A DNA stretch of 64,000 bases, taken from positions 34,729,648 through 34,793,647 of the forward strand of contig NC_092673.1 in NCBI RefSeq assembly GCF_964355755.1, given 5' to 3'. Under the pieces are notes generated by a model. The model made no database searches, was not told the origin of the DNA, and saw only the letters and a list, made by a program, of their open reading frames with translations. How positions within the stretch are numbered: the stretch's first letter is position 1; each line of letters begins with the position of its first letter. The translations under genes and the position numbers were made by a program. Below, piece after piece: positions 1-64,000 of the stretch. The DNA is from Antedon mediterranea. Lineage: Eukaryota > Echinodermata > Crinoidea > Comatulida > Antedonidae.

Positions 1-204
1 TTGTAATGACGTCACGTGGGTACAATCTAGTAGTTCAGTGACAAAAGTCAACAAGTCATGTTCCATGATTGTATAGTCGTCTTTGTTTTGCGTTTTGATA
101 GCCGCATGAGAGTTCTCTTCAAGTACAACCTAACCAAACCAAATCAAAATCAGCGTTATTAGTAATAAGTTTACATGGGTACATCATTTAAGTAACGTCT
201 GTAA

Positions 205-420
205 TTAATATTGGTTTCTATTTGGACGAAATGCAACGACAAAGGCCCAACGCAATTGTGAATTGACCAATCAAAACAAGCGACAGTACGCTTGCGCCGC
301 AAGGAATTTGACCAATTACGACGCGGTGGATCATCTGAACTATCGCTTGAGATTGGTCAGCCTACTTGCGTTGTGCCAATCTTTTGCATTGTTTCCAATT
401 TAGGTGGGAACTAAGCTTAG
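205..420. mobile_element. MITE-like inverted repeat, family A (copy 1)
   Basis: The stretch carries the paired blocks TTGACCAATCAAAACAAGCG and, inverted, CGCTTGAGATTGGTCAG, with ACGCAA/TTGCGT blocks outside them and a right end close to GGGAACTAAGCTTA. The same arrangement recurs at 8866-8993 and 23297-23453, where the outer ends match the pattern TAAGCTTGGTTC. This copy is the most diverged and its left edge is approximate. No coding capacity is seen. The transposon class is not assigned. Confidence 0.55.
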
Positions 421-827
421 TGGTCAAGATGTTTTTACTGCGACAACAGAATTATGCATGTATGGTGATTCATTTAGAATCTCTAATGGTCATCTTTTGA
501 CCAGTTAACAATAACATGATATTTAAGTTGTTTATATATAAAACATTTAAGTTGTTTATATATAAAATATGTAAATATATATATACAGTATAACTGGAGA
601 ATAAGAAATAACGGCGTAGCAATGATTAAATGTCTTTAATGTATCCGTAACCTTAACGATTTGTTTTAAGGCTATTTTTTTTCAACATTGATAATTATCT
701 TGTGATTAAAAGTCAAACTAGTAATGACAATAATGCTTGCGGTACATGTAAATAATTAATAGCGTTTGCATTATTGACATTGAAGTATTTGTTTTTAAAA
801 AAATCGACAAGTTACCACACTAAATAC

Positions 828-1009
828 CTGTGCAAGTTTTTCTATTACTTGATGTAACTTTTCGACGAATGATTTTCCATATAATGTCTGCAGATTTAGA
901 AGAGTGGCAATCTGATTGGACAGGCAACGAAGGAAGATACTAGCACATTCAGGATTCCTCACCATATTGGTGCACACGTTGAGACAATTGTGCAAACAGT
1001 ATACGCCAT
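828..1009 (-). CDS. Probable internal exon of the ankyrin-repeat gene
   Basis: On the minus strand a TTCCAACAG acceptor is followed by 182 nt open in one frame and then a CAG/GTATTT donor. The 60 full codons encode a helical, Cys-rich segment (GVYCLHNCLNVC at the start, VEKLHQVIEKLAQ at the end) that looks like alpha-solenoid (ARM/HEAT-like) sequence. It needs two bases from this exon to complete a codon, and the ankyrin first exon at 6537-7650 ends with exactly one base of a codon, so the two could join directly (GAT) across a 5.5 kb intron. The link is inferred from strand, order and phase. Later exons would lie left of the window. Confidence 0.5.
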
Positions 1010-3752
1010 CTGTTGGAAAATGTATGTATTTATTTATGTATATTTTCATCCATTATTACATTATATTGAAAGGAAAAAAATATTCGAAGTTGAAAGCAGA
1101 TACTTATATATAGTACTAAAACGCAAAGCAATCTAAACGACCGTAAAACGTAACCTCACACGTTTAGTCTAGACCGAACCAAACCACACGTCACTAGCTT
1201 CATACATGTCATAGTATACACCATTGGTTCACCTGTAAGTACGCGTAGCCAAAGATTACGTCGAGCATTTAACAGATGATACAAATATACGTGCATTTTT
1301 TTTGTACCCCGATATACCTCGACTAACTATCGTCTAATGTTTGAGGACAACAAGAGGACAAATGTAGGCCTACAGGGTATAATACCTGTAGGCCTACTAT
1401 CATTTTATCTGTACTGTAAAAGTTATTATATAGAATTTAGTAAAGATTGACTTAAAGTATTCCATATTAGAGGACCATGGCAATGGGTTGAATTTATTGT
1501 GGCGTGTTTGTTGGCGTTTCTAGTATTTGCTAGTTGTGAAAAAATATTTTTTGTGAAGAATTGTTTGAAAATATTTTAACAGATTGTCGGTGACATCAAG
1601 ATAAAGCAAAGCATTTCACAAGCGCATTTAAAGGATGATGAATCCAACGACTTTGTACGCGGGCGTCTACATTGAAAACAGAGTCAACAACAAAGTCATA
1701 CAGTAACAATCAGTCCATTTCCTTCAGTATAATTATTTAGAACTATTCCATGAACTCTCTGAAAGATCTGTATATAACAGTCAAATTGCAATCACGATTT
1801 GAAGTTTAAAAGCCAACGAATTAGCATGGCTTAAAATAATTCATTTCCAATGGCATTGAAATCTAAAGAAAACTATACATGCGTATACTACAATGTTAAT
1901 GAAAACTCAATAGAAAAGTACAACTTAAATTGATATAACGAATTGCAAGACGTCATTCGTCTCGTACGTCAAACCACAATGCGATGAGATGTATGTTCTG
2001 ATTTGTGGCATAAATGGCAACGTTGAACATTGTTGTAAATAAATCTATTAATTCAAAGGTATAGTACAAATATGTATTCTTTTGTATGGCAATGTATGTC
2101 AATCGAAAGCCACTTTGTTTGATATATTGTATTGTCTCAATATTTCATTTTGTTTAATATTCTTCCTAGACTTCCTCATATTGCATCTTCATATAGAAAT
2201 AGGTAGTTTTTATCATATACTTTGTTAAGAGAATTTACAACCATTAACTAGTGGAAATTATCATAAAGCTCAAAACTAATTTTAATCGCCATCTTGCCTT
2301 AATTTACGTGTTTTATATTCCTTAAGTTAGTAAATGAAACTGTTATAAAATGATATTAAAAAAAACAAAAGAATGCAGGCTTACACTGACATTTACCAGT
2401 CTGCATCATCACGATGCAAATGTCTTTAACCTAAGTTCTTTGGAATTAGATTAGATTGTGGGGTTGTGGCACCCATTCGATCATTGTACGGCGTAGTACG
2501 AAATGATTTGAACAGTTTTTATGTTTAAATAAAAACCTGCTGACGTTATTGTTGTTGTGTTGTGTGTGTAATACACCATCACTGAAGTTTGTTTTAGATG
2601 TAGAAGCCATAGATAATTCATTTATGTCTGTTTCTTTTATATAGGTAATGTTTCTTAATTAGCTGTTGAAGAAAAAACACCTGTAATAACCAGTAATGTT
2701 TTGTCGAATAGCATGAATGGCTCAAGGCTCGTTAATGCCTCTCTTTAGCAGGCACATTAGCTTAACGTGTGTTGAATGCAGTAAGGAAAGTACAGTATTC
2801 AACATTTTCCAAGTTCAAAACAATTATATATATGATAGTATTGAGAATGAAGATCGATAGGTTGGTTTGACTAGTAGCCTACTCGGAGTGTTGTGAATAT
2901 GGTGATCAATGGGTACCATGCGGACCCATCGAACTGAGCCGTCTAAATGTATGTAACAATGTCTGTCGTAGGCATACTTTTTAATACTGTACCATGTTTA
3001 TTATTATGAATAGGACCAGGTTATTACAAAGTGCGACAACGTTGTTAAAAAGTGCGACATAAAAGAGGTATAACATTAGTATAATGATGATAACAATAAT
3101 AATCGAATACAATAGTGTTGTTGGGTTCATGGTGGTAAAACTAAGGATTTGTTGTGGCATGGTGTGTGGTAAATATTTATTAATGATGATAAAGATAATT
3201 ATAAGGAAACAATAATTGATAAAGGCTATAATGTTGCTAAACAACCCGGTGCGCGCGCAGCTTCATTGTGTAACTTATACTCAAAGCTTTTCTGTATTAA
3301 TTTGAATGCTATTACATTTCCTTTAGAGTCCATAATAACGTATACAGTCGTCGTGTATTATGAGGATAGAAATATGAAATGTGTTACAATAGAGTGTTGA
3401 TTATGACGTCGTCGCAATGATGTAACTGGCGGTCGTGATGGGGATGATCAAAGGATAGAACCGACGGATAGACCTGTTAGTAGAAATACAGTAATATCAC
3501 ACTTCACAAAAGCATTAGGCCTAGCTTATTGTGACTATCCTTACACATATCACAGTCATTTTTATGAACGTCTAGATAGGCCTAAAAAAATATATGGATA
3601 CTTGTAATCTTTAAATATTTCAATATTCTTGTATGGATTTCATCAGCGGCAGTGGAATTTATAAACTCAGTTAAATAATACTGTTCTTAAAGGATAATGA
3701 TAAATAATAATATTTAGATCCATCGTCTGTCATGACCGATTTGGGCATACTT

Positions 3753-3787
3753 CTTAAGCTCATTGAGGTATACCTCAATGTTAAGCT
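3753..3787. mobile_element. Ultra-short palindromic insertion (19 bp) with 7/8 flanking repeat
   Basis: A 20-bp perfect palindrome, CATTGAGGTATACCTCAATG (3761-3780), is flanked by CTTAAGCT on the left (3753-3760) and GTTAAGCT on the right (3780-3787). It matches the three better copies at 15287-15321, 47856-47893 and 55895-55932, with one symmetric change in each arm. The right flank is the very edge of the neighbouring TA-flanked MITE, so the small element probably inserted at that MITE's end. Confidence 0.55.
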
Positions 3788-3949
3788 CTGTCTACACTAT
3801 CAAACTAGTTTACAAGTGTGATGTATCCGCCCAAATATGGTAGTGATATTCCCAAACATGGTAGTGGTATGACATCACCATGTCCATATAGGCCTATTGG
3901 CACATTACATTTTTTGTCACATAAAGTTTGAGTGTAGACAGAGCTGTAG
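3785..3949. mobile_element. TA-flanked MITE, family B (copy 1)
   Basis: The terminal inverted repeat is AGCTCTGTCTACACTATCAA on the left and its inverse, ending TGTAGACAGAGCT, on the right. The interior has the words TGGTAGTGATAT and CACATTTTTTGTCACATAAAG shared with the other copies. The copies at 5033-5168, 32993-33146 and 42537-42627 all have TA at their borders, which fits a non-autonomous Tc1/mariner-like element. It has no ORF. Confidence 0.75.
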
Positions 3950-5032
3950 AAGAAGGTAAGAATAGCGATGGTGTTTTCACGAATAAAAGAGGTCTTACTT
4001 TTTTACAGAGAGAAATTTGATCTGCTTAGGGATGCATTTTATTTGGAACAAATTATTTGATTCCTGTAGATATAGAAATATTCATGTTCACGAAGAGCTT
4101 AATGACGCTTGTGTTTAGAAGTTAGTTTATGTCTACTAAGCTTTACACTTAAGATATGTATTATAATAGACCGTGCAATCTATTACAATGGTTGATATCA
4201 TTAACATAGTAACACGAAAAATCATAGACCTTGGTTTAGATATGTTTTTTTACTCAATAAATAAGCCTACACATTTTTATAAATATGACTATGTATTATT
4301 ATTATTGTCCCTAAGGTACTACATGTCAGTAAATATACAATAAGGTTGATGAATCTCCGCACCGTTTACATTACACCTTACAGATGATACATAATATGCC
4401 GTCATATTTAAGGTACAATGTCATCTTTTATTAGTTTTTGTCTTTCGTGGGAACAATCCACCTTTACAATTTATAGAAATTGTATTCTAAGTATTGCAAT
4501 TAGTAGCACACAAGATTTTAAACAATGCATTAATGTTTTATAGGCCTACATAACAAAAAAATAAAAAATTGGCTTATCAACGATACAAATGGTAAGCATA
4601 AAAATATAATTAAAAAGTACTATAAACTACTATAACATGACAAGTCTCCGAATTGCGTTAATAGGTCAGTATTATGAAAGTTCCATGATACAGCCTGAAA
4701 TGTTCGTCACATGTTATCCTGTATCATAGAATTTGGTTAGAGAAGTACACCCAGTAGTTATATTTCTAAAACACGTTTATGATTGTGCTTCGTGGACCTA
4801 TGTGAAATAATTATTATTAAATTTCGTAAACTCTATTGCCATTTGTTTTGACCGCGTAATGAGCTATTAGTCTTCCAATTGATAAAATAGGCAATAGCGG
4901 TGATATAGTTGATTTTCAACTACAGACGATAAAAGTATTATTTTGCAATGCGAGGTAGACAACGATACCGCAGATTGACATTTACAGTTAGATTAATCAA
5001 AGTATCGAAAAAGTCATTGCAAAGCATTCTAA

Positions 5033-5168
5033 AGCTCTGTTTACGCTATCAAGTAGTTCGACAAAAAAAAGTGTGATATGGTAGTGATATGACATCATCA
5101 TGTCCATATATGGGTACATCACATTTTGTTGTCACATAAAGTTTGATAGGAGTATAGACTGAGCTTTA
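5033..5168. mobile_element. TA-flanked MITE, family B (copy 2)
   Basis: Ends read TA-AAGCTCTG on the left and GAGCTT-TA on the right. The interior shares TGGTAGTGATATGACATCA and CATCACATTTT with the copies at 3785 and 32993. Diverged relative to those copies. Confidence 0.7.
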
Positions 5169-5639
5169 CAGTTACAAATTGTTACAAATTTAGACAAGCA
5201 GGTGGCTACATATTCCCGATAAGATATATCTATGTCTATATTGTGAATTTTTCCGGTAATCGCATCTGATTTTCGTATATAAAAAACTCGGGCATTCTGC
5301 CAAACTCTATACATTGTTTGAAATGGAGACAAGCAAGGTAATTACGTATTCCCGACAAGATATATTATTTTTGTTAATACGAATTGTCCTAGTTATGACT
5401 GTATAACAACATTTAATGTGTTTACTGAATTTGAATTAATATGTATCCGGGTCATAAAGTTAGATGTGTGCACGTCTACATGCTTAGCATTGCGTGTCGT
5501 ATATTGATACATGCTTTATCTAGTTATCGACGTCTGAAGTTGTTATAGGTTGGTTGGTTGGAATTTCCCTAAAGTGTGCTCTGACATGAACATCATTTTA
5601 AAATTAAACCTACAACGGGCTCATTCGTATAGGAAACAA

Positions 5640-5790
5640 AAGTACTTTAAATTTACAAGGCCAACAGCCATTAAGTCGCGTGCTACAATGCATAGTGATA
5701 CCGGACCGACAGACAGACCGACAGACGGACCGACAGACAGACAGACCGACCGACCGACCGACATAGTAAACTATACTGACCGAAATTACT
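5640..5790. repeat. GACA/GACC microsatellite-bearing dispersed repeat
   Basis: A GCATAGTGATACCGGACCGA leader runs into a GACAGACAGACC-type microsatellite and ends with CGACATAGTAAACTATA. The same order of parts occurs at 6290-6400 and 20625-20796, where the 3' end continues into a GAGTCGCGTCCACGCGAC palindrome followed by TAAAA. The conserved leader and tail around a variable microsatellite mark a mobile repeat, not a simple tract. Confidence 0.7.
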
Positions 5791-5867
5791 GAACATGTTT
5801 AAAAATGTTGAAATGTTTAAAAACATTTATATTTTTTTAATTTATACGTGCGTAGCCTGTCACTTTT

Positions 5868-6400
5868 GACGTGCTCGTATAACGTAATTTCGAGTTGAAA
5901 AGTAAGTCAAGAAAACAGAAATCGTGCAAAAAGAGTGCGCAATTTAACGCGCAGTGCGCGCGCAAAAATAGGCGCACTCATGGCAATTTTGTAAACGCTT
6001 AAAATTGCCTGAAACGTACTCTTATTTCATAGAAAATAAAAAATTTTAAGCGCGCGTACGCATGCGTTACATGCGCTACGCACGTAATTGTATTGCCATA
6101 TGATGATTTACCAAATTTTATTTAATTGTGATTCATGGTTGTGAAGATATGATTACAAACGTGATTTCGTTAAATCGTGCGTAGACCGCGTAATTTTTTA
6201 TTGCGCACCGTGAAAACATAACCACATCGATTCCTGGCCATAAGGAATATACTGTGAAAAATTGACCTAGCTAGATTAAACTGATATCAAGATACGGTCA
6301 GAAAGCGATAAAACGCATAGTGATACCGGACCGACAGACCAACAGACCGGCCGACCGACCGACATAGTGAACTATAGAGTCGCTTCCACGCGACTAAAAA
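5868..6400. repeat. GACA-type dispersed repeat with long GC-skewed leader
   Basis: The last 110 bases hold the family signature: GATAAAACGCATAGTGATAC, a GACC/GACA tract, CATAGTGAACTATAGAGTCG and CACGCGACTAAAA. The preceding 400 bases are rich in GCGCGC, ACGCGCAG and CATGCG words unlike the surrounding AT-rich DNA and are probably the body of the same element; its left edge is not defined. Confidence 0.55.
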
Positions 6401-6536
6401 CAAAAGACCGGTCTGAATTGTAAACCAGTTGTCCGAGACCAAGAAAGAGGTTATTCAATTTTTAGTGTTTATATTTAACGTGTTTACGGTGGTTTATTTT
6501 GGGTATTTAAAAAGAAAGATTAATACAGTAACTCAC

Positions 6537-7650
6537 CGGTTTTCAATCTTGAGTTCTCCGTTTCAAAATCAAAGACATCACTATCGCTATCAACATTTTC
6601 TTTAAACTCATAATCAATTGAATCACAATTTTCTTGTACAATAACTATAGGTGTTTCGTCTCTGGATTTTCTTCGTCGGTGCCACCATTCTTTGATGGCC
6701 AAACTCTTCCGTCTTGGTGGTTTCATCTCCCTGGGGCTAGGTGGTTCCATATCGGACTCGATAGAATCAACAGACTCTTTACTGCCGTGTGGTGAACGCG
6801 TTCGAGTTACTCTTGCCACCAGTCGTGGAATGGCCAGTAAAGACACAGACGGCCTTCGATTGTCAGAACTGTTTGAAAGTTCTCTGGTAGATCCTTTATA
6901 ATCTGTGCATCCAATTTTTTGTAGTAACTCCATTTTCTTATGTATAATTTCCGTTTGGATGTTTGTAAGAAACGGATACATATCCACTGGTTTAACACCT
7001 TTTTTGTTTTGAATTGTTATTCGTGCCCCGTGTTCAAGAAGAATGATCAAACATTCATGGCACTCTGTGTGCCGTTGCGCGGCTACGTGCACCGGGGTGT
7101 CACCGTTATCGTCTGCGCAATTGACGTCTGCACCATACTTGATCAGCAACCTCGTAAACTCTGCGTTGTTTTCTGACACCGACAATGATAATGGTGGACC
7201 ACTTAGGAAATGGAAGAAATCTTGGTAGTATTTGGTGATATCATTGCTTGTGCTTTGCGAATAAGAAAACCCTGTATTGTTTAACAGTTTGCGAATGATA
7301 TCAACGCATTCTGATTTGGAAGTTGCAGATGCGTCAGGGTTGCGTTGACTTTCAAGAATTTCACGCGCAACTGCCGCTGACCAGTGCGAAACAGCAAAAT
7401 GTAAGGCAGCCTTCAATACAACCTTATAGACGGTGTAAATCCCAACTGTTATACACTCGTCATCATCATCGTCATTTTTGTTTGAATCTTTATCACTTTC
7501 GTCATCATTTCCAATGATTATGTTGACCTTAGAGTTCATTCCTTCCATTATCCATTGCACTGTTGCTACGTCATCATTTCGAATCGCGTCAATAAACATC
7601 TGATTGCCGTCTTCTTCAGTCGTCGATTCATCGTCACTGATAATAGACAT
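6537..7650 (-). CDS. Ankyrin-repeat protein, first coding exon (partial gene)
   Basis: The open frame starts at ATG 7650 and reaches a strong donor (CCG/GTGAGT at 6536). The 371 codons open with an acidic stretch (DDESTTEEDG, later NDDDDDE). Ankyrin repeats follow at about residues 152-230, with the diagnostic words LLIKYGADVNCADDNGDTP, VHVAAQRH and LLEHGARITIQNKKG; a further diverged repeat may precede them. After the repeats comes a Ser/Arg-rich basic region (RRPSVSLLAIPRL, PPRRKSLAIKEWWHRRRKS) with many possible basophilic kinase sites. Ankyrin repeats bind partner proteins, but I do not recognise the family and assign no function. The frame continues past the donor for only a few codons to a stop, which is intronic read-through. 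The next exon is probably at 828-1009. Confidence 0.85.
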
Positions 7651-10600
7651 TTTGAATGAAATACAACCTCAATTGGCTTCCTCTGGTTTTATAGTTAACC
7701 TAGTAACAACATCATTCCAAGATTTTGTTCCAAAAAGTAATGTGCCCTGGATAACGGTTGGTCAATAATAGCCACCTTGAACATTCGTCAAATATATTCA
7801 TTTTTGGTCATTTAGTTGGAACAAGAAAGAGCCATGTCTCTCTTCCCTTGATTGAACAACAATATTTGATTCAAACCACGTTCCTTGTTGTGAAGATCTG
7901 GAGCGGTGATCCAATTTTGCATCCTGTAGAAGAGGAGATAATGAATAATTTAGCTTTATACGAAGTACCAGCATTGTTTAGCATATTAAATTATTATATA
8001 GCGAATAAACAACTTTATCTCTAGGCTCTGGAAGATGAATGTGTTACACATTTTCCACTAATATTATATTATGCACAAATTACCTGCCTCTAATTTCGAA
8101 AACATACTAACAGACAAATCGATTAATGTGGTATTACATACATGTTTTGCGGCTTGAAAAACACTTACCTGAGAAATGTGAAATGTTATCGTGATGTATG
8201 GACTCGGTTTAAAATTAGGAATGTATAATACAACAATATAAATTGACTAAAGATATCGGGACCGATCAATAATATTATTTTAGACATTGGAATAACAAGA
8301 CATTATAAAGCGTCACTTAAAAAGGTGGTTACGGGTTTGAAATATATAAACATTGATAATATAAACCCAACTTATTGTTAGACAGGGGTGAAGCAGCAAG
8401 CACCCCTTTGATGCTAGCATATTTACTGATTTTTAAGACAATTGGTAACTATTAGTAATAAAATAAATTTTTTCTAGCATTCGATTAATCGCTGTCGTAA
8501 AATAAATGGGTTATTATAAACATGCAAAGGTGTATAATAAACAATGGCAATTAGGAAACCGGTACCCTTTAAGCCAAAGATTAATTTTTTTCATATGAAA
8601 TTCAATAGTCATGTTGATAAACAGTTATCGCCCACATAGACACATTTGGTTATAAAAAGTAACAAGGTATATTTGATTTCAGATGAAGTTATTTCTTCAT
8701 TATGAAGTATTAATAGCAGGATATCAGGCCTACTGTAATTACCATCTCCACCGTAATCTATATCTTCATCATACGTCATTATTAAACATTATAATCAGTT
8801 AATACTATATAAGTATGAACTATTATTAGTACTCATCATCGCCGTCATCATCATCGCTAAGCTTATTTTGAATCCCATGAGGACGCAAAGCAATTAATTT
8901 GACCAATCACAAGGGATAGTTTAGATGATTCGTCGCTTGTGATTGGTCAATTTACTTGCGTTGTGGCGTAGTGCGAACCAAGCCTTATCAGTATCATTAA
9001 AATCATAAATATCACTCATCAACATTTTAATAACCGTTTATCATTATTAGCATGCACTCATAGTATATTATCATTCTTGTAGTTTTTATCAACATTAGTG
9101 TTGTTAACTTATTATTACCTTCGCTTTTTGTTGCTTCTTCTTATTTTTACTCTTAAACCAAATTTTACAGAACATGAGCAGACACATTATGGTTACCTGG
9201 TTACGGCTTGATTTAAATGTTTTTGGTTTTTCTATTTGACAAATTATCAGACAAGAATATAAAACAATTATTTAGTTGAATGTTGTATATAGGATGTCAC
9301 TTATATTCGATGGTATCGACGTACGTGTCATCATAATCTCCCAAACTATTTTTTGTAAATGTACCAAAATACTATTTAATTAATCCACCCTGTAATTTTA
9401 ACATGGAAATAAAGATTTCCGATAATATGTAAAACATGTGAAAAGATTTAATATCCCAAAGCAGCAGATACTATACTTAGGCCTAATAACAATTTTTACA
9501 TCCAGGGAGATGATTCAAAAAGTCCCCGGGTCATCAACAGAAATGCTTGTTTTAACATTGACTATCATTAACTGGAAATAATAAAAGAGCGTATTTAAAC
9601 CTATCGAAAGAAGTAAAAGAATGATATTAATAAAAGCAGTTCTGTTTCACATTACCTTGATTCAATTTCCTGCATTGCATCGGTTGAGTGGAGATTGGTT
9701 CGTTGTCAAGATATTTCTAAGTGCGCTTCTTCATCCTATAGCATCACCGTCGTTACTACTAAACATCTTATATGCGGTACACGAACACAACTGATTGGTT
9801 TACTTGAAAATCAAGGAACAGACGATGTGATTTCCCGCTACGTCAGCAGCACGACGACAATCGCAGTTGATTAGCCGCTTAATTAATAGTTCATTCTTGT
9901 AACCAACACTCTTTGAATTGTATGTGACAAAGGCAATCATTCACGTTACTATCTTAATCTCGGTATAGCTGTTTTTGCTAATGCGCAAACACACTATATC
10001 AAATAGGACCATACAATAAATAAATAATATTGACCCTTCCCTCTCATTGCTTCTGAAAGTACCTAGACCAGCAATTACCCTGGCCCCAGCCCCTGTATAC
10101 ACATGGTTATCCCCTAGCCTTCCTCTGACCCCAGCTCATGGATATCCAGGCCACAGCATCAGGACAACCCAATTTACTCCCCTGGGATCCTCTCCTTATA
10201 CAATCCAGACGTACGGGTCTTATTAGCAGGCCTATGCGTATAGTTTGTATGTTCCTATGTTGATATCTTAAACTCATAAGCTGTAAATTTTGCTGTTTAA
10301 TAATACCGAGCAGTACATTGGAGTACGTTATGATTAATACAATAGTTGCTTTGTGTAGTATTGTATCGATAGGAAATTAACTACGTTAGAGCTTGCTTGT
10401 TATGCAGTTATGGCATAATATTGCTACTTTTACAGTTTAAATCAATTACAACGTTGAAATACTGATGTAGGCCCATCTTGCTTCTACCCACGGTGCATTA
10501 GGTGTTCATTTTTGTATTAATTTTTAGTAGGCCTATAGTAATAATTTATTTGGTACGATGAGATTGATTATGTATAAAAGCATTTACGTAATAGGCATAA

Positions 10601-12731
10601 TGCATGAGAATGTTTAAATGACGAATAGTAGTTGTTAGGCTTAATGACAGAGTAGATGATATGTGTCATATATTTGGAATATCGGTTAGGTCAGGGAAGA
10701 GTCACTCTTAATTCCCTGTAGGCCAGCCCAAAAAGTAAATGGGTTATTTATGGGTCACTGGTAGGCCTAGAAGCGCCAGCGCCGTGACAAGCGACGAGCC
10801 GACTCATTATAGCGTGACCCAACCCAACCTGACCACCACACCAACCGTTAGGCTTTGGGAATGAAATTACACTCTTCCCTGGACTACTTATTAATACTTT
10901 ACAACTACAAACCTTCATGATTGTTCCGGTCATTTCAACTTTGCATTGGATAAAGTGTCTGACAGGGCTACACAGCCAGGCGCATGATGAGGAATCCTAT
11001 TCTAAAACCACCCGCGTCCGACAGGGCTCACCTAGGCTAGAGCGTCAAAATAAAAATCACCTACCAGGTCTAGGCCTAGCGAATTGCCCATGCTTATAAA
11101 CAATATCAATTAAATAAATCTCCCAACACATAAAACTGTCTTGCGTTTGGACTATGTGAATATTTATAGATATTCCTTCCTTGGTTGTCAAAGCAGTGAT
11201 ATTTACTCACATTCTTCCTTTTTTAGACTACTGTGTTCGCTCGAAGTTCAGTCAAAAGATCGGCTGACTTTTCCCAACAATCCACTTATTTGATTGGTCA
11301 AAAGTCAATGTAGTCCATGACTACACTATCCGGTAATCTGATTGGTCAGTAGTCAATTAAGACTAACTTATCAATGTAGTAAAACATTTTTGTAATTTTC
11401 AAACGTTTTTTTAAAATGTGTAGTTTATACACCATGTATTATTATATAGCCTTTCTATGAATTCAATTCAATAATATATTTAATTTAATGTATTTAAAAA
11501 AATTTTATGATGAAAAATAATTGTATGGCTCGATTATTCGCGAGCTTTAAATCTATGTTGCGCCATTACATCTCCTGGTACGGTGTCACTGACTGTATTT
11601 TTATGTAATACGCTTGTTTGTAACGACTAGAAACAAGCCACACAATAGCAGACGACCTTCTGCTGATACATCTAGTAGTTTTTGTCAAACACGATTTATC
11701 CGCCCACGTTTTCCAATGGCATTTGAATTCAGTTAGCATAATACTTTATAGTCCTACTGTCGAAACAAAAACATCTTTGAATATAACTATGAAAAAACAC
11801 CAATTATTTTCATTAACTTAAGTTGTAGAAATACGCCTTAGTTACCAACTAAATTGGAAAGTAGAAGTTAATTTAAATTGAATTTAAATCTCAATAATGT
11901 TCTTAATTAACTTAAAGATGTTTCTGAAATGTACGTAGCATCTTGGGGAATACATGGTAATGGTGGAAAAACACAATTAGTTTTATAGAAATAGTTTTTT
12001 GAAATACGCCCTATACTGTAGTCACCAGATAAACTAAATTGGAAATGTATTGGATTCAAAATCTCAATACTGCATTATGTTAATTAAAGATATGCCTGAA
12101 ATATACGTAGCATTGCGTATTAAATATCGCGGAATCCGCCTTTTCAAAGTTTAAAATGCCATTATAATGAGTCGCTGCCCAACCTGCTATCATTAATATC
12201 TAATATACTTTGCAATGTCCAATTGTATTGAAGGAAATTAAATGTTCAACATTATTGGAACCATGTTGTTAATTTCGTAATGAGAACGCCGCTAATTAAA
12301 GCCTGAATATTCATTGTTGATTAATTATAAAAAATCAATTTGATTAAAAGTGTGTTGCATTGTTAGTATTAGTGATAGTTAGCGGTTGATTGCTTGCTTT
12401 ATTTATTTATGGATGTAGGGTGTAGGTGTACATTTTTGACAACCTAAATAGTAAAAAACTGAATGTTTTCTAGTTATTTCATCCAGTTGATGAAATATTA
12501 TCTCACAATTCTGATCGTCTTCCCTTCTCCACACCACCTCTGACAACTAAATTTATCAGTTTGCCGCCCTCTAGAATAACTAACTAACACTATCAATCAT
12601 GTGATATCGTCAGCAAATGGCTGATCTGTTGTGCGTTAGATTTGTTGTACTGTTAGATTTTTGACAACAAAAACAAAACAGTGCATGCTTCTTTTATATT
12701 AATAGTATTTTGATTCAGTGATAAATGCAAC
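7651..12731. other. Intergenic region, no gene recognised
   Basis: This separates the divergent starts of the ankyrin gene (minus) and the SANT gene (plus). It contains one family A MITE (8866-8993), AGGCCTA words (for example near 9480, 10500 and 11070) and AT-rich unique DNA. The short ORFs at 7758-8024 and 10748-11099 lack splice context, codon bias or recognisable motifs. Confidence 0.6.
8866..8993. mobile_element. MITE-like inverted repeat, family A (copy 2)
   Basis: The left end TAAGCTTATTTTGAATCCCA and the inverse of the right end (GCGAACCAAGCCTTA) align. Inside are ACGCAA blocks and TTTGACCAATCACAAG facing CTTGTGATTGGTCAA. This is the most symmetric copy and best defines the family. 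It has no coding capacity. Confidence 0.7.
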
Positions 12732-15229
12732 ATGGATGATGATAATGATAAAAAGTAAGTTGTATTTATGTCTCAGATTTGATGTCTGGTTGCCCAGACC
12801 TTAGGATAGAAACTAGGCTAGCCGCTACTTTTGACGTGTGTGCGAGAATATCATCAGTACTTACACAGTACACTGCTACAACAACATTATAGTATTATAA
12901 TTATAATATATTTATATTATAGGCCTATATATAGTATATAGGCTATTTCACTGCAGTTGAGTGCAGTTTCTTTACAAAAACCAAATACAATATAGCCTAG
13001 ATTACTGTAGGCCTAGGCTAGGCGTGTCCGTCCTAAAACTAAGCCCTACCAACGTGATTAATCCATGCCAAATATTGAAATAAAGCTCATACATTTTTAT
13101 ACCATATTTTTTAAACTTTTTAAATTATATTTATGACTTTTTTAATTTTTTTATTTTTTTTTTATATTTTCAGAACATTTCTCATTGACATAAACATAAA
13201 ATACCAGTTTACAGGAACAGAGGGTGATATTGTTGAGAGACTAAAGAATGGTATATATAAATTATTTACTTTTTTCAATACTTTAACAAAATGTTTATCC
13301 ACACAATTGTTTATCATTACTATATTTTCTATTTTTCATTTAGATAAAGAATCAATGAAGAATTCCTGTAATTCTTTGCTTAACACCGGATCAATTAACA
13401 ATGGTAAGCTTTGTAATTGTTTAGACAGACTGCATATACATGATTCATGCTATGAAAGCCCTCTTCTTGCAGAGATGACAAAAAACATGGTGACCAGCGA
13501 AGCTGTAGCAATGTTTTCAAAGGGTTCCTAGACACCATGTTAATTTTTAAAAGGGTCGTATAAGAAAAAAAATTACTGTAAAATGTTAAAAGATTGCCCT
13601 ACATCACTGAAGGAAATTGAAATGTTTTTTGATTGTCTAAAATCTATCGAAAAAACACCACACAGTAAAAGCATAGGCGATTCTTTTTAGGATTTTTAAA
13701 TTTACATGGTGTCCGGGAATCTGCAAAATGTCTTCTGTAGCACGAAAATGATCTATTTAATTGATATCTTACTAGCGCTCCTCTCTGGTTTGTGATAATA
13801 AACAAAACAATGCATTTTGTTATGCCCATTAGATACTTCATTTGATATATCTGTCACTGCTGTCCACATCTCCAATGCTGTAACTAAGCAAATGTGTACC
13901 GTCAAAGCTGATCAACCAATCAGTGAAGCTCTTGAAGTACTTGCCACAGCAACAGAATTAAGACAGACAATGGGATCAGGTTGGTAATTCTTTCGTGGTG
14001 AGGGTGATCAGTGAGGTAAAGGAGAATGATGACAATAATGATGACTATCATTTGTAGTAATAGGGAGGTTTTACAACGCTACGAAAACGGACACATCACG
14101 CACACATTCGGCGTTTTCATAAGCCAGTAAAAATCTGTTTCTTATGGCAAAGAAATATTGAGGGCGCTATCCGAAATATGCCTGTGGAGGTACGTGTTGC
14201 TTGGCTGCCTAGGCCTAGCGTAACATCAAAGCGGTTGTTTATTTGAATAAATACGGTATATGAATATAACTACTGTACTTACTTTTTATCTATCATACTT
14301 TTAATATTTTAGAACCAGCCCCTCAAGAAAACATGGCGCGTACTATTACTGAAGACAGACCAGAATCTGATATTGTTAAACAGAGCATGAATGCTATACT
14401 GCCCTCATGTGTTTCAATCATCAAACCTCAAACGGAACATCATATTAAATCTAAAAATAAAAAGGTTACGAACACTACAAGATGTAGGCCGCGACCCATA
14501 GCTATCAAACCTCAACCTCCTACTATTTACGGCCACACAGCCAGCACCTCGCAGCAGTTTGTTCCGTTAATTTTAAAACCAGTTAATAACCCTTTCACCA
14601 TAATTCCACAAACACAAGTAGTTCAAACAGACGATACTATGGCAATCAAGAAACCCATGTCGTGTAGCCAACCGATTTCACCACAAGCATCAGAGTTTGT
14701 TAATAATCAAAAATCTTTTGCATCTGATCTTCACACGTTTCGACCGGTTAAACCAAACGAACTGCTTCTAGACATATACGAAAGTCACTTACATATGTTT
14801 GCAGAGAGTGTCTACTCAAGGTCAAGTCTGTGGGACAAAGTTGCCACCAAAATGGTGGAACACGGTTACAAAGTTACAGGGTGCCAGTGTAACAATAGGT
14901 GGCGATATTTACTAGCTACATTTAATAAAGTTGCAGCTAGTGGTGAGGGTACACATTCTTTTAAGTATTTTAACCGTGTAGCTGAAATTCTTCATAAAAA
15001 AAGTACAATGCCTGGCGTGAAGTCGCAAGGAGTACTTGACGAGGCCATGCTTGAGGTGCTTGGTCATGCGGAACAGCCGGTTGTCAAGAAACGACGAAGG
15101 AGAAAGGAGGACGAGAAAGACGAATTAATAGCAACATTAAGTAAAAAGATGGAACAATTACAAGAAATGCAGAATGAGATGACTACCTTTTTATCAGAAT
15201 TTAAGAGTGGCGCTATTAAAAAGCAATAA
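12732..15229 (+). CDS. Myb/SANT-like (trihelix-type) DNA-binding protein, six exons
   Basis: Model exons are 12732-12754, 13174-13250, 13344-13403, 13473-13523, 13833-13979 and 14313-15229; phases close to give 424 aa. The last exon is the most secure. It encodes a Pro/Gln-rich linker and then a Myb/SANT-like DNA-binding fold: LLLDIYESHLHMF, SSLWDKVATKMVEHGYKVTG, CNNRWRYLLATFNK, YFNRVAEIL. A basic nuclear-localisation-like stretch (KKRRRRKEDEK) and a C-terminal coiled coil (ELIATLSKKMEQLQEMQNEM) follow. This architecture suits a nuclear DNA-binding protein that oligomerises; similar proteins are often related to transposon-derived Myb factors. Donors after exons 4 and 5 are weak (GTTCCT, GTTGGT) and were chosen because only they keep phase, so the N-terminal half is less certain. 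The stop codon overlaps an AATAAA; further AATAAA sites lie near 15484 and 15605. Confidence 0.7.
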
Positions 15230-15286
15230 ACAAATATATATAAAGATTAAATAATTAATTATCAATGATGATTAAAAATCAAGGTA

Positions 15287-15321
15287 GGTGTACTCATGGA
15301 GGTATACCTCCATGGTGTACT
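15287..15321. mobile_element. Ultra-short palindromic insertion (19 bp) with perfect 8-bp TSD
   Basis: The 19-bp element CATGGAGGTATACCTCCAT (15295-15313) is bracketed by GGTGTACT at 15287-15294 and GGTGTACT at 15314-15321. The element is nothing but two facing arms. It lies in the 3' untranslated region just downstream of the SANT gene stop codon, so it is probably transcribed as a small stem. Confidence 0.75.
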
Positions 15322-15921
15322 ACAGTATTTTCTCAAATGTTAATACTGTATATAACCATCATCAATTCAATGAATTTTTTTTTTATTTTAAACTGTTTAA
15401 AAAAGAAAATTATGAAAAAAGTTAAAATATGTTACACAGATACATAGAATAAATTAGATAATTGAATTGTGAACATTGCATTCAATAAAAAACAAAGCAA
15501 TTTGTTTTGTTGCAACATATACAATTGTGTTTTTATATTTTGTTTAATATTTCTGTAAATGTATTAAAGTGAAACCTATTTGTCTAAACCAAAATCTTAC
15601 AAATAATAAATAAATTTGAAAAAAATATGTCAAGCCTAATCAACCATTAACTGTATACAGTACTGTAAATTTTTATATGAAAAGCACATTGAGGGCGCAT
15701 GTTTACTGTAATTTCCAGAGCCATATAATAATGGCTCTGGTAATTTCGAAGAACCGCTGACCCCGCAGTGTTGTCTGGTTGTTTTTGACAATGGTAAACG
15801 CGTTTTTAATTATTATGATGCATTGTTAACGCGATTAGTCATCAAGTTGTGTTGTTGTGTGTCATCGCTGCTCTGGTTGTTTTCGGTGTGATTTTTCGTA
15901 AAAGGAACCGTTTTTTAAGCT

Positions 15922-18900
15922 ATGGGTCTTTTTGGAAAGACACCCCAGAAGGATCCAAAAGAACAAGTAAAATATTCATGCCGTAAATATTATCAAAGGT
16001 TATACATAGGTTTAGTTAGGCTAATGTTTATCCTAGGCCTAGGCTAGATAGGCATACTAGCAGGCCTCGTTTGGGGAAATATCGTCGTTTCCCTGACTGA
16101 CTTCCCTGCTCATCTTCGCCCTACTAGGCCTAGGCCTAGTACTACTAGGAGTACTCTACACTACTAGCTATGCCTAGGGTATGTAGTCATAGTCATTTGT
16201 AGTCTTGGACCACGTATGAGTTTTGTATTATTTTGTTTAATGTAATAGCGTAATATTTAATAATATAGCCTAGCTAGCCTATTTTATAATCATAATATAG
16301 GCCTAGGCCTAAATGCATTTTTATTTATTTATTAAATATTAATTAAATTAAGATATGAAGATGAATAGAAATGACTGGTGCCTAAAGTAAAACTAAAATT
16401 TTAAAATTATTTTTTATTTTGTGCTACAATTTACAAATTTCTTTAAAACGTTGTTAATGTTAAGTTAGGCCGGCTTGCATTATTTTCAGCTGATTGGTGG
16501 ACCTATTTTTATTCAATCTTCTTTTCATTTATTAAGGTGAGACAATGGTCGTCATCGTTACGAAAACAGCAGAGGGTCCTTGATAGGCAGATAATGGGTA
16601 TGTTATGGATCATTGCTGTCTGATCATTCCGGCTGCCATAAACCAACTTTTCTTACCAATTGTTTTTTTCTCACCATTGCCTAGAGAGGGATTTCTTTTG
16701 GAAAGTACTTACGGCGATCAAAATGAACAGTATGCACTGTCACGTTCTTGGCGATCCTTTACAGTGCCAACAGTGGCCACAACATTTTTTAAATGCAAAT
16801 ATATCTACATATACCCTCAAAACTTAACCCTAAAAAAATAAATAAATGATATTTTCCTCCAAACATTGTGCTAGTCCAACTATATAATTTAGATAATAAT
16901 AATGTTGAAGTTTACCAACATTTTATTTATATTTATTGATTGTGACTGTCACATGATAATAAAATCTAGTAAAATTAAAAATGTTTAAATATTTTTGTTA
17001 TGTTATATTTTAAGCAATAAAAAGAGAAGAAGAGAAGGTCAAACGATCATTAAAAGATGCTGCAAAGAAGGGACACAAAGATGTATGTACGGTTTTAGCT
17101 AAAGAAATAGTCGGCTCTAAGAAAGCAGTGACACGTTTACACACCTCAAAAGCACAACTGAATTCAGTCGACATGCAGATGAAAAATCAGCTAGGTGAGC
17201 TAAATTTGTAGATGTCGTAGACCCAGTCTTCATAGTGACGTTGGGATTATTCAATGTACTGATAGAAAGTACAGGGTGCTGTATCTTTAGTTATACTGTC
17301 AAAATTCTATTAGACTATACGTAACTTAGACTATACGTAACTTAGACTATACGTAACTTAGACTATACGTAACTTAGACTATACGTAACTTAGACTATAC
17401 GTAACTTAGACTATACGTAACTTAGACTATACGTAACTTACGCCCGTATTCTTAAACCGGACTTTAGTCGTAGTTCGAAGTTCGACTTGGAAAAGTCGTA
17501 GTTCGAACTATTACTTCAAATTCGATTCAAAAACGAAGTAGTCGAAGTTTGCAGTTCGACTTAATGAAGTCGAGCTTTTAGTCGAGTTGCACACGTCTGG
17601 GTAACAAAGGCTATACATTGGCCAATGACAAGAGAGTATTTGAGGAGCAGACGAAATTTTGCGCATTGATATCACTTTCCATTTCTTACAACACTTTTTA
17701 CGCATCAGGACTATATACATGAAAAATAATTTTAATCGTTAATTATTAGAACAATATCAGTATTAATTTAACAGTGAAGTATATTTGATTAACAACAAAT
17801 AAAATCTTAAAAATATATTTAGGAACCATGGCGGTACGGTAACTTTTATATTTTCTAGGACCCCAACAAAGTATGATCGCCACGAACCACGCACTTCATA
17901 GCGTGACAAGAAAGCGCTAGGCCCCCTAAACATTCCATCGCGTGGTGAATTGCCGCATCTCCCATTGTCGCTATGGCGTGACGTAGCTCAAGTCGGACTT
18001 GCGCGAAGAAAATAATGTAATTTGTATACAGTTGTAAATAAAGATGATTTTCATTATTATAATTTATACCAATGTATATTTAATTAAGCTAATATAAATA
18101 TAGATATTTCATTCTTCAATATCTGGCCAATATAACAACTCAATGACTGTTACGTTTTTTATAAACATCGTTTAAAAACCATTTAGTCGACCATTTAGTC
18201 TGCCCCCTCCAGGACTAAAAAAATCGATCAAAATCCGTCTCGATTTAGTCGAGGTTGGCCTGATTTAGTCGGTGATTTAGTTGAAGTTCGGTTTATGAAT
18301 TAAAATGACGTCATTTTTTTAGTTTTAGCTCGAACTACGACTAAAGTCCGGTTTAAGAATACGGGCGTTAGACTATACGTAACTTAGACTATACGTAACT
18401 TAGACTATACGTAACTTAGACTATACGTAACTTACGCCCGTATTCTTAAACCGGACTTTAGTCGTAGTTCGAAGTTCGACTTGGAAAAGTCGTAGTTCGA
18501 GCTATTACTTCAAATTCGATTAAAAAACGAAGTAGTCGAAGTTTGCAGTTCGACTTAATGAAGTCGAGCTTTTAGTCGAGTTGCACACGTCTGGGTAACA
18601 AAGGCTATACATTGGCCAATGACAAGAGAGTATTTGAGGAGCAGACGAAATTTTGCGCATTGATATCACTTTCCATTTCTTACAACACTTTTTACGCATC
18701 AGGACTATATACATGAAAAATAATTTTAATCGTTAATTATTAGAACAATATCAGTATTAATTTAACAGTGAAGTATATTTGATTAACAACAAATAAAATC
18801 TTAAAAATATATTTAGGAACCATGGCGGTACGGTAACTTTTATATTTTCTAGGACCCCAACAAAGTATGATCGCCACGAACCACGCACTTCATAGCGTGA

Positions 18901-21900
18901 CAAGAAAGCGCTAGGCCCCCTAAACATTCCATCGCGTGGTGAATTGCCGCATCTCCCATTGTCGCTATGGCGTGACGTAGCTCAAGTCGGACTTGCGCGA
19001 AGAAAATAATGTAATTTGTATACAGTTGTAAATAAAGATGATTTTCATTATTATAATTTATACCAATGTATATTTAATTAAGCTAATATAAATATAGATA
19101 TTTCATTCTTCAATATCTGGCCAATATAACAACTCAATGACTGTTACGTTTTTTATAAACATCGTTTAAAAACCATTTAGTCGACCATTTAGTCTGCCCC
19201 CTCCAGGACTAAAAAAATCGATCAAAATCCGTCTCGATTTAGTCGAGGTTGGCCTGATTTAGTCGGTGATTTAGTTGAAGTTCGGTTTATGAATTAAAAT
19301 GACGTCATTTTTTTAGTTTTAGCTCGAACTACGACTAAAGTCCGGTTTAAGAATACGGGCGTTAGACTATACGTAACTTAGACTATACGTAACTTAGACT
19401 ATACGTAACTTAGACTATACGTAACTTAGACTATACGTAACTTAGACTATACGTAACTTAGACTATACGTAACTTAGACTATACGTAACTTAGACTATAC
19501 GTAACTTAGACTATACGTAACTTAGACTATACGTAACTTAGACTATACGTAACTTAGACTATACGTAACTTAGACTATACGTAACTTAGACTATACGTAA
19601 CTTAGACTATACGTAACTTAGACTATACGTAACTTCAAGGCAAAGTTTATCTTAGTAAAATGTGATTTTGTTTTCTTTATACAATTTGGTCGTTAAGATG
19701 CTTGACTTCGGATATCCCTAGGTCATGCGTTCAAATGCTGTCTGGCTTTTTCTTAACAAAATTACAACTCACCACTCCCAAATTGTTTATTTTTAAATAG
19801 AATATCTTGTGTATATATTTGTGTGCCTGTTTCTCCAGGAGATGAATGTAGCAAAACAACCGAGAATCCAGACATTCTCAACCACACTTTATTTCCTTTT
19901 GGAATCATATGATGTACCACAAACCTACCTTTAATAGTGGAATCATATGATGTACCACAAACCTACCTTTAATAGTGGAATCATATATGATGTACCACAA
20001 ACCTACCTTTAATAGTGGAATCATATGATGTGCCACAAACCTACCTTTAATAGTGGAATCATATGATGTACCACAAACCTACCTTTAATAGTGGAATCAT
20101 ATGATGTACCACAAACCTACCTTTAATAGTGGAATCATATGATGTGCCACAAACCTACCTTTAATAGTGGAATCATATGATGTACCACAAACCTACCTTT
20201 AATAGTGGAATCATATGATGTACCACAAACCTACCTTTAATAGTGGAATCATATGATGTACCACAAACCTACCTTTAATAGTGGAATCATATGATGTACC
20301 ACAAACCTACCTTTAATAGTGGAATCATATGATGTACCACAAACCTACCTTTAATAGTGGAATCATATGATGTACCACAAACCTACCTTTAATAGTGGAA
20401 TCATATGATGTACCACAAACCTACCTTTAATAGTGTTAAACAATATTTCTCTTGTAAACAGAGAAAAGAAGGAACACCATCATAAAAAATACATACAAAG
20501 TGTTAACATAATTGACTGATATTACAAATAAAGCCATTTATAACAGATTTTCCAGGAAAGCCCAAAAAGAGCTTATTTCCATTGAGATCCTTTTATAATC
20601 TAAAATAAATATTACAAAGTAAAGACAGACCGACCGACATAGTGAACTATAGAGTCGCGTCCACCCACGCGACTAATTGTCTGTACATCAAAACAGTTAA
20701 AAAAGTACAGAAAAGCGATAAAACGCATAGTGATACCGGACTGACCGACAGACCGACCGACATAGTGAACTATAGAGTCGCGTCCACGCGACTAAAAAGG
20801 CTATGATTGACTAGTTATTTATTTAAAAACGTATTTACAGTATACAGGATGAAAAAAACATATCAGTTAAAGAATAATGAATACATTCACTAATAATTAA
20901 TTCCTTTACATCTTAATATATATATTTTGATTTTAAATAACACAGCGTTGTTTGTTTATTTACAGCTATGGTGCGGATGTCTGGTGCATTAGAGAAAAGT
21001 GCTGAAGTTATGAAATCTATGCAGTCACTTTGTAAAATAGGTGAAATCCAGGGTGTCATGACAGAGATGTCAAAAGAGATGATGAAGGTATAGTAATAAT
21101 GTTTTGCTTGTTCACACAGTAAATAAATCTGTGAGAAGAAAAGAAGAAGCTTTCCAAAAAAAATAAACATTTGGAGAAAAGTTTTACTTGTATTGAGGTG
21201 TGTTCGCACTGAGGCTGGATGGAGAAAACTTTTTTGTGGTCCACACACATACATTTTGTATGGAATTTTAAGTGACTTTGTGTGAACAAGGCAATCTAAC
21301 AACAGGAGAATGAGCTTTACAAGATCAAATGTTTACCTCTAGTTTCGAAACGATAAGTCTCCGCCGCCTAAATGCTCGACTCATTTTCAAAGTTGTTAGA
21401 TTGCCTGGGTGTGAACAGATCCATTCCTATTATCATTACACCCATTTTTCATGATATTTTAATTGGCCACCAGACCAGAATTTGGACTTGGTATGAACGT
21501 AGCTTTAATATAATTAAACATTGGAAGGAATTTGTCTTTATGTTTTGTGATTTTAGGCTGGAATTATTGAAGAGATGATAGAAGACACTTTTGAAAGTTT
21601 AGAAGATCAGGATGAACTGGAGGATGCTGCACAAGAGGAGGTCGACAAAGTTCTATTTGAAATTACAGCAGGTTAGTGAATGATTGATACAGATAGGTGA
21701 ATGAAAAGTAAAATGAATGAGAACAAAGAAAGAAATCAATGGATTATTGAATACGGTATAACCTACGGGGACACCTCATTCATAATCTTACTAGGAATGC
21801 CTTCTGAATAGAATCCCCTGGATAGGGTTGTCCTCTGAATAAGGTGTTCAAAAGAAGGAGTCGTACTGTTATCATAAAAAAAGTGTCCCCTTAATTACTA

Positions 21901-22157
21901 ATAGGGGAGTCCCTTGTATGTTTCCTGTAGTGTTAAAGAAAGAAGAGTGTTGTGATTTTAAAATCATCAAATTAAAATGCATGTAGTTTTTTTTATAAAT
22001 TTTGCTTTTTTCCACTTCAGGTAAATTAGGAGAAGCACCTGGAGCTGTAAACGATTCACTACCCGAGCCAGAGGGCGCTGTTGGAGGCGTTGAAAGCGAA
22101 GATGAAGCAGAAGATTTAGATGAAATGCAAGCAAGATTAGAAGCTTTACGGAGTTAG
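15922..22157 (+). CDS. CHMP3: Charged multivesicular body protein 3 (ESCRT-III, Vps24)
   Basis: Six exons (15922-15966, 16537-16597, 17015-17194, 20966-21087, 21557-21671, 22021-22157) join in phase to 219 aa, close to the usual length of about 222. CHMP3 is the Vps24 subunit of ESCRT-III, polymerising on endosomal and other membranes to drive inward budding and scission with CHMP2 and the VPS4 ATPase. The N-terminus MGLFGKTPQKDPKE is the family hallmark. A basic helix (REEEKVKRSLKDAAKKGHKD) forms the core hairpin, the acidic C-terminal half is autoinhibitory (IIEEMIEDTFESLEDQDE), and the final helix DEMQARLEALRS is the MIT-interacting motif that recruits VPS4 and deubiquitinases. Intron 3 (17195-20965) is inflated by tandem repeats and a duplicated transposon, yet its splice sites are canonical. 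Confidence 0.97.
17441..18367. mobile_element. Non-autonomous inverted-repeat DNA transposon, copy 1 (PIF/Harbinger-like TSD)
   Basis: The element is 927 bp with a perfect terminal inverted repeat of about 38 bp starting CGCCCGTATTCTTAAACCGG. It is flanked by TTA on both sides; removing it restores an intact 16-bp minisatellite unit (GTAAC-TTA-GACTAT), so TTA is the target duplication. A 3-bp TWA duplication is typical of PIF/Harbinger elements. GTCGA-type subterminal repeats are abundant. A minus-strand ORF of 60-70 codons inside it has no transposase motif. Class assignment rests only on the duplication length and sequence. Confidence 0.85.
18435..19361. mobile_element. Non-autonomous inverted-repeat DNA transposon, copy 2
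   Basis: Also 927 bp and flanked by TTA, at the same position within the minisatellite unit as copy 1. Reading the two side by side I found only two substitutions, both near the left end (GAACT/GAGCT and GATTCAA/GATTAAA). It therefore arose by duplication of array plus element, not by a second insertion. Confidence 0.85.
19901..20434. repeat. 38-bp minisatellite, 14 copies, in CHMP3 intron 3
   Basis: The unit begins GGAATCATATGATGTACCAC and ends CTTTAATAGT. Fourteen copies plus one 2-bp AT insertion (third copy) account exactly for 534 bp. Two copies carry GTGCC in place of GTACC. It follows the 16-bp array by 270 bp and has no sequence relation to it. Confidence 0.95.
20625..20796. repeat. 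GACA-type dispersed repeats, two adjacent copies
   Basis: A truncated copy (20625-20674) and a full tail (20702-20796) both end CATAGTGAACTATAGAGTCG then a CGTCCACGCGAC palindrome. The second has the GATAAAACGCATAGTGATAC leader. Same family as at 5640 and 6290. They sit 170 bp or more upstream of CHMP3 exon 4. Confidence 0.75.
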
Positions 22158-23296
22158 AATTATATCAATTCATAAATGCTTTTTTTCTTTATGCTGTTCC
22201 ATTTTCTATGTCAGAAATGGTTGCACCATAATGGACTACTCAATTTCTAAATTAATTTTTATTTTTTTGTACATCCGCTACTTTTAATCTGTGTCCTTCG
22301 TAACATTTCAAAAAAGAGTTACTGGAAGTGTTGCTCTAGAAACTTTATTAGTTGCTTGTCTAAATTGCATAAAGTAGAATTCCTCTTTAATATTTGTATG
22401 ATATTTAAACATAATGATGCCCCAAATGATAATGTCCCCTAAATAGGGTTTTCCTTGAATATTGGTGACCCAAAAGAGGGGTTCTAATGTAGGATGTTTC
22501 ACATTTTGGGGAGGTACACACAACTGGGTAAGAGACGAACCATTGAAAAGCTGTGGGCTAGTTAAAGGGGCATCATTGTAAGGTGTGTGTCCCTTTCAAT
22601 TAAGTCATGATATGCCCACTGTAAGCTATGATGTTTTAGCATTTTAAGTATATTTGGAGTATACTTAACTTACCACTAAATTATTTTTTGTTGGTAAATC
22701 TATTTTTGCTCAACACCATGCTGCCCCTTTTTTCTGCTTACTTTTTGTACTACAGAAATTGGGGTCTAGTAGTCCTAAAAAGGTTTTCGTTTACATACTT
22801 GTAATGTGAATGATTTTTTTCACATTTTTTTTTCTTTCCATAAACCAAAAAAAAAACACGGTTATGTGAATTCCCAATTGCAAATTAATATTTAGGTAAA
22901 GAAATGTTTTTCTTTTCTCCTTTTATTCACAAATATTTTTTTTTAAATATTCATAGTTACGAATGTTGTAACATTAATTGCTCGTAGTATAGTTCCCTAT
23001 ATTGTATATATAAAATAATTTTATAAATTTAAATATTTGACATAAGATTTCATATGGTAAGCAGATTATTATATTGAAATATAATGTTAAGGAAAACTCA
23101 TTAATTTAATATTAAATGATTTTATTATTATATCACTTAGTGAAATGTTTTATTGTATTTATTTACAGAAAAAATATTTAACTGAAATATTTCAATATTT
23201 ATATAGATTTTTATAAACTCATAATGGGAGTGTCAAATATGCAAACTATTTGTGGGCAGAAGTTCAAATTGTGTATTTACGTCAGTTAAACAATTA

Positions 23297-23453
23297 AAAC
23301 TTGGATCCCACTTGGAGACAACGTAAGGGAGTACGTGCAACGCAAGTGGGTTGACCAATCAAAAGCGACCGTTTGGATGATCCATCGATTATGATTGGTC
23401 AAATTACTTGTGATACGTTTGCGTCCTATTGTGAACCAAACTTGATCAGGTCA
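23297..23453. mobile_element. MITE-like inverted repeat, family A (copy 3)
   Basis: The ends AACTTGGATCCCACTT and, inverted, GTGAACCAAACTTGATC match the family. The interior GGTTGACCAATCAAAAGCGA faces ATTATGATTGGTCAAATTAC, flanked by ACGCAAGT and GTTTGCGTC. Confidence 0.7.
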
Positions 23454-23871
23454 AAACATTGACGCGTGAATAAAGGAAAGAAAATACCTTGTTATTAAGT
23501 TGTATAACAGTGAAAAATATATTGTTTATTCTAGCATATCACTGGGCGTGTTGCAGTTTCTTTTCGTTTTATATTCGTATTAGAATTATTTTGGGCTTAT
23601 TATTCTGAACAGTTTTCACGCCTTAATTCATTTTTATTCAGTTAAAACTGTTCTGTTATATACGTTATTTTTGGTCTATATCATTTTTATTTAATAAATA
23701 TTTGCTAATTTATCAAATTGATCATAAAATAAAATTGTATAGTAGGTATAAGTTTCGTGGCGGATAAAGACGTTCTGTGTTACTTTATAGTACAGTACAT
23801 TGCGAGCGCATTTTGTGATACAGTATTGTACTTAACAACAAAATTGTATTTTCGTTTTGAAAGGGGTAGTT

Positions 23872-23943
23872 ACGCCTATATTATATTGCACGCCTATGTT
23901 ATATTGCACGCCTATATTATATTGCAGGCCTATATTATATTGC
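23872..23943. repeat. 18-bp tandem repeat, four copies
   Basis: The unit ACGCCTATATTATATTGC is repeated four times with one or two changes per copy. Because 18 is a multiple of three it creates a short repetitive open frame, which I do not regard as coding. Confidence 0.9.
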
Positions 23944-24277
23944 ACTCCCAATAGAAATATCTAGGAACTTTTAATTAGTAGGACTTGTAGGCCTATGGTC
24001 TTTCACTTTAAGTGGTAAAATGTTTTAGGTTGGATACGTCTAGGACTATATATTGCCAATTTTTAATTTAGTATTCAGGAATTGAAAATGGGATTGATAC
24101 TGTGCGTCATTTTGAGACACATTAAAGCTACATTCTTTCGACGCCCGTTTCGACGCCTCTTTCCGTTCCTTGATAATTTTCTATACTAACGTTGCAAAGG
24201 TGCAATGTATATTAAGTTTATAGGTATGGACATACAATTAAAAATGCGCGCTCAATTTATCCCCAAAAGGCGCGAAG

Positions 24278-26897
24278 ATGCTTTTAAGCAGGGAAGAGTT
24301 AAATTACATGGAAAACTCACGGACCTTACATCAAACGTTACAACGCGCGGCACCGCCGATTCGATTACATAATCAACGGATGTTCGCTCAAGACGAAGTA
24401 ATTGCTTTGCGCATGCCCAGAAGCGATTGTTTTCCGGTCGGTGACCGCATGCAACAACACACTACTGATGACGTCTTCGTCGAACCGCCCCCCTTGGTAA
24501 CCTGACGCATTAAACTTTTTCGATATATATCGCGACGTAGTCGTCCAATTTGTATTTTCCGTTTTTAGAAAATTTCCGTACGCACATTTCAAGTATATGT
24601 AATAGGCTAGGCCTACTTGCTACACCAGGTCCTACTTCAATCTAGGGCTAGTAGGCCTAGGCCCTAGCTAGTAAGAATGTAATTGGCACTCCTAGCTAGG
24701 CTGGCCCTAGTAGGCTAGCCTAGTTACTTTATTTAGCCTAAAATAGGCCCTACTCAACTACTACTAGGCTAGGCGCGCGGCCTACAATCTTCTCTTCTGG
24801 CTAGCTACCTAGGCCTATTTCGAATTGATATGCTTACCAAACTAAGTTAGCCTGATCCTGTTTTAACAATAAGAGTGTATTTGTAGGCTACTCGGCCATT
24901 AAAAGTATCTCCTGTGCGCGCCAGTTGCATGTACCGGTAGCCTACCTAGGTCTAGGGCCAGGCCCAGAGTTCTTCCCTGCCTGAAAATAATTCTGCATTG
25001 TATTATTATCAGTTTTACATAATAAAAATTAAGAGATCCAAATTAATAAAACATATTTCTTATTTTTTTAGGATCATTGTGTGAATACTATAGTATAATA
25101 ACAATAAATACAAGTGAAATGGATGTTGGTGAGGCCATGGAGCTTTTAGAGATAATTGATGTGTTCGATAATGAGTGGACAGATTATGATTTTATGTGAA
25201 CTGTATTGTGCTGGGAGGTCAAAAGTATAGAAGAAACTAATTCTTTCCTATAGACTACACCAATGACTGGTTGAAGTGACGTTCAAGGGGGAGGGGGTGC
25301 TTTTCACATAAAAGATGATGTGTATTAATTTGTTTTTTAGAAACTTAGATTTAGAAATGGAGAGGTTTTTGTCGCTAAAGGGAATGTGTAATTCCAATAT
25401 CAAACAGAGTATTATTATCACACACTGGTGTAACTTAACAAATAATAAAATAAAAGCAAAAGACAAAAAAAGTTTAAGGTTGGAGTTGTAAATTTATTTT
25501 GTATAAAAATCAGTACTGTATAATCATGTCAATAAAGGTATATTTCAAAGTATGTATTCATCAAATTATGTGTTTTGTTTTTAGTCAAACCAACATACAA
25601 TTTAGAATATACTTTATTTACAAAACAATTTTTTATTAAAATTGTTACATGATGTCATAATGTTTATCAATACCAGAGTAAAAAAAGAGATTCTTCGTAA
25701 GTACTGAAATATATTTTGTTCCGTGACATTCTTTATCTGCTTCAAATGGCTGAATCAACAGATTTACAAAACAAGTATCAATTTAAAATAACTAATAAGT
25801 TATGACTGTCAGATTTTCCCATCTCCCAAGGCAACTCCTTTCTATACTGAAATAGTTTTCTATTCTAGAGCATCCTGGTTGTTTTTCTCACGGAAAAAGT
25901 ACACAATCCGTCTTGTACTATCAGGCTTCTTCTGTGAAAGGAATATCTTGGCCATGTCAACAAATGAAGAAACTGTGGATGAAAAAAAGGAAACATTATT
26001 ATATACAGTATTCAAATAACAAAATTCAGAAACCAATACCTTCTGTAGGCAGCATCTTGGGTACCATTGCGATGAATTGCACTTGGATGAAGAGAGGAAG
26101 GCCTAGCTTATTTTAGCTAGCCTAGCCCTAGCTAGCTAGGTAAACCTACTCTACTAGAAGTTTGTTTTAATTAGGGGCCTAGGTCTAGAACTTTCATTTT
26201 ATGTTAGCCTGGTATTTTTGACTTATTTAACAATTGAAAAACTAAAACAGGTTGCCTGACAGAATAGCAATAGGTGGCCGATAGGCCTAGCAACAGCGTC
26301 TATCTGGAATAGCATGTGGGCGGAGCTTACCAGCATCTCGCCGCCGAAACTGAGTAAAGGTGGTTCAGAAATCTTTTATTTTTGGTATTTGGTCGGAATT
26401 GGTCGCAAATAAAAACGGGACCACAATATATATAGATGTTATTGGTTTCACATATCTGAGCTAGACATTAGGCAATTTTAGGCATATGTCTCTAAATGCT
26501 GATATAAAAGACGATACATTTCGTAAAAGGCCATTGCATACTTACCGAAAATCCACCTAAAAAGCGTGTTTCTTTGTGAAAATACACATTTTAAAAAATG
26601 GAAACGCTTGTGTAACGTGTGCAAAATAGTCTCAAATCAGTCGTTAAGTGTTAAACCACTTATTTTATTTTAAAAAACCAAAAAGGATTTCTGAAAAAAA
26701 ACGACTGGTAACAAGTCTAATGCCAATCTACACGTTGGTGGCAGCATATTCAGTAATTGGCGGTGCCGCGCGTATGGGACCAAAGGGGAAGTTAGTTTAT
26801 TCATAAAACAATAGAGAACAATAGCGATTTAATTGCATTAACACGCCTCAACGGCTCGTGAGTTTTCCATGTAATTTAACTCTTCCCTGCTTTTAAG
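24278..26897. repeat. Long-range inverted repeat arms bounding a 2.6 kb segment
   Basis: The left arm at 24280-24326 (GCAGGGAAGAGTTAAATTAC, then ATGGAAAACTCACG) recurs inverted at 26855-26897 with a run of at least 36 matching bases. A second matched block, ACGCGCGGCACCGCC (24341-24355), is inverted at 26758-26772. The outer flanks do not match, so the arms end there. Between them are AGGCCTAG-rich DNA, a two-exon mini-ORF on the minus strand and a 26-codon ORF on the plus strand (25119-25199). It could be an old transposon or an inverted duplication of a promoter-like segment. Confidence 0.65.
25860..26067 (-). CDS. Possible two-exon microprotein (46 aa)
   Basis: From ATG 26067 in a good context (GCAATGG), 28 nt lead to a GAAG/GTATTG donor. 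A TTTCATCCACAG acceptor resumes at 25972 and the frame runs to a stop at 25860. The product would be 46 residues with a basic C-terminal half (FLSQKKPDSTRRIVYFFREK). Codon use looks plausible and the intron has a good acceptor, but I recognise no family. It could equally be the last exons of a longer transcript or a chance ORF inside the inverted-repeat segment. Confidence 0.3.
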
Positions 26898-26899
26898 GT

Positions 26900-28757
26900 T
26901 ACATACATTACAGAAAATAATCAATTTAGTTTTTGTAATTTGATGTTTGAATAATAGAAACAAAATCCGATTAAGAACGTTAAGTCAGTCTCATTATTAT
27001 TCTTTCGTTAACGTGCCAAGAGACTCATACTAGTATCGATCGATGATCATGGGAGCCTCATTGTATGACCTTTGGAATTTTCCTAAAGGAACCATCTTTG
27101 TAATATCTACTTGTAGAAGAATACTATGTATTAAATTCATTTTATTTGTATTTGATGTATAGCCATGTTAACCTTAAACGCGCAAAAGTTTCACAACATG
27201 ACAATACTGTAGGCCACTGTATACATTTTAAGAATTATGAGGCTACTCGATCGATTCGTCAGTCTGATCCGATTATATATTTCACACAACATAATGCGAT
27301 CAATGTAACTGTAAAAACAAAATATACTAGGCTCATTTCACCCAGGGCATTAAGAGGCGGGTCCCGATATAAAAAGAAGGCGTTGCTTGTCTACATGCAA
27401 AACACGGATGCGGCTCCTGCTGTGACTGCTAATTCCTGTGGTCTACCATGGAAAAAACTATGTTTAGGTAGCGCCTCGCACTTTTGTCAAAAAGTGTGAT
27501 GTGCCCAAATATTGTAGATATGCCCGGAATGCCCAGATATGTGATTATTTGTTGTGAAATAAAGTTTGATAGAACTTCCACTGGAATATAGTAGGTTTTG
27601 TTTTGTTTGATGACTTACAAGAAATGGAATTGATGAATTGATTGAATAAAACCATCTCACAGGGCAAGAGGTCTGTTAATTGTTGAAATTTCAATTAAAC
27701 CATCTGTTCAGGTTAATTTTATACCTCTATGATCTGGTTATCCACCTTCGGTCTACTTGGTGGCCCCTGATCAGAAAATTACTCGTATGATAATAAATGT
27801 AAATCATCGCTAATAATAATGCAATTAAGTTTAAGTCGATCCGAGTTGTATTTAAATTAATTAGTAGGCCTAAATTGAGTTAATAACTTCATAACAATTT
27901 ATTTCAGGCCGCGATAATAAACATATTTTGATTTTAATTCAACCGTCTTAACTGAACTTATTTATTATATCTCTTTTATATGAGAGGCACGTCTCAATGA
28001 GAGATGTGCAAAGCCTAGATATAAGGTAGTAAATACAATTAAACAGAAAAACAAATTTAAAAATATTTAAAAAGTATGTTGTCATGACAATTAACTTATA
28101 TAGTAAACAAAAACATAAAATAAACTGAGAAACATTAAGAACTAAGAAATGTAGGCTACAAAAGTTTGAGAAGGAGTTGTAGATTTTCGTGTGTTTCAAT
28201 GCCATCGTGGGGTAAGAAAATATTTTTAATGATTTTTGTCGAAAGTTTTACTTGCCAATTCGATACTTATCATAAGTTAATTAAATTGATGTAATTTATT
28301 TCTTCTTATCCTATATTGCTAAATACAGGATAATCATCTATTTTATTTATTATTTGTGATGCGATCTCATGATTCGAAAATCGATTGGATCAGAGATCAG
28401 TGACGTGGCAAAACATATACATGGCCACGTATAAAGTTGAGTGGTCTTAACACATTGGATTTTATTTTTACACAAAAACGGTGTTTTGTTATAGTTTTCA
28501 TATTGAACTTAATATTAATGCTATTTATTTATTTTGTTTGATTTAATAAACTTTATTAGAAATTTCAGGATCAATAAACAGGTTCATTCTGATTTTATAA
28601 GCAATATTTTGCATCGCAAAATTGGGCTGTAAATTTTACAACACGGTTTTTTAATAGTTACAGATAGGTGGCGGTGTTCCGATTTTCTGGGTACCATTTT
28701 TATTCCAATGTGCGAGAAATAGGAAGCATATTGGTTGTGAAAATCAACGTTTTAATC
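26900..28757. other. Intergenic DNA upstream of the p24 gene
   Basis: No gene is recognised. Around 27480-27575 is a fragment resembling the interior of MITE family B (AAAAGTGTGATGTGCCCAAA and AATAAAGTTTGATAG). The 117-codon open frame at 27146-27499 has no motif and no family resemblance. Confidence 0.5.
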
Positions 28758-31131
28758 ATGAAAGGAGTTATAGAATGCATATTAGTTACCGTTTTGGTAA
28801 TTTCACCTATATCTGGTTTATATTTTCATATAAGCGAAACAGAAAAGAAATGTTTTATTGAAGAAATTCCAGATGAAACTATGGTAATCGGTACGTATGT
28901 TGGCTAAGCCTGTACGATATGCCCACGTATAACGGGGTGAGTGTTGTTAAACCAGGCAGAAGGAGCTACAGGAAGCTGCATAACAAGTGCTACGTCATCA
29001 ACCTAGGCCTAGCTTCTCAATTGAACAACAAGTTGATGCATTTTTGTTTATAAATCTCACAACTATCTAGGCCCTAGGCCTATGCCGGCCTTCAGATTGA
29101 TGATTAATTTAATCTTTAAACTAGTTTCTGATTACGGGCAGTCCAGTATGATATGATGATGTTGATGATGATATTTGTTTGATACATACATAAATACAGT
29201 ATGATTTTTTTTACTTGATTTTACTTGATGTTGAGACTTATAAAGCCGAAGCTTGTGTGTCCCTCGACGTGTTTCTATATATTATCTTGTCTACTATAGG
29301 GGCAAACTTGCAGAAAGAAGTATGATGTATGAATATGATTCTGATTGATAAGTGAATGAGATGGTTTCTATTGTAGGAGGGGTTATACTTATTTATGTGA
29401 AAATAAGTACACATGCTAACAGTATATTTAACTTCTTAGGCCTAGGCCTATATTCTAAAAAAAATGAATAATAAACCTAATAAAAGTCCTATCCAACCAA
29501 ACTATGACCCTCTAAATGTTCTTTAACTCAAAAAGTAGTAGTACAGTAGTAAACGACATTGTATCATACAGTAAAGTATACTGTACCCACTACCACCTTG
29601 TTGTACTTCTGATCAGGACCTCTGTTCGTCTGTTTGTTGCACAAGATATGATGCTATCCCATTTCTAATCCTTTGTTCATGTCGACTGGAAATTGTGACC
29701 AAATATTTTGTTGTGGTTTAATTGTAATATCCCGGTTATTATAATTAGATAGGGGTTACTCAAGTTCATGCAAACAATTTAACAATTACTTCATTGTCTA
29801 TATTACAGGAAATTACAAGACCCAATTATATGATAAGAATATCAATGACTTCCTACCATCAAGTCCTGGTATTGGCATGCATGTAGAGGTCAAAGATCCT
29901 GACGACAAGGTCTTATTATCTAAGGTGTATAGCGACAAAGGACGTTTTACTTTTACATCTCACACACCAGGAGAGCACTTAATATGTTTATACTCTAATT
30001 CTACCAAATGGGGTATGTTCAACAGTGGAAAAATGGTAAGATCTCAATCCTAACAAATGGTACAAATCCTTAAAAAATATCATTGAATCTATTGCTAATT
30101 ACATGCCAATAAAAATTAAATGTATCAATTATGTACAAGTACAAGCAAAGGTATACATTAACAAAATAATAATATTAACATTATAACACATTTGAAAACT
30201 TTAAATGTTTTAAAACATTTTGAAGAATTAGACTTTCCATTTAAAAATATATTGTCCCAATCAAAAATTCACCTAAAAAAATGTTATATAAACATTACTT
30301 TCAAGTACCCAGTGTTTTCTAGAGTTAATAGGGTGGATGCAAGGCCTTTTATAAGTTTTAGACTGGGCTCAAGGCTCTTAAGGTTGGTGTCTCTGACCAG
30401 GCCAATTACATCCATGCTCTACAACTACAATAATAAAAAAACAAACATTGAAACACCGATTGAAAGAGCACAAGTTGTTTTGTATACTTACAATGCTATT
30501 TGTTTGATTGTTATTTGCAGAGGATACACCTTGAAATTGAGGTAGGAGAACATGCTAACGATTACAATCAAATTCAAGAAAAAGATAAGATGACAGAGTT
30601 ACAACTAAGAATACGCCAGCTTTTAGATCAGGTTGAACAAGTTCAGAAAGAACAGAATTATCAGAGAGTAAGTCTAATGTTGTATTTAGTTTATGTAAGA
30701 AAAGTGCTTGAAAGCCTGTTTGAAAAACCAAAGGAGGGCTACCATCATTTTCTGATAACTGTAAGTTTGTTCCAATGAGCTTTAATTAGAGGGCTGAATG
30801 TTATAGCAGTTCTAAAAGTTATTCATGGAGAGGAAACAATAAGATGGTGGCTGCAATCGACCATTTGATACGTCCATACGAAGTCACTCACTAAATTACT
30901 GCGCCTGTTGAGTGTAAAACGTCAGAAGTATTCTTTACTTGAGAAAAATTAATTTTAAAAATTGCTCGTTTTTTATTTTAGTATCGTGAAGAGAGATTCC
31001 GACAAACCAGTGAAAGCACCAACCAACGTGTACTATGGTGGTCCCTTGGACAGACGGGTATTTTGCTCATTACCGGCTTCTGGCAAATGAGACATCTCAA
31101 GAGCTTCTTTGAAGCCAAGAAACTTGTGTAG
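28758..31131 (+). CDS. TMED9: p24-alpha cargo receptor (TMED4/TMED9 type)
   Basis: Four exons (28758-28890, 29809-30035, 30521-30667, 30982-31131) join in phase to 218 aa. p24 proteins cycle between ER and Golgi in COPII and COPI vesicles, sorting GPI-anchored and other cargo. The start chosen is the Met before a hydrophobic signal peptide ([19 protein letters not shown]); two in-frame upstream Mets exist in the same exon (28668 on) but would bury the signal. The GOLD domain carries the conserved cysteine pair ([14 protein letters not shown]). A coiled-coil stalk ([19 protein letters not shown]), a transmembrane helix and the cytosolic tail [12 protein letters not shown] follow, with the FF COPII signal and KKxx COPI retrieval signal. 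The tail is that of TMED4/TMED9; the symbol is subfamily-level. An AATAAA at 31250 is the likely polyadenylation signal. Confidence 0.95.
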
Positions 31132-31311
31132 TTCTTTTTTATCTTGGGCATTGTATTCTTTTTTTTAATATAATTTTAAGTGCAAATTGTGTTTATTTTT
31201 TTCTCTTTTCTGTCTCTTTATAGCCTTGACATTTTCAAATTTTCAATTAAATAAAGTATATCAAATGTTGCACCCTTGATATACCATACTCTCCCATGTA
31301 AGCACTTCACC

Positions 31312-31512
31312 CTAAAGGGCCCATTTACACAGACGAGCAGTAACGGTAAGCGGAAAACTGCGTAGCTGTCCTACAGAGAATCTGTATCTTTTAACGCTCT
31401 TCCGCTCCGTGTTTTGTGTAAATGGTCATAAGAAATTACATAGATTCTACATTTTGTTTTCCATTTATCGCTTACAATTACCGCTTGTCTGTGTATGTAA
31501 ATTGGCCTTAAC
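31312..31512. mobile_element. MITE family C (copy 1)
   Basis: The left end AAAGGGCCCATTTACACAGA and the inverse of the right end (CTGTGTATGTAAATTGGCCTT) pair, with GCAGTAACGGTAAGCGGAAA inside. A second copy lies at 54106-54307. The interior CCGCTCCGTGTTTTGTGTAA is shared by both. It begins 60 bp after the p24 polyadenylation signal. It has no ORF. Confidence 0.75.
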
Positions 31513-31792
31513 GGAATATTTTGGACTGATGTTAGGAAACCTTGCAACTATTCATAAAAATAGCATTTTGTTACTGTATTATGTTATAAATCTATTATTT
31601 ACAAATCTTTATTATCTGCGTGTTGCATAATAGAATAGATTCTCACAGCATGTTTTACTATATACACTAATTAAAGTTGATCATTATATTTATTATTTCA
31701 CTGTACCATACTGTGCTCTCATGTTTCATGTTAATGGCCTTTATTTTTTTGGTTCGTTTGCACGCCAACTTGTTTGAACTGCAGCACATCTA

Positions 31793-31963
31793 AAGGCCTT
31801 CCTACTCAGACAACGTCGACAAGGCTTGTCGGGAGGAAATTAAACATATTCAAAGTTCTCCCGACGACCTAAAAACTAAGCCTGACGCTATTTCAAGACA
31901 TCTCGCCTTGTCAGGATTTGCCTCTGACACCGATGAGTCGAGCTGTCTGAGTTGGCCTTAAGA
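31793..31963. mobile_element. MITE family D (copy 1)
   Basis: Ends AAGGCCTTCCTACTCAGACA and, inverted, GAGCTGTCTGAGTTGGCCTTA pair imperfectly. The interior has GTTCTCCCGACGACCTAAAA, which recurs exactly at 32738 in the second copy. GC content is well above its surroundings. Confidence 0.65.
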
Positions 31964-32677
31964 ATACATGGGGAATTCCCTAATTTGATGAGTAAAGACA
32001 CAAGCACCACAGACAATGTGTCAAGAATCACAAAACATTGTTGCTGTGTTAACAATTGGCTAAACATTAAAGTAAGAGTACATACCGCATATATTTTATA
32101 TTATTTAATTGTAGTTATCATTTTTGAGGAAATAATTCAATCTTGTTTCAGTGTATAATAAAGGACAGTACATTGTTCTTGAAATAATACAGTTTTCAAT
32201 CTATTCAAATATGTAATCACAATTTAATTAAAAGAACGTATAATTTGTATTAAATTTAACCAAAATATATTAAAAAAGAATGTAAATATGTGATTCATGT
32301 ATGACTTTTCAAAGTTATACACTTTTCCTTAGGCATTTCAAACCACTATGCTCTTTAAGTTGATATATTTTTCGATGTTGGTAAAATAATCTCCTTAATA
32401 AATGTTATCTAATTTGTATATTTATGTTACAAGAAATCAGATTAACATAGAATTACCAACTGTTGTCCATTTTCATTAGTTTTCATTTTAAATTCTGTGA
32501 GTATAGATAATAGTTGTATTGTCATTTGTAAGCTTCTCAATGTGACTTTTCTATCTCGTTGATTAACACAAAATCTAGTCTTTAAATAAGATTGAAACTT
32601 GTTTTATTTTCGGTTGTTTGTCAATTTGTGTTGTGGATTGAAAAATACATCATCATTATCTGTAGTACATCATCATC

Positions 32678-32845
32678 TGTCAAGGCCAACTCATATTGCA
32701 TTGTTTGACGAGGCCCGACGAAGATTAAACATGTTTAATGTTCTCCCGACGACCTAAAAACTACGGCCAATGCCATCACAAGACGACTCATCTTATCTGG
32801 ATTCAAATCGGACAGCACCCATGAGTCGACGGGCCTCATCATACG
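32678..32845. mobile_element. MITE family D (copy 2)
   Basis: Shares GTTCTCCCGACGACCTAAAA, the CGACGAAGATTAAACATGTT region and the closing ATGAGTCGACGGGCC with copy 1 at 31793, and starts CAAGGCCAACTCA. Its right terminus is degraded. Confidence 0.6.
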
Positions 32846-32992
32846 ATTCTGTTATTGAATTTTATTGAATTATTTTCAACATTTTATCTCTGTAAACAAT
32901 TAATTACAAACAAAATACATACATCCAGTCTGTGTACAGTAATATGTTCATGTTAAAATAAAAATCATTGCAAAAGACATTGGTTTCTTAGG

Positions 32993-33146
32993 CTCTCTGT
33001 CTACACTATCAAACTTTATGTGATGTACCCATATATGCACATAATGATGTCATATGACTACCATATTTGGGCATATCACCACCATATTTGGGCACATCAC
33101 ACTTTTTTTGTCAAATTAGTTTGATAGTGTAGACAGAGCTTTAGTA
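32993..33146. mobile_element. TA-flanked MITE, family B (copy 3, best preserved)
   Basis: TA borders enclose GGCTCTCTGTCTACACTATC on the left and its inverse, TTTGATAGTGTAGACAGAGC, on the right. A truncated copy with the left end only starts at 33791 (AAGCTCTGTCTACACTATCA). Confidence 0.8.
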
Positions 33147-33790
33147 GCCCTTCATTTCGCCTAATAGTCCAATATTTCTTTACTCCATGATAATAGATTT
33201 TGATAAAACAGGCTTTCAAAAATGATATATTTACATGAATAATTTTTATGTGTAATCAAATCAGTTTTAAAGTTATTCTATCTCAAATTCTGTTAATGGT
33301 GACATGAAGGTTTGTGTGGTTAGTTTTGTCATGGAGGTAATTCTAATTGTATACCTCCGTAACGTGACGTGTGACGTTAATTTTTAGAATCAGAAAGTGA
33401 AACAGGAAATGAGGATTGACGGTGTAGATAGAGCACTGATTGTAAGTTAGTGCTGCCCTCATACCACAACTTATGTCTACACACTATAATATTAAATATG
33501 TATTTTCCCCAAAAACATGACAAATTAAGAACACTATCAGACTTTGAATGTACCATTTTGGCAGTTTTATTAAAGATATTCATTTCCGTAAAAAAATGAA
33601 TAAAAATAATGATTTCATTTATAAAAAAGTAATATAAATTAACCAAAAACCCATGGTCTTTTGCCTTCATATGACATTTTCTTTTTGGTAATTCTTTTCT
33701 AATACAATTTTTTGGTCAAAATGAATTGTGACATTAAATGTCATATTAAGAAAAAAATTATTTTTCAGTGGAAAATAATTACATCTTTAA

Positions 33791-33900
33791 AGCTCTGTCT
33801 ACACTATCAAATTTTATGTGAAAACAAATGTGATGTGCCCATATATGAACACAATGATGTCATATCACTACCATATTGTGAATATTACTATACAATTTCA
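33791..33900. mobile_element. TA-flanked MITE, family B (truncated copy)
   Basis: The left terminus and interior (ACACAATGATGTCATATCAC) match the copy at 32993, but no right terminus is present. It is 3' truncated or decayed. Confidence 0.6.
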
Positions 33901-34532
33901 CTCTCCATGTATATTATGACATACCTGACCTGACATATGAATATATTTCATACATACTTCATAATGATGAATTGATACCTTTAATGTATACCTGATGACA
34001 GCAGAACGTGTGGTCAATATTACTAATACAGTATTCATTTTAAATCCGGGAAGAGTGAGAATCAGGAACAGGACAATTGACTTAAAACATCAGTTTTTAT
34101 TACGGAAGTATATAAGTTTATAGCATAAAGACACGGTAATGATAACTTTATTTGTTTTTTCTATCGGTGGCAGACATCCTTAAGTTAATTATACAATATA
34201 ATTAAAATTTTAAAAAGAATAAAAACATGAACTGGACACTATTTAGTTCATTCATTGAGAAAATATCTTTTGTACATCAAGGTAAAGATATAAAAAGTGG
34301 ATTATCTTTCCTTAATCCAGGTTTATAAAGAATAAATTAATCCACCTTCAGTTAATACTACTAATCCTGATTTATTGCATTTCCTTGAAATAAACCTTTA
34401 AATCCTCAGTTTTACTATCATTTGTAGTTCAAGGTAATTTTCCATCCATCCTAAAAATGTTAGTATGTAGTAATTATTACAAACACCTGATTGTGCATGG
34501 TATATGTTGTGTGTACAGTGTATATGCAGTAA

Positions 34533-35420
34533 TTTCCCAGTACAGTACTGTACCCAACAAGTTATTTCCCAGTACAGTACTGTACCCAACAAGTTATTTC
34601 CCAGTACAGTACTGTACCCAACAAGTTATTTCCCAGTACAGTACTGTACCCAACAAGTTATTTCCCAGTACAGTACTGTACCCAACAAGTTATTTCCCAG
34701 TACAGTACTGTACCCAACAAGTTATTTCCCAGTACAGTACTGTACCCAACAAGTTATTTCCCAGTACAGTACTGTACCCAACAAGTTATTTCCCAGTACA
34801 GTACTGTACCCAACAAGTTATTTCCCAGTACAGTACTGTACCCAACAAGTTATTTCCCAGTACAGTACTGTACCCAACAAGTTATTTCCCAGTACAGTAC
34901 TGTACCCAACAAGTTATTTCCCAGTACAGTACTGTACCCAACAATTAATTTTTATTTTTATTATTACTGTAAATAATCATTGTATATATTTTATAATTTA
35001 TATTTATATTGGTCTTGTTTTTTTTTTTTTTGTAAAAATCTACTGTAATATTATACCTTATTGTGGTTACCATTATAACAAATGTACGATTGATTGAATA
35101 AAGTTCACATATAGTCTGTATTTCCCAGTACAGTACTGTACCCAACAAGTTATTTCCCAGTACAGTACTGTACCCAACAATTAATTTTTATTTTTATTAT
35201 TACTGTAAATAATCATTGTATATATTTTATAATTTATATTTATATTGGTCTTGTTTTGTTTTTTTTTGTAAAAATCTACTGTAATATTATACCTTATTGT
35301 GGTTACCATTATAACAAATGTACGATTGATTGAATAAAGTTCACATATAGTCTGTATTTCCCAGTACAGTACTGTACCCAACAAGTTATTTCCCAGTACA
35401 GTACTGTACCCAACAAGTTA
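34533..35420. repeat. 32-bp palindrome-bearing minisatellite with a 236-bp segmental duplication
   Basis: The unit reads TTTCCCAGTACAGTACTGTA then CCCAACAAGTTA; it contains the 14-bp palindrome GTACAGTACTGTAC. About 13 copies fill 34533-34944. A 236-bp block (34945-35180), made of AT-rich unique DNA plus two units, is then repeated at 35181-35416 with a change in its poly-T tract. Apparent ORFs of 160-200 codons across it come from the repeat and are not genes. Confidence 0.95.
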
Positions 35421-36408
35421 TTTGTCATTTGTCTGTACAGTATTCTGTGCAGCCATTAAAGAGTAAATAAAGTATGGGACTATCTTTTAGGTACTGCACA
35501 GTCTAGTCTCCCACAACCATAAATTTGAGTTCCTTTGAATATTTGATAAAACATTGAAAATAAATTGAAACACGACATTCATTTATATATATGTTTTTAT
35601 TCACACATTTAAAATGTTACATACATTAAAATATTCATAAACAAATCCTTCATGCAAAAAAAATAATGGTTTGTCTTTTAGTTTTGCAGACATTACATCA
35701 CAACTACATGTCTCCTTAAAACCTCTTTTAGCCCTGACGAACATACACATTTGATCATTAATTTATAAAAGAGAAATTTTGGTTTTAAAATTGCTTTTGA
35801 TCAGTAAAAAGTATAATCATTGGTGATTATATTAATACTATTTTTTTACATAGTTTTATTCCACTTAATACATCTTACAAAAGTGGTATGTAAATAATTT
35901 ATTTTTATAATTATTTGTGCCCCCTTTAAAAATAAAATCTGCATCTTCTTTAAATTCTGCTTAAAGACGAAAAAGCTAAAATAAAAGATGTTCTATTAGG
36001 CCTAATTGGTGTGATTGATCTCTTTTGTAAAACAATTGGCTCAATTTTCTGCCCATAAGTTGACAATTTTAGTCTTTAGCAAACAATTGCTATAGTTATA
36101 ACAATTCTTTTTAATATACTTTTTGATGATTGCAAAGTGTAACAAATTGGGTCAGTATCAAAATCATTTTTTTAATATAGATTAAGACTACAGAGAATAC
36201 TGTAATATTTTATTTCCGAGCATCAGGGTTAGAATCAAAACAATATCTAATACTTGTTTTTGCTGAAAATAAATAAATACTTAGTACAAAAGAAAAACAT
36301 AACATAAATCTTGCAGAAATAAAAATTCCTTGTTAATCATTTAAGCCTTTTTTATATTACAAAATACAAATGTGCGGCATACTATATTGTTGTTTAATGT
36401 ATGTTTAA

Positions 36409-36788
36409 AGGGTAGCTCCGTCTGGTTTAAATATAAGCATTAATTATAACCTCAGTTATTTGTTGACAGCGCTTTTTAAAAAAGAATTACGTTATAATAC
36501 CCACATTTTACTGATTTTCAATGACTTACAATTTGTAAGCCATTTGTAATAAACATAGTATTTTTTTAAAAGTCAAAAATGCCTCCAATTTACATAAATA
36601 AGAGTCAATATTCAATGCATTTCCTATCTTACAGCATAAATTCTGTGGTACCACTTGATAAAAATGGAGGCTATTTCTAGACGCTCTCTGTTTCAGTTGT
36701 TAGAAAATAACTGGGATTATTAACAATTTGGTTGCAAAGGTTCATATTTTATAATAAACAATAACAACTTTAAACCTGGAGCTACCCT
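36409..36788. mobile_element. TTAA-flanked non-autonomous DNA transposon (MITE family E)
   Basis: The 380-bp element begins AGGGTAGCTCC and ends in the inverse GGAGCTACCCT, with TTAA immediately outside both ends (36405-36408 and 36789-36792). A TTAA duplication is typical of piggyBac and Kolobok elements. The subterminal CTGGTTTAAA / TTTAAACCTGG pair supports the inverted structure. It has no ORF. Confidence 0.75.
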
Positions 36789-37340
36789 TTAAGATTACTA
36801 GGAAGTCTGATGGCTTTAATATGAGTAGTGGATTCAACCACCAGGTAAAACAGAAATTAAAAGTGATATGGGACTGTTTACTTGAACATGGAGCTACCCT
36901 TTAAGATTACAAGGAATTCTGATGGCTTTAATATGAGAAGTGGATTCAACCACCAGGTAAAACAGAAATTAAAAGTGATATGGGACTGTTGACTTTAAAC
37001 CTGGAGCTACCCTTTAAGATTACTAGGAAGTCTGATGGCTTTAATATGAGTAGTGGATTCAACCACCAGGTAAAACAGAAATTAAAAGTGATATGGGACT
37101 GTTTACTTGAACCTGGAGCTACCCTTTAAGATTACAAGGAATTCTGATGGCTTTAATATGAGAAGTGGATTCAACCACCAGGTAAAACAGAAATTAAAAG
37201 TGATATGGGACTGTTGACTTTAAACCTGGAGCTACCCTTTAAGATTACTAGGAATTCTGATGGCTTTAATATGAGTAGTGGATTCAACCACCAGGTAAAA
37301 CAGAAATTGAAAGTTATATGCTACTGTTGATTTTAAAGGC
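36778..37340. repeat. Dimeric higher-order tandem repeat (112 + 113 bp)
   Basis: Five units start at 36778, 36890, 37003, 37115 and 37228. Odd units read ACTAGGAAGTCTG...GAGTAGTGG, even units ACAAGGAATTCTG...GAGAAGTGG, so the true period is a 225-bp dimer; the fifth is mixed and diverges at its end. Each unit starts with the GGAGCTACCCTTTAA right terminus of the adjoining TTAA element. Confidence 0.9.
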
Positions 37341-37630
37341 AAATAAATATTGTTTACTTTGCTAGTACCTGACTAACTTTCTATTTTTATTACTACTTTT
37401 ATATTGATTTTGATGGCAAAATAAATAAACAAAAACTTACAAGAAAGAATAAATATACAGTACATAAAATGACTTCATTGTAAATATATATCAAGGTACG
37501 GTGCTTGGAAGTCTAAAATATTTATTATACATAACACTCTACAATATTAAATATAAATCAAGACAATAGCAAGGTATATGAAACAGAAACATGTAGAGGT
37601 CCACAACATATACAATGCTTTAACAACAAA

Positions 37631-37930
37631 TATGTTTTTCCCATGGAAGTTGTCAGTATATTCTAAAGGGTTGGAGCATAGAGATATTATAGTTCACTAT
37701 AATATCTCTATGGTTGGAGTAATAGTGTTTTATAAGAAGCGAGATTTTCCCCACCCCTTTCAAAATGTATTTGTAAAGCCTGACTTTATCATAATACATT
37801 TTATTACCAACTTTTTTCTGCATGACACTCATGTGTCCTTCCCATGGGAGTTGTCATAAGAACAAAAGCAGATTTTCGCCACCCCTTTCAACAATGTAAT
37901 TGTAAAGCTCAGCTTTATCTTAATAATACA
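37631..37930. repeat. Diverged direct duplication with an internal 16-bp-arm hairpin
   Basis: CCATGGAAGTTGTCA...CCCCACCCCTTTCAA...AATTGTAAAGCC-type sequence occurs at 37631-37790 and again at 37839-37925 with indels. Only the first copy contains the perfect hairpin CATAGAGATATTATAG / CTATAATATCTCTATG (37677-37712, four-base loop). Confidence 0.65.
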
Positions 37931-38325
37931 CTTTGTATTACCATGGACCTAATTTATACTGTAGGTTCATGGTATTCAATTTCAATTTCTTTTTATTTCG
38001 GAAATATCATCCATATTAATAAACTTATTAACAGAAAAAGAAAAATCTTAAGTATAAAGAATGCTTCTCCATCTACAATACATTTTGGAGTTATTACCAA
38101 GCAAGTTGTCCACTTGCAGGACACTCATTCAAAGTTAGTTACGGTTGACTGGTGATTTCATGTCCAATCACAGATGAGTATCTAGCATGCTAGCATTTGA
38201 TTGGCCAGAATTAATTTTCTTTTCAGACCTGAGGAGGACTATAATATTTGATCTGGATAGAAATGACTCGATAGAATACTTGTGAAATAATATGAGTATT
38301 TAAAACAAAATGTTGATAATAGGTG

Positions 38326-41300
38326 TCACATCACTGAACACATTGAGCTTCTTGGTTGCCTCGCTGGGTGTCGTGGTAACGATGCTGAGTTACTGTAATT
38401 CACTATCTCTGCCTTTACAACTTGCTGAATTTGATAGATAAGGAAGCAACATCTTTCATTATTACAAATTCAGTAATTATTCAGTCGGCATTGATTTATA
38501 AATGACATCGCTATTGAAATAAATTTTTCGTAGGGTTATCTTATATTTTCTATTTTTTTAAGAGTTTCAATTCACAAAGAGCCCACCCATTAACAGAATG
38601 GAATATTCACAAAGAGCCCACCCATTAACAGAATGGAATATTATAGCATTAAACAAAACCATTGTGGCTACAGTTTAAAAGCTAAGGGTAAGATTACCTC
38701 CAAACCTGGGTTCAAATCCAGTGCATGGATTTTGTTTATAGTAAACCATTCAGTAAATATTGATGTTATATTCAAACTCATTCTTCTGTACTACATCCTG
38801 AAAATAAAGTTTCTCAACATCATGACCATGAGTTAAACAAAAAACTAATAAAATTGAGTTAAAAAAACAAATACAAATTGCATAAAAAGGATACTGTAGT
38901 CTGTTCTAGATCAGATTTTGTAAGTTTCAAACCTAAAATATCGGCAGCTAACTTTTTAAAGCATAGATTTATCTGTAATACATAAAATAAAAGCAGTTAA
39001 TTAATGTAGCTGTGACTTCAAAAGATAAAAAATATTCATGAGCTCGGCCAGTTAGACCTATTTACCACACTTTACACTACTGAACTCTGTCTTTGAAGGG
39101 AGTTCGTTTCCCTAACCCTCGAACCCCATGGCTTGCATAAACTGGATAGATTGAGAAAGTAGAGACTGAACTACATTTTAGAAACCTTATTAAAGGATAT
39201 TATACATAATCTTATATATAGTGGTGAGATTAAATTAAACATAGTATTTTGTCATTCATGGAAAATAAGAACGAAACTGAAATAGTACAATACATAATAC
39301 ATTATGAAAGATGTGGAATTTATATAATAGGTCGTAAAATTGGTTTCATTCTTTAGGATTAAAGTATTTTATTACAACATTTGGAATAACTGAACAATAT
39401 TATGCTAGGTAACAGCAGTTGTAAAAGTAACCAATGAACCATGACAGAGCTAACACCAGTCAATTGATAAAAACACTTTAACAATTGGGGAAATTACACG
39501 GCGTGACGTAAATGTGGATCATTTCTTTTTATCTATTAATACTTAAAAATTAGTGTTCAATTCAATTTTACTTAACAATAACAGTTAAATCTGTAAAAAT
39601 GAAACTAAACCGACGTTCAGTAGACAAGCCGCTGAAAATACCTGTCGTAATCATACTTTGAAATACCTGTACACAATATCGGTATCCTAAGAAAACTTTG
39701 CTGCCATAGCGATATGTCAACAAACAGTAAAAAAATAGAATATATTTTCATTTCCTTATTGTAGATAATTTATTTAAGTTATTCAGTGTTTAAATATTAT
39801 GGATATTTTCTGGCAAACTCATTTTTATAAAAAAACTATATACATTATTATGTATATAGTAATAGTATTTTGAACTGCTCAAAAAGTTGTAGCCACATTA
39901 TTTGGTTGAGAGAGGAAAGTGAATGGTAGTTGTAGCCACATTATTTGGTTGAGAGAGGAAAGTGAATGGTAGTTGTAGCCACATTATTTGGTTGAGAGAG
40001 GAAAGTGAATGGTAGTTGTAGCCACATTATTTGGTTGAGAGAGGAAAGTGAATGGTAGTTGTAGCCACATTATTTGGTTGAGAGAGGAAAGTGAATGGTA
40101 GTTGTAGCCACATTATTTGGTTGAGAGAGGAAAGTGAATGGTAGTTGTAGCCACATTATTTGGTTGAGAGAGGAAAGTGAATGGTAGTTGTAGCCACATT
40201 ATTTGGTTGAGAGAGGAAAGTGAATGGTAGTTGTAGCCACATTATTTGGTTGAGAGAGGAAAGTGAATGGTAGTTGTAGCCACATTATTTGGTTGAGAGA
40301 GGAAAGTGAATGGTAGTTGTAGCCACATTATTTGGTTGAGAGAGGAAAGTGAATGGTAGTTGTAGCCACATTATTTGGTTGAGAGAGGAAAGTGAATGGT
40401 AGTTGTAGCCACATTATTTGGTTGAGAGAGGAAAGTGAATGGTAGTTGTAGCCACATTATTTGGTTGAGAGAGGAAAGTGAATGGTAGTTGTAGCCACAT
40501 TATTTGGTTGAGAGAGGAAAGTGAATGGTAGTTGTAGCCACATTATTTGGTTGAGAGAGGAAAGTGAATGGTAGTTGTAGCCACATTATTTGGTTGAGAG
40601 AGGAAAGTGAATGGTAGTTGTAGCCACATTATTTGGTTGAGAGAGGAAAGTGAATGGTAGTTGTAGCCACATTATTTGGTTGAGAGAGGAAAGTGAATGG
40701 TAGTTGTAGCCACATTATTTGGTTGAGAGAGGAAAGTGAATGGTAGTTGTAGCCACATTATTTGGTTGAGAGAGGAAAGTGAATGGAAGTTGTAGCCACA
40801 TTATTTGGTTGAGAGAGGAAAGTGAATGGTAGTTGTAGCCACATTATTTGGTTGAGAGAGGAAAGTGAATGGTAGTTGTAGCCACATTATTTGGTTGAGA
40901 GAGGAAAGTGAATGGTAGTTGTAGCCACATTATTTGGTTGAGAGAGGAAAGTGAATGGTAGTTGTAGCCACATTATTTGGTTGAGAGAGGAAAGTGAATG
41001 GTAGTTGTAGCCACATTATTTGGTTGAGAGAGGAAAGTGAATGGTAGTTGTAGCCACATTATTTGGTTGAGAGAGGAAAGTGAATGGTAGTTGTAGCCAC
41101 ATTATTTGGTTGAGAGAGGAAAGTGAATGGTAGTTGTAGCCACATTATTTGGTTGAGAGAGGAAAGTGAATGGTAGTTGTAGCCACATTATTTGGTTGAG
41201 AGAGGAAAGTGAATGGTAGTTGTAGCCACATTATTTGGTTGAGAGAGGAAAGTGAATGGTAGTTGTAGCCACATTATTTGGTTGAGAGAGGAAAGTGAAT

Positions 41301-44191
41301 GGTAGTTGTAGCCACATTATTTGGTTGAGAGAGGAAAGTGAATGGTAGTTGTAGCCACATTATTTGGTTGAGAGAGGAAAGTGAATGGTAGTTGTAGCCA
41401 CATTATTTGGTTGAGAGAGGAAAGTGAATGGTAGTTGTAGCCACATTATTTGGTTGAGAGAGGAAAGTGAATGGTAGTTGGGCGTTAAGGACTCGCCGTT
41501 TCATTTAATTTATTTGGTCAGATAATTAGAAAGACATAACAAAAATAAAGAACATAAGAAAAGAGTTCAAGATCTAAATGAAGTGTTTACCAAAATTGAA
41601 TAAGTCATTGTTCTTAACTAACGAAGGTTATGATAAAATGAAATGGATGACAACGAAAAGGAGGGGGGGGGGGGAGGATCGTAATATATATGATTATTCT
41701 TACTGAATCTCCAGTCTTTGCTGATACAAAATGACTTAGTAGATTGTGCTCGGAACAAAGCTTGTGGTGTCTGTCCTGCTTCACTGCCCTTATGTGTTCT
41801 AAATCCACTGATAAAAAACATTATATACATGGTACAATGTAAATAAAAACTGAGGATCTGGCCTTCTGGAGAGGACCCATGGCAGCCAGCAGTACCTTCC
41901 AAGTTGAATGGCAGGGGATGGTGGCAACTACACCGAGGCAACCCCTTACTCTTATAATATATGCACTGGGTTCTTTGAAGTGTACATAAGCTAGATGAGT
42001 ATGTTCTTATCCAAGAAGACTTGTTATACCATAGTGGCCTTTGGAGGAATGTAGTTGACTTGGAAGATCATGATTAATATATCAGAAGACCCACTATTAA
42101 AAGGAAACCTTCGGGACCAAACTTACATGTTCAAGGTTCAATTAACCTTATTTAAGTTTTGCTGGGGATCCTTATGGAAGGTACGTATAAAAGCCAAAAA
42201 GTAAAATTCACATGATTTCCAGATTCAGAGTAGAAACCAAAGAGTTGAAGGATACACAGGAGGACAATAGAATGTTTGTAAATTGACAATTCAATTCAAT
42301 TCAATTCAATTCATATTCACTTTTCAAAAAGTCATTAAGGCATAAACTTACTTTTATTGCCAACTAACATGATGCTTGGTAGACTCTCTGCTTCACTGAA
42401 CACCTTTTTAACTTTCTGAAACCAATCCTCGACATTCTCAAAACTGTTGTAGTTTGTGATATCATATACTAAAAGAATACCCTATAAATAATATTAATAC
42501 AATAATATTAATAAGGAATTAATAAGCCAATTTTTAAAGCTTTGTCTACACTATCAAACTTTATGTGACAAAAAAATGTGATGAAGTTTTAAAGTTTAGA
42601 AGTTTAGTCTAGACAAGGCTTTATACTGATAAAAAAATATATAAATTATACAGAATATGATAAAATTCAACTTCATACAACTTTAAATTTACAGGCATAG
42701 AAGAAATGTTAAACTGTCAAGTGATACACTGAAAATAAATTAAAGTAAAGGTATGTATTATCGTCCTCAAGCTTAACTGAAAACTGAGGACATTTGTATT
42801 AGGCCCTCTACAGACCTCAGAAAAGATGAGGAAATCTGTGAGAATTATATTTAAGGATGTATTATTGTTATTCTGTAAGAAAACGCAATTAAAAATTTAA
42901 AACTTCTTTTTCTAGTTACAGGGACACTCTCATTAATATTATTGATGATAAATATAACTGAATTATTGCTTCTTACATGAGCACCATATATATAATTTTC
43001 TAGCATCTTTCCGCCAAGTGTCTGTCCTCCTATGTCCCACACTTGTAACGTCACATGACTTTTACCTATATGTAGAACAAAAATTAAGACCTATGTTTCT
43101 TTTGATCTAATTTAAGTAAGATAAATTTTGTTTGTCTTTGTTTCTCTCTTTTTATCATATTTTACCATAAAATGTACATTAAGAACAAGGAATGACCTGG
43201 TTTTAATGTTATTATATATGCATTATTTGTACAAAACATCAACAATTGTAGGGATAGGCCTAGTGTCTTCCATAAAGACATACACAATTCAATATGTTTT
43301 AGTTATTTTCAACAAGTAGTACAATATACAAATCTGCAATGGAGAAAGTAAGACATATAAATTATTTTTAAAAAAGTACCAGTATAACAAAAAAATTGTA
43401 TAATGTAAAAGATGTTACCTCCAATTACTATCCTCTGCAAGAAAAAATCTAGACCAACTGTTTGTTGATATTGCTTTCCAAATTGATTTTGAGAATAACG
43501 TGTTGCCAGTGATGTCTAAAAAATAATTGACTTCAGTTACTTTATTATATATTGCTATTAATATTACTAAACAAAAAAATAATAAATATTTCATTCATTT
43601 AAATTGTTTATTGGTTCTAAGCCTACTCTAGGTCTAGAGTAGTAGAGGTAGACCTTATTTAAAATATTATTAATACTAATACCGGTAGCCCAATTTTTCT
43701 TTTTGTATTATAATAACAACTTTTACATACATACGGTAAGCCAACACCTATGCCTAGTAGTAGGCCTGCAGGCTGCAGTAGTAGTAGTAGTACAGTACTA
43801 CTACTGTACTAATACTACTACTAGTCTACTACTATAACTAGGGCATTCGATCCGATATATGTATGTTTTTATTGTCAAAATAAAATGATGGTAAAAATGG
43901 TAAACATATTCTCATTTTTAGGCCTAGGCCTACAACGGTAATCAGATCAGATATTAATAATAGGGCCTAGTATTAGCCATCTATTAAACAGTTGTATTTT
44001 GTACTTGTAGTAGGCATCAGCATCTGTATTAATAGTTCCCATAGGCTAGCTAAGCCTGGTAGTATAGGATTTTCTCGCAGGCGACAGGCAGCTTCCTCGG
44101 TCTCACTCACCTTTCCAGAGGCACCGTCTCCCAACAAAACGATTTTCAGTTGTTTTTCTCTGTCAGTTGATTCATCTTCTGAATCAGACAT
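38326..44191 (-). CDS. RAB28: RAB28 small GTPase
   Basis: Seven exons on the minus strand (44191-44111, 43515-43419, 43065-42977, 42481-42352, 41807-41704, 38972-38895, 38424-38326) join in phase to 225 aa (human about 221). RAB28 is an atypical, farnesylated Rab that works at cilia and photoreceptor outer segments and in endosomal traffic. Visible motifs: P-loop GDGASGK at 21-27 followed by TS, the family-specific WDIGGQ (69-74) in place of WDTAGQ, NKMD (131-134), SAK (161-163), and a C-terminal CaaX box CSVM instead of the double cysteine of most Rabs. The intron between exons 5 and 6 holds a 1.6 kb minisatellite; the last intron has U12-type splice signals. It is divergent from the MXD-like gene, 2.2 kb apart. 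Confidence 0.97.
38572..38641. repeat. 35-bp tandem duplication
   Basis: Two perfect copies of a 35-bp unit starting TCACAAAGAGCCCACCCATT lie in the last intron of RAB28. Confidence 0.9.
39886..41480. repeat. 43-bp minisatellite, about 37 near-identical copies, in RAB28 intron 5
   Basis: The unit starts GTTGTAGCCACATTATTTGG and continues TTGAGAGAGGAAAGTGAATGGTA in sequence. The array is 1595 bp; I noticed a single substitution (GGAAGTTG near 40786) in the whole tract. Such homogeneity indicates recent expansion or ongoing conversion. The forward strand is purine-rich in the GAGAGAGGAAAGTGAATGG half. The exact copy number may be affected by assembly. Confidence 0.95.
42537..42627. mobile_element. 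TA-flanked MITE, family B (internally deleted copy)
   Basis: TA-AAGCTTTGTCTACACTATCA on the left and AGTCTAGACAAGGCTT-TA on the right, with only about 50 bp between. It sits in RAB28 intron 3, upstream of exon 4 on the minus strand. Confidence 0.7.
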
Positions 44192-46434
44192 CTCAATAAA
44201 AATTGGTTTCAGAGCATATAAAAATGTCTAAAAGCTACAGAACAGGTTTTATTTTCAACCATGCACAAATTAAAAGCTTGTTAATATTAGTTGAATATAA
44301 GGTTAGCTAGGCCCTAGTTACTTTAATTATTTGACATCACACACACCGTGTACGTGCAATCAAAACATCACCATTGCAACGAAAACTGTTGTTGTTAGTC
44401 TTTGTAGTACAGCCGTCTTTTATGACTGCAGTTTTCTATCATCATCAATTCGTTCTCTTCATCATAACCCAATATAACACACATGAAATTAGTTTTTTAT
44501 AAATAGGTATTGTGGGCCCTGAAAAAATAAAATTTCAAAAGGTTTTGTTGAATATGCCATTTAATGTCACATAATCGTTATTTTGTCTTTTTATTTATAG
44601 TGAAATTCTTTTTTTTTGGTGTTTTTTCTACGGAAGTGATTAACTGCGAAATGGCCTATTCAAAGTCTATTTTAATTAATAAATCTTCATTTTTCATGTT
44701 TTTAGGGGGTTATTATTATTATTAAAAAATGATTTATATACCAACAAATGTTTCAAAAAACTTATTCGGTTTGTTTTACTATGGTTTGAGTGAAGCATTA
44801 GACGGGCATGCATGTACCCCGTATGTACCCTACATTCAACTAACGGGTACCAACAAACAATTAAACAACACAAAAATATTAAAATGATTGCCTGCACATC
44901 AGTATTTTTGCTCATTTTTTTTCAATGCATTTAAATATCCGATTCAATTCATTAATATTCATTGGCAATTGTTGTTCGAAATAGTATTGTAATAAACGGT
45001 TGTAATAAACCATTGTGATGCAAACACCGCGACGATGTATTGTCCAAACCATTTACGCAACGGATCGGTGTAATCGAAAGTATATTGATTATGTTCAACC
45101 ATGTGATCATGTATATAACACGTGGGTTTGATACAATGGCCCTGCGTTTCTAGAAATAATATATAGTGCCAATAAAAACTAAACGGGAATTCCAATTGAC
45201 ATGCAACAACTAAAAATAAAAATTAAATAGACCAAATCACACCAGAAGAGACAAAAATACTATTCCCAAATGATACGTTTCTAGTCATTATAATTTAACA
45301 TTTTGTAGATTTGTTTGTTTAGAGACTCGAACACCAAAATAGAGATCTTCTAAATTAATTTCTAAAACAATTTATAATATAGATAGTTCACCCTCACGAA
45401 GATTTAATTTAAATTCTTTACCTATGTTTTATTAAATTTATTCATCAAACAAGGAAAACGTTGAAATTACAGTGTCTTTTAAAGTGCATATATAATTATT
45501 ACTTACTAACAACACTAAAGTTAACCTTTTTTTCGATTGTATTTCTCCTTGTATCCACATATATAATTATTTACAAAAATCAGTATATATATCGTTAAAT
45601 AAAAGCTAGTATTTTTCTAAACATTTGTGAAATTATATAGTAGTGAAATTACACGTCAATTTTTAATCGCGTCTGGCTGAATTTACGTTGAACTATGATA
45701 TAATATAGGTCTATTAACCCATGTGAGAATAAATCAAATAGTTGTTATCATATGATTTTAATTACAATCCTAATTAATATTAATTGTAACCTGTTATTGA
45801 TATTATTAGGCCACATAACAGGCTGCATGTAGAGTCCGAATGGACGTTTGTGGGCCTCTGTACGCGGAAACAATCGACTGAAGTTTTTTTATTTGGATAT
45901 TATTATTAATGTTGACTGCCTATTAGTATTATTATTATTATGGTTCAGAGCTAACTAATTTTTTTTTAGATCTAAGCCTAGGCCTACTATATATGTATGA
46001 AAAAAATGTCTATAACATTTATTTTATACTGATTTGGATAATGCACAGTTAATCCACCATTGTTTGCAATACACTCATGCGAAATAAAGACACATGGTGT
46101 AAAACGTGTGTGCGTGACAACTCCAGTGATGTTGTTGTTATGCTGGGTGTGGTATTATACCACGTGGATACGCCATGGACTGTGTTTTTGTAACAGTTGT
46201 TTTGATTGGCCTACTAAAAATAGCGTCGGTAACTTGGAGAAGAAGCACCAATCATAGACAAGAACGATCCACGTGACTCTTTGTTTGCATTTTGACCTCA
46301 TCATCAACGTGCGTGTAGAACGAAACGTACCAAGTGTGAGCAAAACAAACCAGCTGAGTGACCCGAAACGTTGTTGTCTGAGGTTGAAAAATTCCTAACT
46401 ATTTCTCTGTTTTTTGGAGGTTTTACTATTTATA
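44192..46434. promoter_or_regulatory. Shared upstream region of divergent RAB28 and MXD-like genes
   Basis: No exon is seen. Three CACGTG boxes lie on the MXD side (45119-45124, 46161-46166, 46270-46275). A dispersed repeat covers about 44560-44700 (TTTAATGTCACATAATCGTT, then GGAAGTGATTAACTGCGAAA and CTTCATTTTTCATGT); it matches copies near 57050-57300 and, more weakly, 52660-52760. Promoter assignment is by position only. Confidence 0.45.
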
Positions 46435-49400
46435 ATGGCATCAATGATTAACGTATCTCAACTTCTTCAAGCTGCAGAGTTTTTAGAGAGACGGGAAAAA
46501 GGTTAGTTTCATGATTTTGTCCATAAACTTGGAACGTTTCCGTTTTGACAGCTGATGATCAATTCATTCAAGGCAATGCTTTACACAGGCAATGTACCAA
46601 CATGGATCGGGATGTCAAGACTTGTCTGCTTCGTCAGAAAGTAAATAATACAGAGAGATAGGCCTATGGAATTTCCAAAGTAGGCGGAATAAGAATAATA
46701 TTAAATATCATACTCAATTTTGTATTTTTACTTATTCAATAAGTAATTTTTCAAAGAAAAAAATTATACTTGAGTTGTATTTTATAAAATTTATTTTTTT
46801 GCCTCTCAATCAATCAGCCCATCCCTCGATGAGGGTATAACTATAAACATTGTTGTCGATCAGATAAATAATTGACCCTACCTAGGCCTAGATACAAATT
46901 AAAGTACTCTTTTCTATTACATTTTATTTAGAACATGGATATGCTTCCACTTTACCACGTAATCATCATGAAAATATTAAAAGAAAAATGAAGTCTAAAC
47001 GAAATTATAATACAAGCAGGTTTGTGTTTTGAAATTCTGCACATAATTTCACGAAGGGATGAGACCTCTATGATTGAACTTAATCAAATACTACAATATT
47101 ATTATTAATATTATTATTATCATCATAGGCTTCTGGTCCTCCTTCTAACATTACTATTTAGGCCTAGACAAAATGTGCTTAATGCATGTTATATATTTGA
47201 GAGTGACTTGTTTTACTACTACTACTAGTACTACTATAATAAGACTAGGACTATTATCAATATCTTTCCATTGATAAATGTAGTATTAAATCTGTTATTT
47301 TTTTTCTTAACTTTCACAGCCGTTCAACCCACAATGAATTGGAGAAGAACAGGTAAGGGAATACAATAGAAGTCCGCCAAAAACTCAGGGCCGTTACTTG
47401 TGTGTTGACCTTGAGTCATGAATTATGCATGAGTCATTGTGTGGCATTTGCATTCATTTGATTGTTGTTGTAGTAAGCTAGTTCATTGTCAGGAAATGAA
47501 TGGCTAGTTACGTGTATCTCCTGTTTATCTCAATCTCATGATTGTAATTTGGGTGTGACCATGCTTTACTTGGTATCATGTGCTAATTAATTCACACTTA
47601 GTATAAACAACAATTAACCTTTTCAGAATTAATATTATAAACTTTCCACTATAATAAACTGGTTGAATGACTGCCACTACAGAATTCTATACTATATAAT
47701 TTATAATACAGTATTTATTGATATTACAATAATATTTTTTTGCAAATTCTTTTATTTGCTTTCACAAATCATTGATTTTTATATACTACTAATGCATTTA
47801 AAATAAATTATTCCCTGTACTGTTAATTTGTATTCAATATTATACTTATCTTATTGGTATAACCATGGAGGTACAATACCTCCATGGTATAACAGTCATT
47901 AAAAAATATATTGGAAATGGATTTTTTCAGTAATTAATAATTAAATTTTATTTTTCTTAATTAGGCGAGCACATTTGCGAACATGCCTTGAAAAACTAAA
48001 AGAAATCGTTCCATTGCAATCCGAATCATCAAGACATACCACTTTAGGTCTATTAACTAATGCAAAAGCCTTTATTCGTGTAAGTACTATTTGTTTTTTA
48101 TCATAATTTTTCTTGATTTCATTGTTTTTACTTGCTTATAGATATATTAATTTTTTACTTTTGGATGAAAAAATAATATTTGTTATGTTTCTACCATTTG
48201 TAAAATATCAAATTTTTTTATTAGCCAAACAATATTTTACAATTTACAAGATTTTTTTTTTTTACATATTACAATTTCCTACGAAATAACGTAACAATTT
48301 GTTTCCTCTTAAATTGACATTTAGATTATATTAACAGAAGCTAAGTTGTTTGTTTAAATGCTTAGTAATGATTTCAATTTATTTGTCAGGAACTTCAGTA
48401 TTACAATCGCCCACATATCTATTGTGAACTACCTTTGCGTAGAAATGCTTGTTCTTATTTCCTGATAGAAGTGCATTAAAAAAAAACCCTATATAAATAT
48501 AGAATACTGTACATACAATAATTACCACATATAGATAATAGTGCCTTAGTTGTCATATGGGACATGGTAAACATGATCATTAATTTAAACAACAAACATG
48601 GATTCTGTACCTTGGTACGCTAAATACCATAATACAGTCATAAAGTTCGTAACAAAGTAAATAAGACTATCAATATTACACGTTTTATCAGCAAATTATT
48701 CTACATACATTACGTTTATTTGCGATACAATTCACACATGGTTACATGGTAAAATAAAACAATGCAATTTTTAAACAGGTGATACAATTGTCTGGAGAAT
48801 GCTAAATATAAGCCTTAAGGGAGTTTTAAGCCTGGTTCAACAAGAATAAGTATTCATTGCGCTATATTAGCCTGTATTCAGGGCAGCTGAAAAACAAGGA
48901 AGCAACAGGAGGGAAACCCTTTTCCAGTTCACTGCACACATAGTAGTTACCATCAGTTTACCTCATGGACTAAGATTATCCATGGGCTTTAAGTCACTTC
49001 TCTCCAGCTTGCTAAATGAAATACCATTTAAAAATCAGAGAATGGGATTAGGCTTGTGGAAAGGAAGTACACCAGCCGACATAGGTTTAACATCTTAATT
49101 CATACTCAAAGTCATAGTATAGTCATAGCAGCATTCTAAATTCACTTTAAAATAATTGTAATTTTCTAAATAAATTTAACCTTAAATTGAACATGTATAC
49201 ATTATATTCAACTAATTAATTCTAATAGTAATAATTATAAACAAAATTTACTTATGCAGTTTCCATTCTGCAAACATATGATGAATAGTGTGCACTAAGT
49301 ATGGTAATTGTCCATTAAAATTCAGGACCAGTTAAACGCATGATACTAATGTAAGCGGACTAGCCATCATTGTTCAAATACCTCTGTATTGATTATAATA

Positions 49401-50792
49401 AGACTACTCAAATTACACAAACCCCAGGGTTGTATTAACTCAAACTGTTATAATGTATTTGTTTTACAGCGTCATTAAAATATTTATGAATTAAACTGGA
49501 ATATAATTTACAAAAGAAAACTTGTGAAATGAAAGTAGCACAGAACATGCATTATTATACACTAATTATACTATAGATAATATTATAATATCATGGCTAT
49601 GTTGTGGAACACCCAAATTTAATTTTTTCCCCACTCTCCCTTGACACAAAGTTTGGTCAAGGAGTTAATGCAATATACATACCTATATGTAAACCACCTA
49701 TACTACAGTACCCACTATTTGACACTGAATGAATTTTCATTAAAATTATGTTTATTGCAGGATTTCTATAGTAGTAATCCCTGGTTAAACGATCAGATCG
49801 ATTGTAATCCCACCATTCTTAGGTATAACCCCACCCCCTTATTTAGGCTAAATCCGGACACTAACATTTTGTAAATTCCCCAATTCTCCCCAACCTGGGA
49901 CTAACTATACTTGGCCATATACGGTATACATTTCAAAATGTATTACACAAATGACTGACATGTATGTATTATTAATTTTAATCAAATTATCTATTTACAG
50001 GATTTAGAAGAAGAAGATAAATGTCTTATCACAGCAAAAGAGCAACTTAAGCAAAAACAATATCATTTGATGAAAAGAATTGGAAAATTTAACGATTGTG
50101 GCGAATCAATTAGGAAACCAAGACAAGATAGTACTGGCAGCTGTCTCTCATCTTCTAGTGATTCTGAAAAAGGTGATTTGATCAGTTATTGATTAACAAA
50201 ATGTTGTCCTTGTATTAAATTCTATAGAAATGAACAAGGCCAGTTATTGAAATGCTCCAGCACTGCATGCTGCACACTTTTTTATTGAATGCTGTGGATT
50301 TGTTTTTTTCAATGCAAAATTGTTTCATGGTTAATTAAATAATTACAGTTTTAATAATTTTGAATTACATACCTTTATTTGAGGAAGTGCTCATCTGAGG
50401 ATAGCTATTGTTTTCCTGCTTTTGTTTCCTTATTTGTACTGAGTATTGCCTGCCCTGCTTGAATAATCAATTTTTAATACATAATGAAAAAAATATCACA
50501 CTTCTGACTTTGTGGTATTTTATTTGTCAAAACAAAATTAATGTTTGTTGACAGACACCACACTTTTTAATAAATTTATTCACTTTCTTTTTTTTTGGAA
50601 ACCATCAACCTGCTACTAGTCCAACTTTATTGATTTCTTGCCAATTTAAACATGATTTTTTTCTATTTATTCTCTTCAGATGACATTGATGTGATTGGAT
50701 ATAATAGCGACAGCGATGACCAAATGAGTGGATCCGACGGCGGTCTGGTTGTTAATAGTTCAGAGTTGAGAATTGTCCAGCATTTGTCATGA
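46435..50792 (+). CDS. MXD: MAD/MXD-family bHLH-zipper repressor (MAX dimerization protein)
   Basis: Six exons (46435-46501, 46932-47019, 47320-47352, 47965-48079, 50001-50172, 50680-50792) join in phase to 195 aa. MXD proteins pair with MAX on CACGTG E-boxes and recruit SIN3-HDAC, opposing MYC. The N-terminal SIN3-interaction helix is clear ([15 protein letters not shown] then HGYAS, about residues 7-28). A basic linker leads to the bHLH ([41 protein letters not shown], about 52-101), with the E-box-contacting H, E and R in place, and a leucine zipper ([20 protein letters not shown]). The Ser-rich [14 protein letters not shown] tail is typical of MXD and MXI1. I cannot tell which vertebrate paralogue it is nearest; invertebrates usually have one. 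An AATAAA lies near 51875. Confidence 0.95.
47856..47893. mobile_element. Ultra-short palindromic insertion (22 bp) with perfect 8-bp TSD
   Basis: Between two copies of GGTATAAC (47856-47863 and 47886-47893) lie the arms CATGGAGGTA and TACCTCCAT separated by CAA. It lies in intron 3 of the MXD-like gene, 70 bp upstream of exon 4. Confidence 0.75.
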
Positions 50793-52084
50793 TGCTCAAT
50801 ATTTATCTAGCAAAAAATATTTTTAAAAGATTAAATCAAATTGGTAAGCAGCCATTATAAAGAAGAGGATTTCTGTGAAATAACTATGACAATTCATCAG
50901 TATTATCGAACAGACTAAACTATATGCGCACCTTCTTATTGTAGCATAGTGCCTTTGATGTTCCTATTTTCAACACATTCTGATACTAGAAGATACAGTC
51001 TGACTGGCTCATACTTAAATCTTATTTGGATTACATTTCAACAGTACACATGTTGCTATAACAGCAATTAATTCGCGATAACCTCAACACAAGACTATAT
51101 ATATTCTTTACTCTGATATAGTTATAGATTTATATACAATAAGCAATGAATTGTTTAAATGACTGCTGTAGTTTCACTAATATTTTGTCACACATATTCC
51201 GTTTGATTACATCTTCAACCCATTGATGGGGTTGTATGCTTTATGATAGCTTTTTGCGATCTTCTTTGAACACATTGCTTTATAATTACCTTTTTGTTGA
51301 TTGTCATTGTGCAAGTGAAGCTGCTGTTTTTGTTCGTGTAGTTTGTAAATCCTAATAGGTTTACAATTTGTTGCTGTACTGTAGTTTGTCTAATTTTATG
51401 AACTGTAAACTAAAAAAAAATATATTTATTATTAATATTATTATCATCTGTTGTGATTGCACCTGTGACTGTGATTCCATTCTGCAGATAAGTCATGCAT
51501 TCAAAATGCTGCATCAATATATTTATATTTAATAACTTTGTGCTTTTTGCATTGCCAAATTGTTAACCCGTTTTGTATCAGGACAACAACAATAACTGGT
51601 TATAAATGGCACACCTAGCACTTTCTATATCATTCATTGAATGGTTATATAATTATTCATTTTTATTTTGGTTAATTCTTTTATATTTTATGCTAATCCA
51701 GTGCTAGTATAATGACTCCCATCATTATTATACTAACACTGGTTAACAAACATTATATGGAATCAATTTTCACAGACGACTGATTAATTAAACAAATCTT
51801 ACATTTATAAAATGAATTTAAAAAGTCTGCAGTGAAAAATTAATTGAATATGTATAGTTAATAGTTTATATGTAAATAAAGAAACATCAGAATAAATTAC
51901 GGTAGATAAAATGAAATTTGTGAAGCACTGGTGTATCAGGCGACTCTTATCCCTTCATATTATCAAATCCATTTTGTAAATTAAACAAAGACTGTACATA
52001 TAATAAATTAATTGTATTGTGTTTCATACCTGTAGTAATGCCTTCGATGAGAATAAAATTCTGTTTGTAAGGATATATTATTTT

Positions 52085-52300
52085 GTTTTTAATAGTTATT
52101 TTCGTATGTTAATGTTGTCATATTTATATAGCGCTTTTAACAATACAATTTTTTTGTTACACATTGTCCGAAAGCGCTTAAACAAAGTTCGGAGAAAAAA
52201 CAGATTGATTTACAGGTGGGTTTTTAAAAGGGTTTTGAAAAGTTTACATTTGAATTGAATTAGGAATGTTGTTCCACAGTTTTAGAGCTACAACTGAAAA
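52085..52300. repeat. Dispersed repeat with facing GCGCTT ends
   Basis: It begins TTTATATAGCGCTTTTAACA, has GTCCGAAAGCGCTTAAACAA inverted 60 bp on, and continues TAGGAATGTTGTTCCACAGT. Repeats of this style are common in marine animal genomes; class not assigned. Confidence 0.5.
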
Positions 52301-52305
52301 ACTTG

Positions 52306-52570
52306 ATCACCATTGGTCGTGAGGGTGTATGGTGCAGTGTGTTGGACTACTGATCGTTAGATCTTGGTCCGAATCCAACTCTCGCCGTATCCTTAGGCAA
52401 GACACATTTGCCTCTCTCCACCCAGGTGTATAAAACGGGTAGATCAAGACACAACGCTGATTACTAGCTGAATTATGATGGGAATATGTTTCTATACGCG
52501 TTTGATCCAAAAAATGACCGGATTGAGAGCTTGCTTATATGTGTGCTATATAAGAATGAACTATTATTTA
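52306..52570 (+). mobile_element. tRNA-derived SINE
   Basis: An A-box-like GGTGCAGTGTGTTGGACT and a B-box GGTCCGAATCC (canonical GGTTCGAATCC with one change) are correctly spaced for an RNA polymerase III promoter. They are followed by a non-tRNA body (CCTTAGGCAAGACACATTTG, CCCAGGTGTATAAAACGGGT) and a tail GCTATATAAGAATGAACTA. The body and tail are those of widespread marine SINEs. The tail lacks a long simple repeat, so the copy is probably old. Confidence 0.75.
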
Positions 52571-54105
52571 TTCAGGCAACTTGGTGGAACAAAAAGTACA
52601 GGTGTACTACAGTAGCTAAGTAGTCAACCTGAGAGATCTTTTGTCTTAAAGGGAAATGTGTTTGCTTTTTATTCCTTTTTTGGAGAGTGAATAACTTTGT
52701 TAAAACAAAATGGCCTGTTCAAAGTTAGATTTATTCTGTTTTGACAATATACCTTTAAAAACTTCATTTTATTTGTTACTGTAAACACTCCTTTCTTTAA
52801 AATACTGCATTTGACAGTTCTCAGTTTACACAACAGCCTTCACTTAAGAAAGTCCATCATTTTAGAATGTTTGTATGTACAATATTAAGCATTGCCTTGA
52901 GCAAGCACAGTAATCAAATACATACAAGCAACAACTTTGGTATCAGGAAAGAATGAAATGAATGACAATCATCCCTGGGTATGTGTACGCAATGGCATGG
53001 TCACGTATTGTTGTGTAAGGGCATAACATTTAAGGCAGTGCACAATACAGTCGTCACAAGAATTCATTGGAAAAATAGAAATTGGATTTGATAGAGATTG
53101 GAACTATTCAAATGTATTCATGCCTTACCAATGATAATAACAAACATACAATACTGTTTTTAACAACTTTTGCTATTAGAAACAACATTTCCAGCTAGTG
53201 ATTCAATGTAATGCATGTACCATGACTAAATTGATAGGTTGTGTGCGTTAAGTTATTATTATTTAAATGTAATCTCTTGTTGCATGTACCCCCATATTCA
53301 ATAAAGGCCAAATTAATGAAATACGGTATTACACACACTACCATCTAAATGAAAGTAATCTGATAAATTGAACATAAAATATTACAAAAATTAATTACTG
53401 TACCTTCACAGTATGTTATAGTGTATTCACTTTTGACAAACAATTGACAGATATATTTGTACGCTGCATTGTTCCTGTTTTGGTTTTGTTTTTGGTACCA
53501 TGAAATATGAAATAAATAAAAAAAAGAAAAAAAAAAGGATTTGAAAGACGGAAACATGAATATGCATGCGTATAAGCAGATGCTTTTGATTCACGCAGAC
53601 AAATTGGCTTAGTGGAAAATTGGCTTTAGGGAGAAGAAAGTTGTTCTGTGTCGCCCACACCAATTCATCATAGTAGGCTGCGAGTCGCAGGTTATTTCCT
53701 CCACATTTATTTAGTTTGTAGTAAATAATAAGAATTTTATAAAATATGATAATCATGTAGTAATGTGTGATGGTTGGTTTGTCCACCACTAAATAAAGAA
53801 ACATCAATTATTCACACAAAAAACAAAGTACTGTAAATATTAACATCTGGTAATTATTATAAGATATTTCTTTATTAAATCTAAGTTCACAAAGCCCATT
53901 GCTTAGATAAAAATAACCTGTACCATTTGGTATAAAATAAAACTTGTACATTTTACTTACAGTTACACTCACTGTTTAACAAGAGATTATTCAATGACAT
54001 CAGAAAATTGTGTAATTTTAGTATCTGGATCACAATATTTTGTTTGTGAATGTAAATATTTTAGTTTAGACTAGAGTTCATTGTATTATTTAAAAGATTT
54101 AGCTC

Positions 54106-54307
54106 TTAGATTTGTAAAGGTCAATTTACACAGACAAGCAGTAACAGTAAGCGGAAAACCATGTAGCTTGTCCCACGTACAATATGTATCTATCCTAAGC
54201 GGAAACAGTCCGTCCGCTCCGCGCTTTGTGTAAATGATCATAAGGGTTAACATGGATGCAATATTTTTATTACTATTAACGCTCGTCTGTGTAAGTTGGC
54301 CTTTATG
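54106..54307. mobile_element. MITE family C (copy 2)
   Basis: AAAGGTCAATTTACACAGAC on the left pairs with the inverse of GTCTGTGTAAGTTGGCCTTT on the right. The interior (AGTAAGCGGAAAAC, CCGCTCCGCGCTTTGTGTAA) matches copy 1 at 31312-31512. Confidence 0.75.
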
Positions 54308-54636
54308 ATGCCACAATATGCTCAGCTTGTACTTTGGTGCCTGTTCACACTTCTATGATTTCACAAAATGCTAGGCTTGTACTTAGTGCCTGTTTACACT
54401 TCTATGATGTCACAATATGCTAGGCTTGTACTTAGAGCCTGTTCACACTTCTATGATGTCACAATATGCTATGCTTGTACTTAGAGCCTGTTCACACTTC
54501 TATGATGTCACAATATGCTAGGCTTGTACTTTGGTGCCTGTTCACACTTCTATGATGTCACAATATGCTAGGCTTGTACTTTGGTGCCTGTTCACACTTC
54601 TATGATGTCACAATATGCTCGGCTTGTACTTTGGCT
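54305..54636. repeat. 50-bp tandem array including the EXOSC1 stop codon
   Basis: About seven units of 49-50 bp, each with CACAATATGCTAGGCTTGTA, ACTTTGGTGCCTG (or ACTTAGAGCCTG) and TTCACACTTCTATGATG. The rightmost unit overlaps the last ten codons and stop of EXOSC1 (minus strand, stop at 54600-54602); the others lie in its 3' untranslated region. Confidence 0.9.
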
Positions 54637-57600
54637 ACTTTTCGGAATTCTTTGACAAGACTTTTTGGACATTGCATCTCACACCAGCTAATTGGCACCA
54701 TGTTTACTCCTAAAAATAAAAAAAAAAAAACAAACTTCCTAACAAACTGCATACTGTAACATGACTCATAGGTGGTCATTCAGCCTGGGCCCCATACATT
54801 TTAAAAATTACAATGCAAAAGATAGGACAGTAGATCTAGTTCAGCACTTAATTTCACAATTTTTAGGCCTGACCCACTCCCTCCCATCCTGGATTTGCCA
54901 ATGTTGTGTTACTGTATATGACCGAGTATAATCTCAATCTCGCAAATAAATCCCATGCTTGATATTAATCTCATCCCCTAATTCTCCCGCAGCCTTTATA
55001 CTCAGGCCTCTAGGACTATTACTCATTTCTTCATGGCAATGCTAGGGCAGAAATAGAACAAATTTTGAATAGACAGACATGAATGTAACTACTGTATCTT
55101 TTTTTGGTTGTTCATAAATATTGTATACTTATTATAACCACACCTTACCCCAAGGTATATATAAAAATAATCAAACAACAAATATACCTGCTTCGCTGTG
55201 TGCTAGTACTACTCCCAGCTCATTTGCTGCAGTTGATAGTAAGTATGATTGCGAGTCTCCCAGAGAAAGCTGGAAAAAAAATCAAAATAAATTAATTAGT
55301 TTTACATGGAAATGGTATGGACACATGTTAAAGACTCAATTACATAGAAATGGTATGGAAACATGTTAAAGACTCAATTACATAGAAATGGTATGGAAAC
55401 ATGTTAAAGACTCAATTACATAGAAATGGTATGGAAACATGTTAAAGACTCAATTACATAGAAATGGTATGGAAACATGTTAAAGACTCAATTACATAGA
55501 AATGGTATGGAAACATGTTAAAGACTCAATTACATAGAAATGGTATGGAAACATGTTAAAGACTCAATTACACTGAACGAATTAAACAGAAAAGTAAGAG
55601 GACGATCTACATCTATATGAAAGTTAAAAAGGGAATATATTGAAAATATATCTTTATTCATCCCTCATGGGGCAACTAACAACAGACAAAACATAAAATA
55701 AAATAACTGATAGAGGAAAATGGTATAGTGGAAAGCATCATGTCTCAAGACAGAGGTGTAACTGATGATGATTTAATACAACATTAATGTATTAACATTA
55801 AATACAATAGTGTTATGAGTGATATCCCACATAAGTTCAACACTGGCTGAGTCTAAATGGAATTCAGTGAATACAATCAACAATTCCAATAGATGCACTG
55901 ATCATGGAGGTTTTATACCTCCATGCACTGATTATGTTTTAATAACATAGCATAAAACTAACTCCAAATATTGAGAGGCAAGCCATGATTCAACGTTTCG
56001 ATCTTTATCTTTATTTGATCATCGTTGAATCATGGCTTGCCTCTCGTTATTTGGAGTTAGTTTATGTTATGTTATTTAAACAATTTACTATTCTCAAAAT
56101 TCTCTTTTACTTGGCCTAATCCTTATGAAATTTAAAAATAAGAATTTAAATATTTAACAGTGCTGTAGCGCAAAAATAATTTCTGGATACCTTCTATATT
56201 AAAAGCATGGCAGTATGTATCTCTAATGTTTAATTTTATATTCTCATTAGTTGGAATAGAATTATGCTGTGCTAAAATAATTCCAGGCCTTTATTTGTTA
56301 TTGTATTATTCAGATATACACCTGCCTTTCTGTACAATAACCATGCATTATACAGTCTTCTGTATCTTTAGGCTACACATGGCATACAGTAGCAGGCCAG
56401 GTTGAAATCCCCACCTGGATAAAAGCAGTATTCTAGACTGATTACTGAGCCGCTGTACTCTATGTAATTTAGCCAAGCCTCAGTAATTTAATGTGCATTC
56501 AGATGGAAACAAATCTATTGATTTACTTGACCTTTTAGTGTAAAAATAACCTTGGTGTGAACATGTGTTACAAACTAGGTTTTACATAGATACAGTACTT
56601 GTTGCACCAGTGTCACAGCTTGCCGTGAGAACTGTAAAACGTGGATGTTTAACCAACCTGAATTGAGGAGCTAAATACTATTGTTTTGAAAGTCAAAGAA
56701 AATTATTTTTTAATTTGTGTTAATTAAAATGTGGACTGGTCAACCAAGGGGAGAAAGTACAAGGCCTATTGTTGGGAAGTCAGAAGAGAATTAATTCTAG
56801 GTTAATAATACAAGGACTACAGGTTACTTAAATAATGGAGATACTAGTACTAGACCTATTGTTGGAAAGTTAGAAGATAATTAATTTTATTTTAATACAC
56901 GTGGAATACTTAAAGATGTATTGTCCCGCTGGAAAAATAATTCTTGCAATTGTTGTTGTTGAATATGCTGGGAAAATTTCATCTTAAAATTTTGTTTAGC
57001 AATATTGCTAATAAAACTGATGTTTGAGTCGAGAAACATAGTGCCATTTTAATGTCACATAATAGTTATCCACTTTGACCAAAAATTGGATGAAAACAAT
57101 TATTTACATAAAAAACTGTAATTTAAAGAAATAAATAGTCAAATTGGCTGCCAGCCAATGGGTTTTTGGTTGATTTTAAACAATTATTTTGTCATTTTAT
57201 AAGTGAAAAAATTAATTTTTTTCCCTACAGAAGTGATTAACTTTATTAAAACTACACAATAAAGTCTAAAGTCTGATTTAATTAATCTTCATTTTTCATG
57301 TCAATGGAGGACCTAGTACAGGGCACTAATGTTGGAAAGTCAAATGTTATGTTAAACAAAGAAGGAGATACAGTGTACTATAAGCATATTGTTGGAAAGT
57401 TAGAAGATAATTAATTTTCATTTATGTTAATACTGTACAAGGATAGCTTAAATAAGGGAGGAGCTAATACAAGGCCAACTGTTTGAAAACAGAAGATAAT
57501 TAATTTTCATTTTGTTAAAATATGAACTAATCAATCCACTGAAATAAAGAAAAGCATAGTAGATTTATTGTCTAAAAGATAGAATTTCATTATTTCTTAA

Positions 57601-60600
57601 TTTGAAAACATGTTTTACTTAAGTCAATTAATCATGGAGGAGCTAGTAAATAAGCCTATTATTTGTCAGAAATAAAAAGCATTTTAAAATATGGAGTACT
57701 TAATAAAATAAAATATTAAAGAGTCCATTACTAATGCTAGGCCCATTCGGATATAATACATTTTTAATTTATGAATGTGGAATACTCAAATGGACGGAAC
57801 CACTTTTATTATAGTAAAAAGTAGGCAGTAATCCGGTCTTTGTTTATAAACAACTTAGCTTAGTTAGCTACAGTAGTTACATTTCTACAATAACCGTTCT
57901 TTGGACATTTTACTAGAAACATGCTTTTAGAGCTCAGGTAGAGGCATGAATTTGAAATATAATATCTGATTAATTGTACATAAATCAAATATTTGTAACA
58001 GAAATCAAGACGAAAAAACATGAATTTCCCTTAATATGGTCAAATACAAAATTTGGCAAAATTCTGCCATAAAAACCAGGAAGACTTTTTTCAGTAGTTA
58101 GGTAGTTTAACCTAATGTAATAACACTTCTGGTGACTCCCTAGAAGGTGAAAAAAGATGGTGGATATACGGTGGATGATTTTTGCTATAGCATGAAAATA
58201 AAAATCTGAAGTTGAATAAAAATACCAGAAATGTAAAATTCAAGTTATATTACCTATATTTAGTCATCTGAAAACATTTTTTACCACACCGTTTATTTTT
58301 CATAGCTTTTTAAAATGCCTCCCTATTTACAAAATTTGTGTACAAAAGAATAGAGATTCCCCCACTGATAAGAAAGTGCGTATCTTCAACAAGCTCGTGT
58401 AACACAAATAAAATCCCAAAAATTATAAAACATAGGGGAAACTATAGATCGATAATTATTGGAATGTATGATCAATAGAAATTTTTTGCCCGTAGGTGAT
58501 TACATAGGTAAATTTTATTTGTCAAAAATGTAAATTTTTTTTAAATAGTGTTCTATGGCAATTTCCTTCACTTTGTAAAAATAATGCATCTATAACTTCA
58601 AAAATATTAAACCAGTTTTTCCTTGTCTTAAATGTACGTTTTAATTATGATAAAAAGAAAAAAGAAAAACAATGCATTACCTAAGTAGTTCATGTCGAAT
58701 ATTCCTAGCTAGTAGGCCAAGTTTTGTAGGCCTAGCTGGTAAAGAACGGCATCATACGAACATTGTTTGTATGCTAGCTATAGGCTTAGCCTGATGTTGT
58801 CGCACTGCAATTGTCTTTCCTTTTTTTATTTTTGGCAGAATCCGTTAATACAAATTGGGGAAGACCTAGTTTGGCAGAATCCGTTAATACAAATTGGGGA
58901 AGACCCAGTTTGGCAGAATCCGTTAATACAAATTGGGGAAGACCCAGTTTGGCAGAATCCGTTAATACAAATTGGGGAAGACCCAGTTTGGCAGAATCCG
59001 TTAATACAAATTGGGGAAGACCCAGTTTGGCAGAATCCGTTAATACAAATTGAGGAAGACCCAGTTTGGCAGAATCCGTTAATACAAATTGGGGAAGACC
59101 CAGTTTGGCAGAATCCGTTAATACAAATTGGGGAAGACCCAGTTTGGCAGAATCCGTTAATACAAATTGGGGAAGACCCAGTTTGGCAGAATCCGTTAAT
59201 ACAAATTGGGGAAGACCCAGTTTGGCAGAATCTGTTAATACAAATTGGGGAAGACCCAGTTTGGCAGAATCCGTTAATACAAATTGGGGAAGACCCAGTT
59301 TGGCAGAATCCGTTAATACAAATTGGGGAAGACCCAGTTTGGCAGAATCTGTTAATAAAAATTGGGGTAAGACCCAGTTTGGCAGAATCCGTTAATACAA
59401 ATTGGGGAAGACCCAGTTTGGCAGAATCTGTTAATACAAATTGGGGAAGACCCAGTTTGGCAGAATCTATTAATACAAATTGGGGAAGACCCAGTTTGGC
59501 AGAATCTGTTAATACAAATTGGGGAAGACCCAGTTTGGCAGAATCTGTTAATACAAATTGGGGAAGACCCAGTTTGGCAGAATCCGTTAATACAAATTGG
59601 GGAAGACCCAGTTTGGCAGAATCCGTTAATACAAATTGGGGAAGACCCAGTTTGGCAGAATCTGTTAATACAAATTGGGGAAGACCCAGTTTTTTCATTG
59701 AAAAGTTATGGTTCTTCTATTTGTTTTCCTTTTAGATCAAAAGTGGATGCGTCACAGAAACAAACAAAAATATTAATCCATGCGTGATGCATGTATTTAT
59801 AGCGGGCCGCTTGAATGATTGGAATCCACTTATTTTTCACATTTTTAACCGTTTTTATTTTTACAGAAAATGTAGTTTGTGATCTTAAATTAGAAACGCA
59901 ATTTAAAATACTATAAGAAGAAAAAAAATTAAGCTAGAATGAACAATTCTTACCACTTTTGCCAAAATGATATCACCAGGCCTAAATGATTTATACATTT
60001 CTACTCGGTCTTTTTCTGTTGCTCGTATGTCTTCTTTTCTGATCAATCCACGGAATGTTGTTTGTAACTTTTTATCTCTGACACTTAGAATAGCACAGCG
60101 ACAGAACTTTGGATTCACATTTGTTACCTAAATAAGAACAATAAAAATATGTAACCAAAATTGTTCAAATGTCAAGCACAAAAATATTGTAAAGAGTGTG
60201 TATTATTTCATTTTTTTATTGATTAGTCCAAAAAAATAATATTAGTTTATACTGTACCTTTGCTGTTACTATTGAATTCACTTCAGGAATAACATTCTGC
60301 TGTTGTGGCAATAAAATATGAACTTTTGGCTAAAGAAAAATTAAATATTAAGTTGAATTAAATTCTCATACACATGCACACTTTAATATCAGCCAGAAAC
60401 AGTTTTAATTGTGTTACCATGGGGCTAAATAAGGAAATTTATTGGTGCAAATTATAAATATTTGGAATAAAATGAAATAAGAAATTAAAATACATTGGGT
60501 TTTTTATCGATGATTCTAAAAAAAAAAATTGGGCAACATATATTTTAACACTATATGACCAACCTCTACTCAGGCGACACCCCTATTAAGGGGGACAGGG

Positions 60601-62725
60601 ACACTTTTGAGCGTGCCCAATGGTTGACTCAAGCCCTATTACTATTACCGTATTTTCCGGAGTATAGGTCGACCCCAAGTATAAGTCGACCCCCAACTTT
60701 GACCTAGAATATCGTTGATTTTGGTATGACCTGAATATAAGTCGACCCCCAAAATCGGCTAATAACACAACTTACTTTAAAGTTCAAAGAAGGCTAGAAA
60801 TGTATGAAATGTGGTTGTTTGTTTATACAATTATTAAAGTGTAGGCCTAATCAATATCGGACGGACGTAATCACAACGGCTTCGCCGCCGTCTTCGCCAG
60901 CCTATAATAAATGACAGCGATGTAGCGTTACAGTACTTGCCATCAGCGATGTTTTTTCGCGTCACTCGAATAAATTAAAACGAGTTTTTCGTTAGGAGGC
61001 TTATTAATTGTACAGGCGAGTAGTTGTAAATCGCGTTATCTGTAAATGTACACGCGCCGGACTGAGGAGAATTTATTTTATGAATAGACATGCGCAGTAA
61101 TTGTAATTACGAACAAACAAACAAACTGCGCATGTGTATAGATGAAAATATCGCGCAATAACAAACATGCTGCATGGACATTCCAACATCGTGTAGTTCG
61201 TTTTGTGGTGTGTGTTACGATGTTTTCGCGAGTGAATACGAAGCATATGAAACACAAACGAAAACTATTTATTCTTAATTATTTTAATAAAAGCGTAATA
61301 TAAACATCAAAATTAATCTTTGTTATATATTAATAGTACTTGTACCAGTACTTGTTGGAGTTGTATTATTTTGTACAATGTAGGTATTATTAAATTGAAA
61401 ACTCCTGTGAGTGATTGATGATACTGATAGGCCACTGACCTTGCTAGGCCTTGACAGCTGACGGCTTTTGAACGAATTTTTTCGGCTTGATTTTTTTCAA
61501 AAATCGCATGGTCGGAGTATAAGTCGACCCCCCGATTTTGCAATTAAAATTTTCCCACAAAGTCTCGACCTATACTCCGGAAAATACGGTATATTATATT
61601 AGGCACAACTTAACATTTAAGACAAACTAATTCCAGTATATTTCATTTATACTGCAGAGTTCTTAATACAAAAATGGATATCATAATAATTGAAAATTTT
61701 AATTGGTGAAACATTGGTTAGTCATTTTATAAATTCTTTTCAATTTCTTGAGTGCAGATCAATTATTGACATTTTTGGTCCCGAAGGTGTCCCTTAATAG
61801 TTACTACTGTATAACCCATTGTCCTTTTTTGGACTCACCCTCTTTTCTCCTGGTTCAACTATTTTGTGTCCTGCTCGACTTGAGCATATATAACCCTGCC
61901 TGATAAATGTACCTTCTCCTGCAGTATATTCTTCTGTGCTTCCAAGCCTTTCCCCTGAAAAATAATAATTTATTATTTACACTACAGAAATGGAATCAGA
62001 CAATTGCAATAAGAACACAACTGTACTTACACTGTATACATACTTCAATCAGTGCAACAGGTTTAGTGTCAGTTGATAAATGATTTAGGCAATTTGATTG
62101 AAGCCAAATAATCATTAATAAATAGGCCTAGTTGTTACAACATCATTTTGGATGAACCAAAAAAGACTGTAAAAAAACAGCTTTTCCTTCAAATTTTTTT
62201 CAAACTTATATATTATTTATATACAATTGACAAATTGTTAAAAAATACATCCATAATATAAATGATAAAACAAACATTTTATTATATTATTAATCATGGA
62301 GTATTTAATTACTATTACTCCATCCATCATGATTATAAATAATCAAAATCTGTCCTAGACTGATATTAACTTATTACTATTAGAAAAGAATACACAAATT
62401 AACATGAAGCTGTTACAACCACTGTAATTCAATTCTAAAAATTAGGTAACCAGCATGGGACGAAACGACCAGGCGACTATCTGACTGAGTGGCGGAGTGG
62501 AGGTACTTTCAATGAAGGCTTCATCAAGCAAGTAGGCATAGGCCTAGGCTAGTAGGCCTAGATAATTTTGGTTTATAAAAAAATTGTAAAAGAATAATAA
62601 ATTAATACTATTTCATATATTTATTAATACATTCTTAAATACATTCAGAAAATTAATTCGTATGTAAATGCTGTAAAATTACAAATACCAGGAATACAAA
62701 TTACCACGTGTTCCTCTGCTGTCAT
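54600..62725 (-). CDS. EXOSC1: Exosome complex component CSL4
   Basis: Six exons on the minus strand (62725-62689, 61954-61839, 60329-60258, 60127-59954, 55269-55188, 54709-54600) join in phase to 196 aa (human 195). CSL4 is one of the three cap subunits of the nuclear and cytoplasmic RNA exosome, guiding RNA into the 3'-5' exonuclease core. The N-terminal domain shows CIPGERLGSTEEYTAGEGTF and QGYICSSRAG. The S1 RNA-binding domain includes PEVNSIVTAKV, and the highly conserved FRGLIRKEDIRATEKDRVEM and YKSFRPGDIILAKV. The C-terminal region is LGVVLAHSEAG, MVPISWCEMQCP and EFRKVAKVQ. Start chosen because MTAEEHVVICIPGERL aligns with the family N-terminus. The final residues derive from, or seeded, the 50-bp tandem array. 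Intron 2 carries a 942-bp transposon, intron 4 two minisatellites, a hairpin and a tiny palindromic insertion. Confidence 0.97.
55303..55570. repeat. 38-bp tandem array, about seven copies, beside EXOSC1 exon 5
   Basis: The unit begins TACATAGAAATGGTATGGAA and ends ACATGTTAAAGACTCAAT; the first unit differs slightly (ACATGGAAATGGTATGGACA). Read forward, the first unit and the sequence after the array (ELNRKVRGRS) resemble the WYGHMLRM...RGRP motif near the end of some non-LTR retrotransposon proteins, so the unit may be a retroelement scrap. It starts 34 bp upstream of the exon 5 acceptor. Confidence 0.9.
55895..55932. mobile_element. Ultra-short palindromic insertion (22 bp) with perfect 8-bp TSD
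   Basis: GCACTGAT occurs at 55895-55902 and 55925-55932 and brackets arms CATGGAGGT and ACCTCCAT separated by TTTAT or similar. It lies in EXOSC1 intron 4, 40 bp from the large hairpin at 55941-56076. Confidence 0.75.
55941..56076. repeat. Large near-perfect hairpin (about 55-nt arms, 27-nt loop)
   Basis: Left arm 55941-55995 (AATAACATAGCATAAAACTA ... GCAAGCCATGATTCAACG) pairs with 56023-56076 (CGTTGAATCATGGCTTGC ... TATGTTATGTTATT), with about three mismatches and one bulge. The inner 23 bp of stem are perfect. It is transcribed as part of the EXOSC1 intron 4 RNA. It could be a fold-back transposon or a precursor of small RNAs. Confidence 0.9.
56077..58830. other. EXOSC1 intron 4 body, no exon
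   Basis: AT-rich DNA with repeat fragments: a loosely repeated ATTGTTGGAAAGTTAGAAGA / GATAATTAATTTTCATTT word at 56700-57500 (five or so diverged occurrences) and a dispersed repeat at 57050-57300 shared with 44560-44700. No coding exon was seen on either strand. Confidence 0.55.
58831..59693. repeat. 39-bp minisatellite, about 22 copies, in EXOSC1 intron 4
   Basis: The unit starts GCAGAATCCGTTAATACAAA and continues TTGGGGAAGACCCAGTTTG. Units vary at CCG/CTG and a few other places; one carries an extra T (GGGGTAAGACC near 59366). As 39 is 13 codons, frames stay open for 290-320 codons on both strands. These are artefacts of period, not genes. The array ends 260 bp upstream of the exon 4 side of the intron. 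Confidence 0.95.
60648..61589. mobile_element. TA-flanked non-autonomous DNA transposon, 942 bp
   Basis: A perfect 25-bp terminal inverted repeat, CCGTATTTTCCGGAGTATAG then GTCGA, lies at 60648-60672 and inverted at 61565-61589, with TA outside each end. Subterminal AGTATAAGTCGACCCCC repeats occur near both ends. Elements with this CCGTATTTTCCGGAGTATA terminus are widespread in animals. It has no transposase ORF. It lies in EXOSC1 intron 2. Confidence 0.85.
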
Positions 62726-62975
62726 TTTTGAAAATATTGTTTTATAATGATTGACCGGTCAAGTTTCTTAAAATAGAAAAGAATTTAGCAACTAGGCCTT
62801 TACATATGGATAATAGTTATACGATAATAACAAATTGTAGTTTAGTACTATCAAGTACTGTACGTTATTTAATATTAGTTAAATATATCAAAGCATTTTT
62901 GCTTTAATAAATTAAATATTTTAATTTATTTTGGCAACTTGCGTGGACTTCTTCTTCAAAAAACCGCATTAAAAC
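62726..62975. promoter_or_regulatory. Probable bidirectional promoter, EXOSC1 and a divergent gene
   Basis: Only 250 bp separate the EXOSC1 start codon (minus) from a well-placed ATG on the plus strand. The interval is AT-rich without a clear TATA box. A CACGTG box overlaps EXOSC1 exon 1 at 62705-62710. Confidence 0.45.
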
Positions 62976-63007
62976 ATGGCGGAAGATCCGTCTAGCCGAC
63001 GAGTCCG
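62976..63007 (+). CDS. Probable first coding exon of an unidentified divergent gene
   Basis: AAAACATGGCGG is an excellent start context. Eleven codons (MAEDPSSRRV and part of R) lead to a CCG/GTTTGT donor. Everything downstream to the window end is repeat-rich with no matching exon, so the rest of the gene should lie to the right. Too short to identify. Confidence 0.4.
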
Positions 63008-63139
63008 GTTTGTAAACATTTTATTTAATTACTATAGTATAATGTACACGGCATGTCTAGGTTACATGTAGTTGAGGTTAAATTAAAGAAAAGACATATT
63101 TATAAATTAATGGCGATCAATATATATTTTGTTCTTTCT

Positions 63140-63320
63140 AGTTAGCTAGGCCTAACTAGAGGCTAGGCTAGGCCTGCCATATAAATAGATAGGAAGGTAG
63201 TCTGATAGCTAGGCCTAGGAGGCCTAGCCTACATAGGCCTAGCTAGTAGTAGCCTGTAGGCCTAGGCTCTGCTAGTTAGGCTATACCTACGTAGGCCTAC
63301 TACCAGGCTAGGCTATATTA
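63140..63320. repeat. AGGCCTAG-rich low-complexity block
   Basis: About twenty overlapping TAGGCCTA, CTAGGC and GGCCTAG words in 180 bp. Similar blocks occur at 16015-16170, 24600-24840, 26100-26180 and 43900-43940. The core TAGGCCTA is a palindrome and contrasts with the AT-rich surroundings. Confidence 0.85.
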
Positions 63321-63539
63321 ATGATATTAACAATCATTGTATTGGTTTGGACTAAAGTGAGACGTTTCGGCCAAGAAATGGGCCGAATCATCCCGGGGGA
63401 ACCATCTCATCAGGGCCGGATTCACTTACTTACGAATATACAGAAGGAACGCTGTCAACCCATTTCAGATTAGTCGGTTAAAATGCTTACGAATACGTAT
63501 GTTTTATTCCTTCAATTCATGTACAAAATAAAACCGACC

Positions 63540-63780
63540 GACAAGCTGGATGGCTCTGTGGTGTATATAGTAGAGATGAGGCTATGGCTCCAGCTTAGGG
63601 GTTATGGGATCTACTCTCTGCTTGGCAAAATTGTTTTCCTTTTTTTTTAACTTATCGGTTTTTTTTGGGGGTTTTTTTTTTTCTGTTTTTCTTTTTTTTT
63701 TAAATGCGCCTTGAGCACTCTTGAGTGGTATTTGCGCTATAAAAATCCTGTTATTATTATTATTATTATTATCGTCTTCA
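63540..63780 (+). mobile_element. SINE/LINE-type 3' tail with ATT repeat
   Basis: A body with GATGAGGCTATGGCTCCAGC and poly-T tracts leads to GCGCCTTGAGCACTCTTGAG, TTTGCGCTATAAAAATCC and a (TTA)n tail of about eight units. A GCGCTATATAAAT-type end plus a trinucleotide tail is typical of retroposed elements in marine deuterostomes. No clear pol III box is seen in the body, so the 5' part may be truncated. Confidence 0.6.
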
Positions 63781-64000
63781 CTAATCATCCTCTTCACTCA
63801 TCATTGTCTTTACTCATCATCATTTTTACTCATTTTCCTAGAGGGATGTTTTCATTTAGGGTAAAAATTAACATGTTTACTATCAGTCTGTTCTCTAATG
63901 CACTTGTCAATTGTATGACCCACTATACGACCCCCGGGAGAGGTGCGTCATTTGTCCGATGTGCGTCATACTTTTGAATACCATGACGCACCCGTGCGTC

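Follow-up and report, generated by a model that had tools for sequence, protein, structure and literature searches.

The palindrome at positions 15287 to 15321 of the window (the whole stretch of DNA analysed, 64 kb at C4:34729648-34793647 of the 354,431,138-bp Antedon mediterranea assembly in 18 contigs) is bounded by direct repeats, and it raises the question of whether a unit of some 20 bp can be a mobile element in itself or is what a larger transposon left behind. A first-pass annotation had described four such sites as copies of a complete mobile element of 19-22 bp with a conserved core and an 8-bp target duplication, and the four are present exactly as it had written them. Based on a blind, sequence-independent scan of the window for outer arms of at least 8 exact bases, a total length of 16-48 bp and an exact 7-bp flanking repeat, five sites were identified, namely those four and a further one at 37677-37712, and CATNGAGRT is the start of all five palindromes. 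The same scan of dinucleotide shuffles of the window (n = 200) yielded a mean of 0.015 sites and a maximum of 1. Since five sites were observed against 0.015 in the shuffles, the pattern does not arise by chance; the palindromes with their direct repeats were therefore real, whereas the 8-bp length of the duplication and the single conserved core did not hold. Our reading of these sites, which we consider very likely, is that they are end-joined excision footprints of P-superfamily transposons and not tiny mobile elements.

Table. Short palindromes and related features in the window, named according to the reading favoured here (TSD, target duplication).
Feature	Position	Strand	TSD or flanking repeat	Core and remarks
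Excision footprint	15288..15321	.	GTGTACT, 7 bp (15288-15294, 15315-15321)	CATGGAGGTATACCTCCATG (15295-15314); two 12-nt transposon ends with TATA common to both (overlap)
Excision footprint	47857..47893	.	GTATAAC	CATGGAGGTACAATACCTCCATG (47864-47886); arms of 10 and 11 plus two inserted bases
Excision footprint	55896..55932	.	CACTGAT	CATGGAGGTTTTATACCTCCATG (55903-55925); arms of 9 and 15
Excision footprint, CATTGAGG subfamily	3754..3787	.	TTAAGCT	3761-3780; at the edge of a dispersed repeat
Excision footprint, CATAGAGA subfamily	37670..37719	.	GTTGGAG	37677-37712; mirror arms of 17 nt separated by 2 bases; new to this analysis
Probable degraded footprint	33330..33358	+	no recognisable TSD	CATGGAGGTA...TATACCTCC
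Possible solitary transposon end	27722..27731	-		CATAGAGGTATAAAATT on the minus strand; partner end not noticed
Palindrome of another family	15708..15747	.	GTAATTTC, 8 bp	CAGAGCCATATAATAATGGCTCTG (15716-15739), CAG...CTG

The window is unusually rich in scars with CATGGAGG ends, as it holds three against 0.07 predicted from the genome average. The palindrome at 15708-15747 is similar in design to the CAT-family footprints, a likeness from which we claim no P-like nature, and a palindrome-like sequence AGATTAAACATGTTTAATGTTCT at 32714-32752, with an exact 8-bp flanking repeat CCCGACGA, likewise lies outside the CAT family. An Rfam search returned no match. When viral contigs were scanned for the palindrome six of them matched, and by eye their printed flanks carried no 7- or 8-bp repeat.

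The window contains several other features. A candidate DNA transposon of 2,601 bp (24289-26889) has the TIR CAGGGAAGAGTTAAAT, a perfect 8-bp repeat CTTTTAAG and hAT-like ends. Highly homogeneous minisatellite arrays occupy 17310-19635 (16-bp unit), 19900-20435 (38), 34528-35423 (32), 39885-41480 (43) and 58831-59692 (39), the last being open in several frames. A Myb/SANT-like domain is found in a long frame at 14270-15229 (+), and ankyrin repeats in another at 6520-7668 (-); a search with the ankyrin frame returned only distant ankyrin proteins.

A genome-wide search, as proposed at first pass, gave at least 405 forward and at least 406 reverse matches of the pattern CATGGAGGTN{0,6}ACCTCCAT in the 354-Mb assembly, against 0 forward and 0 reverse matches of the reversed-pattern control. 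Fifty-one of the at least 405 forward matches, from C1 and the start of C2 and contained in 50 stretches, were inspected; L-numbers designate individual genome loci taken for inspection. The element was defined as CAT...AT and one further base; on this definition the 7-bp flanks were identical at 30 of the 51 sites, differed by one mismatch at 10 and by two or more at 11. Several sites are copies of one another, and with such copies merged the 46 distinct flank pairs comprised 28 exact, 10 with one mismatch and 8 with more. When the left flank of one site was paired with the right flank of another, the 7 bp were identical in 0.2% of pairs and differed by one mismatch in 1.2%. The flanks differ between sites and are duplicated within a site, which bears out the earlier view of the copies as products of transposition at unrelated places. 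Chance palindromes or regulatory inverted repeats would account for the short length and for nothing else; with the excess over the shuffles, the empty reversed-pattern control and the duplicated target sequences all against it, such an origin can practically be dismissed.

Concerning the length of the duplication, an exact 8-bp repeat outside CAT...ATG, as expected for a hAT-type duplication, was found at none of the 51 sites. An asymmetric reading, in which a 19-bp CAT...AT is bounded by a G-first 8-mer, fitted the window, including 3761 on the other strand, and was rejected on the genome sites, 9/51 of which it fits. The annotation had itself mentioned a 20-nt palindrome with a 7-bp duplication as an alternative, and this is the version that the 30 exact sites uphold. 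The 7-mer is preceded by G at four of the five window sites (by C at 3761), which is largely luck, because in the genome sample G stands before 8 of 29 distinct exact 7-mers. A palindromic preference, (G/A)TYNRA(T/C), emerges from 42 distinct target 7-mers, a set to which other subfamilies, L086 and both whole elements described below also contributed.

The 11 sites with two or more flank mismatches are a counterpoint to excision footprints. Among these misfits the palindrome flanks are inverted at L026 and roughly inverted at L048 instead of direct; a rearrangement between two ends may perhaps be involved, and we claim no explanation. At L017 and in the repeat L036/L047/L053/L100/L104, three extra bases (CAT, CAC or complement) separate the palindrome from one copy of the duplication and look like the remains of an earlier event.

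The empty-site search in the window covered six sites and was usable only at 3761, where the right flank is part of a dispersed repeat. Five copies of this repeat in the window can be aligned through the insertion point and lack the palindrome, although the repeat begins at this very point and the comparison extends no more than about 10 bases to its left. A cleaner comparison was provided by L109, which carries an extra CAGGGAGTTGTTATTAGATAACAACTCCCTG and a second GTTTGAC, both absent from the paralogues L107, L108, L110 and L111. Insertion with a 7-bp duplication is thereby demonstrated for a second scar-leaving family. The scars with CAGGGAGTT, found at L067:558-584 and L109 (L091) with 7-bp repeats GTTATAG and GTTTGAC, possibly form this second group. 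Scars can also multiply passively within other repeats, since L112-L115 represent one repeat with a copied scar.

The possibility, raised at first pass, that the palindromes are ends-only remnants of a larger transposon gained support from two elements that retain both ends. One of them, L055:4054-7183, is 3,130 bp long, with the TSD GTGAAAT and a perfect TIR of 36 bp (CATGGAGGTATAAAAAAGAAGGAG..., starting CATGGAGG); the other, at L087, measures 878 bp and has a 7-bp TSD, GTTCAAG. Both are candidate parents, a term that implies no functionality. For a lone end at L090/L096 the partner end was absent from the 9 kb inspected. Within the 3,130-bp element, L055:6174-6359(-) matched PF21789 (TNP-like RNase H C-terminal, TNP-like_RNaseH_C) with an E value of 1.8e-9, and in the PDB nothing but the P transposase 6p5a (E 1.9e-4) matched this fragment up to E 1. 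The first-pass annotation had proposed to look for longer elements that share the termini and carry a transposase, and P had been listed among the candidate types; the elements exist, and the P-type transposase domain is represented in them by a 62-aa fragment of one copy. No THAP domain matched among the seven ORFs tested of the L055 copy. The 36-bp perfect TIR starts with CAT and the duplication is of 7 bp in both two-ended elements, as in the 30 exact scars, where the P superfamily calls for a CAT start and 7 or 8 bp. Taken together, the transposase fragment, the ends, the duplication and the scars suggest that the parents would be members of the P superfamily.

An origin of the scars from another superfamily (hAT, Merlin or other) was suggested by the flanking direct repeats of about 8 bp on first reading and by the presence in the window of the element with hAT-like ends and an 8-bp repeat (24289-26889). 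However, the duplication is of 7 bp, a P-transposase domain lies in the 3,130-bp parent, and hAT elements, when excised, leave hardly any of their termini behind, or none. We find such an attribution highly unlikely and keep to P-type scars.

Two further features of the 3,130-bp element deserve description. Antisense to the transposase fragment, L055:4286-5978 (+) holds a gene-like frame with a Cys/His-rich region that looks PHD-like by eye and has no Pfam match; a protein frame that forms part of it shows 96% identity to an Antedon mediterranea protein across 98% of that frame. The element also contains a scar of its own family (about L055:4645-4664, TSD GTATTAA), in an apparent intron just past a GTGAGT donor.

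If the palindromes are joined transposon ends, their centres can be compared with the parental termini. Four end subfamilies, CATGGAGG, CATTGAGG, CATAGAGA and CATGGAGAAA, were distinguished. Among 43 CATGGAGG sites (40 from the genome and 3 from the window) the centre takes 16 forms. With the 3,130-bp element as parent, 37 of these 43 centres consist of exactly two parental end fragments with an overlap of 0-4, and in the remaining six there are 1-5 additional bases; length-matched random centres decomposed likewise in 3177 of 20000 cases. The overlap was TATA in 10 centres, TA in 7, a single base in 19 and none in 1. When both parents were used, 44 of the 51 cores proved to be two truncated copies of one end placed head to head with 0-4 bases in common. 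The TA and TATA overlaps are self-complementary and therefore fit the pairing requirement of two identical tails, while single-base overlaps say little by themselves. Microhomology and short insertions, the junction signs of a P-type excision footprint, are both present.

This variation bears directly on the idea that the palindromes are mobile themselves, as an ultra-short MITE of two arms of about 10 bp moved in trans by a transposase. As such an element would predict, many copies lie at unrelated places between exact 7-bp duplications, and three whose arms agree are found within 64 kb. Yet no single unit that includes the centre, which it would need, is shared: the centres vary by site and are mostly two parental end fragments, several subfamilies exist, and scars with arms of 16-17 nt grade into the short ones. 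Moreover, Drosophila P transposase reportedly requires internal P-element sequences (so the title of a 1989 paper), of which a 20-bp unit has none. The conserved core and the complete 19-22 bp element of the first-pass annotation thus find no support here, the latter in view of the 7-bp duplication, the end-joining type of centre variation and the longer elements with the same ends, and we judge autonomous or assisted movement of the palindromes very improbable.

The footprint reading was examined further through the lengths of the arms. A second sample was based on the 16-nt end CATGGAGGTATAAAAD, which occurs 322 times forward and 364 times reverse in the genome (control, 0 and 1). From its first 100 places 20 loci were taken, 12 picked because two ends face each other and 8 others; the set holds copies of one repeat (L079, L084, L089, L091 and L093) and of another (L081, L082, L083, L088 and L092). 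The 12 facing-end loci comprise 8 with exact 7-bp duplications, 3 (one repeat) with one mismatch, and L085, in which the repeat is shifted by one base. Arms were counted in 71 scars, that is, the 51 pattern sites, 17 of the 20 CATGGAGGTATAAAAD loci and 3 of the window, leaving out L086, L087 and L090. In 141 of the resulting 142 arms the match to the parental ends is no longer than 17 nt, with the qualification that the 51-site pattern itself limits arm length and longer arms could appear only in the 20 CATGGAGGTATAAAAD loci; the lone exception, 19 nt, is in the composite locus L084. Measured by mirror symmetry instead of parental match, the arms reach 18 nt at L076 and L078 (which have one more base in the A-run than the 878-bp parent), 19 at L074, a scar of the 37677 family (CATAGAGA) from a 200-kb sample of C1, and 17 at 37677. 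The ends are thus kept for close to 17 nt, give or take one or two; the limit is approximate and not a strict 17. This is the length at which each side of a P-type excision footprint should end, and it contrasts with the 36-bp TIR of one parental element.

P elements are said, in the available portions of PMC1562414 and PMC4168063, to delete internally after excision, and the palindromes might instead be internally deleted transposons from aborted gap repair. One locus, L086 (75 bp), is structured as this process would leave it, with 17 nt common to both sides followed by a longer stretch of one end; it retains some 17 nt from one terminus and far more from the other. Aborted gap repair would be expected, however, to leave ends of variable length, often well above 17 nt, against 141 of 142 arms at or below that value (L086 left out). 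We regard it as an improbable origin for the collection, though less so than the other alternatives, and retain end-joined excision.

Most of what is known about P-element excision and its repair comes from Drosophila in the laboratory. The P transposase of Drosophila leaves 17-nt 3' extensions, according to excerpts of PMC7776569. The closest likeness to the scars is offered by P{wa}, as described in the available parts of PMC2895639. Excision of P{wa} in a Rad51 mutant gave junctions of the form acccagac-CATGATGAAATAACATA...TATGTTATTTCATCATG-acccagac, joined near the tail ends at AT in 14 isolates and at TA in 5 (32 nt of transposon sequence), with one blunt join and many short, often templated insertions; in 20 isolates the join was made at long microhomologies into the TSD and the palindrome was lost, a class that is not recognisable by the searches used here. 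The crinoid scars agree with these products in having a TSD, head-to-head ends CAT...ATG with up to 17 nt per end and a second TSD, in being joined at TA or AT, bluntly or with short insertions, and in the CAT start of the parent TIR, the P element end starting CATGATG (PMC2895639, same parts). L077, a 32-nt TA join with an end of the Antedon mediterranea genome, is like the P{wa} product. In contrast, P{wa} has an 8-bp TSD and the end CATGATGAAATAACATA and its excision was laboratory-induced (PMC2895639, same parts), whereas the present scars have 7 bp, several end families and a natural origin. Galileo, also of the P superfamily, resembles the family in its 7-bp TSDs, a palindromic target of the GTANTAC type and a P-type transposase, and differs in its long, foldback-like TIRs (excerpts of PMC4168063 and PMC2775673), the one perfect TIR measured here being of 36 bp. 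Zebrafish Pdre2/THAP9 is another deuterostome member of the superfamily with a TIR starting CAT (CATACC), and excision was assayed for Pdre2; unlike the crinoid elements, Pdre2 has an 8-bp TSD and a 13-bp TIR, CATACCTGTCAAC (PMC10983969, in the portions available).

Based on these comparisons, the scars could be produced as follows. A transposon with ends CATNGAGRTAT... would insert and duplicate 7 bp of target, as observed in the genome copies. The transposase would then excise it by a long staggered cut, and on each chromosome end the duplication would be followed by a 3' tail of some 17 nt derived from the transposon, as we infer both from the point at which the scar arms stop and from what is known of the enzyme in Drosophila. 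Because the tails are identical in sequence but inverted relative to each other, only short self-complementary stretches, for instance TA or TATA, would allow them to pair. The tails would then be trimmed and sealed by end joining, probably of the polymerase-theta type, sometimes with the addition of a few bases, in keeping with the junction pattern described above. The product would be a duplication, two head-to-head transposon ends and a second duplication; it would have the look of a very small palindromic element but is very probably unable to move.

As for abundance, the first ten loci of the CATGGAGGTATAAAAD list (C1 up to 3.74 Mb) comprise 7 scars, 2 two-ended elements and 1 lone end; 5 of the 7 scars are independent, since L089, L091 and L093 are copies of one repeat. 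In this small sample scars seem to outnumber intact elements, and the excess of footprints (7:2) seems more than expected unless excision is frequent. The regularly spaced 200-kb sample of C1 contained one CATAGAGA scar and zero CATGGAGG scars with exact duplication.

Footprints of this kind are already known from Drosophila experiments; what is new is a natural collection in a crinoid, with 7-bp duplications and arms near 17 nt. In the portions of the literature at hand no genome-wide survey of P footprints was recognised, which is weak evidence of absence. A broader proposition, quite possible and put forward tentatively, is that in this feather-star lineage several P-like families were excised from the germ line very often, that microhomology end joining greatly prevailed over gap repair and left more scars than intact elements, and that the stagger of about 17 nt is conserved between insects and echinoderms. 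For annotators the case is a warning that short palindromes with target duplications can be scars and not ultra-small MITEs. If our reading is correct, the scars would be a natural genome-wide record of the staggered cut of P transposase and its repair. Since they number in the hundreds and come from related families, the cutting geometry of P-like transposases in non-insect genomes could be estimated from them statistically at little cost, and they would also report on germ-line break repair in an echinoderm.
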